From: Artemia franciscana
Lineage: Eukaryota > Arthropoda > Branchiopoda > Anostraca > Artemiidae
Reading direction: 5' to 3'
NCBI RefSeq assembly: GCF_032884065.1
Contig: NC_088873.1
Span: 29,869,658-29,933,657 of the forward strand
Length of the DNA: 64,000 bases
Shown: positions 1-64,000 of the stretch, piece after piece
Layout: the number at the start of each line of letters is the position of its first letter
Position numbering within the stretch: position 1 is the stretch's first letter
The notes under the pieces: generated by a model
Told to the model about the DNA's origin: nothing
What the model saw: the letters and a program-made list of their open reading frames with translations, nothing else
Database searches by the model: none
Translations under genes and position numbers: made by a program

Positions 1-92
1 GCCTCTTTCATATACGAAGTAATTTCTGTGCGTTTTAAGTTTTGATGTCACTCCTTACTTTCAGTTGAAAAAACTTGTTTTTTTTTATTTAA
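1..92 (+). repeat. HPE element, right terminal fragment
   Basis: This matches the right end of the HPE family: GGAGTAATTTCTGTTCGTTT-like sequence, then TTTTAAGTTTT, then CACTCCTTACTTTCAGTTG, an A/T run and a final TTTATTTAA at 92. It is followed by T, as in the other complete right ends. The body lies left of the window. Confidence 0.75.
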
Positions 93-1151
93 TTATTGAA
101 AAAATCCAACATTTATTTAAAAGCTTTGTTTAACAAAACGAATATGCTTCATCTTCCACAAATCAAGTCATAAACAAGATAATATAAGTGTGCATAAGCT
201 ATTCTGAAGGAAAATGGTGAGTTATTTTGTAAGGAGGAGTGGGGCAGAGGCATCAAAGAGTTAAATTTAATTTCAATACATTCCATCTATCATTGAACCG
301 TCAAAAAAACTATTTAATTACTTTTGAGAATGAAAGGAATTTGTATATAATATCTTTTTCCCTAACCTTTATTATTTGGACTCGGGGGGGGGGGGGTTAT
401 GATGCTCTTCAAAGTACGACAATATCTTTTTTTAGAATAGTTTATAGCGTTCATATACCTACTGGCACAGAGGTGAACACAGTGAGGCAGAGTATCAGGA
501 ATTTCCCAGAATTTTCTTGGGGAGGGTCATAGGCATGTACTACCAGGAGCCTTATTTTCAGCTATATGAAATTTAAATATTTCTCTTTTCCTATTTTTAT
601 ACGATGTTTCAGTATATCTAAATGTGTGCATATAGTTTATGTGAATATACGAGAGCGCTATTTTAGAGGTCACGACTGCTCCAGCCCTGTAGAAGATCAA
701 AAGTCACGCATAATTTTCATCCATATGATCAATATCCCCTTCTTTCCGCCAAAAATTCTGTAGTGAGAGAATTATTAAAGCGTTATTCAATGAAATTGCC
801 CTTCGTTCAAGATTGATTTAACATTCAATTGGTCCACAGTTGTGGTTGTAATCAAACATTTTAATTCTAAAGTAGAAAAGTCGAAGAAGGGAAACGCTGT
901 AAATCATTTACAATTATTGATGCATACAATTTAACAGCAAGAAATTGAGGGGTAGGATTTGTTGGGTCGGCAGCCCACTTCATATAGGGATAATCCAAAA
1001 AGACCAACAATTGAAAAAGAATGGTTTTCCTATTGAAAGTAAGGAGAGCCATTAAAATTGAAAATGACCAGAAATTATTCTGAATATAAGGTCACTTCAC
1101 CTTCCTCAATCCCTTACCCTTTACTATAGAGATTTTTAATTTGTCTCTCAA
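93..1151. other. AT-rich spacer, nothing assigned
   Basis: No splice-supported exon, recognised protein or strong repeat was seen. A G-run is at about 385-396. The short open frames here lack codon structure and homology. Confidence 0.4.
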
Positions 1152-1400
1152 TCAAACAGTTCGTGCTAACGAACTGTAGTAAGGAGCGACCCGGCTAAAT
1201 GGCAACCAAAACTCTAAAAAATGGGGTTTTGATATCAATAGCTACATCAAAAGATTTGCATTTTAATGTTGATTTTAAATATATAAGTTTAATCAAGTTT
1301 AGTCTTACGAATCAAAAGTTACGAGCCTTAGAAAATTTGCCTTATTTTATAAAATAGGGGAAAACAACCCCTAAAAGTCATAGAACCTTAACAAAAATCA

Positions 1401-1708
1401 CACCATCAGATTCAGCGTACCAGAGAACTCTACTGTAGAAGTTTCAAGCTCCTATCTACAAAAATGTGGAATTCCGTATTTTTTGCCAGAAGGCAAATCA
1501 CGGGTGCGTGTTTATTTGTTTGTTTGTTTTTTTTTTTTTTTTTTTTTTTTTTCACACCATCAGATTCAGCGTACCAGAGAACTCTACTGTAGAAGTTTCA
1601 AGCTCCTATCTACAAAAATGTGGAATTCCGTATTTTTTGCCAGAAGGCAAATCACGGGTGCGCGTTTATTTGTTTGTTTTTTTTTTTTTTGTTTTTTTTT
1701 CCCAAGTG
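1401..1708 (+). repeat. 154-bp tandem duplication inside HPE1
   Basis: CACCATCAGATTCAGCGTAC recurs at 1401 and 1555, and both copies run through GTTTATTTGTTTGTTT into a T-run. The T-run is the probable recombination or slippage junction. Confidence 0.9.
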
Positions 1709-2716
1709 GTCATCATATCGACCAAGTAGTCGTAGAATGTCGCAAGAGGGCTCATTCTAACGGAAATGAAAAGTTCTAGTGCCCTTTTTAAGTGACCAAA
1801 AAAATTGGAGGGCACCTAAGCCCCCTCCAACGCTCATTTTGTCTCCAAAGTCAACGGGTAAAAATTTTGAGATAGCCATTTTGTTTTGCATAGTCAAAAA
1901 CCATATTAACTATGTCTTTGGGAATGACTTACTCCCCTACAGTCCCTGGGGGAGGGGTTGCAAGTTACAAACTTCGGCCAGTGTTTATATATAATAATGG
2001 TTATTGGGAAGTGTACAGCTTTTTCAGGGGATTTTTTTTTTGTTTTGGGGGTAGGGTTGAGGGGAAGGAGCTATGTGGGAGGATCTTTCCTTGGAGAAAT
2101 ATGTCATGGGGGAACAGAAATTCAATGAAAAGGGCGTAGGATTTTCTAAAATTACTAAAAAAAAACAATACAAAAATAAACATGGAAAAGTTTTTTCAAT
2201 TGAAAGTAAGAAGTAGCATTGAAACTTAAAACGAACAGAGATTATTACGCACATGAGAGGTTTTAAAAATACTTTAGGATAAAGAGCGAGGTATTTAGGA
2301 GGAGATAGATACCTCGCTCTTTATGCTATAATATCTTTACTCATTTCAACTATTTATTTTGCGGCCATTCGGATTCAGTGGTCATTCTTAAAGAATTGGG
2401 ACAGAACTTATGGTTTAGTGTAAAGAGCGAGGTATTAACGAGGGGACAAACCCCCCTCATATACATAATACAAATTTCAGAATATTACGTAAGCTAATTC
2501 TTAAGTTACGTATATCTTTTTTACTAAAACCGAAAAAACTAGGCTTTCCCCACCCCTTATTTCTCAAAATCGTCTGATCAAAACTAAGAAAAAGCCATTT
2601 AGCCAAAAAGGAATTAAATGCAAGTTTCATATTAATAATTCATGTGTGGAGAGTCAAAATCAAACATGCATTAATTCAAAAACGTTCAAAAATTACATAA
2701 AAAAAATTAGTTCTTT

Positions 2717-2968
2717 TTAACTGAAAGTAAGGAGCGACATTAAAACTTAAAACGAACAGAAATTACTCCGTATATGAAATCGGTTGTCCCCTCAGCAATC
2801 TCTCGCTCTTTACGCTAAAGTTTGACTCTTTGCCACAATTCTGCTTTTTAAAACAATTAAAAGCTTTAGCGTAAAGAGCGAGGGATTGCTGAGGGGACAA
2901 CCCATTTCATATACGGAGTTATTTCTGTTCGTTTTAAGTTTTAATGTCGCTCCTTACTTTCAGTTAAA
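2717..2968. repeat. Terminal palindrome of HPE1 (~104-bp arms)
   Basis: The left arm reads AACTGAAAGTAAGGAGCGAC ... TCGCTCTTTACGCTAAAG. The right arm is its reverse complement, from CTTTAGCGTAAAGAGCGAGG to GTCGCTCCTTACTTTCAGTT. The arms share copy-specific bases such as CAGCAATC/GATTGCTG. Confidence 0.9.
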
Positions 2969-2992
2969 AAAAAACTAGTTTTTTTTATGTAA

Positions 2993-3695
2993 TTCGTTAA
3001 GAACCAATGGTGGATCACAAGGAATAAATGAATGGGAATACGAAGTTTCTCTCATACTTATCGGTCATATAATAAACACTATAGAATTTTGATCACAAAT
3101 AATGCGAACTTGACACAAAAAAGTGTTCAAGCAACTCTTTTATACCACACAATTAGCTTTGGCTTGGTTGGAAAATAAATTATAGCTACATTTTATTTAG
3201 ATGGCATCTTGGTTTGGTTTGGTTAAGTATTTGATATATGATATGCCTTAACCCACCCCCATACCTAATGTGCACATATATAGCCAAAATTTGTTCCTAA
3301 ACTATCATATCTCCATTATGTTTTGTTACTTCCCGAGGGTTTATTATATAACTAATAAGTAACATTTTTTGAAATAGCTAACTAAATAACTTCTGCAAAA
3401 CGAGCCCAGGATGAAAAGAAGGCAATCATCCTAATATACAGAAGTAATTTCTCTTAATCTCAGGTTTCAGTGATACTGCCTAGATTTAACTAGAAAAAAT
3501 GACATTTTATTTAATTTATTTGACTCTTTAGCTTGAAAATTAAAAAATAAAACACACAATTTGTGATTAAGACACATTCCTCGAGTTTACACAAATATTC
3601 CAGTGTCTCTTCTATATTAGCTGATGCGTAATTATATACTACTGTACATGGTGTCATGAAACATCAACCGAGCCATCTTTGTTAAATTAAGTGTT
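2993..3695. other. AT-rich spacer, nothing assigned
   Basis: Unique-looking AT-rich sequence. No open reading frame of note, splice pair or repeat was recognised. Confidence 0.4.
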
Positions 3696-4134
3696 AAAAC
3701 AAGTTTCTCTACTAATATTTAATTTATTATAGACTATGTGTAAGTTGAGTATGAATAAGAATAACTTTCAATTTAATAATAATAATAATAATAATAATTT
3801 ATTTATCACCCACTTCACAAAACAGAGGTTAAGTGGAGTAAAATACAAAAGAAAAACAGCAAAAGTAATACAAAAGAAACAAATTTTATCATATACAGAA
3901 AAAGACGGATAAGGCGATGAAAACATCCTAACCTATAAAGCGCTTCAATAGCTAGCTTCGCAGATAATTTTTCGAAAGCACCAGTAATATCTGTCGCACA
4001 ATACTTTTTAACCAGTTTTGTATTCCGGTAAGAACGAGGTAGGTATAAAAGAAAACAAGTTTCTCTATTAATATTTCATTTATTATAGACTATGGGTAAT
4101 TTGAAGGATGAATATGAATAACTTTCAACTTAAT
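3696..4134. repeat. ~82-bp direct repeats flanking a LINE fragment
   Basis: AAAACAAGTTTCTCTACTAA... (3696-3777) recurs at 4052-4134 with a few substitutions, and both copies end in ATAACTTTCAA(T/C)TTAAT. They bracket exactly the LINE 3' end at 3778-4051. This is either an unusually long target-site duplication or a tandem duplication that predates the insertion. Confidence 0.8.
3778..4051 (-). mobile_element. Non-LTR retrotransposon 3' end (family of the 27-kb LINE)
   Basis: On the - strand it encodes a fragment beginning LLYLPRSYRNTKLVKKY, with DIT and a Leu-rich region. This aligns with KYLLYLPPWTKNRILASKFS, then VPDIT, in the LINE at 27080-27601. After a stop and a short 3' UTR with GAT(A/G)AGG(C/A)GATG it ends in an (AAT)n run on the + strand (about 3775-3798), i.e. 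a (TTA)n-type 3' tail. It is a heavily 5'-truncated copy. Confidence 0.65.
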
Positions 4135-4375
4135 CAGTTTCGCATTATTTGAAATTACAATAAAAGATAAGTTTTTCTATGGACGGATTGCATTCAGAAC
4201 TTATCTTTTTAGAGTTCTGCGAGCTATAATTACGCGTTACTTTTTACTTTCAGCTCGATATAATGAACTTTTTCAGAGTGCTAGCACCATATTAGCAGAG
4301 ATTCTTTAATTCCCTAACCAATTACTTGAGTTAATCGATTTTTTTTAAATAAAAATATTAGGTAAAATGGGTCTA

Positions 4376-4880
4376 AGTCTTATATCTTACCGACTGAAAA
4401 GACAAAGATTGTAAAAAAACTGACAAATATCAAAGCCTTTAACATTTTTGAGGATACTTTGACTTATATTCACATATATAATTTCGGATCGACTGGACAA
4501 ACTGGTGGTTTGGCACGCCAATATATAGATACTTATGGTGATGGAACTAACTCGTATCAACGTTATTATGGGTTTTTCCACAAAATATTAAGATTGCAAA
4601 ACATTTCCAGCGGTACTGCAGTAACACAAGTTTTTTTTTTTTTGTTTTTTTGTTGTTGCACAATGCCTCTACGCAGCAAAATTTACCGTTATAATTACAT
4701 TGACTGGATCACCGTAAGTTCCTTTTATAAATTTTCTATTAGGGTTCATTTGCTGTCTAGCAGCTTTCAACACATCAATCTAAGGGTTACTTTGGAAGTA
4801 AACCTGCAGGTGGAAAATATAAGACCTTTATAAGGAAAAATTAAGCTGAATCTTCATGAATTTTTTTAAATGCTCTCTAC
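4376..4880 (+). repeat. Dispersed repeat R, copy 1
   Basis: TTATATCTTACCGACTGAAA and several following segments (ACAAAGATTG..AAA, TATATTCACA, AAGATTGCA, GCAGTAACA.A, CAATGCCTCT.., ATAATTACA) reappear in the same order at 24566-25080. Identity is moderate. No coding frame is shared. The nature of the element is unknown. Confidence 0.6.
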
Positions 4881-6240
4881 CTATGCTAAACAGTGCCCTA
4901 TATGACTCCCTGGATTAAGCACATTTTATTCACGAATTCTATGTTTGTACTCCTAACATGACGAAAAATATGACATAAGCGTTTTTTTCCATAATTGGGA
5001 TGGGTAATTAAAATTACTGCTCTAATTTCTAAGAATCATATTTGAAGATGAAAATATGCACGGGACATAGTTTGAAACATCTTAGTTTCTAAATTAAATG
5101 TCCTATCCAGACTTGATTTATCTCTTATCTTTAAAGACTTAGTTTTTGGTTGTTTTTTAATATCCTTTTTGACACCCGATGTTTACCAGGCAAATTTATT
5201 TTGGGTAAGGCCATAGGTTTTACAGCCAGCTATGCTTATAAGAGGCTTAGCAGATGCTGCATGTCTTTGTAAGAAAAAATTGTTGTGGTCTTTGTCTTGC
5301 CTGCTAAAAAGGAAAGAGACGATTATTTTGTTTGGAAAAAAAAAATATCGAGACCGACGTATATTTTCACTGAAATGGGAGATAAACCCGAAACCAATCT
5401 TAAATTAGTAGTATAAGGGACAATACTCCAACGCGCACACCTCATTTGGGCACTAAAACTTCCCTACACTTCGACGAGCACACCTTATTTGGGCAATAAA
5501 GATTGCCGATACTAAACAAAAGCATTGACCTACTTACAGACAAGTATCTGACGCTTACATAATTTACATAGCCAGTGAAAAACCAGCCACATGAAACTTG
5601 AATAAAACTGTTTAATAATACATGTATGGAAATAATTCAATTAAATCATTTAGTTTGATTTCAAGTTGGACTAATAGAATCTATGATATAGTATTGAACT
5701 TTACTCGACATCATCTATAACTTAGGCATAGTGTAACCGCTTGTATCCTCATATTCATGGGAATGAGTGCTCATGTAATCACTTCTTCCCGAGGAAACTT
5801 GTGTTCATCCATGTTCTAGCCTCTGAGGGTATCCAGTGCCTCTCTCCCAACTTGCCCACCCCCTTTTTTGTGCTTACTTTTTTTTAACATTTTTTTTTAC
5901 TATTTTTCATGTCTTAAAATAATTTATTCAACTTATTCAGAATTTATTCGACTGGGAATTTTATGCTCTTAGTAGCTGGTTCAGTCAATTTATTTTTTTG
6001 GAAAGGTATCATATGATAGTAGGTTGTGATATCAATAAAATTTTAGCCAAGTATCTTCAAATCTCGTGTGATATTACTAAGATCTTATCTGTTATTATCA
6101 AACATCTGGCACTACATTATAAAACCCTAGCCAGATATAACGAGAATCCTCTACTGCATTATCGAAACCTTATGTGATATTGTTACCAACACGCAAAGAC
6201 AGACACAGAGACAAGGAAGCAGTCGCTCAGATATACAGGC
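4881..6240. other. AT-rich spacer, nothing assigned
   Basis: No exon, recognised protein or terminal repeat was seen. A weak internal repetition (ACACCT(C/T)ATTTGGGCA, about 5440-5500) is present. Confidence 0.4.
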
Positions 6241-6244
6241 GCAA

Positions 6245-6248
<4 letters not shown>

Positions 6249-6293
<45 letters not shown>

Positions 6294-6353
6294 AAGAAAG
6301 AGAGAGAGAGAGAAAGAAAGAAAGAGAGAGAGGGAGAGAGAGAGAGAAACTCA
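6249..6353. repeat. (GA)n microsatellite
   Basis: About 105 bp of GA dinucleotides with AAAG interruptions. Open frames across it on both strands are low-complexity artefacts. Confidence 0.95.
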
Positions 6354-6889
6354 TACAAACACACAGAGTCAGACACATAAAGACTGACAAATATCTGCTC
6401 AGACGAACAGACACAGAGAGTAAGAGAGATGAAAACACATAGAAACACACAGATTCAGACAGAAAAGCACACAAAGACAGAGAAACAAGCAAACACTTGC
6501 TGAGAATACCGTGATCCTTCTTATATTTATCCAAAAGCTTATGGAGATTTAGACAAAATTTGATATTCAAATGCACTTAATAGGGAATTTTCACTTGGGA
6601 ACAATTCGTAGGGACATAGTTCGAGATTCTACACCATATTGTGGAATGTATGGTGTAAAATCAAACGTTTGCGGCAAAAAACTACAAGTAAACTTTGACC
6701 AATGGCGTTCAAAATCTTAAAAAAAAGATATCAAAAGAATTTGCTTTTCATACCGATGCAAAATATACAGGCTTTCTGGAGTTTAATTTTACACATCACA
6801 AGCTGTAATCCTGAAGGAATGTCGATTATTTTCAAAAAACGTGGTATAAATAACTTTAGCATAGCAATCGAGGGAAGGGTATTTCTCCT

Positions 6890-7110
6890 CGTAAGTGGAA
6901 TAATTTCTGTTCGTTTTATGTCTTAATGTTGTTCAATTCTTTCAGTTTGCAATGCGTGGTTTCCCCAACCACGCATTGCACCCCGGCCGAGGGCAGAGAA
7001 TCAGGAGATCGGCACCTGCGCTACGCGAACCCTAATCGGTTTGCATGCGAAAGTTTGCTTTTGCTTGCAATTCTTTCAGTTGAAAAAACACTTTTTGCTT
7101 ATCTTTTAGG
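6890..7110 (+). repeat. Diverged HPE right-end fragment, split by a SINE
   Basis: TGGAATAATTTCTGTTCGTT, then TTAATGTTG..C and TTTCAGTTGAAAAAACACTT, correspond to the right terminus of HPE. The SINE piece at 6948-7067 interrupts it. Confidence 0.6.
6948..7067 (+). mobile_element. 5'-truncated, 5'-inverted SINE fragment with 14-bp TSD
   Basis: The segment AACCACGCATTGCACCCCGG..GCGCTACGCGAACC..GCATGCGAAA matches the tail half of the SINEs at 22.05 and 25.3 kb. Its first 14 bases (6948-6961) are an inverted copy of 6967-6980, as expected of twin priming. CAATTCTTTCAGTT flanks it at 6934-6947 and 7068-7081. Confidence 0.85.
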
Positions 7111-8021
7111 ATTTACTTTATGCTTATATCTATAGTTCTTCTTGTTCTCCTATTCATGTTTTTAGGTACTTGGAATTGAATGATCATAACAGGGTAAGAC
7201 ATAAGTTAAAGAATTTAATTTGCAAGCTTGATTGAAATAAGCATTTCATTTTACTTTAAATTCTATTGGTTGTGACTTGGAGTTTGACTCCATGTAATTG
7301 AAATTGAATATATATAAAAATATACCCCCTTTAAGATACTTCAGACGGGAAGACATTTTTGTTTACACCAGGTGGACGTGTTCTCAGTCGGGAGGGGTTA
7401 ACTAGCATCATATACTCCAGTTCGGAGCACGAGACCATATCCAAGGAAAGTTAAAAAGGAAAACCCTTAAAGGTATCTTTGATAGTAAAGGCTTCTGATA
7501 TATACCTAGCGAGTGCGCTCTGGATCGGAAAGGGGTAACTGGCATCATAGAAGATCAATCTAAGTCCCAAACAAAATGGAGCAGTTCTAAGCACCATATC
7601 ATACAAATCTGTCGGTAAAAATGACCACGCAGTTGGTAAAATCAATTTCCATACCCCCTCCTCTCCCAAACATTTTAGCAGATGATGTCTCTGGTTGGTG
7701 CCAGTTTAAATAGCGGTAAGTAATACCTTGTACTTCTCAGTCCCAGCCTGTTATATTTGTGCATTTTCATCATAGGGCAACCCTTCCACAATTGCAAATA
7801 ATTCCTCATTTTCAAATGATTTCCTTTAACCATTATTTATGCAATGATAGATCAATCCTTTTAAATAGAAACGAAAAGTAATAAACAAAATATAAAAATA
7901 AATATTGTAGGATATTCTACAAAATAGATTCTGCCTCTATTTTGAAATAGAGGTAAAATGTTCCAAAGTTCCTTACTTTCATCATTACTTTGTGTTTGCC
8001 ATATTCCCTCTCTTTGTTCTA
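7111..8021. other. Spacer, nothing assigned
   Basis: It contains two related motifs near 7385 and 7530 (GGGTTAACT.GCATCATA / GGGTAACTGGCATCATAG), suggesting a small diverged duplication. No gene was recognised. Confidence 0.35.
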
Positions 8022-10059
8022 GATTACTCCGTATATGAAATGGGTTGTCCCCTCCGCAATCCCTCGCTCTTTACGCTAAAGCTTTTAATTGTTTTAAAAA
8101 GTAGAATTGTGGCAAAGAGTCAAACTTTAGCGTAAAGAGCGAGGGATTGCGGAGGGGACAACCCATTTCATATACGGAGTAATTTCTGTTCGTTTTAAGT
8201 TTAAATGTCGCTCCTTACTTTCAGCTGAAAAAATTAGTTTTTTTTTTATTTAATTTCTGAACGTTTTTGAATTAATGCATGTTTGGTTTTGGCTCTCCGC
8301 ACATAAATTATTAAAATGAAATTTGTATATTAATTCTTTTTTTGGCTAAATGGCTTTCTCTTAGTTTTGATCAGAAGATTTTGAGAAATAAGGGGTGGAG
8401 AAGGAGGCCTAGTTGCCCTCCAATTTTTCGGTTACTTAAAACGGCAACTAGAACTTTTAATTTTTAACGAACGTTTTTATTAGTAAAAAATATACGTAAC
8501 TTAAGAATTAACTTACGTAACAAACTTTCATAACCTTATATTTTTATTATGTATACGAGGGGGTTTGTACCCTCGTTAATACCTCGCTCTTTACACTAAA
8601 TCGTAAGTTTTGTCCCAATTCTTTAAGAATGACCCCTGAATCAGAAAGGCAGTAGAAAAAATAGTTGAAATTACTAAAAATACTTTAGCATTAAGAGCAA
8701 GGTATTTATCTCCTCCTAAATACCTCGCTCTTTATGCTAAAGTATTTTTAGAACCCCTCATATGCGTAATAATCTCTATTCGTTTTAAGTTTCAATGCTA
8801 CTTCTTCCTTTCATTTGAAAAAACGTTTTCATGTTTATTTTTCATTGTTTTCTTATAGTAATACTAGAGAATCCTGCGCCCTTTTCATTGAATTTTTCTT
8901 CCCCTATGACAGATTCCTCCAAGGAAAGATCCTCCAACATAGCCCCCTCTCCTCAGCCCCACCACCAAACAAAATAAATCCCCCTGAAAACGTCTGTATA
9001 CTTCCCAATAACCATTGCTATATGTAAACACTGGTCAATGTTTGTAACTTGCAGCCCCTCCCCCAGGGATTGTGGGGAGTAATTCATCGCCAAAGACATA
9101 GTTATTATGGTTTTCGACTATGTTGAACAAGATGGCTATCTCAAAATTTTGATCCGTTGACTTTGGGAAAAAATGAGCGTGGGAGGGGGCCTAGATGCCC
9201 TCCAATTTTTTTGGTCACTTAAAAAGGGCACTAGAACTTTTCATTTCCGTTAGAATGAGCCCTCTTGCGACGTTCTAGGACCACTTGGTCGATACGATGA
9301 CCCCTGGAAAAGAAACAAAAAAACACGCACTCGTGATTTGTCTTCTGGCAAAAAATACAAAATTCCACATTTTCGTAGATAGGAGCTTGAAACTTCTACA
9401 ATAGGGTTCTCTGATACGCTGAATCTGATGGTGTCATTTTCGTTTAGATCTTACGACTTTTAGGGGGTGTTTCCCCCTATTTTCCTAAATAAGGCAAATT
9501 TTCTCAGGCTCGTAACTTTTTATGGGTAAGACTAAACTTGATGAAACTTATATATTTAAAATCAGCATTAAAATGCGATTCTTTTGATGTAGCTATTGAT
9601 ATAAAACCTTTAGAGTTTCAATTTTTTAGAGTTTTGGTTACTATTGAGCCGGACCACTTGGTCGATACGATGACCCCTAGGGAAAAAAAAAAACAAATAA
9701 ACACGCACCCGTGATTTGTCTTCTGGCAAAAAATACGAAATTCCACATTTGTGTAGATAGGAGCTTGAAAATTTTGCTACATAGTTCTCTGATACGCCAA
9801 AGGCGATGATGTGATTTTCGTTAAGATTCTGTGACTTTTAGGGGGTGTTTCCCCCTATTTCTAAAATAAGGCAAATTTTTTCAGGCTCGTAACTTTTGAT
9901 GACAAAGACTAAATTTGATGAAACTTATATATTTAAAATCAGCATGAAAATGCGATTCTTTTGATGTAGCTATTGGTACCAAAAGTCCATTTTTTAGAGT
10001 TTTGGTCACTATTGAGCCGGGTCGCTCCTTACTACAGTTCGTTACCACGAACTGTTTGA
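8022..10059 (-). mobile_element. HPE2 (reverse orientation, outer palindrome arm truncated)
   Basis: Reading the - strand, it starts with the hairpin end at 10059 (TCAAACAGTTCGTGGTAACG) and runs to the palindrome at about 8022-8230. There the outer arm is cut off in the middle of ATTACTCCGTATATGAAATG. A second hairpin lies at 8674-8742. A 373-bp tandem duplication (CCACTTGGTCGATACGATGA at 9281 and 9654) lengthens it. No coding sequence. Confidence 0.85.
9278..10023. repeat. 373-bp tandem duplication inside HPE2
   Basis: The block from the polypyrimidine segment to GAGCCGG is present twice in a row, with moderate divergence between the copies. The junction is at GAGCCGGACCACTTGG near 9645-9660, where GGGTCGCTCC would be expected. 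Confidence 0.85.
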
Positions 10060-10520
10060 TTTGCTAGTAGAGAAAATTTATCGTGGGCAGCGGAATTAAC
10101 TGAGGAGAATATTCTGTAGGGATATCCTACTGGGATAATTTGTGGGAGACAGGGAGGATTCAAAGTGGGATATATAGGAGGGATATTTCAAAGCAGTGAA
10201 TGTTACGAGGGAACTATGCCTCGCTAGAGCTTAAAGAAAGACAGTCTATTCAGTTCAATGTTTTCCATGTTGCTTTATTATTTTTTCCCTAGAACTGCTA
10301 TTTCAGTGCATAATAGTTCATTTTTAGATATTCAGATTTTGGTTTTCCACCTGTTTGTTGTTTAGCCTGTACTGTACAGAACTCAAAGTATCCTGGGCAC
10401 GATATACGTTTTCATAGTTCAAAATCTTTAGGTTATGCAATTGAATCATTATTTGCAACAAGTTACCTAAAGTAGCTAAAAGATTGTACAAAACAATTAT
10501 CACAAAAAACATTTAAAAAT
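10060..10520. other. Spacer 3' of the Gly/Tyr-rich gene
   Basis: No repeat or coding exon was recognised. It presumably lies just beyond the transcript end of the - strand gene. Confidence 0.35.
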
Positions 10521-10546
10521 CCAGTCACAAAATTTTAACATTAAAA

Positions 10547-10552
10547 TTTATT
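10547..10552 (-). promoter_or_regulatory. Polyadenylation signal AATAAA of the Gly/Tyr-rich gene
   Basis: The plus strand reads TTTATT, i.e. AATAAA on the - strand, 16 bp past the TAA stop. It is followed by an AT-rich stretch suitable for a cleavage site around 10520-10535. Confidence 0.6.
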
Positions 10553-10567
10553 CAAAGATGGACTTCT

Positions 10568-10665
10568 TTAGCCGTAAGGTCGGTATCCATAGCCACGATA
10601 GCCCCCATAGGGACGACGATATCCACCATATCCGCGATATCCTCCTCCATATCCTCGTCGGAATC
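10568..10665 (-). CDS. Gly/Tyr/Arg-rich terminal exon
   Basis: The acceptor on the - strand is ATTATTTTTAG. The first two bases complete a Gly codon with the upstream exon, then 31 residues and TAA follow. The residues are almost only G, Y, R and P, arranged as repeats of the type (R)(R/G)YGGY. The tail starts FRRGYGGGYRGYGG and ends GYRPYG. Codon use is varied (GGA, GGT, GGG and GGC all appear for Gly), so this is not a simple nucleotide repeat, which argues for selection on the protein. Confidence 0.8.
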
Positions 10666-13600
10666 CTAAAAATAATTCAAGGTATCAATACAAAATCTAA
10701 AATAGTCCAAGCGTAAACAATGTATATTAAACAACATGATTATATAGTATACAACTAATGTAGAATATATAAAACTGAACGTGAGACAAATAATTTTGAT
10801 AAAAAAAACCAATGAGCTTGGAATAACCAATCTTTTCAATTATTTTCGGAAGAAAGATAATTCCAAAAAATGTTTTTTCTACAACGGTTTAAGACTAAGA
10901 CAATTAGCACTAATTATATCTCTTAATTCGATACAATGAATGATTTAGAAAATAGGCTCACAATATACGTCGGATATTTTCTTACATTCTTTTTTCGTTA
11001 ACAAAATAAAAAGACAATGCTTATAAATAATGGCTGGCATTTAAATCCCTGGAGTTCACCCCCCCCCAGAAATACTCCCTTGGAAAATACCCCCCGGAAA
11101 ATGCCCCACGTGCAAAAAACGGAAAATATTTCCCCCGGAAAATAACACCCACGGAAAACGATCCCCATAAAATACCCCCGTGGAAAACCCCCTTACCCAC
11201 GGAAAATACCTCCTGGAGAATATCTTCCATGGAACCCCCCTTCCAAGAAATACCCAAGTGGGAAAAACCCCACGGAAAATACCCACCCCCGGAAAATACC
11301 CTTCCCCGTGGGAAATAAGGCTTTCCAAATTCGGGATGTTTTATTTGATTTTTTTTCAAATAAAGGGGGAAGGGAATTTTTTTTCAGTAAAGGGGAAATT
11401 TTTTCAAATAGGGGGAAAGGAATTTCAGTACTTACTCAAGTTTACGCTGCGCATAACTCAAGAACAAACTAGTTTCTTCTTTAATTTCTTCATTACCTTA
11501 GGAGCAAATTTGGACAATATATTAAAAAATTAGGGGGGGGGGTAAAATATAGCAGGTCTGTGCGCAGAATGTGTTGCGTAAAATTATTCTGCATATTATG
11601 AATTAAGAAATGTTTTCTATTTTCAAGCTATCCAAATACTCTATCCCCTCCCTCCCTTATGTGCAAAAATATAGCCCAATTTACATATTTTCTATCTGTT
11701 CTTTCACTTGTCTTTGTCTTGTCTCGAGCTAAATTGAGAGAAACTACCAAAGAAACTATATTTTATGTGGGGTATTTTTCGGGGGGAGGGATATTTTATA
11801 GGGGCTGGCAAACGCTGGAGGGAGCGTAAACGCCTAGAGCCCTTATAAACATTATGAATCAGGACATGGTGAATGTGACACGGTGCTAAAAATAAGGATT
11901 GTCAAATTGGTTCAAGAGCCAAATCTCCAAGACTTAGTCGTAGTGACTTGATAAATTCGGTTTTTTCTGACTAGTTTTGGAAATGAATACATTTAAAAAT
12001 GTCAGTGTTTTCCCAAAGTGTATTATATCCTGTTTTTTTCAGCTCCAAAAATAATTTGTAATTGAAGCTTTTGATATGTGAGTCAGTTACGTCTTAGATT
12101 AATTTATGTTATATAACTTAGGAGAATAGGTGTATTGGAGCCAAGTTAAAACCATAAAATTTGAAATCCAAACAATCTGCGGTAGAAAAATTTGAACAAG
12201 CAATAGCTCGTGGTGATAGTGACTGAAACTTGTAGAATAGGAACTGGATAACACTTATGCATAAAAAATAATAATTTTTGCATAGAGATTCTACATGTAT
12301 AACAATTTACTCGGTTTAAAGTTACCCAGCAAAAGTCAATAGCCAGAGAGGTTTGCTGGGATGTTGAAAATAAGGCGAAGTGCTCACAACAGGGCATATA
12401 ACTATTATGACAGTTAGGTCTATACTATCATAGAAAGTGCAGCAGAAACTCATCTAGCAGAAGTTTTAAGCCTGTATCTAAAAAAGATTCGTCATCTTGT
12501 CTTTTTTTTGAAAAGAATAGTCACGGAGGCATTTTTATTAGAGTTTTTTTTTCTTTCAGGGTTTATCATGCCAAACTACATGTCTGAAAAATTGAGAGAA
12601 TCCTTTTTGAAACAGAAACAGAAAGTATTAGTGTCTTTTCTAATAAGAAAACAATTGTTTAACAGCAAAGTATTGTTTTCCGTTATTTTGTGGCACGAAA
12701 GCACAATTTTGCTCCTATGACAGCCAAAGAACACTTCATCAAATATTTTAGCATGGCTCATCCAATTAGTTGTCAGCAATTCGATGTCTTAAAAATTTCT
12801 GTGAATCAATGTCGGCTGGCCGTCTCAAAGACAAATGCTTCATTAGCATATTTTAAAAGAACTACAGGGAATTTCACAGGGAACTTACGGGGAAAAAACT
12901 ACAGGGAATATTTTAAAGAACTAAAATGAAATTTCCTTAAAAGTTTTGTAAACAAAAATTGGAATTCCTAAATGTATCAAGAATTCAAAAAAGTAACGAT
13001 AGATTAGTTTAAAATAAAGAAAAATATAATCTTTAGCTGATCATTAAGTAAAGTACTGTCTATTCAATACATCTACAGCATATAAAAACAACAATGGGTA
13101 AGACTTTGGGAATTTATCTAAGACAGTACATATTCTTTAAACATTAAATAATTATTTCGGCTCTATATCGAAGAGCAGTCCTCAACTATGATCATATACA
13201 GATAAAATAAGACTCACAATAAAATACAATCGTTAAAAGTAAAATGGAAATATTAAGACTGTCCTAGAATCATTATTTCAAGGAGACTCAACCAGGACTG
13301 AATGGGTAAGACTAAACTTGATGAAACTTATATATTTAAAATCAGCATTAAAATGCGATTCTTTTGATGTAGCTATTGATATCAAAATTCAATTTTTTAG
13401 AGTTTTGGTTACTATTGAGCCGGGTCGCTCCTTACTACAGTTCGTTACCACGAACTGTTTGAAAAAAAGATAAACTATTTTAGTGTCACTGAAATGATAA
13501 CTAGCCGTATCGTGAAAAGGGACATCATTTTTTTTTCTTCAAAGGGTAGGAATACTTCAAACTTCCGAACTGTTTAGAATTTTTAGCTTTTACTTAAAGA

Positions 13601-16600
13601 TAAAAATAGGTTTAAAAAAATGTTGACCAAAAAAAAGTATTTTTTTTTAGAAGGGACGAATATGTTTTCTGGTATATTAAGGCGTCTGCAATTATCTTTT
13701 TGGGACCTGATTTGCCACTGATACGACTGAACTATCTACTACATGAAAGAATTCTGCTTCACAGATGGATTCAGTCGGCGCCCTAGAGTTGTCTTACTTT
13801 GCCTGCACGTAAAATTGGGTAATAGTAACAGATTAGGGACATGTTGTAATTAAAAGTAAAACGTACCAAATAAAAATTTCAAAAAATATTCCTCATTTTC
13901 TTCTTTCGAGAAATCAGATACGGTAAGGTCAGACTCCCTGCATGCCCTCCTCGTTCCGCGGCAAGATCATAAGCTGCAGCGTCCTATAATTTTTGAGCAG
14001 CTACAGTCTTTCCTGCATCTTCCACTTTTGCATCTGCAGTAAGCTTCCAGGTTTGATGCTTCTTTACCGCTTTAGACGACCGTATCTACTCCTCCTTCAG
14101 CCATCTTCCATCAATGGTGGAGTGGATCTGGAATGCTCAGCTGAGAATGTACTGACGACAAGATCATCCATGTAGCGAATATGGCTCTTCGTATGCATGG
14201 CTCGAAGCTGTCGTCAAAAGATGACAGTCTATTCACATCTTGTTTCTGGCACCAAATGTAAGCCCTTAATACTGGTCAGAGAATTGAATCCGGCCTGTTT
14301 ACTGTACTTTTCAATGACCAGGGATTTCGATAAGTCGTAAACTTCTCTAAATGCGTCGACTGACACCTTCCCTTCTGCATCCTTGATCCGCTCCGTCACA
14401 GGCACCATTATTGAGGCAAAAGTTGGAGACTCCTTGGTGTTTAAGAAAGAGGCTTTCCCGACTCCGAAGAAAAGTTCGTTGTGTCAAACCCAGATAGACA
14501 GTGCATGAACGGAAACATAATCTGCTCCTCTTTGGACAAGTGGAATCCATCCACCAGCTTGTGTACAGGAATAATGTAAGTCAGGTACTTCAAGAAAAGG
14601 TCGCTCAGTCCTTCTGCTTGAAGCTCTTCAAAAAACACACAGGCTACTGCCACGTCTGTGTCATTGGCATGCACAAAGATACTACAAGCGTAACGGCTAG
14701 CGTACTTGGCATGCGTCATAAGGTGTTGGTCAGCCACTTCGTGGCTGGAGCACAAGCATTCTTCGTAGTCACAGTGTTCCGGTAAAGTTAGACCGCAGCC
14801 ACACTTGACCAGAGGCACTTTTAATCTCTCCTTGAACCCACCTGAGAGAAAAAGGTTGAGTGCGTTAAGAAGCTGGTCACCCATCTGCTTCCGGGTTTCA
14901 AGCAAAATTTCGAGGAGCTGGCTTTTAGACGCTGAGCTTGCAAGTATGGCATCCCATTATTCAATTGTGCTAAGAGCAGAAATCTGGAGGTTTTCCCTTT
15001 CCCTCGTCGGAGTCTGCATGCTGATTTCAAGGAGATCGACTCTTCGGTCTCTGTGAGCTTCCCAAGCAATCCGTCGCACCGATCTGCAACAATGTGGACT
15101 TAGGAATACACACTGGAAGATCATTCATCAACGATAGAAGCAATCTTTCTGCGAAGGATTTGACTGTTTCAAACCTGGCAGGCCGATGTGACCTTATCTT
15201 GGACATTGGGCTAATGATGTGTACTGTAGCTGATGTTGTTTCTTTGCATTTCAAAGTCACCGGCCAAGCTGCAAGTCATCCTTTTTTTCTTAGCCAGTTC
15301 AACAGCACAGCTATGTTCCCCGTCCTCATTTTCCAGCCAGAGGATTTCTTGGTTGATTGTTGCGAAAAATGTTAAAAAAAGGACGGAGGGAAAGTAAGAA
15401 TCTCCTTTGTGAGGATCTTTGCAACTGCTTTCTCCTTTTCTTCGCCGTAGCTCAACTGAGCAGTAATGATTCTCTTCAAGGCTGTTGCTTCAGAGCTCAG
15501 GAGATCGGTTCTAGGGAAACCCATCACTTTCTGATTTTTTCTCTCTGAAAGAAAATTTCAGATTGCAAACTTTTTCACATCGTCTTTCCTATTGCACAGA
15601 AAGTACTCAACCATCTCTTTTTCTTTTGTGGCTACGCAAGTAATATCAGAAAGAATCCTCTCATCGTCCACAACTTCTGACGTCACAATGCTCACTAGAT
15701 CGAGGTCCACTCTGCTGAACGGATTGCCACATGTAGTGAAAATGTCTCGAGCTCTATCTCGCAAAAGTTGTAATCACGTCGTCGTCGTTTGTTTTGTTTC
15801 AATGTTCTTGTGGATACGTTGACTACTTGCATGAAACCATTGCTGATGGCAGCGGAAATCCATTTGTTCTCCTATTATTCTGGCCGTCGTCTTTGCATCC
15901 TCGTTCACTGTACATTCCAGTATCTGGTCGGATCAGGTGGCCGTGAACCTGGTGTGCATTCTCTTCACTGCTAAGTATCCTTTCATGAACTTCCTGTGTA
16001 CATCAGGAAATGTTTGTGGTAAACTTCGTATGTCTGATAGGTAAGAGACATCTTGTATACTGAGGATGGTCAACCACCACCAAGTATGGCAACATCTGAG
16101 CAGTTGCTGTCAAATGAGACTCCCAGTCATCCTTATGATCGGTCCTTACAAATCTAAAGGAGTCAGTTTCACCTAGTCTCTTGTGATAATTAATTTTGTA
16201 AATTACTTTCATTAAGTCTCTTACTTCTGCCAAAAAAATGTACACTTCTTTTGTCAGCCAACTTTACAATACCAAAACTCCTTTTAAAAATTCTATTTCT
16301 TTCAATTTTTTTTATCTTCCAAATTTGCGTCATATTCTTCATTATCATCCATCAGCAAATCAGTATTTGCGTCAGAATCAGATGTTGAATCAACCTGAAA
16401 TAACTGGGTTTTTTTTATCTTGTCCTACCTGACTCACTTTTCTTTTTCATCTTCTGCTTATCAATTTCTTCCGCTTAGCTTATCAATCAACTTCCCGCTA
16501 GGTAGTAGGTTACTAAACAAAATTCCGATTATCAGGTACACTCGCTAAAAAAGTTGCAGACCCCCCAGATTCAATAATTCAAGCTTTTTTTCTTAGCTCA

Positions 16601-19600
16601 ATGTGTTTGGAATTAAGCGAGCTTTCTTTTTTAATATGAAAAAATACTTTATCTTGAAAAAATTTCGAGTTTTTAGCTTTTCTATTAGAAATTTCTTGAC
16701 AAAAATCTGATTTTTTTTTAACTGCAGTAAAAAGTGCACTATTGTTTTTGCAAATAAAAATCATATTCGTGTTGCGCCAAGTCTCTTCTTTCTATTGTTG
16801 TAAGAGTATGGTGGATTTGACCAATCTTATCTGTAAAAAATCGGAATCGTCGAACCCCATTATAAGCCAAACTTGGTGTTTTTGGCCTATATCTCAGAAA
16901 CGCCCCAACGGCAAACATGCGCCCAACGGTATTTGTTTTCAGCCTGGTCGACTACCATCGCATCCACTAATATTTGTGTACCTTCCGGCATGGGTATATA
17001 TATATATATTGCCTTAGCATCATTACTTCTTAACAAAAGTTCAGGCAAGATTGTGTGATTTTACACGCTAAAAAGGTTCATTCCTTTCACAAACTGTATT
17101 TATTAAGAATCGGAATAATTTCTTATTGCGATATTTGCCTTCTCTGCAGCTAATCTTGTAATTCTTTTGAGAGAAACCCCCAAGCACGATTTACCTACCT
17201 TATATACCAAAAATTACTTCAAAACTGAAAAAAGTTTATTTAAAAAATAATTTACGTGTTGTCTTCACATGTAATTCAAGTATAATGAATGTTCTCAATT
17301 CCGGTAAGGATTAAACCCCAGTTACTCGTCTAAGAGGGGTGTATTAAATACCACGTAGTTGGAAATTATTACATTGGTCGAACCCACCAAAATTTAGGAA
17401 GAAAACTATAGCAACACAAAAAAAGTATTGAAAAAGCATTAAAATCTAAAAAATAGCTCCACATCTTTCGATTCAGCTTAAGCAATCATATTTTTGAAAA
17501 TCCTAACCATTATGTTTTATTTAACGAAACAATTCTAGTGAACAGTGACCTAGGAATCTGGAAGATGCAGCTAGACGGCATAATTGTAAAATATTATACA
17601 TGCATGTTATGCATGCATCAATTAATAAATTAAGAGGGAATAGTCAATCCGGACTAGTCCCAGTTAAAAATTGGAATAGGATTTTGAGAATGTGCTAAAC
17701 AGCGATACAGCTGCAGGAAAAGATATAGATGAAAATGAAAAAGTTTGTGATACCTTGGATGTGAAGGAAGATTTGTTTAGTGAGGAAGAATTAGCGACAT
17801 TACTAAAAGGATTAAAAAATAATAAGGCCCCAGGTACTGATAGTATGATTAATAAGTTTCTTACTGAAGATAATGACTATAATTTATGAAAAAAGGGAAG
17901 TACCTAATGATTCTAGGAAAACCTTAATTAAACCAACGTATAAGAAAGGTGATAACAGTGAGCGTTGTAATTACCGAGGCATTAATCTGGTCTCTGTAAG
18001 TAGCAAATTACTTAGTAACATGATAATTTTTGGACTGAGAGACGCTGTAGACAAAGTTTTAAGGGATGGATAGTGCGGTTTTAGAAAAGGTAGAGAATTT
18101 GTCGACCAAGTTTTCATTATTAGGTTAATAATTGAGAAGTCCCTTCGTTGTCAACTATCTTTGGTCCTCAGTTTTATCGATTATGAGCAAGCCTTCGATT
18201 CTGTTGATAGAGGAGTGTTAGCAAAGGTCTAATCCTGAAATGGTATACCAGAACAATACATTAAATTGATTATTGTTATCTACGAGAATAATACTGCTGC
18301 AGTTAAGGTAGGAGATGAGAAATTAGGCACCTGGTTTTGTATTAAATCAGAAGTTAAGCAGGATTTCGTTCTATCCTCTTTTATGCGGATCATTTTGATG
18401 GATTTAATCTTAAAAAGCACAGGAAAGGCAATTGGAGACCACTGATTAAGATCAGTAAAGACTGGGGGAGAAGTGAAGATGTTAAAAGTTGAATAACTAA
18501 GGCTCAGGGTGTTTTTCCACAGTAAAAAAAAAATGGAAAAATAGAAAGATAAGTCTGCAAACCAAGATTAGAATATTGGGAGCCACAGTGATGACAAGTG
18601 GTCAAATATGGCTCTGAAGCATGGACGCTCCGAAAATCAGACGAAAATTTACTCGAAGTTTTCCAGAGAAATTGCCTACAGATTGTTCTGGGTACCCGGC
18701 TGACTGACCATATTTCAAAAAGTAGGTTGTACGAAAAGTGTAGTTCAATTCCACTTTCTAGGGCTATAATAAAAGAAAGGTTGAGTTAGCTAGGCCACGT
18801 TCTGCGGATGAAGGATGACAGATTGCCGAAGATTGTCCTTCTTGGCCAACCGTCTGGGGCTAAACGGAAAGCAGGTCATCCTCGTCTGGGTTGGGAGAAT
18901 GTCATAAATAAAGATTTAAAGGAAATGGAAACTTCCTTGGAGGCTGTAAAGAGGGAGACCTTGAATAGATTAGGTCGGAGGAGGAGCGAGCGTAGCTGTG
19001 TTGGCCTCAGGCGGCTTGGTGAACAGTGAGTTATTAGTAATAGTAGTAGTAGGAATCAAACGTGCAAGGGAAATGCGTAAAGAGCAAGGGATTGCGGAGG
19101 GGACAACCCATTTCATATACGGAGTAATTTCTGTTCGTTTTAAGTTTTAATGTCGCTCCTTAGTTTCAGTTTAAAAAACTAGTTTTTTTATTTAATTTCT
19201 GAACATTTTTGAATTAATGCATTTTTGATTTTGGCTCTCCGGACATAAATTATTAAAATGAAATTTTCATATTAATTCTTTTTTGGCTAAATGGCTTTCT
19301 CTTACTTTTGATCAGAAGATTTTGAGAAATAAGGGGTGGGGAAAGCGGCCTAGTTGCCCTCCAAATTTTCGGTTACTTAAAAAGGCAACTAGAGCTTTTA
19401 ATTTTTGGCGAACGATTTTATTAGTAAAAAATATACGTAACTTAAGAATTAACTTACGTAACAAACTTTTATATTCTTATTTTTTTATTATGTATATGAA
19501 AGGGTTTGTCCCCTCGTCAATACCTCACTCTTTACACTAAATCTTAAGTTTAGTCCAAATTCTTTAAGAATGACCCCTGAATCAGAAAGGCCGTAGAATA

Positions 19601-21908
19601 AATAGTTGAAATTACTAAAAATACTTTAGCTTAGAAAGCAAGTTATTTATCTCCTTCTAAATACCTCGCTCTTTATGCTAAAGTATTTTTAGAACCCCTC
19701 ATGTGCGTAATAATCTCTGTTCGTTTTAAGTTTTAATGCTACTCCTTACTTTCAGTTGAAAAAAACTTTTTAATGTTTATTTTTTCATTTGTTTTTTTAT
19801 ATTAATGCTAGAAAATCCCGCGCCCTTTTCATTGAATTTCTCTTCCCCCATCACATATTCCTCCAAGGTAAGATCCTCCCACATAGCCCCCTCTCATCAC
19901 CCCCACCCCAAAACCAAAAAAATCCCCCTGAAAACGTCTGTACACTTCCCAATAACCATTACTGTATGTAAACACTGGACAAAGTTTGTAAATTGCAGCC
20001 CCTACCCCAGGGACTTTGGAGGAGTGAGTCATTCCAAAGACATAGTTATTATGGTTTTCGACTATGCGGAACAAAATGACTGTCTCAAAATTTTGATCCG
20101 TTGACTTTGGGAAAAAAAATGAGCGTGAGAGGGGGCCTAGGTGCCCTCCAATTTTTTTGGTTACTTAAAAAGGGCACTAGAACTTTTCATTTCCGTTAGA
20201 ATGAGCCCTCTTGCGAGATCCTAGGAACACTTGGTCGATACAATAACCCCTGGGAAAAAAAACAAAAATAAACAAACAAACAAACAAACACGCAACCGTG
20301 ATCTGTCTTCTGGCAAAAAATACAAAATTCCACATTTTTGTACGTAGGAGCCTGAAATTTTTGCTACAGGGTTCTCTGATACGCTGAATGCGATGGTGTG
20401 ATTTTCGTTAAGATTATTTGACTTTTAGGGGGTGTTTCCTCCTATTTTTTAAAATAAGGCAAATTTTCTCAGGCTCGTAACTTTTGATGAAAAATATTAA
20501 ATTTGATGAAACATATATACTTAGAATCAGCATAAAAATTCAATTCTTTTGATGTATCTTTTAGCATCAAAATTCCGTTTTTTAGAGTTTCGTTTACTAT
20601 TGAGCCGGGTCGCTCCTTACTACAGTTCGTTACCACGAACTATTTGATTGTTTGAACTTTTGGTCTGTATTTCCCTTTTTTTTAAATCATTCAATATTTC
20701 TCAGGCTCGTAAATTTTGACACCTAACATTAAACATATTAATTTTATAAATTTGGACTCAGCATAAAAAAAGTCTTTTGGTATTTTAATTGTTATCAAAA
20801 TTTATTTTGCTAGAGGTCCGGCTACTATTTGGTAGAGTTGCTCTTTTACAGTTTGTTACCACGAACTGTTTGATAGTGAATAAAGAACTCCTATAAACTC
20901 TTCAAATTGATAAAATTTGGAAATCAATGCTACAGTGATGGAAAATTTGATAAGAATTTAAGGGCACGAGCAGAGATACACTGAGTGGTACAATTATGTT
21001 GTCTGTATTAAATAATTTCAACCAAAATGATAACCAGGATGCTTACTTCATTTATTGCAAGATTTTTCAACTTTTAATCATTTAATGCTTACAAGTTGAA
21101 ATTTAGTTGAAATAGTTGGAAACTAAAAGTTGAAATAGTTGGATGCTATTGCAAGAAAAGTCCAAGATATGCGCATGCAGGATTAGCCTAAAAAGGGAGT
21201 CTGTTAGAACAGCAAGTTTGTTTTTTTTTTCAGTCAATCCTCCGTTGTAAGACGTCGACGGCATAAGTTATCCCAGGTTAAAAATAATAACACATAAAAC
21301 CGTAACTAATTCGATTGTTAGGTTGCTTGGTGTGGGTAATATATTGGCCTAAAGCTGTTGCGCTTTTATATTTTATTTTGCTCAGTCAATAGATTCGTTT
21401 TGTTTGCAATGGCTTTGACTTTTTGACTTTGGCATTAAGACAGACTTTTGAATCATAGCTATTTTTTTTTTAAATATGTTGCACTGAGCAGTCACAAAAA
21501 AAGACGTACTGTTTTGTTCAGTTCTTCAGAAAAATAACAAAAGAAGTATTTCTACATCAAATTGACCCCAAAACAGCATTTTGCCAAATTTTTAAGGGGC
21601 CAAAAATTTGAGAATTGTCCCTTTTGTCTCATACCAATGACACCAGTAGCATAAATTTTGATTGGTGATGCTTACATTGAACACTATTTTCCAGCAAGAA
21701 CGGTTAACGTTCAATAGCATTGAAGCTTATAACAGGGTAATTTAGTCAACGATTTCTTTACTAGTAACCGGTAACAACATTACAGGAGTCTTTTGCATGT
21801 AGGCTCATGCAATAGGTTCTTAAAAAAAAAACTTACCTCCCAAGAAAAATTTACTTTCTGCGTCTTCATCTATAGCATCTTCACCAAACTCAATATCTTG
21901 AGAATAAA
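10568..21908 (-). CDS. Small Gly/Tyr/Arg-rich protein gene, C-terminal two exons (5' incomplete)
   Basis: Two - strand exons (21908-21837, 10665-10568) join in frame through a phase-1 intron of ~11.2 kb. The acceptor of the upstream exon is TTTTCAG, its donor is GTAAGT, and the downstream acceptor ends TAG. The joined product is an acidic segment (YSQDIEFGEDAIDEDAES, then KFFLGG) followed by a 31-residue tail of RGYGG, YRGYGGY, RRPYGGY and GYRPYG repeats ending at TAA. An AATAAA signal lies 16 bp past the stop. The composition resembles the C-termini of secreted Gly/Tyr-rich cuticular, antimicrobial or neuropeptide-like precursors of invertebrates, but I recognise no specific family. At least one upstream exon (probably signal peptide, ending in phase 1) is missing. 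The intron carries the whole 10.7-21.8 kb repeat cluster. Confidence 0.75.
11041..11330. repeat. Degenerate C-rich minisatellite (GGAAAATACCCC-type)
   Basis: About fifteen imperfect copies of (C)nGGAAAATA spaced about 14-25 bp, with 4-9-base C runs. A similar motif in the opposite sense (GGGGTATTTTTCGGGGGGAG) is at 11770, and related text is at 55770-55990. Open frames through it are artefacts. Confidence 0.8.
11440..13300. other. AT-rich intronic spacer
   Basis: It lies within the large intron of the Gly/Tyr-rich gene. A small local repeat (CTACAGGGAA..TTT near 12860-12910) is visible. No exon or known protein was found. Confidence 0.35.
13303..13462 (-). mobile_element. HPE3, hairpin-end fragment
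   Basis: About 160 bp almost identical to the end of HPE2 (TGGGTAAGACTAAACTTGAT to GTTACCACGAACTGTTTGA). Only the hairpin terminus is present. Confidence 0.85.
13930..16245 (-). pseudogene. Broken multicopy gene of the 'HEEADTR / GCDTTS / Cys-rich tail' type
   Basis: Read on the - strand in several frames. At about 16245-16003, a segment has WESHLTATAQMLPYLVVVDHP, then QYTRCLLPI (family pattern DW.LHL..V..MLPYF...H.NYARW). The region around 15764-15558 contains ARDIFTTCGNPFSRVDL. At 14905-14441 the clearest part has HEVADQHLMTHAKYA (pattern HEEADTRLLLHA..A), HANDTDVAV (pattern SSDTDVLVL), IPVH, and LSGFDTTNF (pattern SGCDTTS). At about 14200-14100 it has the GW region, and at about 14040-13935 a tail CRCKSGRCRKDCSCSK. 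Stops and frameshifts break it throughout. From memory, such proteins are abundant in invertebrate genomes in mobile-element-like copy numbers and contain a FEN/PIN-like fold. I cannot name the element class. Confidence 0.65.
16440..17655. other. AT-rich intronic spacer
   Basis: Nothing recognised apart from a short (TA)n run at about 16996-17010. Confidence 0.35.
17660..19052 (+). mobile_element. RTE-like LINE copy A (internally deleted, broken ORF2)
   Basis: It encodes RT landmarks in order, with stops and frameshifts: a LKNNKAPGTDS segment, KTLIKPTYKKGD, YRGINLVSVSSKLLSNMI, CGFRKGR, LSFIDYEQAFDSVDRG (RT motif A region) and IKSEVKQDFVLSSF (motif B). The YADD region and about 250 bp are then missing, and the frame resumes at GRSEDVKS. 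The 3' part has VVKYGSEAW-like (VKYGSEAWTLRKSDENLL), [25 protein letters not shown] and [18 protein letters not shown], ending CVGLRRLG..., a stop and a (TAG/GTA)n tail. Canonical RTE elements share this layout. The clade is from family knowledge, not a tree. Confidence 0.85.
19076..20647 (-). mobile_element. HPE4
   Basis: The hairpin end is at 20647 (TCAAATAGTTCGTGGTAACG on the - strand, one stem base changed). The palindrome end is truncated to a single arm near 19076, a few bases from the LINE A tail. The internal hairpin is at 19613-19692. Confidence 0.85.
20690..20873 (-). mobile_element. HPE4b, older diverged hairpin end
   Basis: TTCTCAGGCTCGTAAATTTT ... GTTACCACGAACTGTTTGA repeats the terminal part of HPE4 with many substitutions. 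It directly abuts HPE4, so two HPE termini of different age lie in tandem. Confidence 0.75.
20880..21830. other. Intronic spacer before the acidic exon
   Basis: AT-rich, with no repeat family or exon recognised. A local duplication of AAATAGTTGGA is near 21110-21145. Confidence 0.35.
21837..21908 (-). CDS. Gly/Tyr-rich protein gene, acidic internal exon (24 codons)
   Basis: Bounded on the - strand by TTTTCAG (plus-strand 21909-21911 is CTG) and a consensus GTAAGT donor (plus-strand ACTTAC at 21831-21836). Only one frame is open: two leading bases, then YSQDIEFGEDAIDEDAESKF, then FLG plus one base. The E/D-rich stretch could be a propeptide or linker. The preceding exon must end in phase 1. 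I searched the nearby sequence to the right by eye and found no convincing signal-peptide exon. Confidence 0.7.
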
Positions 21909-22051
21909 CTGAAAAGAAAGTCGAAAAATGAGTAGGCCACTTTCTTGAAACACTCTAAACAATTTTATGATCTGATCATTAATGTACATTTTTCTGATGA
22001 GATGATTATAAAATGACGATGGTAACTCTAAAAGTCAAATATTCAGCGGTT

Positions 22052-22328
22052 AGTAGTGGTTAGCACCCTAGACTTGACATCCTAAGGACAGGGTTTCGAG
22101 TCCTGGTATTGCTGATTATTTTATTTATAGCTTGCGTAAGCTCAGCCAGAGCCGACCCAGCTCTAAATGGCTACCTGGAGAAATCTAAGGGAAGGCTCTG
22201 GAAGTGTTGGATGATTTGCCCACAACCGCGCATTCCACACCCGTCCAAAGGCCAAAAAAATAGGAGATCCGCATCTGCGCTACGCACACCGTTTGTCATC
22301 ATGCGAAAAAAGCAAGTAAGTAAATATT
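22052..22328 (+). mobile_element. tRNA-derived SINE, copy 1 (full)
   Basis: The head has a tRNA-like A box (AGTGGTTAGCACCCTAGACT) and a B box (GGGTTTCGAGTCC) about 35 bp later. The body reads AGCCAGAGCCGACCCAGCTC, TAAATGG.TACCTGGAGAAAT, GGATGATTTGCCCACAACC, GCGCATTCCACACC and GGAGATCCGCATCTGCGCTA. It ends ATGCGAAAAAAGCAAGTAAG with an AAGT-type tail. The short frame in it (SSARADPALNG) is not a protein gene. Confidence 0.85.
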
Positions 22329-22329
22329 A

Positions 22330-22910
22330 GCTCTCAAACGAGACTTAAAAAGTATTTTCCTAATCAATATTTTTTTTTGAAAGAAACTCCATTTTTTAGA
22401 TGAGTATGAAGAAAAGCATTAAACGAGCAGTCATTAATAGCTTGAAGGGACTTAATTACAACTCCCTTGCAGTATACCAAAAAAAATATGATGTTTTTCT
22501 TAATTTTTTAGATAAATTGCAGGGATACTATAAATTAGTTGAAATTGATTATTAACTAAATTCTAAAAATAAGTCGGTTACTTAACTGCAAAGGCTAAGG
22601 TTTCTTGAGACCCATACAAACGGCATCCCAACCTTACGCTCAGTGCGTACCAGACTTGTTTGCTCTCCATAGAATTAATTAATTCCTCCTTTATTAAATT
22701 TATCCACAAGGTACCTTGAAGAACTTATATATAAATATAAGTTCACAACAGACAAGAAAATATCGTAAAATATAAGAAACAGGCAGGTAATATTAACAAA
22801 AACTATTTCGCCTAATTTCAAAAGCCAAACATTATGATATTTGTAGATTTTATTTGAGACTTGTGATGCAGTTTCAAATAAGATTCAATTCAGTTTTTAG
22901 TACCATTTTG
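22330..22910. other. Spacer, nothing assigned
   Basis: Searched on the - strand for the first exon of the Gly/Tyr-rich gene. A short ATG frame with a donor-like GTAAGG near 22665-22635 ends in the wrong phase, so it was not accepted. Confidence 0.35.
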
Positions 22911-24559
22911 TCAAACAGTTCGTGGTAACGAACTGTAGTAAGGAGCGACCCGGCTCAACAGTAACCAAAACTCTAAAAAATAGAATTTTGATATCAATAG
23001 CTACATCAAAAGAATTGCATTTTAATGCTGATTTTAAATATATAAGTTTCATCAAGTTTAGTCTTACCCATCAAAAGTTACGAGCCTGAGAAAATTTACC
23101 TTATTTAGGAAAATAGGGGGAAACACCCCCGAACAGTCGTAGGATCTTAACAAAAATGACACCATCAGATTCAGCGTATTAGAGAACCCTACTGTAGAAG
23201 TTTCAAGCTCCTATCTACAAAAATGTGGAATTTTGTATTTTTTGCCAGAAGACAAATCACGGGTGCGTGTTTATTTGTTTGTTTGTTTTTTGTTTTTGTT
23301 TTCCCAGGGGTCATCGTATCAATCAAGTAGTCCTAGAATGTCGCAAGAGGGCTCATTCTAACGGAAATGAAAAGTTCTAGTGCCCTTTTTAAGTGACCAA
23401 AAAAATTGGAGGGCATCTAGGCCCCCTCCCACGCTCAGTTTTTCCCAAAGTCAACGGATCAAAATTTTGAGATAGCCATTTTGTTCAACATAGTCGAAAG
23501 CCATAATAACTATGTCTTTGGGGATGACTTACTCCCCCACAATCCCTGGGGGAGGGGCTGCAAGTTACAAACTTTGACCAGTGTTTATATATAGTAATGG
23601 TTATTGGGAAGTGTACGGACGTTTTCAGGGGGATTTTATTTTGTTTGGAGGTATGGCTGAGGAGAGGGGGCTATGTTGGAGGATCTTTCCTTGGAGGAAT
23701 CCGTCATGGGGGAAGAAAAATTCAATGAAAAGGGCGCAGGATTCTCTAGCATTACTATACGAAAACAATGAAAAATAAACATGAAAACGTTTTTTCAAAT
23801 GAAAGGAAGAAGTAGCATTGAAACTTAAAACGAACAGAGATTATTACGCATATGAGGGGTTCTAAAAATACTTTAGCATAAAGAGCGAGGTATTTAGGAG
23901 GAGATAAATACCTTGCTCTTTATGCTAAAGTATTTTTAGTAATTTCAACTATTTATTCTACGGCCTTTTTGATTCAGGGGTCATTCTTAAAGAATTGGGA
24001 CAAAACTTACGATTTAGTGTAAAGAGTGAGGTATTAACGAGGGTACAAACCCCCTCGTATACATAATAAAAATATAAGGTTATGAAAGTTTGTTACGTAA
24101 GTTAATTCTTGAGTCACGTATATTTTTTACTAATAAAAACGTTCGTTAAAAATTAAAAGTTCTAGTTGCCTTTTTAAGTAACCGAAAAATGGGAGGGCAG
24201 CTAGCCCTCCTTCTCCACCCCTTATTTCTCAAAATTGTCTGATCAAAACTAAGAGAAAGCCATTTAGCCAAAAAAAGAATTAATATACAAATTTCATTTT
24301 AATAATTTATGTGCGGAGAACCAAAACCAAACATGCATTAATTCAAAAACGTTCAGAAATTAAATAAAAAAAAACTAATTTTTTTAGCTGAAAGTAAGGA
24401 GCGACATTAAAACTTAAAACGAACAGAAATTACTCCGTATATGAAATGGGTTGTCCCCTCCGCAATCCCTCGCTCTTTACGCTAAAGTTTGACTCTTTGC
24501 CACAATCCTACTTTTTGAAACAATTAAAAGCTTTAGCGTAAAGAGCAAGGGATTGCGGA
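22911..24559 (+). mobile_element. HPE5
   Basis: It starts TCAAACAGTTCGTGGTAACG at 22911, has the internal hairpin at 23862-23940, and has the palindrome left arm plus only a small part of the right arm. It is cut at about 24559 (GGGATTGCGG), where repeat R begins. No coding capacity. Confidence 0.85.
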
Positions 24560-25085
24560 TCTTTTATCTTAAGCTTATATCTTACCGACTGAAAAAACAA
24601 AAATTGCAAACAAACACAGAAGTATTAAAGCTTTCGCCATTGAGAATAGTTTCTCTCGTATTCTCAGTTATATATTCACAGATCAACTGGATATACTACA
24701 GGTCTAGAAAGCTACTTTATACCCACATTAGTGGTGCAACTATCTTGTACTAGCGGTACTTGGGTAATTCCACCAAAATTTAAGATTGCATAAGATCTCC
24801 AATAGCAATGCGCAGTAACAAAGGTTTCTTGGTTATTTCGTTTCGTTTTTAGATTACCCAATACCTCTATTCACCAAATAGTGCAGTAATTATAATTTTC
24901 CATATATCTTCAACCTCACACTCTTCCGCTTCAAACGCGTGTCCCATATTTCATCAAGTTCGCATGACACCTATTAAGGTGCACTTACAATGTAACGGGT
25001 TTTCAACTGCAGTCTAAGGTAGCTTTGGTAGACAATATACTAGGAGAATATGAAACTTTTAATAGCCTTAACCATGTTGCAAAAT
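24560..25085 (+). repeat. Dispersed repeat R, copy 2
   Basis: Starts TTATATCTTACCGACTGAAA and follows the order of copy 1 at 4376-4880. It abuts the broken end of HPE5. Confidence 0.6.
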
Positions 25086-25261
25086 AAAACTTTTGTCACC
25101 TATAACACTTCAAAAGGAGCAATGGAATATTTTGTGGAGCATACATTTACAGAACATCTCAATTAACCAAATCATTCCTATTAATTTGGTTCAAACTCTT
25201 TTCTCAGATCTTTTTTGGTTCTCGAGAAAATCGAGCTTTTTTTCTAAAATGTGGGAAACAG

Positions 25262-25500
25262 CTTTTTTTTTCGCAAGCTGGCCAATTTTCTACGATGCAA
25301 AGGTACCAATCTCCTGATTTGACACCTTTGGCCGGGAGTGCAATGCGTGGTTGAGGGCAAATCATCCGACGCTTCCCGTGTTTTTACCCCGATTTCTCCG
25401 GGGTGGCCATTTAGAGCTGGGTCAGCTCTGGCTGAGCTTAACAAAATTACTAACATAAGTGCTTCCATCGACCGTGTGACACGGGAATGAAACTAATTAA
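25262..25500 (-). mobile_element. tRNA-derived SINE, copy 2
   Basis: The - strand shows a B-box-like TTTCATTCCCGTGTCACACG, then AGCTCAGCCAGAGCTGACCC, TAAATGGCCACC, GGATGATTTGCCCTCAACCA, CGCATTGCACTCCCGGCC and GGAGATTGGTACC, ending at a CTTGCGAAAAAAAAAGC tail near 25262. Confidence 0.8.
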
Positions 25501-25660
25501 CTTGCGTGAAAACACTTAGAGAAGAAGCGGACTTACTTGTGACGTAATTATGCATGAAAACACTAGCATTAAAATCACGCAGAAAGAGCACTGGAAGTAT
25601 TTTCAACCTAACATAAGCCTCATGACAGGATTCAGAAGGATTCTCAAATAAGCAAGTATT

Positions 25661-26660
25661 CTAATAAAATATTATGCAAAACTCGGACTGGGCGAAGGAT
25701 TGAGGAGAAAGTTCCCAGCCATAATTCAAAATGTAAGGGTGAGTTAAACTGAAATTTAATATCCAGGAAGTTTCATTTTGAAAATAGTTTTTAAGTTTAC
25801 TAATCGTACTGGCATTTCCAGAAAATATATTCGAAACTTTCTCAATATCACTTTCAAATGAGATTGATTTGGACACTTGAAGTCCTTTATATCTCCCGGC
25901 TTCAACTGAAGATATCTATGAATAGCAATTCTCAGACAATCCGAAAATTTAAAAAATAGACCTATTATAATTAATAGTAATCTTATTGCACCCCGTCAAG
26001 ATAGACATCCTCTGAATAGTGTTAGACGATGCAGCAACCAAAAACTCAGTCGTTTTGCAAACACAATTGGAGCGGTGTCGTCATCAAAAATTAGGAGAGA
26101 AACATTAGTCTTGCTATTGGTAAAGTCTGAAGCCTTATTCACAAGTGGCCGAAAAGAAGAAGACAGATCATTTAAATAAATCAAAGTTAATAAAGGGGCC
26201 CTAAAATAAACCCTTGGGGGTACACCACATTTAATTAGTGAGGGTTGAAAAATTGATCGATATATTGTTATTATTTGTTAACGACCAAAAAGAAAACTAA
26301 TAATCAAATTGAGAGACCCTCCATCATAAACCTTACTTTCACAACTTTCCAACAATCATAGACCGATCCACTGTGTTAAAATTAGTACAATCCCTAATAA
26401 CAGAGACGTCGTTGGGGGGAGGGGAGGGTCAAGGTGGGCAGTTGCCCATTCCGTATTCAATGTTTTCCTAAAAACAAACTGATTAGGGTTTGGTTTATTA
26501 AATTTCTCAATATATGCATTAAGTCCATAAATTAGCTTATCAAATATAGGATTTATTAGGGGGCAAAGTTGAAATAAACCTGTAATTCGACACACTAGTC
26601 TTCTCGCCTCCCTTAAATATTGGGGTCACATCTGCTGTCTTAAAATATTTAAAGAAATAT
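25661..26660 (-). mobile_element. Jockey/CR1-like LINE reverse transcriptase remnant (G)
   Basis: In - strand order: an upstream piece with VTPIF-like text and RxISTL; then CPLINPIFDKLIYGLNAYIE, followed by NPNQFVFRKTLNTEWATAHL (RT motifs 1-2: a K..E+.+..+L.......Q.GFR..+.T..A pattern); then LIYLNDLSSSF (from GS.LGPLLFL.YINDL); then LLIFDDDTAPI (from the YADDT box). Frames are interrupted. It is an old copy. Confidence 0.7.
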
Positions 26661-26929
26661 GCAAGCTGTAAGGCCAGAATTAATCAATCCAAAAGTAGAA
26701 AGTATTTTATATTCTTGGTAGAAAGTATTTTATTATCGGTAGATTTAATTTATCACCTTCAGCTTAACTTGACTTCATATAACGAACAACAAAATCCACC
26801 TCCACGCATTTTTTCCCCTTAAATGAAGTGCAAGATTAATACCAGCCGGCAAAAAAAAACTCAGAATTTATATTCTCTGGTTTTATATTAACAAAAACAG
26901 AATTTTGTATTATATTATATTTATTTTTC

Positions 26930-28560
26930 ACTGACACGATGAATATAGTAAATATAGCGGAGGAAGAATAAATAAAAAAAGAGTGGGAAAAAAATACATA
27001 CACAAAATCAACGAAAGAAACGGATAAGACGATGGTGAGGGGATAGGTGGGCATAAGCTATACTGGAGAGTTTTGTGTGTCAAATTTCCAACTTTAATGT
27101 TATATCAGGAACTGAAAATTTACTAGCAAGAATCCTGTTTTTTGTCCAAGGTGGAAGATACAGAAGATATTTGCAAAATTTGAAATAGTTTAGGTGAATT
27201 CTGTTAAAATTACCATTATTAAGAAGGGGGAAAAGACCTGAAGCATAAAGGACAGAATGATCACATAAACTAGAATAAAGTTTTGCCAATGCACGTCTAT
27301 TATACTTTCCTCTGTTTGCAACAACCTTTGCATAGCCAATCTGGATCTTTTTACTTATATCACAAACAGTACACTGACTTAAGCTCGAAAGATTGTTAGT
27401 AGTAAAGATACCAAGCCAACAAATACAATCAACAAGAAGGATAGTGAAGTTATTACAGTGAAGGGGAGTAGCAGTAGTACAATTAAAGGGGAGAAGCTCA
27501 AATTTATCTATCTTAAGTGAAAGACCAATATCAGAGAAAGTATCAGAAACTGAAGAAACCATTTGGAAAAGACCGATTTTGAAACGGCTAATCAGAAACA
27601 AGTCGTCAGCATACGCAAGATAAAAACATCCGCAAGACTAGAAAGGTATGTACCTGAAATCTTAGCCAGCACACTAGAAATATAAATCTTAAGAAACTTA
27701 GGGGACAGAACACCGCCTTTCCTAACTCCTCTTCGTACCCTTATAATAGTGTCTGGTGAAGATCTTAATTGAAGAAAAGAATTTGAATATCAAAACCTAA
27801 GAAGCATTATAACAGAGAGATTGACTCTAGAATTATGCAGAGAAAAAGGAGCTGACTATGGACCCCACTATCAAACACTTTCGAAAGATCTATAGTACAA
27901 ATATAAAGACCGTTTCCCTCTGAAAAATTATCAGCCAGTAGAGAAGGCATAGTCTTATGCGCATGCTAACAACCCACCCCATGCCGAAAACCAAACTGGT
28001 TTTCACCCTCATTAATATTTTTAGTCAGAAAAGGTAGAAGGATATACTCATAAGCCTTGCTAATATTCCAAAAAACAGTAAAAGGTCAATAGCAGGAACA
28101 ATCAGTCGGTGACTTTCCCCTTTTTAAAATTGACAAAACAGTGCCACACAGAAAACTCTCAGGTACGCTCAAAGTACATAGACATATTTGAAAAAGAAGC
28201 TGAAGGTGAGATTCAAGGGGTGTGTAATCAATCAGCATATGGATCTTAGAAATACCATTCTTATCTATTGAATCATATTTTAAGCTTTTCACGGCATTAA
28301 TTGCGAGAAAAAAAGATATGGACGCTATATAGCGTTGTGAAAGCGTTGTACTGAAGAGGGAGGAAAGAAAGCGAGTATATACAGAATGCAATGAATAGTT
28401 AGTCACCGAAAAAACTGAAGAATAATGTGTATACCAAGTTGAAGGTGGTTGGCAGTTACTTGTCATAGTATCATCATTTAACTTGTCAGACTTGATCACT
28501 TTTCGCCAATCTTTCCTACTCGCAGGGAAATATACCGTGGTAACGTGCCAACCTCAGATA
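26930..28560 (-). mobile_element. Non-LTR retrotransposon F, downstream portion (RT and 3' end)
   Basis: The - strand frames read: GTVLSILKRGKSP (W....V+PI.KKG..P), a region with F...GVRRGGVLSPKFL (RT motif B), a 'LADV' region in place of the YADD box, then SRFKIGLFQMVSSVSDTFSD, IGLSLKIDKFELLPFN, and later LAKLYSSLCDHSVLYASGLF and KYLLYLPPWTKNRILASKFS. It is broken by stops. The upstream linker part continues at 29377-29735, on the far side of LINE copy B. Confidence 0.75.
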
Positions 28561-29376
28561 ACGCTTATATTCGGTTTTAGTTTTACGTTAAAGTGTGAGC
28601 AAAATGAATGAATTTTTAGAGGTTTTACGAGTTCAGGGTGCTAAAATAGGCTTGAAAATTAATGTTAAGAAGACTAAGTCACTAAGGCTAGGAATAAGTG
28701 AAGATGAACAGGTGACATTAGGTAACGAAAAGATTGATCAAGTTGGGAGCTTCAGTTACTTTGGTAGTATTATTAGTAAAGATGGTGGGAGCAGTGAAGA
28801 TGTTAAAAGTAGAATAGCTAAGGCCCAGGGTGTTTTTTCACAGTTAAAAAAAGTTTGGAAGAATAGAAAGATAAGTCTACAAACCAAGATTAGAATATTA
28901 GAAGCTACAGTGATGACAGTGGTCAAATATGGCTCTAAAGCATGGGCACTCTGAAAAGCAGATGAAAATTTACTAGATGTTTTCCAGAGAAATTGCCTAC
29001 GGATTGTTCTGGGTACCCGGCTGACTGACCGTATTTCAAACAGTAGGTTGTACGAAAAGTGTGGTTCAATCCCTTTTTCTGGGGCTATAATGAAAGAAAG
29101 GTTGAGATGGCTAGGCCACGTTCTAAGGATGAAGGATGACAGATTACCGAAGATTGTCCTTTTTGGCCAACCGTCTGGGGCTACACGGAAAGCAGGTCGT
29201 CCTTGTCTGGGTTGGGAGGATGTCATAAATAAAGATTTAAAGGAAATGGGAACTTCCTGGGAGGGTGTAAAGAGGGAGGCTTTAAATAGATTAGGTTGGA
29301 GGAGGAGCGTGCGTAGCTGTGTTGGCCTCAGGCGGCTTGGTGCTGCAGTGAGTTATTAGTAGTAGTAGTAGTAGTT
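28561..29376 (+). mobile_element. RTE-like LINE copy B (5'-truncated, inserted into LINE F)
   Basis: About 260 codons read in one frame from SKMNEFLEVLRVQGAKIGLK to the stop after [11 protein letters not shown], broken only by a TGA at 28952 where other copies have CGA (a CpG transition). It then has a TTATTAGTAGTAGTAGTAGT tail. It is the best-preserved copy of the family here. The palm C-terminal, thumb and typical [14 protein letters not shown] segment are intact. Its two flanks are one LINE F reading frame region. Confidence 0.88.
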
Positions 29377-29735
29377 TAAGATCAGCCACAACCCCAAAAC
29401 TTGGTCAACCACCTTCATTCCATACCTGGAGCCATTGTTTCGCTATATTCTTTATCGAATTTAAACAAGGGTCCATTGACCAGATAGGTTTTTATATTCT
29501 TTTACGAATACGTTGCCGAGGTACGCCAGCCTCTTCTCCTTTTTCACACAAATCACAAGTCGGTTATAATAACAGTGAAGCTCGGCTTTGCCATTCATAG
29601 GTAAAGCTGATCTATATCAACAACTACGCTTTTAATTTGTCGTGTCTTCCCAGGTCTCTTTAACTTCTTTAAAGCTTTCAACGGTAATAATTTTGCTTCT
29701 TAGTTCTTAAAATACAATTCAAAGCCTTTCTATAT
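29377..29735 (-). mobile_element. LINE F, upstream linker portion
   Basis: The - strand reads RYRKALNCILRTKKQNYYR and WSMDPCLNSIKNIAKQWLQV, then PSFGVVADLK, and continues across copy B into RKTKTEYKRYLRLAR at about 28560-28515. This is typical of the endonuclease-RT linker of non-LTR elements. Confidence 0.6.
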
Positions 29736-29739
29736 CTTT

Positions 29740-30930
29740 TCAAACAGTCTGTGGTAACGAACTGTAAGTAAGCAGTGATCCGGCTCAATATTAACTGACA
29801 TTCTAAAAAACGAAATTTTGACACAAATAGATACATCAAAAGAATTTGATTTATGTTTTGATTTTAAATATATAACTTTCATCAAGTTTCGTCCTATTCA
29901 TCAAAAGTTACGAGCCTGAGAAAATTTGTCGAATTTTCAAAAAAAGAAGAAAACACCGACTAAAAGTCATAGAATATTAATGAAAATTACTCAATCAGAT
30001 TCAGCTTATCAGAGAGCCCTACTCTGCATAGGTTTGAAGCTCCTATCGGGAAAAATGTGGAATTTTGTGTTTTTTGCCAGAAGAAAGATCAAGGATGCGT
30101 GTTTATTTGTTTTTTACCCCTGGGGTGATCGTGTCGACCCACTGGTCTTAGAATGTCAAAAAAGGGCTCATTCGAACGGAAACTAAAAGTTTCATTGCCC
30201 TTTTTAGGTGACCGAAAACTGGAGGGTAACCAGGCCCCCTTCCACGTTCATGTATTTTCCCAAAGTCACCGGATCAAAATTTTGACACAGCCATTTTGTT
30301 CAACATAGTTGAAAAATTTAATAACTATATCTTTGAGGACGACTTAATCCCCCACAATCCCAGGGGGAAGGGCTGCAAGTTATGAACTTTGCCCATTGTT
30401 TGTATAGAGTATTGGTTATTGGGAACTATACAGACATTTCCAGTGGGGATTTTTCTGGTGGTGGGGGGGGGGGAGTCGTCGGGAAAAGGCACATGCAAGG
30501 ATCTTTCTTGGAGGAATATTTCAAGGGGGAAGAGGATTTCCATGAAGGAGGCCATGACTTCCCAGCATTATTTAAACACAATCAGAAATCATTTTTTTTA
30601 AGTAGGTTTTTTCAACTGAAAGTAAGGAGCAACATTAAAACTTAAAACGAACAGAAATTATTACGTATACGAGGGGGTTCATCCCCTCGTTAATATTTCA
30701 CTCTTTACGCTAAATTAATTTCGAAAGAGCTATTAATTCTAATAAAACGGCTTTTGGGACTCAGGGGGAATTATTTAGGAATTGGAACAAAATTCAAACT
30801 CTTGTGTAAAGAGCATGGTATTGACAAGGGGGTGAACCCCCTCATATTACGAATATGAGGGAATTTCTTCCCCCCGTCAGTTCCTCGGTCTTTACGATAA
30901 AGTTAGAATTTTGTTGAATAATGCCTATTA
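29740..30930 (+). mobile_element. HPE6 (older, diverged)
   Basis: It starts TCAAACAGTCTGTGGTAACG and follows the HPE order (GATCCGGCTCAATA, TCAAAAGTTACGAGCCTGAG, CAGATTCAGC, ATTTTTCCCAAAGTC-like, GAAAGTAAGGAGCAACATTA). Substitutions are many, and the end grades into LINE C at about 30945. Confidence 0.75.
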
Positions 30931-30956
30931 TAAACAATAATTTGTTTCTATTATTT

Positions 30957-33690
30957 TGTGTCCAATTTTCCCTAACGATTTTAGGAAAACCTTAATTAAA
31001 CAACAATATAAGAAAGGCGACAAGAGTGAGTGTCTTAAGTATCGAAGCATTAATCTGGTCTCTGTAGGTAGCAAATTACTTAGTAATATGATACTTTTTA
31101 GACGTGGTGATGCTGTAGACAAAGTTTTAATAGAAGAACAGTGCGTTTTTACGCACTGCGTTTTTACGGTTGGCTTTTAGAGGTTTTGCAACTTCAGGGT
31201 GCTAGAATAGGTTTGACAATTAATGTTAAGAAGAGTAAGTCACTAAGGCTAGGAATAAGTGAAGATGAAAAAGTGACGTTGGGTAACGAAAAGATTGACC
31301 AAGTGGGCAGTTTCACTCACCTTGGTAGTATCAAACAGTTCGTGGTAACGAACTGTAGTAAGGAGCGACCCGGCTCAATAGCAAACGAAACTCTAAAAAA
31401 CGGAATTTCGATGCTAAAAGATATATCAAAAGAATCGGATTTTTATGCTGATTTTAAATATATAAGTTTCATCAAATTTAGTCTTTGTCATCAAAAGTTA
31501 CGAGCCTGAGAAAATTTGCCTTATTTTGGAAAATAGGGGGTAACACCCCCTAAAAGTCATAGGATCTTAACAAAAATTACACCATCGCATTCAGCGTATC
31601 AGAGAACCCTACAGAAAAAATTTCAAGGTCCAATCTACAAAAATGTGGAATTTCGTATTTTTTGCCAGAAGACAAATCACGGGTGCGTGTTTATTTGTTT
31701 TTTTGTTTTTTTGTTTTTTTTTTTGTTTTTTTTTTCTTTTTCCCAGGGGTCATCGTATCGACCAAGTGGTCCTAGAGTGTTGCAAAAGGGCTCATTCTAA
31801 CGGAAATGAAAAGTTCTAGTGCCCTTTTTAAGTGACCAAAAAAATCGGAGGGCACCTAGGCCCCCTCCCACGCTCATTTTTTTCCAAACGTCAACGGATC
31901 AAAATTTTGAGATAGCCATTTTGTTCCGCATAGTCGAAAACCATAATAACTATGTCTTTGGAGATGACTTACCCCCCACAGTCCCTGGGGGAGGGGCTGC
32001 AAGTTACAAACTTTGACCAATGTTTACATACAGTAATGGTTACTGGGAAGTGTACCGACGTTATCAGGGGGATTTTTTTGGTTTGGGTGTGGGGTTCAGG
32101 GGAGGGGGCTATATGGGAGGATCTTTCCTTGGAGGAATATTTCATGGGGGAAGAGAAATTCAATGAAAAGGGCGCAGGACTTTCTAGCATTACTATAAAA
32201 AAAAAAACAATGAAAATGTAAACATGAAAAAGTTTTTTCAATTGAAAGTAAGGAGAAGCATTAAAGCTTAAAACGAACAGAGATTATTACGCATATGAGG
32301 GGTTCTGGAAATACTCTAGTATAAAGAGCGAGGTATTTAGGATGAGATAAATACTTCGCTCTTTATGCTAAAATTTTTTTAAATAATTTCAACTATTTAT
32401 TCTACGGCCTTTCTGATTCAGGGGTCATTCTTAAAGAATTGGGATAAAACAAGATTTAGTGTGAAGAGCGAGGTATTAACGAGGGGACCAACCCCCTCAT
32501 ATATACAATCAAAAATATAAGAATATAAAAGTTTGTTACGTAAGTTAATTCTTAAGTTACGTATTTTTTTTACTAATAAAAACGTTCGTTAAAAATAAAA
32601 GATCTAGTTGCCTTTTTAAGTAACCAAAAAATTGGAGGGCAACTAGGCCTCCTTCCCCACCCCTTATTTCTCAAAATCGGTTGATCAAAACTAAGAGAAA
32701 GCCATTTAGCCAAAAAAAGAATTAATATAAAAATTTATTTTTTATAATTTATGTACGGAGAGCCAAAATCAGACATGCATTAATTCAAAAACTTTCAGAA
32801 ATTAAATAAAAAAACAAGTTTTTTTAAATGAAAGTAAGGAGCGACATTAAAACTTAAAACGAACAGAAATTACTCCGTATATGAAAGGGGCTTTTCCTCC
32901 TCGACATCCCGCTCCTTCCGCTAAAGTTTGATTCTTTCTCGCAACTCTACTTTTTAAAACAATAAAAACTTTAGCGTAAGGAGCGGGGTGTCGAGGAGGA
33001 AAAGCCCCTTTTATATACGGAGTAATTTCTGTTCGTTTTAAGTTTTAATGTCGCTCCTTACTTTCATTTAAAAAAACTTGTTTTTTTATTTAATTATTAG
33101 TAAGGACGGTGGGAGCAGTGAAGATTTTGAAAGCAGAATAATCAAGGCCCAGGTTGTTTTTTCACAGTTAAAAAACGTTCGGAAGAATAGGAAGATAATT
33201 CTGCAAACCAAGATTAGAATATTGGAAGCTACAGTGATGACAGTGGACAAATATGGCTCTGAAGAATGGGCGCTCCGAAAGCGGATGAAAATTTACTAGA
33301 TGTTTTCCAGAGAAATTACCTAAGGATTGCTCTAGGTACCCGGCTGACTGACCGTATTTCAAACAGAAGGTCTTACGAAAAATGTGGTTCAATCCTGCTT
33401 TCTAGGGCTACAATGAAAGAAAGGTAGAGATGGCTAGGCCACGTTCTGCGGATGAAGCATGAGTGATTGCCGAAGATTGTCCTTTTTGGCCAACCGTCTG
33501 GGGCTTCACAGAAAGCAGGTCGCCCTCGTTTTGGGTGGGAGGATTTCATTAATAAAGACTTAATGTAAATGGAAATTTATTGGGAGGGTGTAAAGAGGGA
33601 GGCCTTGAATAGAGTATGTTGGAGGAGGAACGTTCTTAGCTGTGTTGCCCTCAGGCGGTTTGGTGGTGCGGTGAATTATTATTAGAAGTA
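30957..33690 (+). mobile_element. RTE-like LINE copy C, split by HPE7
   Basis: The 5' part (30957-31330) reads DFRKTLIKQQYKKGDKSECL, INLVSVGSKLLSNMILF, then a short filler (31142-31175) replacing about 500 bp, then LLEVLQLQGARIGL and VTLGNEKIDQVGSFTHLGS. The frame is interrupted at GGTAGTA (31330) and resumes at TTATTAGTAAGGACGG (33094) as ISKDGGSSEDF. The 3' part contains stops and ends in a (TAG)n-like tail at 33690. Confidence 0.88.
31331..33093 (+). mobile_element. HPE7, complete copy with base-exact ends
   Basis: It lies inside a LINE whose uninterrupted sequence is known from copy B (GGTAGTATTATTAGTAA). The left flank is GGTAGTA, the right flank TTATTAG, and the element runs from TCAAACAGTTCGTGG to TTTTTTTATTTAA, 1763 bp. 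The insertion is between A and T with at most a 1-bp duplication. The terminal stem-loop is at 31335-31356, the internal hairpin at about 32305-32385, and the palindrome arms at 32823-32926 and 32969-33072. Confidence 0.92.
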
Positions 33691-33730
33691 GTAGTTAAGC
33701 AGCATCTTAACTAAGATTTTCGTATGATAA

Positions 33731-34530
33731 TTAAATAAAAAAAAAACAAGTTTTTTTAACTGAAAATAAGGAGCAAGATTAAAACTCAAAACGAACAGAA
33801 TTTTTTTTGTATATGAAAGGGGCTGTTCCCTCTTCAACACCCCGCTCTTTAGGCTTAATTTTTTTATTGTTTTAAAAAGTAGAGTTGTGAGAAAGATTCA
33901 AACTTTAGCGCAAAGAGCAGGGCGTTGAGGAGGGGACACCCCCCTTCATATACGGAACAATTTCTGTTTGTTTTAAGTTTTAATGTTGCTCCTTACTTTC
34001 AGTTGAAAAATATGTGTTTTTTATTTAATTTCTGAGCGTCTTTGAATTAATCCAGATTTAGATTAGGATCATCGCACATGAATAATCAAAACGAAATTTG
34101 CCTATTAATTTTACTTTTTTTGGCTAAATGGTTTTCGCAAAATTTTGATCGGACGATTTGGAGAAAAAGGGGGGGTCTAGTTTACCTCTATTTTTTGGTT
34201 AAAAAGAACAGTAGAATTTTTATGTTTATTTAACAACGTTTATTTATGTTTATTTAAGATATACGTAACTTACGTAACGAAATTCTATACTCCTATTTTT
34301 TTACACATATGAGAGGGTTCACCCCCTCGTCAGTGCCTCGCTCGTAACGCCAAAGTTCAAATTTTGTACTAACTCCTTGAGAATGACCCCTGAATTACAA
34401 AGGCCGTTTAATTAGAATAGATACCTCTTTTGAAATAATCAAAAATTGTTTAGCGTAAAGAGCAAGGTATTAAGAAGAGGACGAACCCCCTCATATGCGA
34501 AGTAATTTCTGTTCGTTTTAAGTTTTAACC
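33731..34530 (-). mobile_element. HPE8, truncated by a LINE
   Basis: On the + strand it begins TTAAATAAAAAAAAAACAAG after an A, shows the palindrome (about 33750-34010, arms now imperfect), and runs to GTTTTAAGTTTTAA at about 34530, where the LINE D 3' end begins. The hairpin terminus is missing. Confidence 0.75.
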
Positions 34531-35235
34531 TTAGACCTTACCTTAAACCTTAGATCTTCCTGTAACTCCAGAGGCGCCCAGGGCATCAACGAGAAGCCAC
34601 CAGTCATCCCTCATGTGCGCCGCAGCAAGGACATCTTCCCACACCGGTTGAAGGGAAGCATTTATGTTTCGCAGGTCCGTCTGATAGGTGCGCCGCAGTG
34701 TATTGCGCGGCCTGCCTCTTCTTCTTCTTCCTTCTGGTTGCCTCTGGAACGTCGCTTTCGGGATCCGGGAATCGTCCATACGAGGTACATGCCCCAAATA
34801 TTTCCACCGACGTGTCCTAATGACATCTGCCACTATGGGTTGTCCGGTCATCCGTCTCACCTTCTCATTAGAGATTTTTTGTGACCAATGAATGTTTAGT
34901 ATTCTCCGGAGACATGTATTCTCGAAAGCTAGAATTCGCCTTTCTTGCGTGTTATTCAGATGCCAGGTTTTGGAAGCATATAACAGGACGGGGATGACGT
35001 TGCTATTGAATAGACGAAGCTTGAGTCAGAGGGAGAAATTCTGCGACCTTCTCCATATCGGTTTCAGTCTGTTGAATGTGCCGGAGGCCAGCCCAATGCG
35101 GCATGATGTATCTTTTTCAGTTGATCCCGTATTTAACACTGTGCTCCCAAGACATTTAAATTCTAAAACCTGCTCAATGTCCTGGTAATCGCATCTCACC
35201 AGGGAAAGGAAGTTTCCAGGGAGTGAACTTGTCAG
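34531..35235 (-). mobile_element. Second RTE-like LINE family (D), 3' end
   Basis: The - strand reads, over a few frames: VLEFKCLGSTVLNTGS, LRLFNSNVIPVLLYASKTWH, ENTCLRRILNIHWSQKISNE, then a 105-codon open frame RRMTGQPIVADVIRTRRWKY, LGHVPRMDDSRIPK, GRRRRGRPRNTLRRTYQTDL, WEDVLAAAHMRDDWWLLVDA, ending at a stop. The 3' tail is rich in CTAAGGT-type repeats. It is unrelated in sequence to copies A-C beyond the shared domain plan. Confidence 0.8.
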
Positions 35236-37200
35236 GGGAAATTATATACATTCAGGAATTTTCCAAAATTCTTATACAAAACTCTTTTTATAGGTGTTGC
35301 TTTCTCTTTTTCGTTTCAATTTTACGCGCGGAGTGGTTAAGAATAATTGTCCAGTGTAAATATTCACCGGGATCGAATTGTCTAGAGGATATTTTCATGG
35401 TGAGGGGGTTTCTTGTGAAATTCATATAAAAATGAACTCCTTCGGTGGAGCCAAAACTAGGAATCTTCGGGTTTGAGCCTGATTGGTAAAAGAAATCGAT
35501 TGATAAGCTGCATCTAAAAATTAAATGGTGTATTACAAAATAATCAGCTTTTGATATGCATATTTTTCCTAAGGTGATGATGCTAAATTTCTAGTTTGCA
35601 GTTAGCTTTTTCAAATCAAAAGTTCTTCGTGTTCGTTCAATGTATTGGTATTTCAGTTGTTGTAGCGCATTTTTTTTTGTCAAAAGCTATACATAATATC
35701 TCATTTCTCAGAAATTATTTTATCTTTTCTTGTTTTGGGCATTAAGAAAATGTACCAAAAGTATTGAGTGGTTTTCAATCATTATCTTGATTCTCTTGAA
35801 GTTTTTTTTCCTTCGTATTGCAGTATTTCAAGCTTCAATTCTTTTCTTTTTTTGCATTTTACCACTCTATCCAAAGAAGTAATTAAGCCTGTGTATTTCT
35901 AAATGTGATATTTTGGTCATAATTATGTTTTTTTCACTAAAATTACTTTACTTATAGAAGAAATCTTGCTGTGTTTCCTGTTACTCGTGAAATTTTTTGT
36001 TGTTGTATTACGATGTCAATGCATGAGGAATTAGCTGAGAATTGCGTCCATTAAAACTAGGTGACAAGAAAAAAAAGAGGGTTTTCGGTGAAAGTCTTAA
36101 CGTCTTAAATAACCATAAAAGTTCAAAATATTTAGCTGCCACATAGCTTAAGGTAATTTTAAGATTGTAATCTTGCTTCAAAATAGGCTTTTAAAGAGAT
36201 AAACATAAAGAAAATATAATATTTAGGGACAAATTAAAAAAAAATCTCACTTCTTAGGGCAGTAGGGCACAGGGAAGTGGCTTTATTTGTATAGGGCTAT
36301 AGGTTTCAGAAGGGTATGGAGAGGCGGCAACTCTGTTGAAAGTTGTAAATTCGGAGGGAAAACTAAAACTCTAAGGAATAATAACATATTAGGATCTTCC
36401 TCAATGGATCGGCTGGGAAATGGCCCCTTTGTCTTTTTTATTTAGCTTTCATCTAAAATAGCAGTCCAATAAATTGTCCAACTACTTGATTTCAAAAGTC
36501 TCGGGTTAGAGAATTCCATGAACGAATTCGTTTTCAAGTAAACAGTTTTACTTTCGCTCCACAAGTTTTTCAAAGCAAAGGACTAGCGTCAGAAAAAAAC
36601 CATGAATTTACATTCACTGTAAATACTGCATCCTGATGTAGTACTCTCCATGAAACAAGCTTTCAGACACGCTCACTATAAAGTGAAATTTCAAAAGTGG
36701 ATTATTTCATTAAACATTTTTTGGGACTTGTTCGGGCTTGTTTTGAAAACCCAGGACGTTTTACTGCGTTGAAAACCTGGCAACACTGTAATAATATACT
36801 GGCAACATCCAACGGTTTGGCAAATACTTTAATTCTTCTGCACAAGACAAGTTCGTTTAAAATAAACTACCGACAACATTATATTTACTACGTTATTTTG
36901 TAAGATCATATCTTCACTAAAATTTTCAGTGATGGGTTTCTATCTTTCTTGTTAAGTAGTTGAGTAAGATGAATAGAACTTTTAGGAGTCAGTGTAGGGT
37001 AAATAGTTACATAGCCTAATCACATAGGCAATTTTAGCTAGCCTAGGAAGAAATTGAATGCTTGATTTGATACCTTTTCTATGCTCTTTTGAAATTCAAT
37101 AGTTTAATCAGGGTTTATTGTATTTTTGAGCCTTCATTGGGGCTTAAAGGTAGCTTGTACCTATTCTACAGTTGTTAGACTAGACTATAATACTAATCAA
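35236..37200. other. AT-rich spacer
   Basis: No exon recognised. A tRNA-like patch (GCGGAGTGGTTAAGA at about 35328, GGGATCGAATT at about 35369) hints at another SINE head but is too short to assign. Confidence 0.35.
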
Positions 37201-37207
37201 AAATGGT

Positions 37208-37503
37208 GAAATTCTAGTTGATTGACTTTTGGCTATCTCAGAAAGGGGTTAGGTTAGGAAAATGAACTTTAAGGGATGGATCTAAAGGCTAAAGTATGTC
37301 CTGAGAAGGTATTTTGAAGTACCCACCTCCACTCCTTCCCCCTCTAGAGGGCCCTGAAGTTTGCCTACATGACAGGTGTATACCTATTGAAATTTTGACA
37401 AAACATTTTACCTTAATTCTCAGTTACCAGTTGCCTTTTCTCTGCCTTTTGTTCTAAAAAGCCAATTCCTATTATTTGAAGAGAATTCTGAGCCATATCA
37501 ATG
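37208..37503 (+). repeat. Repeat T, copy 1
   Basis: It contains GGCTATCTCAGAAAGGGGTT, AGGTTAGGAAAATGAA, GGCTAAAGTATG, GTACCCACCTCCACTCCTTC and CCTCTAGAGGGCCCTGAAG, to GAGCCATATCAATGG. It matches copy 2 over its full length. Confidence 0.85.
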
Positions 37504-37651
37504 GAAAGTCTTAAACAAATTTGTGATGTTTCAGTACTCTGTTAGCTAAAAAGGGTATAGATATATAAAGAAAAAGGGAATATATCACTGCTGCACATGC
37601 AAGACTGTTAGGCCTATCTTTTTGTTGATCAAGGTAGGGAATTAAAGTTTC

Positions 37652-37937
37652 TGGTAAAATTCTAGTCAATTGACTTCTTGCTATCTCAGAAAGGGTTTAG
37701 GTTAGGAAAATGAAACTTTCAGGGATAAATCTACAGGCTAAAGTATGACCTGGGAAGGTGTTTTAAAGTACCCACCTCCACTCCTTCTCCCTCTAGAGGG
37801 CCCTGAAATTTGCCTATTGAAATTTTGACAAAACAACATTTTACCTTAATTTTCAGTTACCAGTTGCTTTTTCTCTGCCTTTAGTTCTGAAAATGCAATT
37901 CCTGTTATCTGAGTAGAATTTTGAGCCATATCAATGT
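37652..37937 (+). repeat. Repeat T, copy 2
   Basis: Same order and ends as copy 1, about 445 bp downstream, with a ~20-bp deletion after TTTGCCTA. It has no coding frame. Confidence 0.85.
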
Positions 37938-38097
37938 TTTTTTTTCAAAATTTAGGAAATGTATATGCATATCTTTAAAACCTTATAAAATGAAATTGAG
38001 CAAAGTTATGATGCTGAAAACAATTTTGTTGTGCTTCAATTAAGCAGAAGATCTATTTTGCAACCATTTCACTTTTATAACACACATATTTTTAAAG

Positions 38098-38276
38098 GTC
38101 ATCAAAGGTCAAGGCCCTCTAGAGGGAGAAGGAGCGGAGGTAGTTGCTTCAAAATACCTTCCCAGGACATACTTTAGTCTGTAGATTTATCCCTGAAAGT
38201 TTCATTTTCCTAACCTAAACCCTTTCTGAGATAGCAAGAAGTCAATTAACTAGAATTTTACCAAGTTTCCTGTTCA
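38098..38276 (-). repeat. Repeat T, copy 3 (inverted, partial)
   Basis: The reverse complement of the first ~175 bp of copies 1-2: GGCCCTCTAGAGGGAGAAGG ... CTAACCTAAACCCTTTCTGA. With copies 1-2 it forms a potential long-range hairpin. Confidence 0.85.
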
Positions 38277-38934
38277 GAATTTTCAATAATGGTTATTCCA
38301 TTAGTATGTGTTTTATTTTGCTGTGATGCCTATTTTTAGAGGTTTCAGACTCTTCATAAAAATCCCTACCAGTTTGTTTACAAAATAAAATTTTACTATA
38401 AAAAGTAATGGCAATAATAATAACCATTCATAAATCAGCTTCAAATAAGAATTTTTTCTGACTAGATAGTTCTTTGAGAAACATACTTTTCAAGTTTGGG
38501 CTGCTATGGGCTGTTTTGAGCCTCTTAAGGGCTCAAAATAGAATATGGCTGTAAGCTGCTACTGAATTTAGAATAAGCATAAAAAAGGTAATCAAATGAT
38601 ATATTCACTTTCTTCCTAGATGAATTGTTTGAATATATAATATTGCTGAACAGGTAATTGAGGCTAAATTGTGCCATTAAAGACCTAAAGTCTGTTTAGG
38701 GTAAGATACATAGTAGTCAGACAGCTAATTATATGCTTAAAAGTCAAATCTATGTTTTCTTTCACATAATGTGGATTGTTTTATCACTTGATTTTTCAAA
38801 GCTTCCTTTTTAAGCTGGCAATTATTTTCCTTAATTTGCACTACAGAGCAAAATTAATGTCCATGCTGGATCTGTTTTGTTCTGCATCAATGATGATAAT
38901 TTGGAATTTCACTGTGTTATGGGCCCAGTGACAC

Positions 38935-40960
38935 TTAATAGGAGAGGTTTGCCAGAGAGATGCAATTTAAGCCCACTTGGTAACAGTGACCACAAGGTAG
39001 GCATGGTTCTAAGAAACCATTGTCCAGTGGTGTATTCTTGACACAGCTACACAACAGCAACTTTAGATAGAGTGTGCAAGAGGTTTGGGTATGACAAGCA
39101 GCATCAGCATCCAAGCAAGACACTTGTGGTGATGTTGCATTGGTTAGCAGCTGAAAGCAATAGATGGTGTCACTTATATTTTTGTGGCTTGTTGTTCTAT
39201 TCTTTGTCATGTCTTGACTTGAAGGAGGCTTTAGTGGGTGCAGTCATGATTTTGTCTTGAATGTTGTTCTAATTGTTGGAAATATACTGGTGGGGAGGAT
39301 TTTTATTGCTGAAATGGAGGACACTGCATTTATTGATGTTAAACTTGAGTAGCCATTCATTGATCAACTTCTGGCTCTCTAGAGCTCTGATTGCAGGCTT
39401 TGTTGATGGCTGGTCCAAAAAGCTTGGAGTCAACAGTGTAAAGCATGATGTTATTTGTGGCTTCCTTTGTCATATCATTTATGTAAATGAGGAAAGAGGT
39501 GAGGCCTAGGATAATACCCTGAGAAACTCCAGTGACAACATCACATTGTCTGGAGAATACTTTATCACCATTAATGGTGAAAAATTGGACCTTCTGCTTC
39601 TGGTCTGTTAGAAAATTTATCACCTATTCTTCTACACCAGTGCGGATGCCAACTGCTGATAATTTGACCCTAAGGTGTCTACAGAACACCTTGTCAAACA
39701 CTTTGGCAAAGTCAAGCAAATTAAGGTCAATGGGTACTCCCCTCTCCAGAAGGTCAGTGATGATATGTTTCTGCTAGTTTCTGCTACAGCCAAGGTTAAG
39801 CTAATTGGCCAGTAATTCTCTGCATTTGTCATGTGAGAGCTTTTCCAATCCAAAGGTACAGTCTTTGAGCTGAGGAAACTCTCAAATATTTGACATAATT
39901 GAGTTGAGATTTCATTAGCCAGTTCTTTTTGGAGCCTTGGGTAGATATTATTCAGCTGTGTTAAGTTCTTATCATATAGCACTTCAAGTTGCTTTGTGAC
40001 AGACCCTGGAGAAATCACAATAAGTGGCATAGGATTTGATACACTGTATGCTGGACTGTTGGGGAGAGTACTACCAGGTTCATTGGTAAACACTGATGCA
40101 AATTACTTGTTGAGTAACACAGCTATTTCTTACAGGTCAGTAACTTCCATTCCATCAGATTTTTTCTGCTCTTTGTTGAATATCTACTATGATCTTTGCT
40201 AGATATGTAGTTCCAGAACCTTTTAGGGTTTCTCTTGCTATCATCCATAAGCGTGGGCTTAAAGTGTGAACATAGTTGTTTAGTGAGATTCTATAGTTCA
40301 TTTTAAGCATTTGCAAAGTTCTCATTGTGATCATCTTTCCCCTTTTTGTAGTACTTGTTCTAGTATTGGCTTTTTTGGTTTCTTTCTCTATGTAGCTTAG
40401 GGGTTACATGTGGGAGTGTCTTGGGCTTTGGCATGAGTTTGGTAGATATGTGATTTTTCTGGAGTGTTATAAGCTCCTCTTGACAACGATCCATTGTTGA
40501 TATACCTCTCTTTGAAGCAAAGACCCCCAGTCCACATCACTCATCTCTCCTGTGATTGGTACATAGTCAGTTTAATTCCTCTGGATATGATTGTTTATGA
40601 TCTTATGGAAGGCTTTGACATTGACAAGGTGATCACTTTTACCTAGGGGGGAGGGGGTTGGTAAGCTATGTTTTGTAGTTGTTTTTCATTTCTAAGGAAT
40701 GCCAAATCAAGGAGGGTGGGTCTCTGAAAAAGTTGATGCCTGTTTGGCTTTTCAACTATCTGAGTCAGGACCAGAACATGAAGGCATTCAAAGAAAGGGT
40801 TAGGGGAGCTTCTGTCTATTTGGAATGGGTCAATTGGGAAGCCTTCTCTCCAATGAAGGGTGGGGAAGTTGCAGTTGCCAGATACCAGTAAATTCCCTTT
40901 CAAGCTTGCAGTTGCATTAAAAAACATACTTGTTATCACTCTTTCCATTTCCATGGGCAG
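38935..40960 (-). mobile_element. CR1/L2-like LINE (H), RT region, decayed
   Basis: The - strand reads: GNCNFPTLHWREGFP (endonuclease GDFN.P.I.W with D to N), RPTLLDLAF (LDLV.T), a linker with ELANEISTQLCQIFESFLSS, DWKSSH and ENYWPISLT (Y.PISL), then INFLTDQKQKVQFF, CDVVTGVSQGIILGLTSFLI (GVPQGSVLGP.LF), YINDM and YTVDSKLF (the YADDTKLF box with both Asp positions shifted or mutated). It is broken by stops and catalytically dead. Confidence 0.75.
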
Positions 40961-40981
40961 AGGGACTCATATATAGGCAGC

Positions 40982-41353
40982 CTACTGTACTACTGTTTTG
41001 TCATGATCAGTGAGAGCAAGACATATAGCTTCTACATAATCTGAGTTGCAAGATATAATAACTTGTTGGGCACTGTAGGATGCTTTGACAAGTGCCATTG
41101 TGGCATGTCTATATCTTGGTGATAGTAAATTTGAGAAAAAAAAATATCCAGGGAACTTAATATGGGATTCAGTCAACTTATTACTACTAGACTTAGGGCA
41201 AACATCAGTCAGAAGAACCAGATCAAAATTTTTTGAGTAATTAACAGTTTTTAGCTCATTCAGTTTGTTAGCTAGCTGGTCAGTGTCAGTAATGAGAGCA
41301 GAAAAAGCTGGACCTACTTGTTGTGATGAATTTGCAGTAAAAAAAACTTTCAA
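40982..41353 (-). mobile_element. LINE H, endonuclease N-terminal part
   Basis: A 123-codon open frame reading LKTVNYSKNFDLVLLTDV, SSNKLTESHIKFPGYFFF and ATMALVKASYSAQQVI matches the start of an AP-like endonuclease (..DI+.+TE.......L....I.GY......R...GG.....). The catalytic Glu (TE) is Asp here. Confidence 0.6.
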
Positions 41354-41419
41354 AGTTTGATGAACTGGAACTAGAAACAGTTGATTGTGTTTCAGTAGAT
41401 ATTTACACTAACATTTACA

Positions 41420-42351
41420 CTATTTACACTGTCTAATTTTTGGGAGTTCTACATTTGCATCATGGCTGGCCCAGTAAGCAGACCATTTTGTCATGATTTT
41501 GAAGTCACATATGTCAAAATTTTGTTTGCCTGCAGTGGTGTGTTCTTTCAGTTGTTTGACAAGCTGCTTGTACTTTTCCTCGTTATTCTTTGAGTGGTCA
41601 TGACAGAGATGGAAATCTTCCTTTCCAGTAAATGATCCTTTTAGAATTTGCTTCTTGATTTGGAAGGAGGACACAATGAACAACAGTGATGGAGGAGGGG
41701 TAGGTGCCATGGTTCTGTCACTCTGGCCATTTAAATGTCAAGCATTACTCAATTGACCACTTGTGATTCCATACTTGCTCAATGAGAAGTTTTGGACAGT
41801 ACTTGCATCATCTTTTGTGCTGGACATTGGAATTTGATAGATGACTATGTTGTTCTTATGTATGTTGTGGTCTATTTTTTGGTGCAGATTAGTTTATGTA
41901 CTTCTGTCTCAAGGGTCTACTGGAGATTCACACTCAGAGCCAGGAACTATGCCTGAACAATCTGTTTAGTTGTGGCAGAGCTACATTTGGATGAGAAAGC
42001 TGTCTCAACACTGTTCACCTTGTCACTGATAGTATTAAGTTCTGCTCTAAGTGTGGTCTCAGATTGCACAATTGTGTTTGAAAAACTTGTCTGGAGGTTT
42101 GATATAGCTTGTGAGATCACCTGTGTAATGCATTTGATAGTAGCTCGAGAATACATAGGAGTTGTGACTAAAGAAGCAGCCACCTTGCACTGTGAACATG
42201 TCTTTTGGAAACCACTTATATTTTTCATTTTATTTAGCAGAGCATACTCATTGTCAGATATGTTCAGGCAAACACAACAAATCCATTTGTCACAATTCAG
42301 TGTACTTGAGTCTTCATCAAGGTCTAGGCTACAGAGCACGCACTTGTCCAC
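41420..42351 (-). mobile_element. LINE H ORF1 remnant with PHD-like zinc finger
   Basis: Starts MDKCVLCSLDLDEDSSTLNC, then DKWICCVCLNISD and FQKTCSQC. This gives a CxxC...C..W.CxxC...CxxC pattern like the PHD-like finger of CR1/L2-type ORF1 proteins. It is followed by a coiled-coil-like stretch (ISQAISNLQTSFSNTIVQSE). The ORF is 134 codons. A further 96-codon frame lies downstream (41710-41420). It sits directly upstream of the endonuclease on the same strand. Confidence 0.65.
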
Positions 42352-42399
42352 ATTCTTTTTCAGCCTTTATCTTGGGCGCTTTGCACTTCATAGTGGCAT

Positions 42400-43110
42400 C
42401 ATCTCTGGCTAAGCTCTATTCTGTAGCTATTAGGGATTTTTGATTTTTCTAAAAAATGGTGCCCCACCACAAATTCATAGAACAGCTGGGACATGGGTAA
42501 CTAATCAGAACTGATGAGAAATATACCCAGGGAATGGTTAGAGAGTTTTTTTTCCAGTCAATTTCTTTTGATAGATTATACTTTTCTGAACAGTTTGGTG
42601 TATAGGAGTTATAATTTACGCACTGGGTCTGTTTTTATTTAACTTTGACAATTGGGATTTATTTAATTGTAAATGAATTCATCCTATGAAATTAGTAAAA
42701 TGTTTTAACCATATACATTTCTAACAATTTTTAATTTATTGATAGACAACAGGCGATTCTAATCTTTGATACATTTAAAGCTTTAGTCTAATCTTGAAAC
42801 ATGCTGTCTTATCTTGGATGCAGAGCCTCAATGGAAGAACACCATATCCAATCACTGACAGAGTCAGTCTAAGACAGGTGTTGTTAAATAGAATAATCAT
42901 ATTATGAATTAGCTAGCCTATAGTGCTAACTTTCATCTAAATTTAAATGTTGAAAGACCTGAATTTTTCCTAGATTATAGTCACCTAATCCCAGCTAATC
43001 TAGTCTTAATCATCAGCTAATCTTAACTGTGTAAGCCTATATACATAGTTCAATTTTAGGAGCAAATTATTTATGTATAGGAAAGATACTTTTCATTCAG
43101 GATATCTATC
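42400..43110. other. Spacer, nothing assigned
   Basis: AT-rich, with no exon or repeat recognised. It probably includes the 5' flank of LINE H. Confidence 0.35.
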
Positions 43111-43119
43111 TGAGATTAG

Positions 43120-43375
43120 GCTTTGGACAAGTGCTCAGGGTCTTACCCTACTTCTACTTATGGCAGGAATCCGCAAGGGTCAGTGGCGTGACTCTGTAAG
43201 CCTAGCCAGAGTCGACCCTGCTCTAAATGGGTACCTGGAGAAATCTGGGGAAGGTAAATAGGAAGGGTGTGCGAAAGCACAGGATGGCTGGCCCCCATCC
43301 CCCCATTGCACTTCCTGGCTGAAGGGCCAAAAACGGAGATCAGCACTGCCGGTACAGACTGTAAAGTCTAATGCC
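43120..43375 (+). mobile_element. tRNA-derived SINE, copy 3 (variant)
   Basis: Body motifs CCTAGCCAGAGTCGACCCTG, CTAAATGGGTACCTGGAGAA, CCATTGCACTTCCTGGC and GGAGATCAGCAC correspond to the SINE at 22.05 kb. The head is replaced or diverged, and an extra GC-rich insert (GGTGTGCGAAAGCACAGGAT) is present. Confidence 0.7.
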
Positions 43376-43382
43376 ATATCCT

Positions 43383-43970
43383 TTACCTTTTTATAGAAGG
43401 ATTTAGTAAGGTAGGTACTCTGGTGGCTTCTGTAAAACATGACCCAGTCATTTCTGTTGGTATACTTTGAGGAGGGCAACATTTTCCCTGATGCTGCACA
43501 TTTTTTGTATATCTTATGTTTGATAGATGGTCATTGAGATGTATCCTGAAGATATTTTGCAGAAAAGTATGCTTGAACATCTTTAGTGTACTTTTATTCA
43601 GCTTCTTCTGAACCAAAGCCTGGTAGATTTGGATTTTACTCTTGACACTAATTTTGCACTAGTTCCACAACAATTTTCTGAGGGAAGCAAAGACCATCTG
43701 TGCTTTATACAATTGCTGTTGGGCATTGCCATCTGAAGATTCATCAATACAAAACTGGGAGCCATGGTATTTGAAGCTGTTGACCTGATTTTGTTATTTG
43801 CTTTGCACTTAACAAAAAATGATCAGTGTGGTTTATTGTCATAAATTTTGTCTTCCCTGTTCTGAATTTCAAGCCATCTGCCCAAGTCATCACATTGTTC
43901 AGCATAGTTAAAAATTTTCTCTTAGTCTGGGAGGATTCCAACATTGCCTGCATAACCAGGCTATTCAATT
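43383..43970 (-). mobile_element. LINE reverse transcriptase fragment (I)
   Basis: The - strand reads LNNVMTWADGLKFRTGKTKF (palm C-terminus: ..W...NGL.FN..KT), then YHGSQFCIDESSDGN, a region A.MVFASLRKLLWN, VKSKIQIYQALVQKKLNK and FKHTFLQNIFRIHLNDHLSN (thumb-like region). Frames are interrupted. It is a different family from H judging by the thumb sequence. Confidence 0.6.
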
Positions 43971-44019
43971 AAAATGTTCCCTCTTGTCTGAATTCCTCTA
44001 CAAGAAGAAAGGGCATTCT

Positions 44020-45150
44020 AAAGCACCCAATCAACATAGTAGCTGAAAAGAGCCAGCTTGTACTCTAAGCTGTTCCTGAGATATTGCTGATATGCCTTTT
44101 TGACAACCTGCTTGCACATTATGTGTTTTGACCTAGTTCAACACTGTATTCACCATTCCCTGGAAGTTTTAATTTAATGCTCTTAAAATAATCAATAGTA
44201 GTAGTCTTATTAGCAATAGTAGTGGGGTTATTGGTAATGACAGCACCAGTAGTAGTAACAGTAGAAGTCTTCACATAGTGACTATTTGGTTGGCTCAACA
44301 TCCCTTCAAAACACCCTAATAGTTTCAACTCATATAGTCTAAGTCATTCCTGAGTTATTGGATAACCAGCATGCAGATACTTTGTCAAGATTTTATTAAA
44401 TGTCCCCCTCAATGGTCGCTGAAAGTTTCACCTTACGAAGCAGTAGTACAAGTTATAGTAGCAATAGTAAGCACAGAACATCCTTTTATTATTTCAACAT
44501 CCCATTAACATGTTTAGAAATTTCAGCTTAAAACTCATTGTCTTTTGGCTGGTTCAACTTACCTCTCAATCTGATTTAAATGTGTCAATTTGTTACTCTA
44601 AGCTGTCCCTGAGATATTTTTGAAATATAATTTTCACAACCTGCATACATATGATGTGTTTAGGTTTAGTTCAACATTTCCAGAAAATTTCAATTTAATA
44701 TCTTTACCCTAGAAGGGTAAAAGTAGCTGACTAGCCCTAGAAGGATTTGTAGTATATCATAGATATAGTTCCTTTTGTTAGTTCAACATCCCATTCAACA
44801 CACCCTGAAATTTTCTAATTAAAAGTCTAGCCTTTTGGTTAATTCAACTTGCCTCTCAACATGCCATGAAAGTGTCAACTTAATATTCTGAACTGTTCCT
44901 TAGTTGGTGACCCCTTTGTGCAAGATGCATACACTTGGTATGTTTAGATTTAGTTTAAACTCCCTTTAAACGTTCTCTGAAAGCATTACCTTAATACCAT
45001 TCACCTTAGTAGCAGCCATAATAGCAGTACTCACCCCCCTCAGCATATCCTGAAAGTCTCAAATTTAGTATTCTAAGCTATTCCTGAGATACTAATGATA
45101 TGCTCTTTTGAAAATCTAAATGCTCATAGTGTGCATTGATTTAGTAGAGC
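44020..45150 (+). repeat. Satellite-like repeat block 1 with TAG/GTA microsatellites
   Basis: Diverged units contain CAACAT(C/G)CC, TGAAAG(T)TTCA(A)CTTAAT, TCTAAGCTGTTCCTGAGATA, TGATATGCCTTTTTGACAA, CCTGC.T.CACAT..TGTG and TTT.G..TTAGTTCAACAT. Landmarks recur at about 44075, 44350, 44610, 44890 and 45080 (spacing ~190-280 bp), with short AGTAGTAGTA stretches between them. The same unit forms block 2 at 51480-51960. Confidence 0.7.
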
Positions 45151-45289
45151 ATTTGACAAATTTAGGAGGAGGTTAAATTTTTTTTTCAAGTAAAAACTTA
45201 GTTTTACCTCTATGCAATGAGTAAAAAAAGAGTTACATTTTGTAGAAAATAAGATTTTGAGATAGAGATTTTCTTAAAAATAGTTCAAA

Positions 45290-45710
45290 GGTCAGATTAC
45301 ACAAATTCAGGGTTGACACAGTCCCCAGAACCCTCGGACATGTATTGTAAGGTTATACCCCAGGTGCATGTGAGGTTTTTATGGAAAGGTTGTTGTGTAA
45401 CCTTCAAAGGGGGCTCATTTGTTTAGAAATATGTTGTTCTAGTGCCCTCTTTGAGAGTAAAAAGTGATCAGAGGGTAACTTCCCCCCCAAGACATTTTCT
45501 TCCCAGATGCATATGATCAAATTTTGAGATCAGAACATAAGACTCTGGGTCAACATAACCCACCAGAGCCCAGGAACAAGTGCTTGCATATAAGATTTTT
45601 ATGGAAGGGGTGGCTATATAAACTTCAGAGAGGATTCATGTGATTGGAAATTGAAATTTCTAGTCCCCTATTTAAGAGTCAAAAGTGATTAGATGACATC
45701 TGGACCCATC
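45290..45710 (+). repeat. Diverged ~235-bp tandem pair
   Basis: GGTTGACACAGTCCCCAGAA.. (45312) and GGGTCAACATAACCCACCAG.. (45547) start two related units, each continuing with GTTTTTATGGAAAGG, AACTTCAGAG-like, ATTTCTAGT..CCT.TTT.AGAG and AAAAGTGAT.AGA. Part of the motif (AGAGTAAAAAGAGATCGGAG) recurs at 63680, so it is a dispersed family distantly like HPE. Confidence 0.65.
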
Positions 45711-45872
45711 TGGAGTTTGTAGCGTTTTTGTGGGAGTAAGGGTATGTAAAAATGCAGCATTTAATGTAAAACCAGGTCAACCCTTCTACTTTTGTGTTTT
45801 TAAGGGAATGCAAATACTTTGAATTACATCAATTCTTTAATAATATTTTGGTGGCTAATAAATTACTGAGAG

Positions 45873-46046
45873 TTTTTTTTAATTATAGTCATCTACATTT
45901 TTAGCTTGGTTTGCATTTGATTTATAGTTACTGGTAGTTCACCGAAAATGACTGGCAAGATTTTTTTAATTATAGTCATCTACATTTTTAGCTTGGTTTG
46001 CATTTGATTTATAGTTACTGGTAGTTCACCGAAAATGACTGGCAAG
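45873..46046 (+). repeat. 87-bp tandem duplication over the DDX24 start codon
   Basis: Two consecutive near-identical units (about 45873-45959 and 45960-46046) each contain the same upstream sequence, a possible 3' splice site (TTTATAG), TTACTGGTAGTTCACCGAAA and ATGACTGGCAAG. The two ATGs are at 45948 and 46035, exactly 87 bp apart. Only the length of the T-run differs. Confidence 0.95.
45948..46007 (+). other. 19-codon upstream ORF created by the duplication
   Basis: The upstream copy of the start begins MTGKI like the real protein. It then reads through the duplicated leader as a hydrophobic peptide (FLIIVIYIFSLVCI) and stops at TGA, 27 bp before the true ATG. If the mRNA includes this copy, it would be a uORF that mimics the start context of the main ORF. 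Whether it is transcribed cannot be seen from sequence. Confidence 0.5.
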
Positions 46047-46172
46047 ATTATAGCTAAAGGAGATTGGAAAAGTATTCCCATTGATTTATCGGTTTTTGAA
46101 AAATCTGGAAAGGTGGATCTCATTGAATTTGAAGAACTCTGTGATTATAACATCAAACAAGATGATAAAATG
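46035..46172 (+). CDS. DDX24: DDX24 exon 1 (46 codons, start ATG)
   Basis: The ATG at 46035 has A at -3. It opens a frame of 46 codons ending in AAAATG before a GTAATT donor at 46173. Residues WKSIPID, then F, then [11 protein letters not shown] match the spacing of the conserved N-terminal DDX24 segment. An almost identical ATG context lies 87 bp upstream at 45948 because of a tandem duplication. That ATG runs into a TGA after 19 codons, so 46035 is the coding start. Confidence 0.9.
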
Positions 46173-49100
46173 GTAATTATGAATTGTTTTTTTTTTTTTG
46201 CTTTTTTACTGTCATAACTCCATATTTCTTCAGTTGTTAAATGTTCTTGTTTTATTGTTTTTTGTTTTGCTTTTTTAAGCAATTTTTCCTTTAGAAATTA
46301 TGTTTGCTAAATCCTGTTGTGATTCAGCCTTGTTTCTCGCCATCTACTTTAGTCAACAATAGTGTATAAGCTCTGGTTTGTTGTACATCATGAATGTTCC
46401 AGCATATTATATTGTTTAGTCTCTGTTTGTCTAATTGAAGGTGTAATTCTAATTAAGATTTGACATTCAAATGGAGGTTTTGAAATTCAGAAGGGGAAGT
46501 TTTTGCTGTTCAATTTAGACTTAAAAAAAAGTTATTTCGGATGAAAATAACAAGCAAAGTTAAAACTTAAAAAAAGAAACTGATCCATATATAAAGAATC
46601 TGCCCCCTCCCTTTATACCCTGCTCTTTGAATTTATGCCTCTAATGGTTTCAGAATGTCTCCTCAAACACAAGGATTGTTCAAATAAAATAAAAAGTATT
46701 TTTCACAATACCTCAAGAAGGGATGAGTGGTTTAAATGAGCATGTTTGCTTTAAACTATGGAACAAATTAAATATTTTTAAGCATGTATGGTTGCGCATA
46801 TGTGGCACTTGTATATGAGGGGCACTTACTCTCTGCTACCTGAGGTAGCCTATATCTTGAATCGCCACGTGTGTCACACTGTTCTGCCCTGCGTGACACA
46901 GTTACTGCAATGCTTAGCCAAGTTTTGCCATGGTCGGTCCACTTCTGCCAGGCTTTAAAGTCGCCACTTCGTGGACACGGCTTCTGAAATTCGGCAATAT
47001 CTTGCTCATAAAGTGTGAAAATTTTAAGGAGGGCCTGTCCAACACACAGGTAGAATAATTTCTTTCATTTTAAGTTTCCATCTTTTTGGAAAACTCTGAA
47101 GAGCTCTGGTTTATTTGAAAAAAAAATTGTATTTAATTTAGGAAACATCCATTCTTATTTTAAATTAGAAGTTTTCAAAGATTTTTGAAGAGCTACAGCT
47201 TTAAATTGACTTTAGATTTCTGACCGATACTATATACCTCCATGCTTCCTGTGCTATTGACTATTTCCTTGGTTTCCTGGCTTAATTAATTAGTCACATT
47301 TAAAATTGACTGGTACAGTATTGACTTATATTTTAGGCTATTTTGATCCAGATATTGGTTCAAACAGTCATTCACGTTTGGCACGTCACACTCTAACCAG
47401 GGGTGGAGTGGAGGGGGTGTTTGTGTGTTTTTTTTTAAAGAGTGTCGTTTAGACTAAACCAGATTTAAAGGGACAGGACTGGTAGCAACTCATGCCTTAA
47501 AAACCTGCTTTTACTCGTGCCTGATTGTTTTTGTCTGGTCGCTCACAACTAGCCCTTACTTTTTGTGAACTCATTTAAGTCGTTTACTTTAGCCTCAATC
47601 AGTTCCTAGGCACTCTATTTAGTCAAAGACAGTATATGTTGTATTGTCCTTCTCTTGAAAAGACTTTGGAATTTTCAGATTTCCGAATAGAGAAATGGAT
47701 GATTTTACTATTGCTTCCCTTCAGTCGTAGATAGCCAAAACCGAATTTACATGTTTTATTTATATGGTTTAATTCTTATTTTTAATAATTGTGGATTTAA
47801 ACAGGGTTGTTCAAATTAAACCAAGTGTGAAGGGACTGGACTGAAAGTCTAGCAACTCGCCTTAGAAATCAGTTTTTGTTTGCGTATGATTTGCTTATAT
47901 CTGATGGTTCAGTATTTAGGAAAAACTCATTGATTATATGAACAAACCAAATTCAAGAGACAAGGTAACATGTACGGAGCGTTGGTCAAACTTTCACTAA
48001 AAGTGGAAAAGAAGACAAGACATTTCTAAACACAATGGAAAAGGGGTTAGAATTCAAAGTTTAGGAACCCACGAGACTTCCAAAGTAAGTGTATACAGAA
48101 CAGTGCAACAAAAAAACAACAACAGCAACTCAATTACACACGAGGTTGAGGCGAATACAACGCTTGACTAGTAAGATTTGGCTGTGTACCCAGAATTTTT
48201 TTTTTCTTAGGATAGGAGTTCTTATCAATGCGCTAGGATAGGTCATTTAAGTCGGAAGGTAAGTTTTTACCATAGACAAAAGTAATGAGCAATATTAAAA
48301 CTTACAAGGAGCTGGAAATGGGTTAGAAGTTGTTCCAAATGTGTTCCTCCGGCTCTTCATGGTAATTTTTTATGTTACGTGATTGATCAACACAAATGAT
48401 AAGAAGGAGTCAAATATAGGGTTTATGTTACGTGATTGATCAACACAAATGATAAGAAGGAGTCACATATAGGGTTAGATATTCCTGATCAAAGACCCAA
48501 CAATATATGGTTACATGTGTTACCAAGCTGGAACACATTATATCATTATTACTGATTCCATTGACGTTATTAAGACTGCCTGGGCAAATTTTACTTTGAA
48601 TGCGAGGGATATCTTGGTGGAAATACAATCTATATCTTCTTCTGTGTTTGAAATATGTAAAGAGTTAACAGTTGATGGCACTGAAGAACTTTTTAATATC
48701 TCAACAGTTGGTAGATTTCTTGACAAAAGTTACTATAGAGATTTTGAAAGTATAGATCACAATAGGCCAGAAATAAGGAAACCAATCCCTAGCAAAAACC
48801 AAAGGAAGTGCCTCATTTTACATGATCCTAATCAACCCAAGCTGAGTGCGTTCCTAGTTGATCCTTCAAAATAGAAAAAAAACTGTGATGTTTTCTTCTG
48901 GGATAGTACAAGGATTACCAGTACTTAGAATGCGATATTGAGAAAGATGTTGCTTTCTGCTTTGTGTGTTTTCTTTTTTCTGAACTTTTTGCACAGAAAC
49001 AGCAGCGTGTTTCATGGATTCATTTTTGAAGAAACATTAAGATATTTCCAGTCAAAGATAAATATCAACTGAAAACGTTTGTTTTATATGATTATATGAC

Positions 49101-51043
49101 ATACATGCTTTTCAAATTGAAAATGTTATTCAATCTGTATGATAAAACCTGTGATTGTCGTACGACAAACCGCATGGATTTGTATATTTGTTTAATTACA
49201 CCTTTAACACGAACAGCAGGGCAGAACTTATGATGGATTTTTGTCGGGTAAAAAGAGTTCTTGACAAAAGTTACTGTAAAGATTTAAAAGTATAGTTCAC
49301 AAGAGGCCAGAAATAAGGAAACCAATCCCTAGCAAAAACCAAAGGAAGTGCCTCATTTTACATGATCCTAATCAACCCAAGCTGAGTGCGTTCCCAGTTG
49401 ATCCTTCATCATAAAAAAAGAAACAGTGAGGTTTCTGTACGAGGATTACCAGTACTTAGAAAGCAGTATTGAGAAAGATGTTGCTTTCTTCTTTGTTCTT
49501 TTTTCTGGTGGTCCCGGGAGCGACCAATCCAGAAAAAAGCTTGGGTGGAAGACGGTCTGCGGCAATATCACAAAATTAAGAGTAAAACAAAGGCGAAGAA
49601 ATGAAAATTAGAAGCTCATTTTTTCTCCGAGTCACATAAAGCAGCAGTCACACAAAACTAGCAATTCGTTTCCCCTCTGAGTCATTCAAAGCAGCTTTGT
49701 CTTGTTTTGTCACTTTGTCAGTAGCAGTATTCATCCTGCCTGATAAAAGCCTTTGAACTGAGGTTATGCAGTAAACAAAAAGTGAAGAGACAAACCGAAA
49801 AATTGTGAATAATTTTTGGACGTTGCAAGGACCCTAGCGAGACATCCATTAGCTCTAGGAGTATCAAAGAAAAAACGGCAACTTTGGTCAAATTGTTCGA
49901 CTTCTAGCGAGATATTTGGCAGCTCTTGATACCCGATATAGAACATACAAATTTAGTCATTTATTTACAATTCCTCAGAACGAGTTCATTGACTTTCTTT
50001 CAGCAGAAGTTAGGGAGAAGATCCTTGACGAAGTCAAGGATCCAGAATTTTATTCTTTGATGGTGGATACATCACCCGAAGCTTCACATTTTGATAAGCA
50101 TGTAGTCATAATCCGTAATATCAACTTGAGAGGAATTCATCTGGATAAACTAGCTTCCCAGTATTATAACTATGCAAGTTCAATGTCTGGTCAATTTGAT
50201 AGAGCCCTGCAGAAAATATCTGAACTTTACGATCGCCATTTGCCTTATATTCCCTGCCAGGCCCATAGACTAAACATTGCGAAAGAATATTGCTATGATT
50301 CATCTCTTTCGATAGTCGAGCTTATCAATATTCTTGACGACATAAACGTGTTCTTTTCTTCGTCTACAAAGCATTTTGCCACCCTTAAAGAAAAACTTTC
50401 TTCGATTTGAAACAGCCTTAATCTCCGAAACTTATCACAGACTCGGTGAGCTGTAAGGGCTGAAACCACACAAACAGTAGTTACTTTGTTTCGAGCAGTA
50501 GTTTCAGCCATTTACGAAACAAGACAGATCAAGAACACCGATGTGAAGACAAAAGCACAAGCTAGTGGTCTTCTGAAAAGGATACTAAACTTTGAATTTA
50601 TGCATTCTCACACGCTCCGATTACAGTTGGTTCTAGTCTTTTGAGGGGAATTTTTGACTTCGGAAAACAAATATGTAAAGTATTTGAAGGGACTGCAGCC
50701 AGGAAGTATGTATTATAGAAATGAATTTCTGATTGTTGAATAGAAAATTTTTTGCTCTATTTTTTGATACCCCACAACAACAGTGTCAAGTATAGCAGTC
50801 TAGAATACAAACCCCGAAACAGGTTTTATAATTATTTTGATATTATAAAGAAAATAATTGGGATTTTGGTTCCTTTATGAAGCTTTATGTGATTAATAAT
50901 CGCCAGTTGCATCAGCCACGAAACCAAGAGAACTAGCCAATGTCCTTGGAGGTATGCAGTATCTGTCAGAAATTCAAAGTGAACGAATTGCTATCTACAT
51001 TAAGCCTAATAACAGCCTAATGAAATCAAACAGCAATTCAAGC

Positions 51044-51135
<92 letters not shown>

Positions 51136-54100
51136 ATTTTATTTGCAAAACTTGTAATGTTTGATTTTTTATTATTAATTTCTGTTCGTTTTCCATTGAC
51201 AGAGCTCTTTTTGTTTGAATAATAAAAAGAATTTTTATGTCGTAATTTTTTGTGTCTCTCCGTAAGAATCAAAATTTTAGCTTGTGATTTATATTTTTAA
51301 AATTTTTTTTGCAGCAAATTTAAATAGAAGTTGCACCATAAAACTTTAGATGAACGGGTGTATAGAACGTTATTAAATTTTTTTTTTAGAAAATCTGCCT
51401 TATCTTTTGGTTTCTGTAGGTTTGAAGACATTTTGACCATCGTTATCTTGCAATCTTGAATGTCAACAAATATTAGTCGACCATTCTACTCAACGTATCC
51501 TGAAAGTGTCAAATTCATTCCCTAATGTTTTCCTGGGGTATTGCAGATAAATTCTTTTGACAAACTTGGATCTGCTTAGTCTCTTTTGATTTCGTTGAAA
51601 ACCTCACTCAACATACTCCAAAAGTTTTACTTATTACCCTTGGCCCTTTCTGTGATACTGCAGATACGTCTTTTTGACCACCTCTGCTCACATAGTGTCA
51701 TTTGATTTAGCTCAGCATTCGTCTCAACATGCATGATAATTTCAACTTAATAAATTTTGTCATATCACAGATAATTCCTATATCATGTCTTTTGATTTGG
51801 TACAACATCCTTAAAATATGCCCCAAAAGCTGTAGCGTAATACCCTTTGCTGTTTCGACAATCTAGATACACGTATGTCTTGTGGTTTAGTCTTATACCC
51901 CATTCAAAGCTCCCTGGAATTTTTAAATTGATACCCTAGTCTGTTCTTGAGATATTGCATCTATGCAATTTTTATTTATAGCCTGGAAGCACTTAAATTC
52001 TTTATTTTCTATTTTAATAATTCTATTAAAACTATTAACAGCAGCACTAATGTCGGTCGCAGTCACCGTTGTCATAAAAGTAGTAGAAGTAAAAATAGCA
52101 ATCGCAAAGAGTCGAAGTCCCAAGTAGTCAGAGGCACAATGGCAAGTGGTTGTAATCGCAATTAGTTTCTGCTCCAAGCAATCGTAGTTACGGTTGCAGT
52201 TGGAGGCGCAAGTAATTGCTGTTGAAAGTTGTTGCATAAGTCACAGTCGAAGTAGAATCGCAGTCACAAATAGCTGTAGTCGCAGTCACAAATAGCTGTT
52301 GTCGCAGTTTCAAATGATTGCAGTCGCAATTGCAAGTAGTTGTAGTCACAAGTAGTCATGGTAGTAAGTATTCGCTATCTTAAGCAGTTGTAGTCGCAAG
52401 CAATGGTAGCCGTAAGTAGTTGCAATCGCAAGTGAGTAAAGGTCACAGTAACAAGTAATTGGGGTCACCATCGCTGTCGTATTAGTAGCGGTATTAGTGG
52501 TCTTAGAAGTCTTATAAGTAGTAATTATAGTACCAGTCGTCGTAGTAATCACAGCAGTACTTGTTTGTTTGTGTTAATAATAATAGTCGTAGGTTTCTTA
52601 GTAGTAGTCTTAGTTTTATAGTCCAATAGCATTCTTGTATCACTAAAATTTAGCACTCTGCTAGAAACTGTTTTTACCTTACTGCCAATATTCAAAATAT
52701 TGAGCTACCATATTCTTTTCCCGAAATTATAATCCTGACCCCCCCCCCACTTCTAATACTTTTGGGCTGCTAACACGTATTAATTCCTGGAAGTATCATT
52801 AATATTAAATGTTGCAATTTTGTAAGCATAAAAGACCAGCTGTTAGAAATATATTTGTTTAATATAGCAAGTGAGCTGCCTTGTGCCCTGGGAACATTCC
52901 CTGAAAATTTAAAGCTAATTGAAAATAAATTTATGTAGCTAACAGTATTAATTTTCAGGCGGTTTAGACTAAAACAAGTTTTTAGCCCGTTTAGGGCCAT
53001 GTTCCGTAATGCCAGTGTATAATGTTAAACTTTTTACAACTTACGGTCCATTTAACCTAAGGACTCTCACACGTAAGTTTCAAGTCAGTCGAAAAAAAAA
53101 ATCGAACCCCAGTGTTTAGTGGTTGTAACCCGAACCTAATTTTTCTCTAAAAAATTTGTAAAAAATCCGAATAAAAACTGCTAAATATATTGAGAACCAT
53201 CTAAGATGTAACAAATTGGATTTGAGCAATCGTAAATCTTTGCTGGGTAAAACTGCCAAGTAACGCCTTTTAAATAACACAGCCGAAGTATTGAAACCGA
53301 AACATGATTTTCTTATTATCATTTTTATTTTATTTTTTAAATGAGAATGTAGCAGTGTAAAACTTTGAAATTCTATTTTAAATACGATAGTACTATTTTT
53401 TGAACTTTTGAACTGATGTAAAAAATTTTAAAGCCCAGTTTCTCTCTTTCGCTCTTTCTCTCTCTTCTATCTTTCTCACTCTCTCTGCCTCTCTCTCTCT
53501 CTCTCTTTTTGTTTCTCTCTTTCAACCTCCTTTCTACATTTCACTATTTTCATCTTTTGGTTTCTCTGTTTATTTTTTACTCGGTCACTTGGTTTTCTTT
53601 ATTAGAGTATATCCATGTAATTCTGTGTGGCTTAAAATCTTTTTTTATGTTTTTTTATTAACCAGGGATGTAAACGAAAAAAGAAGGACTCAAAGAAAAT
53701 AAAAGGAACTGAAGTTGACGACGTTTTATTAGAAAATAATGTAGAAAAAGGCAATAAAGAGAAAAAGAAGAAGAAGAAGAAAAATAAGAAGAAGAAGGAA
53801 AGGGAAATAAACTTCGCTGCTGTAAATAGCCGTAAGTTTTGTCTTTTCTCTTTCTATTGTAATCCTTTCTTTTCAGTTATCTTTCATATTCTAAATGCAC
53901 AAATAAAGATTTCTATCGTTGTTTGATATTTTGTTTTGGTTTTATGTTTGTTAATATGTATTATCACTATTTCCTGAAAACACCATAGCTTAGGTAAAAA
54001 CAAAAAATGTGAGAAAGCGACATAAATTTTTGTTCATAGTTCATTCCCGTTTAATTCATTCATAGAGGAATATATTGGAAGAAAAATAGAAGCGCTTTTG

Positions 54101-57100
54101 GCTTGTGTGCCCCTTTGGAAGGAAAAAAATTGTCAAAAAAATAAGTTAGGGAATATTTAAAAAAAAAATTGCATGAATTGTGGAACAAGTGTCAGCTAAG
54201 GTGCATGATCCTTCGCTCTTCAGAGCTATTAGACATTCCCGCAATACTTCATACGACAATAATAGGGAAACCTAAGTTCATAGCATATTGCATAGAATTG
54301 TATATTCCCCCTGTAATTTCTGTCAAATTCTATATCGCTGCATTGACTTCTGCTACTTCCTATATCACCGTAATTGTTTCTGCGACGTCATATATCCCGA
54401 TTTTGCGTTTGTAACTTTCAACCTATGTTTCAGCACTTCTGCCCCCCCCCCATCACGCAGATGGATGACATGCCATTAACATGTTTTTATTTGTCAATCA
54501 TCTTGCAAAAGGGAGGTTTTGCATGAGAATAATATCTGTTCTTATTTGAAGATCCTCATGCGCATGGTTGTTCCTCCTATATTAACCTCTTGGAGAGGGG
54601 AATAATTTCAATTTATTACAAACTTTACTCCAGTTTTCTACAACGAAATTATAGTAAATACGTTTCTATGCTTCAAATGTGCACCATTCAGTTGGGTGGC
54701 TTAGTCTTTGCTAAAAAAATAGGCTATCTCCATCAAAAGTTCACAAAAAGAGCTGTATATAGGGCTTTTAACTGTGAATCTTTTTAAAAGACATTTTTGA
54801 GACTAATATATTCTTAGACATTTTAAGACTTTCTGTGTAATTTTTCTAAGGCTTCTATAATACCTGGCAAGCCTCGTATTTACTGAGAGGCACATGATAT
54901 CTTCCTGTCCTTACTCTCCCATTACCTTCCTTGGCCTTTTTGGCACCAGTGACCCCTTGGATCCCATGCCCTCCTGATTCCCCTCTGGCTCTCCATAACT
55001 CTGTATCCCCTTGGATCCTAGAGCTCTCTCAAGTTCGTTATCTCTTTGAATTTTATTCAGTTGGACTTCCTAGACTCAGCTATTGATGAATTATAGCGTA
55101 ATTAAGACAATAAATCAGTTAGAACGATATTAAGTCTATTCAAGACCCATTTACCTGTTATTATAAGTATAAAGAATGTGAAATCTTACTTGATTTCGAA
55201 TGTAGACAATTAGATCTCCTGAAATTCATGGAACAAATATTTGAAAAGATGTTATTTGTAACCCTGTCATTTCTGAATCTAGTTACTATAGGTAATAAAC
55301 ATAGAATTTATTCAAGACTGGACAAGAACATGAATTTTGAAGGTGACGAGGCAAAAGTGTACTTGTGTGTATTTATCGCTATTGTATATCGATATTACTC
55401 TTTAATTTCTTTTGTTTGCCAACTTTTTCATTTTTCTAGAACATACTTACCCTATCTTATTTTAAATTTAAAAAAACAACATTTTTCAACTGAAAGTAAG
55501 GAGCAACATTAAAACTTAAAACAAACAGAAATTAATGCTTGTAAAATTCCTCCTTGGGAAGTTAGAATTGCGTGATATCCTCCCCCCCCTTTCCCCCTCT
55601 CTGAAAACCTCTCTGATAAGTTCTTGCGGAAAGTTTTGTCTGAAAACTTCTTACTTTCATTTGATAAAGACTAGTTTTTATCTAATTTCTGAACGTTTTT
55701 CAGATCATCTCGGAAATTCTTCCTCTGTTAAGAGTTCTTCTCAGAAATCTCCCCTCTCCTAATGGAATTTTTTTCTCGTGAAAACAAACCTCACGGAAAA
55801 ATCACCCATACATTTCCAACCACGCTAAAAATTTCCCTCAGAACTTTTCCACATGCAAAATTGAGTCACCAAAGAGAAAGCAGGACAAATAACAAGAAAT
55901 TTTGTTGAAGAATTATGGCAAATTTCCCCCGTGAAAAATTCCCCTGGAAAATTCATTGCCGGAACCTCCCTCCCCGTGGAAACTTCTTGTAGTGGAAAAT
56001 CTTCCCCTTATTGAAATCTCCCTCCATAAAAATGTCTGCATAGTTCTCAATAACAAATACTATGTGTAAACAATGTACAAATTTCGTAACTTAAACCCTT
56101 CCCCCAGGGGCTATAAGGGACCGTGTCATCCCCAGAGGTAAGATCATTGGATCTTTCAACTCTTCTGAACAAAATCGGTATCTAAGAATTGGAGTTTTGG
56201 TATCTCAGAATTTGGTTTGGTTCATTTTGAGGTAAAACCGGGTGTAGGAGGGGGGCTAGTAGCCTCTAGTCTTTTTGGTCACATAAATACGGCCCTAAAA
56301 CATTTATTATCCGTTTGAATGAAACCTCTTCCGATTTTCTAGAATCGATCAATGCTTCGATACGACGGTTTCTTCCGATCAATGTTCAATACGATCACCC
56401 TTGGGCGGGGGGGGGGGGGACAAATAAACACCGTGATCTTAACTCCTGGCAAAAAAATCAGCTTTTTACAGGTAGTAGCTAGAAACGCTTTTGGGAGTAA
56501 ACCCCTCTTTTTCAAAAATCAGGGAAATTTTCTTAGGCCCATAGCTTCTGATGGGTAACACTAGACTAAATAAATCTTGTATATTTGGAATCAGTATAAA
56601 AATTCTGTTGTTTTTTGAAATCAAATCATGTTTATTGATATCAAAACTATGGTTTAGTTATGATATCAGAAATATTTATATTGATGTAAAAAAATCCTGT
56701 TTTTGGAGTTTTTGTTGCTGTTGGGCCATGTGGCTCCATTCTTATAGTTTGTTATTACAAACTGTTTGACTTCTAAGGGGACTGTCATAATATGTACCAG
56801 CAAATTCCATTTTTAGCCAAAAAAGGCCAAATCTTCCAAACCCTCATTTTAATGCAAATTGAAATTTTTCTTTTGTGACGGTTTTGCTCAAAATTTCATT
56901 TTCACCATAAGCAGGACAAAACCTTGGAATTCTAACTTTCTAGCCAAAATAGGGGGAAACCCCCCCCCCCGGCCCTCATTTTAGCGTAATATAAAATTCT
57001 TATTATCCTCTTTTTTATAGCATTGTAAGGGATTTAGTTTTATAAAGGCGACCGTAATCTCTTGTCGTCAAAACATTTCAGAGGAGGTCACTGGATCTCA

Positions 57101-60100
57101 ATCAACATCCTGGAGAAGTACAAATCTATGTCTGTGTGCTTTTTGGGAGCCATGGTCCTTTCCAGAATCCATTGGGGGTCGATAATTTTTACGTTTAGTG
57201 AAGAAAACTTGTCACTGTTATGTTTAATTCAGAAGAGGAGATACATCATACAGCTACAAAATAAGATATGAATTTTGAGACAAAAAAAAAACGACAATAG
57301 GAAGTAGGAAGAAGCATAGCAATAAGTTTGACAAATATCCATTCTTAACATGAATTAATTTTTCTTCTACGGAGGGCATAGTTTGAATTTTATTGGGCCA
57401 TTTAATGAAGTGTTTTGTTTTTTTTCATAATGGAACGTCACGAAGTAACATCAAACTATATTCAAGGCACATATGTAAGGGTTGCTTATTTGGTGTGGAG
57501 GAGAATTTGAAAATAATATGTATGAATTGTGTTGAAAGTACAAGACATTATTTACAAGAGATTCCAGATTAGGTACTGTATGTTCGCATGAAAAAAGAAT
57601 TTCGTCTAATTCAAAAATACCATACAGCATTTAATTAAGAATATTTTTATTTGGTGCAAAATTAGAATATCGGTGATTACAAATGTATAAGAGTTTGAAG
57701 GCTCATAAGTATAGTGCTGTTAAGCCTGAATAGTTTTGTTTCACGGCTTGGGGGACGAGTTGAAACTTCCAGGCACAGATTTGTCGTAGAGGGGGGGGGG
57801 GGTGTCCTTAGACAACTTCAAATTGTGTGTTGATTCAGAAGGTGGAACGAATTTTAACCAATCCTTACAAAAGATTATACGACGTTTAATTTTTTACCTA
57901 TTTGCCAAATTGGCAGCATGTTGGTTTGTTTTGGCCAAAGTTGTTGTTTTGCTAGCACAGTTTAGGAGATATTGTGACTTCGCTGCGGTGCATTCCTTCT
58001 GTTTCTCAAAAAGTGATTTTGAACTATCGTTTTGGTTTGAATAATCGCACCTCTGATATTCTACAGCCACGGGTTCGCAAAAGAAATCCAAAAATAAATG
58101 TACTGTGACGATCCTTTTCGGGAGAAGTTTGAAATTTGGTACTACTGCAGATTGCAAAATGGCTCTAAATCCCTCTATCCAAGCTTTGAAAATGTTAGCT
58201 AACATCCCACCCTTTTTTGCGAAGGGAGGATGTTTCTTCCTTTTTCTGAATAATTTGAGTTTGTTTTTCTCCAAAGTCTACTAGAAAAAATACGGTGAGT
58301 AAATTCAATACTATTAGATTATACTTATTTGACCTCAACTTAAAATGAGATTTTTTCATGTAGGCCTATATAGTATTATCAAAAGCTCTTTACTTAATGT
58401 TATTACCGTGTATAGGACGATTCCTACGATTATGTCTATATTCTACCTTAACTTACGGGAAGCTTAACATTTGATGACTTTTCCTGTATTTTGTTTTATT
58501 TTGAATGAGGAATATCTTTCCCATCTGTTTTTTTTTACCCACGCTACTGATGAAGGACATCTTTGAAAACAAAGTTGAAATATTGATCATTCTCCTAAAT
58601 CGTTATCCTTCGTTGATAGTAAAGATACTCGTATATTATCATCCTATTCAAGGATGTCTAATCAGCTCGGTCTTAGAAATGATCTTATCTTAGTGCTGTT
58701 AGTTTTGTTTTTGCTTTTGCTTGAATTTCTATGCTTCTGACCAACAAACCTATATAATCTTTTTTGCTCTTCCGGTGAGTTACCGTAGGATGGTGGTAAT
58801 AGGTTTCTCCTTCACTAATGGGAGATGTAAGTTCAGGACTGTCCTCGGTAACGAACCCTCGTACAATGTTCTGTTTCTGTTTCATGTTCTTTCAATTTTT
58901 GTCCTGTGGTGGTGCAGTGGATTTGACCATAGCTTGGTAACACGGTACCCAGAGATCGAACCCGGCTTTAGCAACATACTGCAGGGCGGACGTAAGGACC
59001 TTAGTAGTCAAGAAGCGTCGCTAATTCGATTTGTTACTCTGTAGGTGATTTTGAAGAATGTTCTGAACCTCCTGTTACATACATTGAAGATGATGATTCC
59101 GAGCTAGAATTTGAATCGGAGGATGAAGACCGAGAAAAAATACAAAATGTTTTTGAAATCGAAGAAAAGACAATTCAACAAATGTCGAAATGGAATAATC
59201 TTTATGTGCCGATGCCAATTATCAAGTCTTTAGCTGAGCAAAAGTTTTTTACGCCAACACCGATTCAGGTATTGCTTTTTCCTTTTGGCTTATTTTTAAT
59301 ATTGTTGTACATTGTAGGCTATTAATAATGAGGTATTTATTCAAAATAAAATGGCCTACTCAGGTATACCCGAAGGTAACCAGTCAATCCAAAGTGTAGT
59401 AGAAAGCAAGATGAACTTAGGTTTGTGGACTACTACTACTACTAATAAATCACTGCAGCACCAAGCCGCCTGAGGCCAACACAGCTACGCACGCTCCTCT
59501 TCCAACCTTATCTTTTCAAGGCCTCCCTCTTTACACCCTCCCAGGAAGTTCCCATTTCCTTTAAATCTTTATTTATGACATCCTCCCACCCCAGACGAAG
59601 ACGACCTGCTTTCCGTTTAGCCCCAGATGGTTGGCCAAAAAGGACAATCTACGGCAATCTGTCATCCTTCATCCGCTGAACGTGGCCTAGCCATCTCAAT
59701 CTTTCTTTCATTGTAGCCCAAGAAAGCGGGATTGAACCATATTTTTTGCACAACCTACTCTTTGAAATACGGTCAGTCAGCCGGGTACCCAAAATAATCC
59801 TTAGGAAATTTCTCTGGAAAACATGTAGTAAATTTTCATCCTCTTTTCGGAGCGCCCATGCTTCAGGTTTGTGGACGGTTTAAAATATTATCAGTGCTCT
59901 TTTTTATTCTTAAGTATGTGCCAGTTCCACTCATCCATGTTTGGGTCGCAGTTTTACCAGTTGATTGGGTCACACGAAGTAAGGAGAAAATAAAAACGTT
60001 CACATACTCAAATCTGTATCAGTGGGGGGAGGGATTTTTGTCCGACCCACAAAAACGTTATAAAATGCATGTAAACAAATTTTTCATGCGTTTATTAGTT

Positions 60101-60792
60101 TTTCTCTAATCCCCCTCCCTTGAGCCGAAATCCTGGATCTGGCATTGGGTACACTACTTAGGTGACTTAATAAGGTGTAAATATTTCTTTTTCAATTAAT
60201 TTTTCTGCTAGATACTTTTAATGTCTTAGTCTTTATGTGTCATTTGAAGTACATACCTTATGCAGATAAAATGCGACTTTCAAATTTTAGATATAAAAAT
60301 AAAAAAGATCAGGGATGTAAAAATAGTTATATATTGCCTCTAACTTTCCGATTATCCTTTGATTCGACTTTTATTGAGCAAAGAATTTAAAGTACTCTTT
60401 GCTCAAAAATGCTCACGAAACTGTTGTGAGGTGTATAAAAAAATGTACATAAAAATATGAGATATGATAATGAAGGAAGGCTTTTAGCTATCATCGAATG
60501 GTTTTTGTCTCATTTATGCAAAAGTTATTTCATACACCATTCTAGGCTTGAGATTTTATTTGTTTAATCTGATAACCAATTGAGAATGAAGTATTTTACT
60601 TGTATGTTATATTGTTTCTTTCCTTCTTTTTTGCTTTTTTACAGTCTCTTGTTCTTCCTGCTGCAATTCGAGGTCGGAGAGACATTGTCGGTGCAGCTGA
60701 AACGGGAAGTGGAAAAACGCTTGCTTTTGGCATTCCAATGCTAAGCGGAATTTTGGATGACAAAAAGTACGACAAAGTTATAGAGGATGCTG
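46035..60792 (+). CDS. DDX24: DDX24/Mak5-type DEAD-box RNA helicase, N-terminal part (spliced, 3' incomplete)
   Basis: Four exons join without a frame conflict: 46035-46172, 53666-53831, 59045-59268, 60645-60792. All donors are GT and all acceptors AG. Exon 1 ends in phase 0, exon 2 in phase 1, exon 3 in phase 0 and exon 4 in phase 1. The ~225 residues show, in order: a short N-terminal segment with W-K...ID...F...D-L..FEEL.DY, as in animal DDX24; a lysine-rich basic stretch and an acidic stretch; a W-N-N-L-Y-V-P segment leading into the Q motif FTPTPIQ; and Walker [10 protein letters not shown]. Family knowledge: DDX24 (yeast Mak5) is a nucleolar ATP-dependent helicase in 60S ribosome assembly. 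The rest of domain 1 (DEAD box, SAT) and domain 2 are not in this window, so I infer they lie to the right. Introns 1-3 are ~7.5, 5.2 and 1.4 kb and are full of mobile-element debris. Confidence 0.92.
46173..48370. other. DDX24 intron 1, first part
   Basis: No recognised element apart from a very diverged HPE-like patch at about 46500-46640 (AAAGTTATTTCGGATGAAAA, TTAAAACTTAAA). No additional exon is needed for phase. Confidence 0.4.
48369..48476 (+). repeat. 53-bp tandem duplication
   Basis: TTTATGTTACGTGATTGATC through AAGAAGGAGTCA(A/C)ATATAGGG occurs at 48369 and 48422, differing at one base. Confidence 0.95.
48718..48965 (+). repeat. hAT segment duplicate, copy 1
   Basis: TTCTTGACAAAAGTTACTAT ... 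GAGAAAGATGTTGCTTTCTG. This is about 247 bp, with a perfect ~100-bp core shared with copy 2. It includes the pre-finger and finger-coding region. Confidence 0.9.
49259..49505 (+). repeat. hAT segment duplicate, copy 2
   Basis: Same segment 541 bp downstream. It differs by small deletions and by loss of finger cysteines (FCFVCFLFS becomes FFFVLFSGG). The duplication postdates insertion, or two overlapping copies were joined. Confidence 0.9.
50660..51040. other. Spacer within DDX24 intron 1
   Basis: Probably residual hAT sequence plus AT-rich DNA. No further motif recognised. Confidence 0.3.
51045..51133. repeat. (TA)n microsatellite, 89 bp
   Basis: Uninterrupted TA dinucleotides. Tyr-Ile reading frames across it are artefacts. 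Confidence 0.98.
51480..51960 (+). repeat. Satellite-like repeat block 2
   Basis: Units of about 110-120 bp: CTCAACGTATCCTGAAAGTG, TGCAGATAAATTCTTTTGAC, TTTGATTTCGTTGAAAACCT and so on, recurring at about 51480, 51610, 51730, 51800 and 51900. It is the same family as 44.0-45.15 kb but without the long microsatellite inserts. Confidence 0.7.
52030..52620. repeat. Degenerate GTA/GTC trinucleotide-rich array
   Basis: Imperfect AGTCGCAGT, AAGTAGTTGTAGTCGCAAG, AGTAGTAGTC units. It follows satellite block 2, just as AGT runs accompany block 1. Confidence 0.75.
52630..53439. other. Spacer in DDX24 intron 1
   Basis: AT-rich. A C-run is at 52740-52751. Nothing assigned. Confidence 0.35.
53440..53523. 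repeat. Imperfect (CT)n microsatellite
   Basis: CT-rich run (TCTCTCTCTCTCTC with TTT interruptions) about 145 bp upstream of the exon 2 acceptor. Confidence 0.9.
53666..53831 (+). CDS. DDX24: DDX24 exon 2 (Lys-rich linker)
   Basis: The acceptor AG is at 53664-53665 after a T-rich tract, and a consensus donor GTAAGT starts at 53832. The exon holds 55 codons plus one base. It has two basic clusters, KRKKKDSKK and a run of about 14 residues that are nearly all lysine, separated by a short acidic stretch ([10 protein letters not shown]). This is typical of the low-complexity nucleolar-targeting region between the DDX24 N-terminus and its helicase core. Function is inferred from composition. Confidence 0.9.
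53832..55461. other. DDX24 intron 2, first part
   Basis: AT-rich, with no recognised repeat or alternative exon. Confidence 0.35.
55462..56769 (-). mobile_element. HPE9 (old copy in DDX24 intron 2)
   Basis: The + strand starts TTAAATTTAAAAAAACAACA then CAACTGAAAGTAAGGAGCAA. It ends with GGGCCATGTGGCTCC (HPE: GAGCCGGGTCGCTCC) and the hairpin ATAGTTTGTTATTACAAACTGT, TTGA. The hairpin is still paired although its sequence differs from younger copies. A CGGAAAAATCACCC-type C-rich stretch (55770-55990) replaces part of the body. Confidence 0.75.
56770..58890. other. DDX24 intron 2, later part
   Basis: Contains G-runs at about 57790-57801 and an unassigned 126-codon - strand open frame (58274-57894, K/R-rich start, no recognised motif). 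No splice-supported exon. Confidence 0.35.
58905..59000 (+). mobile_element. tRNA-derived SINE head next to the exon 3 acceptor
   Basis: TGGTGGTGCAGTGGATTTGA (A-box-like) and GAGATCGAACCCGGC (B box) lie about 40 bp apart, as in a tRNA-derived SINE. It ends about 45 bp before the exon 3 splice site. It belongs to a different subfamily from the 22-kb SINE. Confidence 0.6.
59045..59268 (+). CDS. DDX24: DDX24 exon 3 (acidic region and Q motif)
   Basis: The acceptor TGTAG ends at 59044 and the donor GTATTG starts at 59269. The first two bases complete an Arg codon with the last base of exon 2, and 74 codons follow. An acidic tract (about [17 protein letters not shown]) is followed by W-N-N-L-Y-V-P-M-P and the Q motif FTPTPIQ, which binds adenine in DEAD-box helicases. 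A tRNA-derived SINE lies only about 45 bp upstream of the acceptor. Confidence 0.95.
59431..59864 (-). mobile_element. RTE-like LINE copy E with 12-bp TSD in DDX24 intron 3
   Basis: The - strand encodes the C-terminal part of the copy B family (ending with the [10 protein letters not shown]-like segment and TTATTAGTAGTAGTAGTAGT). AGGTTTGTGGAC flanks it exactly at 59419-59430 and 59865-59876. Only 434 bp long, so it is strongly 5'-truncated. Confidence 0.93.
59877..60600. other. DDX24 intron 3, remainder
   Basis: AT-rich, nothing assigned. Confidence 0.35.
60645..60792 (+). CDS. DDX24: DDX24 exon 4 (Walker A / motif I)
   Basis: The acceptor TTTTTTACAG ends at 60644 and the donor GTGAGT starts at 60793. 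The exon has 49 codons plus one base. [21 protein letters not shown] carries motif I with the lysine and threonine of the ATP-binding loop (60693-60719), followed by LAFGIPML, the usual helix after motif I. No further exon was found between 60793 and 64000. In animal DDX24 a poorly conserved insert follows at this point, so a long intron or a divergent exon is possible. Confidence 0.95.
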
Positions 60793-61470
60793 GTGAGTTA
60801 AGTTAAGGAGAATGAAAGACTGGGAATCGCTCAGATTTCGGAAATTTTATTCTGAAAATAAGTAAAGATCTAGTGTAGGGAAGCAGACTTGCCCCACTTC
60901 CTTGTGTTTGCTTCACTTTTGAAGGGTTTTACTAGCCAAATTTTTGAAAATTTTATTTTGGAAAATGTTGTTTTGCACGTAGTTGTTTATTGACTATTAG
61001 GTAAAAAGAACAAGTTGTTTTCCTTGGAGAGTTTCGTTTTGCAGATGATTTTCGTCTCCTTTTCAAATATTCAGTGTCATTGTAGATGTAGTACCATTAA
61101 CCTGTGAAGAATCATGGGTGTTCCATCTTGTTTGTCGGCTTTATCATGTTGACTATATCAACATTGAAAAGAGAGGAAAGGCTCATTCGATCCCATGTAT
61201 AAAAAGAAGTTACGTTGCCATTCTTAGACTGACACCGATCTTCTGATCATATCCTTTACGGGTATATCTCTTACGAGGGGCATGCCAGCCCCTCTACCCT
61301 CCAGGTGTTTTGGGGTGCGAAACCCCCGCCCAGAGGGAATGAGTTCAAAATTTCAGAATAGCAATTTTAATCATTACAGTTGAAAAAAGTTTCCTCTAGG
61401 GTTGAAATGGTAACAGCAAGCCCAAAAATGAGGGTTCCAAATTATGCAAATACGCAACAGAAAACAGAGG
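60793..61470. other. Presumed DDX24 intron 4
   Basis: No exon that continues motif I in phase 1 was found. A short HPE-like patch (GGGTGCGAAACCCCCGCCCAG) is near 61310. Confidence 0.35.

Positions 61471-61473
<3 letters not shown>

Positions 61474-61554
<81 letters not shown>
61474..61554. repeat. (TA)n microsatellite, 81 bp
   Basis: Uninterrupted TA run. Open frames through it are artefacts. Confidence 0.98.
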
Positions 61555-61559
<5 letters not shown>

Positions 61560-61639
61560 GAAGAATGGCATGTTGGACAGGGTTGAAACAACATTTTTAT
61601 GGCACTTGGTATTAACCAAGTGACATATAGCAATCGCAA

Positions 61640-63355
61640 AATTCTGTCGGTCTGTCGGTCCCGGTTTTGCTACTTTAGGCACTTCCAGGTAAGCTAGGAC
61701 GATGAAATTTGGCGGGCGTAGCAGGGCCCGGATCAGATTGAATTAGAAATAGTCGTTTTCCCGATTTGACCATATGGGGGGGGGGGAGTGGGGGGCCCGT
61801 CAATTCGGAAAAAATAGAAAAAAATGAAGTATTTTTAACTTACGAACGGTTGATCAAATCTTAATTAAATTTGATGTTTGGAAGAATTTCGTGTCTCAGA
61901 GCTGTTATGTTAAATCCCGACTGGTTCTGGTGACATTGGGGGGGGGGGAGTTGGGAGGGGGTAACCTAAAATCTTGGAAAACACTTAGTGGAGGGATCGG
62001 GATGAAACCTGGTGGGAAAAATAAGCACAAGTCCTAGATACATGATTGACATAACCGGAACGGATCCGCTCTCTTTGGGGTAGTTGGGGGGTGGGTTAAT
62101 TCTGAAAAATTAGAAAAAATGAGGTATTTTTAACTTACGAACGGGTGATCGGATCTCAATGAAATTTGATATTTAGAAGGGTATCATGTCTCATAGCTCT
62201 TATTTTTAAATCCCGACCGGATCTGGTGACATTGGGGAAAGTTTGGGGAGGGGGGAACCTAAAATCATGGAAAATGCTTAGATTGGAGGGATCGGGATGA
62301 AACTTGGTGGGAAAAATAAGCAGAAGTCTTAGATACGTGATTTACATAATTGGAACGGATCCGCTCTATCTGGGGGGGGGGGGAGGGTTTAATCTAAAAA
62401 ATTAGAAAAAAATGACGTATTTTTAACTTACGAAGGAGTGGTCGGATCTTCATGAAACTTCATATTTAAAAGGACCCCGTAACTCAGATCCCTTATTTTA
62501 AATCGCATCCAGTGTCATTTGGGGGGGGGGGGTCTTAGAAAATACTTAAAGCGGAGAGATCAGGATGTAACTGGATGGGAAGAATAAAAACCTATCTAAG
62601 ATACGTGACTGATATAACCAGATCTGCTCTCTTTGGTGGAATTTGGGGGGGGGGTAATTTGGAAAAATAAGGTATTTGTAACTTACGAAAGGGTGACCAG
62701 ATCTTAATGAAATTTGATTTTTAGAAGGATCTTGTGCTTTAAAGCTCTAATTTCAAATTCCGACCAGATCCTGTGGCATTGGGGGGGGGGGAGTTGGAGG
62801 GGAAAACCGGAGTTCTAGGAAAACGTGAAAATTGGGGTATTTTTATCTTACGAATAGGTGATCGGATCTTAATGAAATTTGATATTTAGAAGGAATTCAT
62901 GTCTCAGAGCTCTTATTTCAAATCCCGACCAGATCTTTTGACATTGGGGGGAGTTGGAGGGGGAAATCTTGGAAAACACTTGGAGTAGAGGAATCGGGAT
63001 GAAGCTTTGTGGATAGAATAAACAAATGTCCTTGATACGTGATTGACATAACCGTACTTGATTCGCTCTCTTTGGGGGAGTTGGGAGGAGGGGTTCAGTG
63101 ATTTAGCGAGTTTGGTTCTTCTGGACGTGCTAGGACGATGAAAATTGGTAGGCGTGTTAGGGAGCTGCACAAATTGACTTGATAAAGTTGTTTTACTAGA
63201 TTCGACCATCTGGGGGGGGGGGGCTAAAGGGAGAGGAAAAATTAGAAAAAATGAGGTATTTATAACTTACGAGTGGGTGATCGGATCTTAATGAATGTTG
63301 ATATTTAGAAGGACATCGTGACTCAGAGCTCTTATTTTAAATCCTGACAGGCATT
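61640..63355 (+). repeat. Tandem array of ~295-bp units with G-runs
   Basis: The landmark TTTTTAACTTACGAACGG-like text recurs at about 61838, 62133, 62426, 62681, 62846 and 63264 (spacings 295, 293, 255, 165, 418). Each unit has GATCGGATCTTAATGAAATT, TCTCAGAGCTCTTATTT, AAATCCCGACC(G/A)GATCTGGT, ATTGGGGGGGG and GGGATCGGGATGAAAC. The flanking segments CAGGTAAGCTAGGACGATGA (61688) and GACGTGCTAGGACGATGAAA (63123) suggest a longer higher-order unit. No protein is encoded. Confidence 0.85.
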
Positions 63356-64000
63356 AAGCCTCTGATTTTGCTTTTAAATCAATCTATTGATTCTTAGAAT
63401 TTTGTTAGAGCTCATATCATATGAGCTCTTGGCTCTTAGCTCTTCTTGCCTCGTCACAAGTGCCATATGAGCTCTTGTTATAATTTTAATTTAAATATAG
63501 ACGTGTTACCTTGTTGAAATGTGAGTCTTATTTGGACTATCAATATTTTAACAGTTTTTGGTCTCTTACAAGAATTGGCCCTTGTTTGCATAAATCTTCC
63601 CCGATATTTTCTTTGTTCTAGAAAGGTGGACATTAAATAGGTTTTGCAAGCACCAGAACGGAAGTTCTTGTGTCCTTTTTAAGAGTAAAAAGAGATCGGA
63701 GGGCAAGAAGCCTATCCCTCAAGCCCATTCATTTTCCAAACACATCGAATTAAAATTTCGAGAAGCCATAGCCGTTTTGCTCAGCGTAGTAGAACAGTTG
63801 AGCAAGTATTTCTTTAGGGATATTGGGCATGTCAAACCCCACAATAATGTAATTGGCCCATAATGCTTTAAAGCAAAATGTTGCTTATAAAATAAATCAA
63901 AAGACATTGTGTTTATGGTTGCCAATAAGACGCTTCAGTAATATGGAGGTATCAGCAATATGGAGGCCCCAGCAGTATGGAGGTATCAGCCTGTGCACCC
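63356..64000. other. Right-hand end of window
   Basis: A TCATATCATATGAGCTCTTGG-type motif repeats near 63410-63480. Text at 63640-63780 resembles the dispersed pair at 45.3-45.7 kb. A short AATATGGAGG(C/T)..CAGCA repeat (three units) is at 63938-63990. Confidence 0.4.

Follow-up and report, generated by a model that had tools for sequence, protein, structure and literature searches.

What kind of mobile element is the non-coding hairpin insert that splits a LINE in the genome of Artemia franciscana, and by what route could it have arrived there? The question is raised by a 64,000-bp stretch of this genome (hereafter the window), whose GC content of 35.9% compares with the 34.7% reported for the chromosome-level assembly of the species (PMC11492255).

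Boundaries of the insert

LINE copy C reads GGTAGTA up to position 31330 and resumes with TTATTAG at 33094, and LINE copy B carries the same region uninterrupted as GGTAGTATTATTAG. The insert in copy C, designated c7, is 1763 bp long, starts TCAAACAG, ends TTTATTTAA, and has an A and a T of the LINE frame on its left and right sides, respectively.

31331..33093, + strand: copy c7, the full element TCAAACAG...TTTATTTAA, with an empty site in LINE copy B and ends common to other copies
28769..28770, + strand: the empty site, an A/T junction in the uninterrupted paralogue (LINE copy B)

In BLAST alignments, the left flank of c7 (31175-31330) matches 28614-28769 and the right flank (33094-33493) matches 28770-29170, and these two matches are directly adjacent. 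Copy B and the adjacent flank matches at 28769/28770 thus bear out the base-exact boundaries that had been predicted from the LINE interruption. The prediction that at most one base is duplicated at c7 was also right, since the insert accounts for just one of the two Ts at its junctions (that in TC and that following the terminal AA). The LINE itself is present in four window copies (17903-19050, 28614-29374, 31150-33695, and 59429-59866), with a TAG-repeat tail where this end was read; copy D also spans the insertion region, but its junction sequence differs. The window further contains a satellite-like tandem array of 295-bp units (2.4 copies) at 61809-62504.

Copies in the window and their right ends

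About ten copies or pieces of the element lie in the window, c7 among them. The others are as follows.

1..92, + strand: copy c0, of which the window edge leaves just the right end
1152..2992, + strand: copy c1, with both ends and a tandem duplication of 154 bp inside
8023..10059, - strand: copy c2, 5' end exact, 3' end stopping within the right palindrome arm
13308..13462, - strand: copy c3, first 155 bp only
19075..20647, - strand: copy c4, 5' end exact, 3' end stopping in the left palindrome arm
20684..20873, - strand: older copy c4old, represented by its 5' end, directly preceding c4
22911..24559, + strand: copy c5, 5' end exact, 3' end stopping in the right palindrome arm
29740..30847, + strand: old copy c6, 73% identical, exact at its 5' end
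33731..34528, - strand: copy c8, with its right end but without the left part, where a LINE adjoins
55462..56769, - strand: copy c9, old and degenerate, both ends

Nine left ends in the window begin at the same base, with TCAAACAG in eight and TCAAATAG in c4, and all nine start with TC. Two of the copies, c4old and c6, are older and disturbed. The right ends are less regular. Copies c2, c3, c4, and c5 join an exact left end to an early right stop, which falls after 155 bases in c3, in the left arm of the terminal palindrome (see below) in c4, and in its right arm in c2 and c5. Only c5 clearly has a T following the break; this base is ambiguous but compatible with T in c2 and c3, and it is A in c4. 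Copy c8 shows the opposite arrangement, as does one copy from elsewhere in the genome (L031): the right end is present and the left part is missing.

Three side observations concern the same copies. Internal duplications occur in c1 (the 154-bp tandem, window 1398-1700) and in c2 (8023-10059), and one border lies in T-rich element positions 378-401. At 20647-20873, a young copy stands head-to-tail behind the 5' fragment of an older one, like the self-insertions reported for other Helitrons. A LINE-like coding end (34529-35025) adjoins c8 at the place where the left part of c8 is missing.

Ends, target sites, and empty sites of genomic copies

Searching the genome (1,270,528,402 bases in 6468 contigs) for similarity to the terminal palindrome gave 2028 first-look candidates, from which 40 places were scored; one is c7, and we examined the other 39. 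Selection by palindrome similarity biases these places toward young copies with a complete right end. A left-end pattern starting TCAAACAG, with up to 6 errors allowed, matched 34 left ends in the 39 places, where the match for L017 belongs to a neighbouring copy. All 34 start with TC within unrelated flanks, and the preceding base is A in 28, T in 4, and G in 2. Among the five places lacking a match, the stretches of L021, L029, and L034 had been cut on the wrong side, L024 begins with TCAAACAG after an A and has a deletion just behind it, and the fifth is L031.

At the other end, a strict right-end pattern matched in 34 of the 39 places, and the next base was T in all 34, compared to a background T frequency of 0.33. 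For L045 the strict pattern picked up an inverted internal copy; the true right end of L045 also has T as its next base. Three copies missed by the strict pattern (L022, L032, and L046) likewise end TTTATTTAA and then T, and the right ends of L020 and L034 are other than TTTATTTAA. Pairing of the two flanks in 29 copies (L045 included with the wrong end) gave A^T in 23, T^T in 4, and G^T in 2. These counts led us to replace T^T by A^T as the working target, and A^T is a preference rather than an absolute requirement.

The original prediction had noted that several other copies lack an A before TC. This is true of 4 of the 9 left ends in the window, 6 of the 34 further left ends, and 3 of the 5 in a spread sample of 48 kb taken from eight fixed places of the genome. 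The five left ends of the spread sample read TCAAA (4) or ACAAA (1) and are preceded by A (2), T (2), or G (1). In young copies, A before TC is preferred.

We looked in the 29 paired copies for a consistent target duplication of at least 4 bp, which would have spoken against the predicted ends, and found none. The two flanks match over 4 bp in four copies (L013, L014, L036, and L041; shuffled mean 0.64), three of which lie in TA or TCTA sequence, and in no copy do they match over 5 bp. Ends extending beyond those given for c7, which would have counted against them as well, were not seen in the copies examined. As a separate observation, L044 has a 12-base direct repeat, TGACGATATGAA, near both junctions.

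Comparison of joined flanks identified an uninterrupted relative in the sequence examined for 3 of 31 tested copies (L013, L037, and L047), two of which, L037 and L047, are inserted into sequence from older members of this family. The best alignments of all three empty sites cross the junction at A^T without a gap or an extra base, although the L037 site lies in a run of Ts where some alignments shift by one base. With c7, there are four empty sites without duplication.

Terminal structures

Both ends of the element carry a hairpin and one member of a 13-bp subterminal inverted repeat.

31336..31355, + strand: 5' terminal hairpin CAGTTCGT-GGTA-ACGAACTG, fold z -3.5, stem exact in 27/28 genomic copies
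31357..31369, + strand: 5' subterminal inverted repeat AGTAAGGAGCGAC, 13 bp, present in 26/28 copies
33050..33062, + strand: 3' subterminal inverted repeat GTCGCTCCTTACT, 31 nt inside the right end, present in 27/28 copies
33069..33088, + strand: short 3' hairpin with an A/T stem, 5 nt short of the right terminus, folded for six ends of identical sequence

The 5' hairpin is contained in the first 26 bases of c7. Covariation analysis of its stem found both sides changed in 2 of 90 cells, a value reached by 206 of 500 shuffles. The 13-bp repeat occurs at both ends in 25 of 28 copies, with AGTAAGGAGCGAC occupying element positions 27-39 and the complementary member lying 31-38 nt inside the right end. 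Among 19,600 random pairs of 60-mers from window 36-55 kb, only 7 reach a 13-base match, in a null whose longest match of 50 bases implies that it contains repeats itself. In the old copy c9, the inverted match between the ends is just 7 bases long.

The original prediction held that the stem-loop stands at the TC end rather than at the other; this was wrong, since the right end has its own short hairpin in addition to the 13-bp subterminal repeat. This right-hand hairpin is built entirely from A/T pairs (-1.5 kcal/mol under RNA parameters) and lies 5 nt from the end, compared to about 11 nt in canonical Helitrons. Full copies terminate in TTTAA, such that TTAA stands where a canonical Helitron has CTRR. 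An Rfam search gave 16 matches at E <= 0.5, none of them at the gathering score and none to a hammerhead; most were to miRNA models on palindromic parts. A tRNA search found none.

Classification of the element

Taken together, these features lead us to classify the c7 element as a non-autonomous, non-coding rolling-circle (Helitron-like) transposon of A. franciscana, with a probability of about 85%. The original prediction had left open a divergent rolling-circle element or an unclassified type. The first part stood, since the TC start, the A^T target, and the absence of both duplication and CTRR now extend to many more copies. The second is not needed, because the mixture of traits fits published non-canonical, Helitron2-like elements. 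We read the element as combining Helitron1 traits (TC start, A^T, no duplication) with traits of Helitron2 and Helentrons (subterminal repeats and hairpins at both ends). Without CTRR it is not a canonical Helitron, and with A^T instead of TT as its target it is not a typical Helentron derivative.

Several observations weigh against the rolling-circle reading. The right end is TTTAA, not CTRR, and the target A^T is not the TT of Helentrons. No autonomous element with these ends was found, and the RepHel family that was read has other ends (see below). Of the four truncated copies in the window, T after the break is clear in c5 only, and A follows in c4. L020 and L034 lack the TTTATTTAA end, and a loose right end alone leaves the missing left parts of L031 and c8 unexplained. 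Finally, A precedes the left end in only 2 of 5 cases in the spread sample. The weaker A preference in this sample and the copies without a left end slightly lowered our confidence and slightly raised the standing of a retroelement.

Such a retroelement would depend on a LINE and be read from the opposite strand. Its precise 3' end would then correspond to the TC hairpin, and target-primed reverse transcription would have produced the variable right ends by 5' truncation. The pairing of one exact with one ragged end in c2, c3, c4, and c5 looks as 5' truncation would, some LINE clades insert without target duplication, and a 3' stem-loop is known in some LINEs. However, both ends are defined in 28 measured copies (in a sample chosen for complete right ends), A^T is the usual pair at the two junctions, and the 13-bp inverted repeat links the two ends. 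Moreover, the one window LINE looked at for this purpose ends in TAG repeats, unlike the element. We consider a retroelement origin improbable, and the same alternative was raised and set aside for DINE-1 by Yang and Barbash (PMC2374699).

Still less probable is a MITE-like DNA transposon with subterminal inverted repeats that is moved by a DDE transposase. The 13-bp inverted repeats near both ends and the terminal palindrome would suit such an element, but these repeats lie inside the element, 26 nt from one end and 31 nt or more from the other, the very termini do not form inverted repeats, the empty sites show no duplication, and the variable right ends would be unexpected.

The giant 3' palindrome

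The last ~290 bases of c7 form a near-perfect palindrome with 130-bp arms and a 36-base loop.

32800..32929, + strand: left arm of the giant terminal palindrome, which repeats the element's own 3' end in inverted orientation
32966..33095, + strand: right arm of the giant palindrome, bearing the 3' terminus; its last 2 bases are flank

The palindrome folds at -145.6 kcal/mol, compared to a shuffled mean of -29.3. Arm identity within the window is 127/130 in c7, 125/130 in c1, and 107/131 in the old copy c8, and in c2 and c5 only part of the right arm is present. Near the end of old copy c6 lies a different inverted repeat of 51 bases (window 30786-30915), and the wider family may have more than one kind of terminal palindrome.

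In the 40 young copies, the two arms differ by 2.5% within a copy and by 1.5-2.3% between copies (excluding the outer, A/T-rich columns). An arm-specific marker, G in the left arm and A in the right, is retained in 35 of 36 unflipped copies, the exception being c7 itself with C and A. One variant is common to both arms, compared to a permuted mean of 4.3. In the remaining 4 of 40 copies (L017, L021, L029, and L034), the palindrome is inverted relative to the element body, and the arm markers are swapped in all four. The arm distances, the marker retention, and the swapped markers together imply that the palindrome is inherited as it stands, not rebuilt at each insertion, and that it can be inverted as a block. 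Three of the inverted-palindrome copies are ~90% identical to the c7 body and have a common variant, and L017 is 95-98% like c7; these two resemblance groups suggest that the palindrome probably inverted at least twice independently.

The least tenable alternative is a fold-back element that would regenerate the right arm of its palindrome through self-primed (snap-back) synthesis whenever it inserts. It was suggested by the window, where the arms of c7 (127/130) and c1 (125/130) are closer to each other than to those of other subfamilies, but the arms of old c8 are unlike (107/131), c2 and c5 are uninformative, and it is ruled out by the 40 genomic copies, in which the within-copy arm distance is not below the between-copy distance, the G/A marker is retained, and shared variants fall short of the permuted mean. 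This refutation applies to the young subfamily, and rarer arm conversion between subfamilies is possible.

RepHel genes and the search for a partner

A rolling-circle reading presupposes a RepHel protein acting in trans, and candidate sources abound in this genome. Helitron_like_N gave 7435 first-look candidates; all 150 of those that were scored exceed the family cut-off, two of them with an internal stop, compared to none in 14 control genomes. The part of the assembly paper that reports Helitrons puts them at 8.81% of the genome and gives no terminal structures (PMC11492255). Two RepHel proteins that we scanned combine Helitron_like_N with the beginning of a PIF1 helicase and, at the N-terminus, an STPR domain (PF21107). 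Relatives of one of these two, among the matches listed, are ~91-99% identical. Loci L056-L085 and L086-L089 represent a very abundant autonomous Helitron family with TC...CTAG ends, for which several open frames of 1500-1700 aa were listed.

The best-scoring RepHel family was read to its ends. It starts TCTATATATATAAAAA in two copies, at the point where their similarity begins, and one copy ends in a GC-rich hairpin and CTAG before T. Thus, the TCTATATATATAAAAA...CTAG family is a canonical Helitron without the ends of the c7 element. The search for an autonomous relative with the same ends, which had been proposed as a check, found none, with this one family read outward (5' end in two copies, 3' end in one). 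In 30 Rep loci (with 1.5 kb on each side of Rep, mostly short of the ends), 12 short matches to the element all fell in a T-rich stretch. Exact end patterns had no match in viral_contigs or genome_contigs, neither of which is an animal genome collection. Literature searches on Artemia or brine shrimp Helitrons, on the end sequence, and on crustacean palindromes found no description of the element.

Discussion

Judged by terminal sequence, the closest published termini are those of FoHeli1/2 and of DINE-1/HINE, and the ends of the c7 element are unusual. FoHeli1 and FoHeli2 of Fusarium oxysporum are described as Helitron2-like elements with a TCAG start, a 12-bp inverted repeat, a hairpin at each end, and an ATTTT terminus (PMC5148889). 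The c7 element resembles them in its TC start, its hairpins at both ends, the absence of CTRR, and an asymmetric inverted repeat of 12-13 bp whose 3' copy lies ~30-40 nt inside the end. It differs in ending TTTAA rather than ATTTT, in its mainly A^T rather than TNAT^T target, in its giant terminal palindrome, and in that no RepHel with its ends was found (PMC5148889).

Likewise, the element shares with the non-autonomous Helentrons DINE-1/HINE, as reported, a non-coding structure, high copy number, subterminal repeats of 13 bp, an inverted repeat close to the 5' end, a hairpin that follows the 3' subterminal repeat by a few nt, empty sites without target change, and an internal microsatellite, which is T-rich here and GTCY-rich in DINE-1/HINE (PMC4067079, PMC2374699). 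In contrast to DINE-1/HINE, its target is mainly A^T instead of TT (T^T in just 4 of 29 copies), the 5' repeat copy lies 26 nt inside the end instead of 0-4, the 3' terminus is duplicated as a 130-bp inverted arm, and no endonuclease-bearing partner was found (PMC4067079, PMC2374699). Canonical Helitron1 elements (Helraiser/Helibat) are like it in the 5'-TC, A^T, lack of duplication, a 3' hairpin (A/T-only and 5 nt from the end here), and a strict left and loose right end; unlike them, it lacks CTRR and has a 5' hairpin and an inverted repeat between its ends (PMC4778049). The termini of the CTAG Helitron family of the same genome are unlike those of the c7 element.

By analogy with experimentally tested Helitrons, a RepHel protein supplied in trans would nick at the 5'-TC end, a single strand would be peeled off, and unwinding would pause at the 3' hairpin or palindrome, which may act as the terminator. 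The strand of this presumed rolling-circle intermediate would then be joined to the target at A^T, less commonly at T^T or G^T, leaving no duplication. With a fixed left terminus and a loose right one, the process could end too early, frequently within the giant palindrome, and produce copies that begin exactly and break off irregularly. In Helraiser, as reported, the left terminus is essential, the right terminus is not strictly needed, and the hairpin is a termination signal; some truncated ends next to T arose from vectors lacking the hairpin or the right terminus, and among 395 copies in bats, 39 possess de novo 3' ends (PMC4778049). We infer that the breaks in the truncated copies come from premature termination, with later deletion as the alternative.

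We tentatively raise a more specific proposal, which we regard as doubtful at present: that the palindrome, having a complete 3' end in each arm, is a two-headed, invertible right terminus that can flip without costing the element its terminator. In that case, the element would belong to a distinct rolling-circle lineage marked by hybrid Helitron1/Helitron2 ends and a TTAA terminus, in which the duplicated terminator would stabilise mobility and cause frequent premature termination.

Sequence matching the family (E <= 1e-5) makes up 12.7% of the 48-kb spread sample (6100 of 48,000 bases in eight fixed places), and although this sample is small, the family may be a large part of the 1.27-Gb genome. 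The base-exact ends and target would let annotators place the element correctly. Moreover, the hybrid ends and the flippable, duplicated terminator would provide a natural test of how rolling-circle transposons set their loose 3' end.
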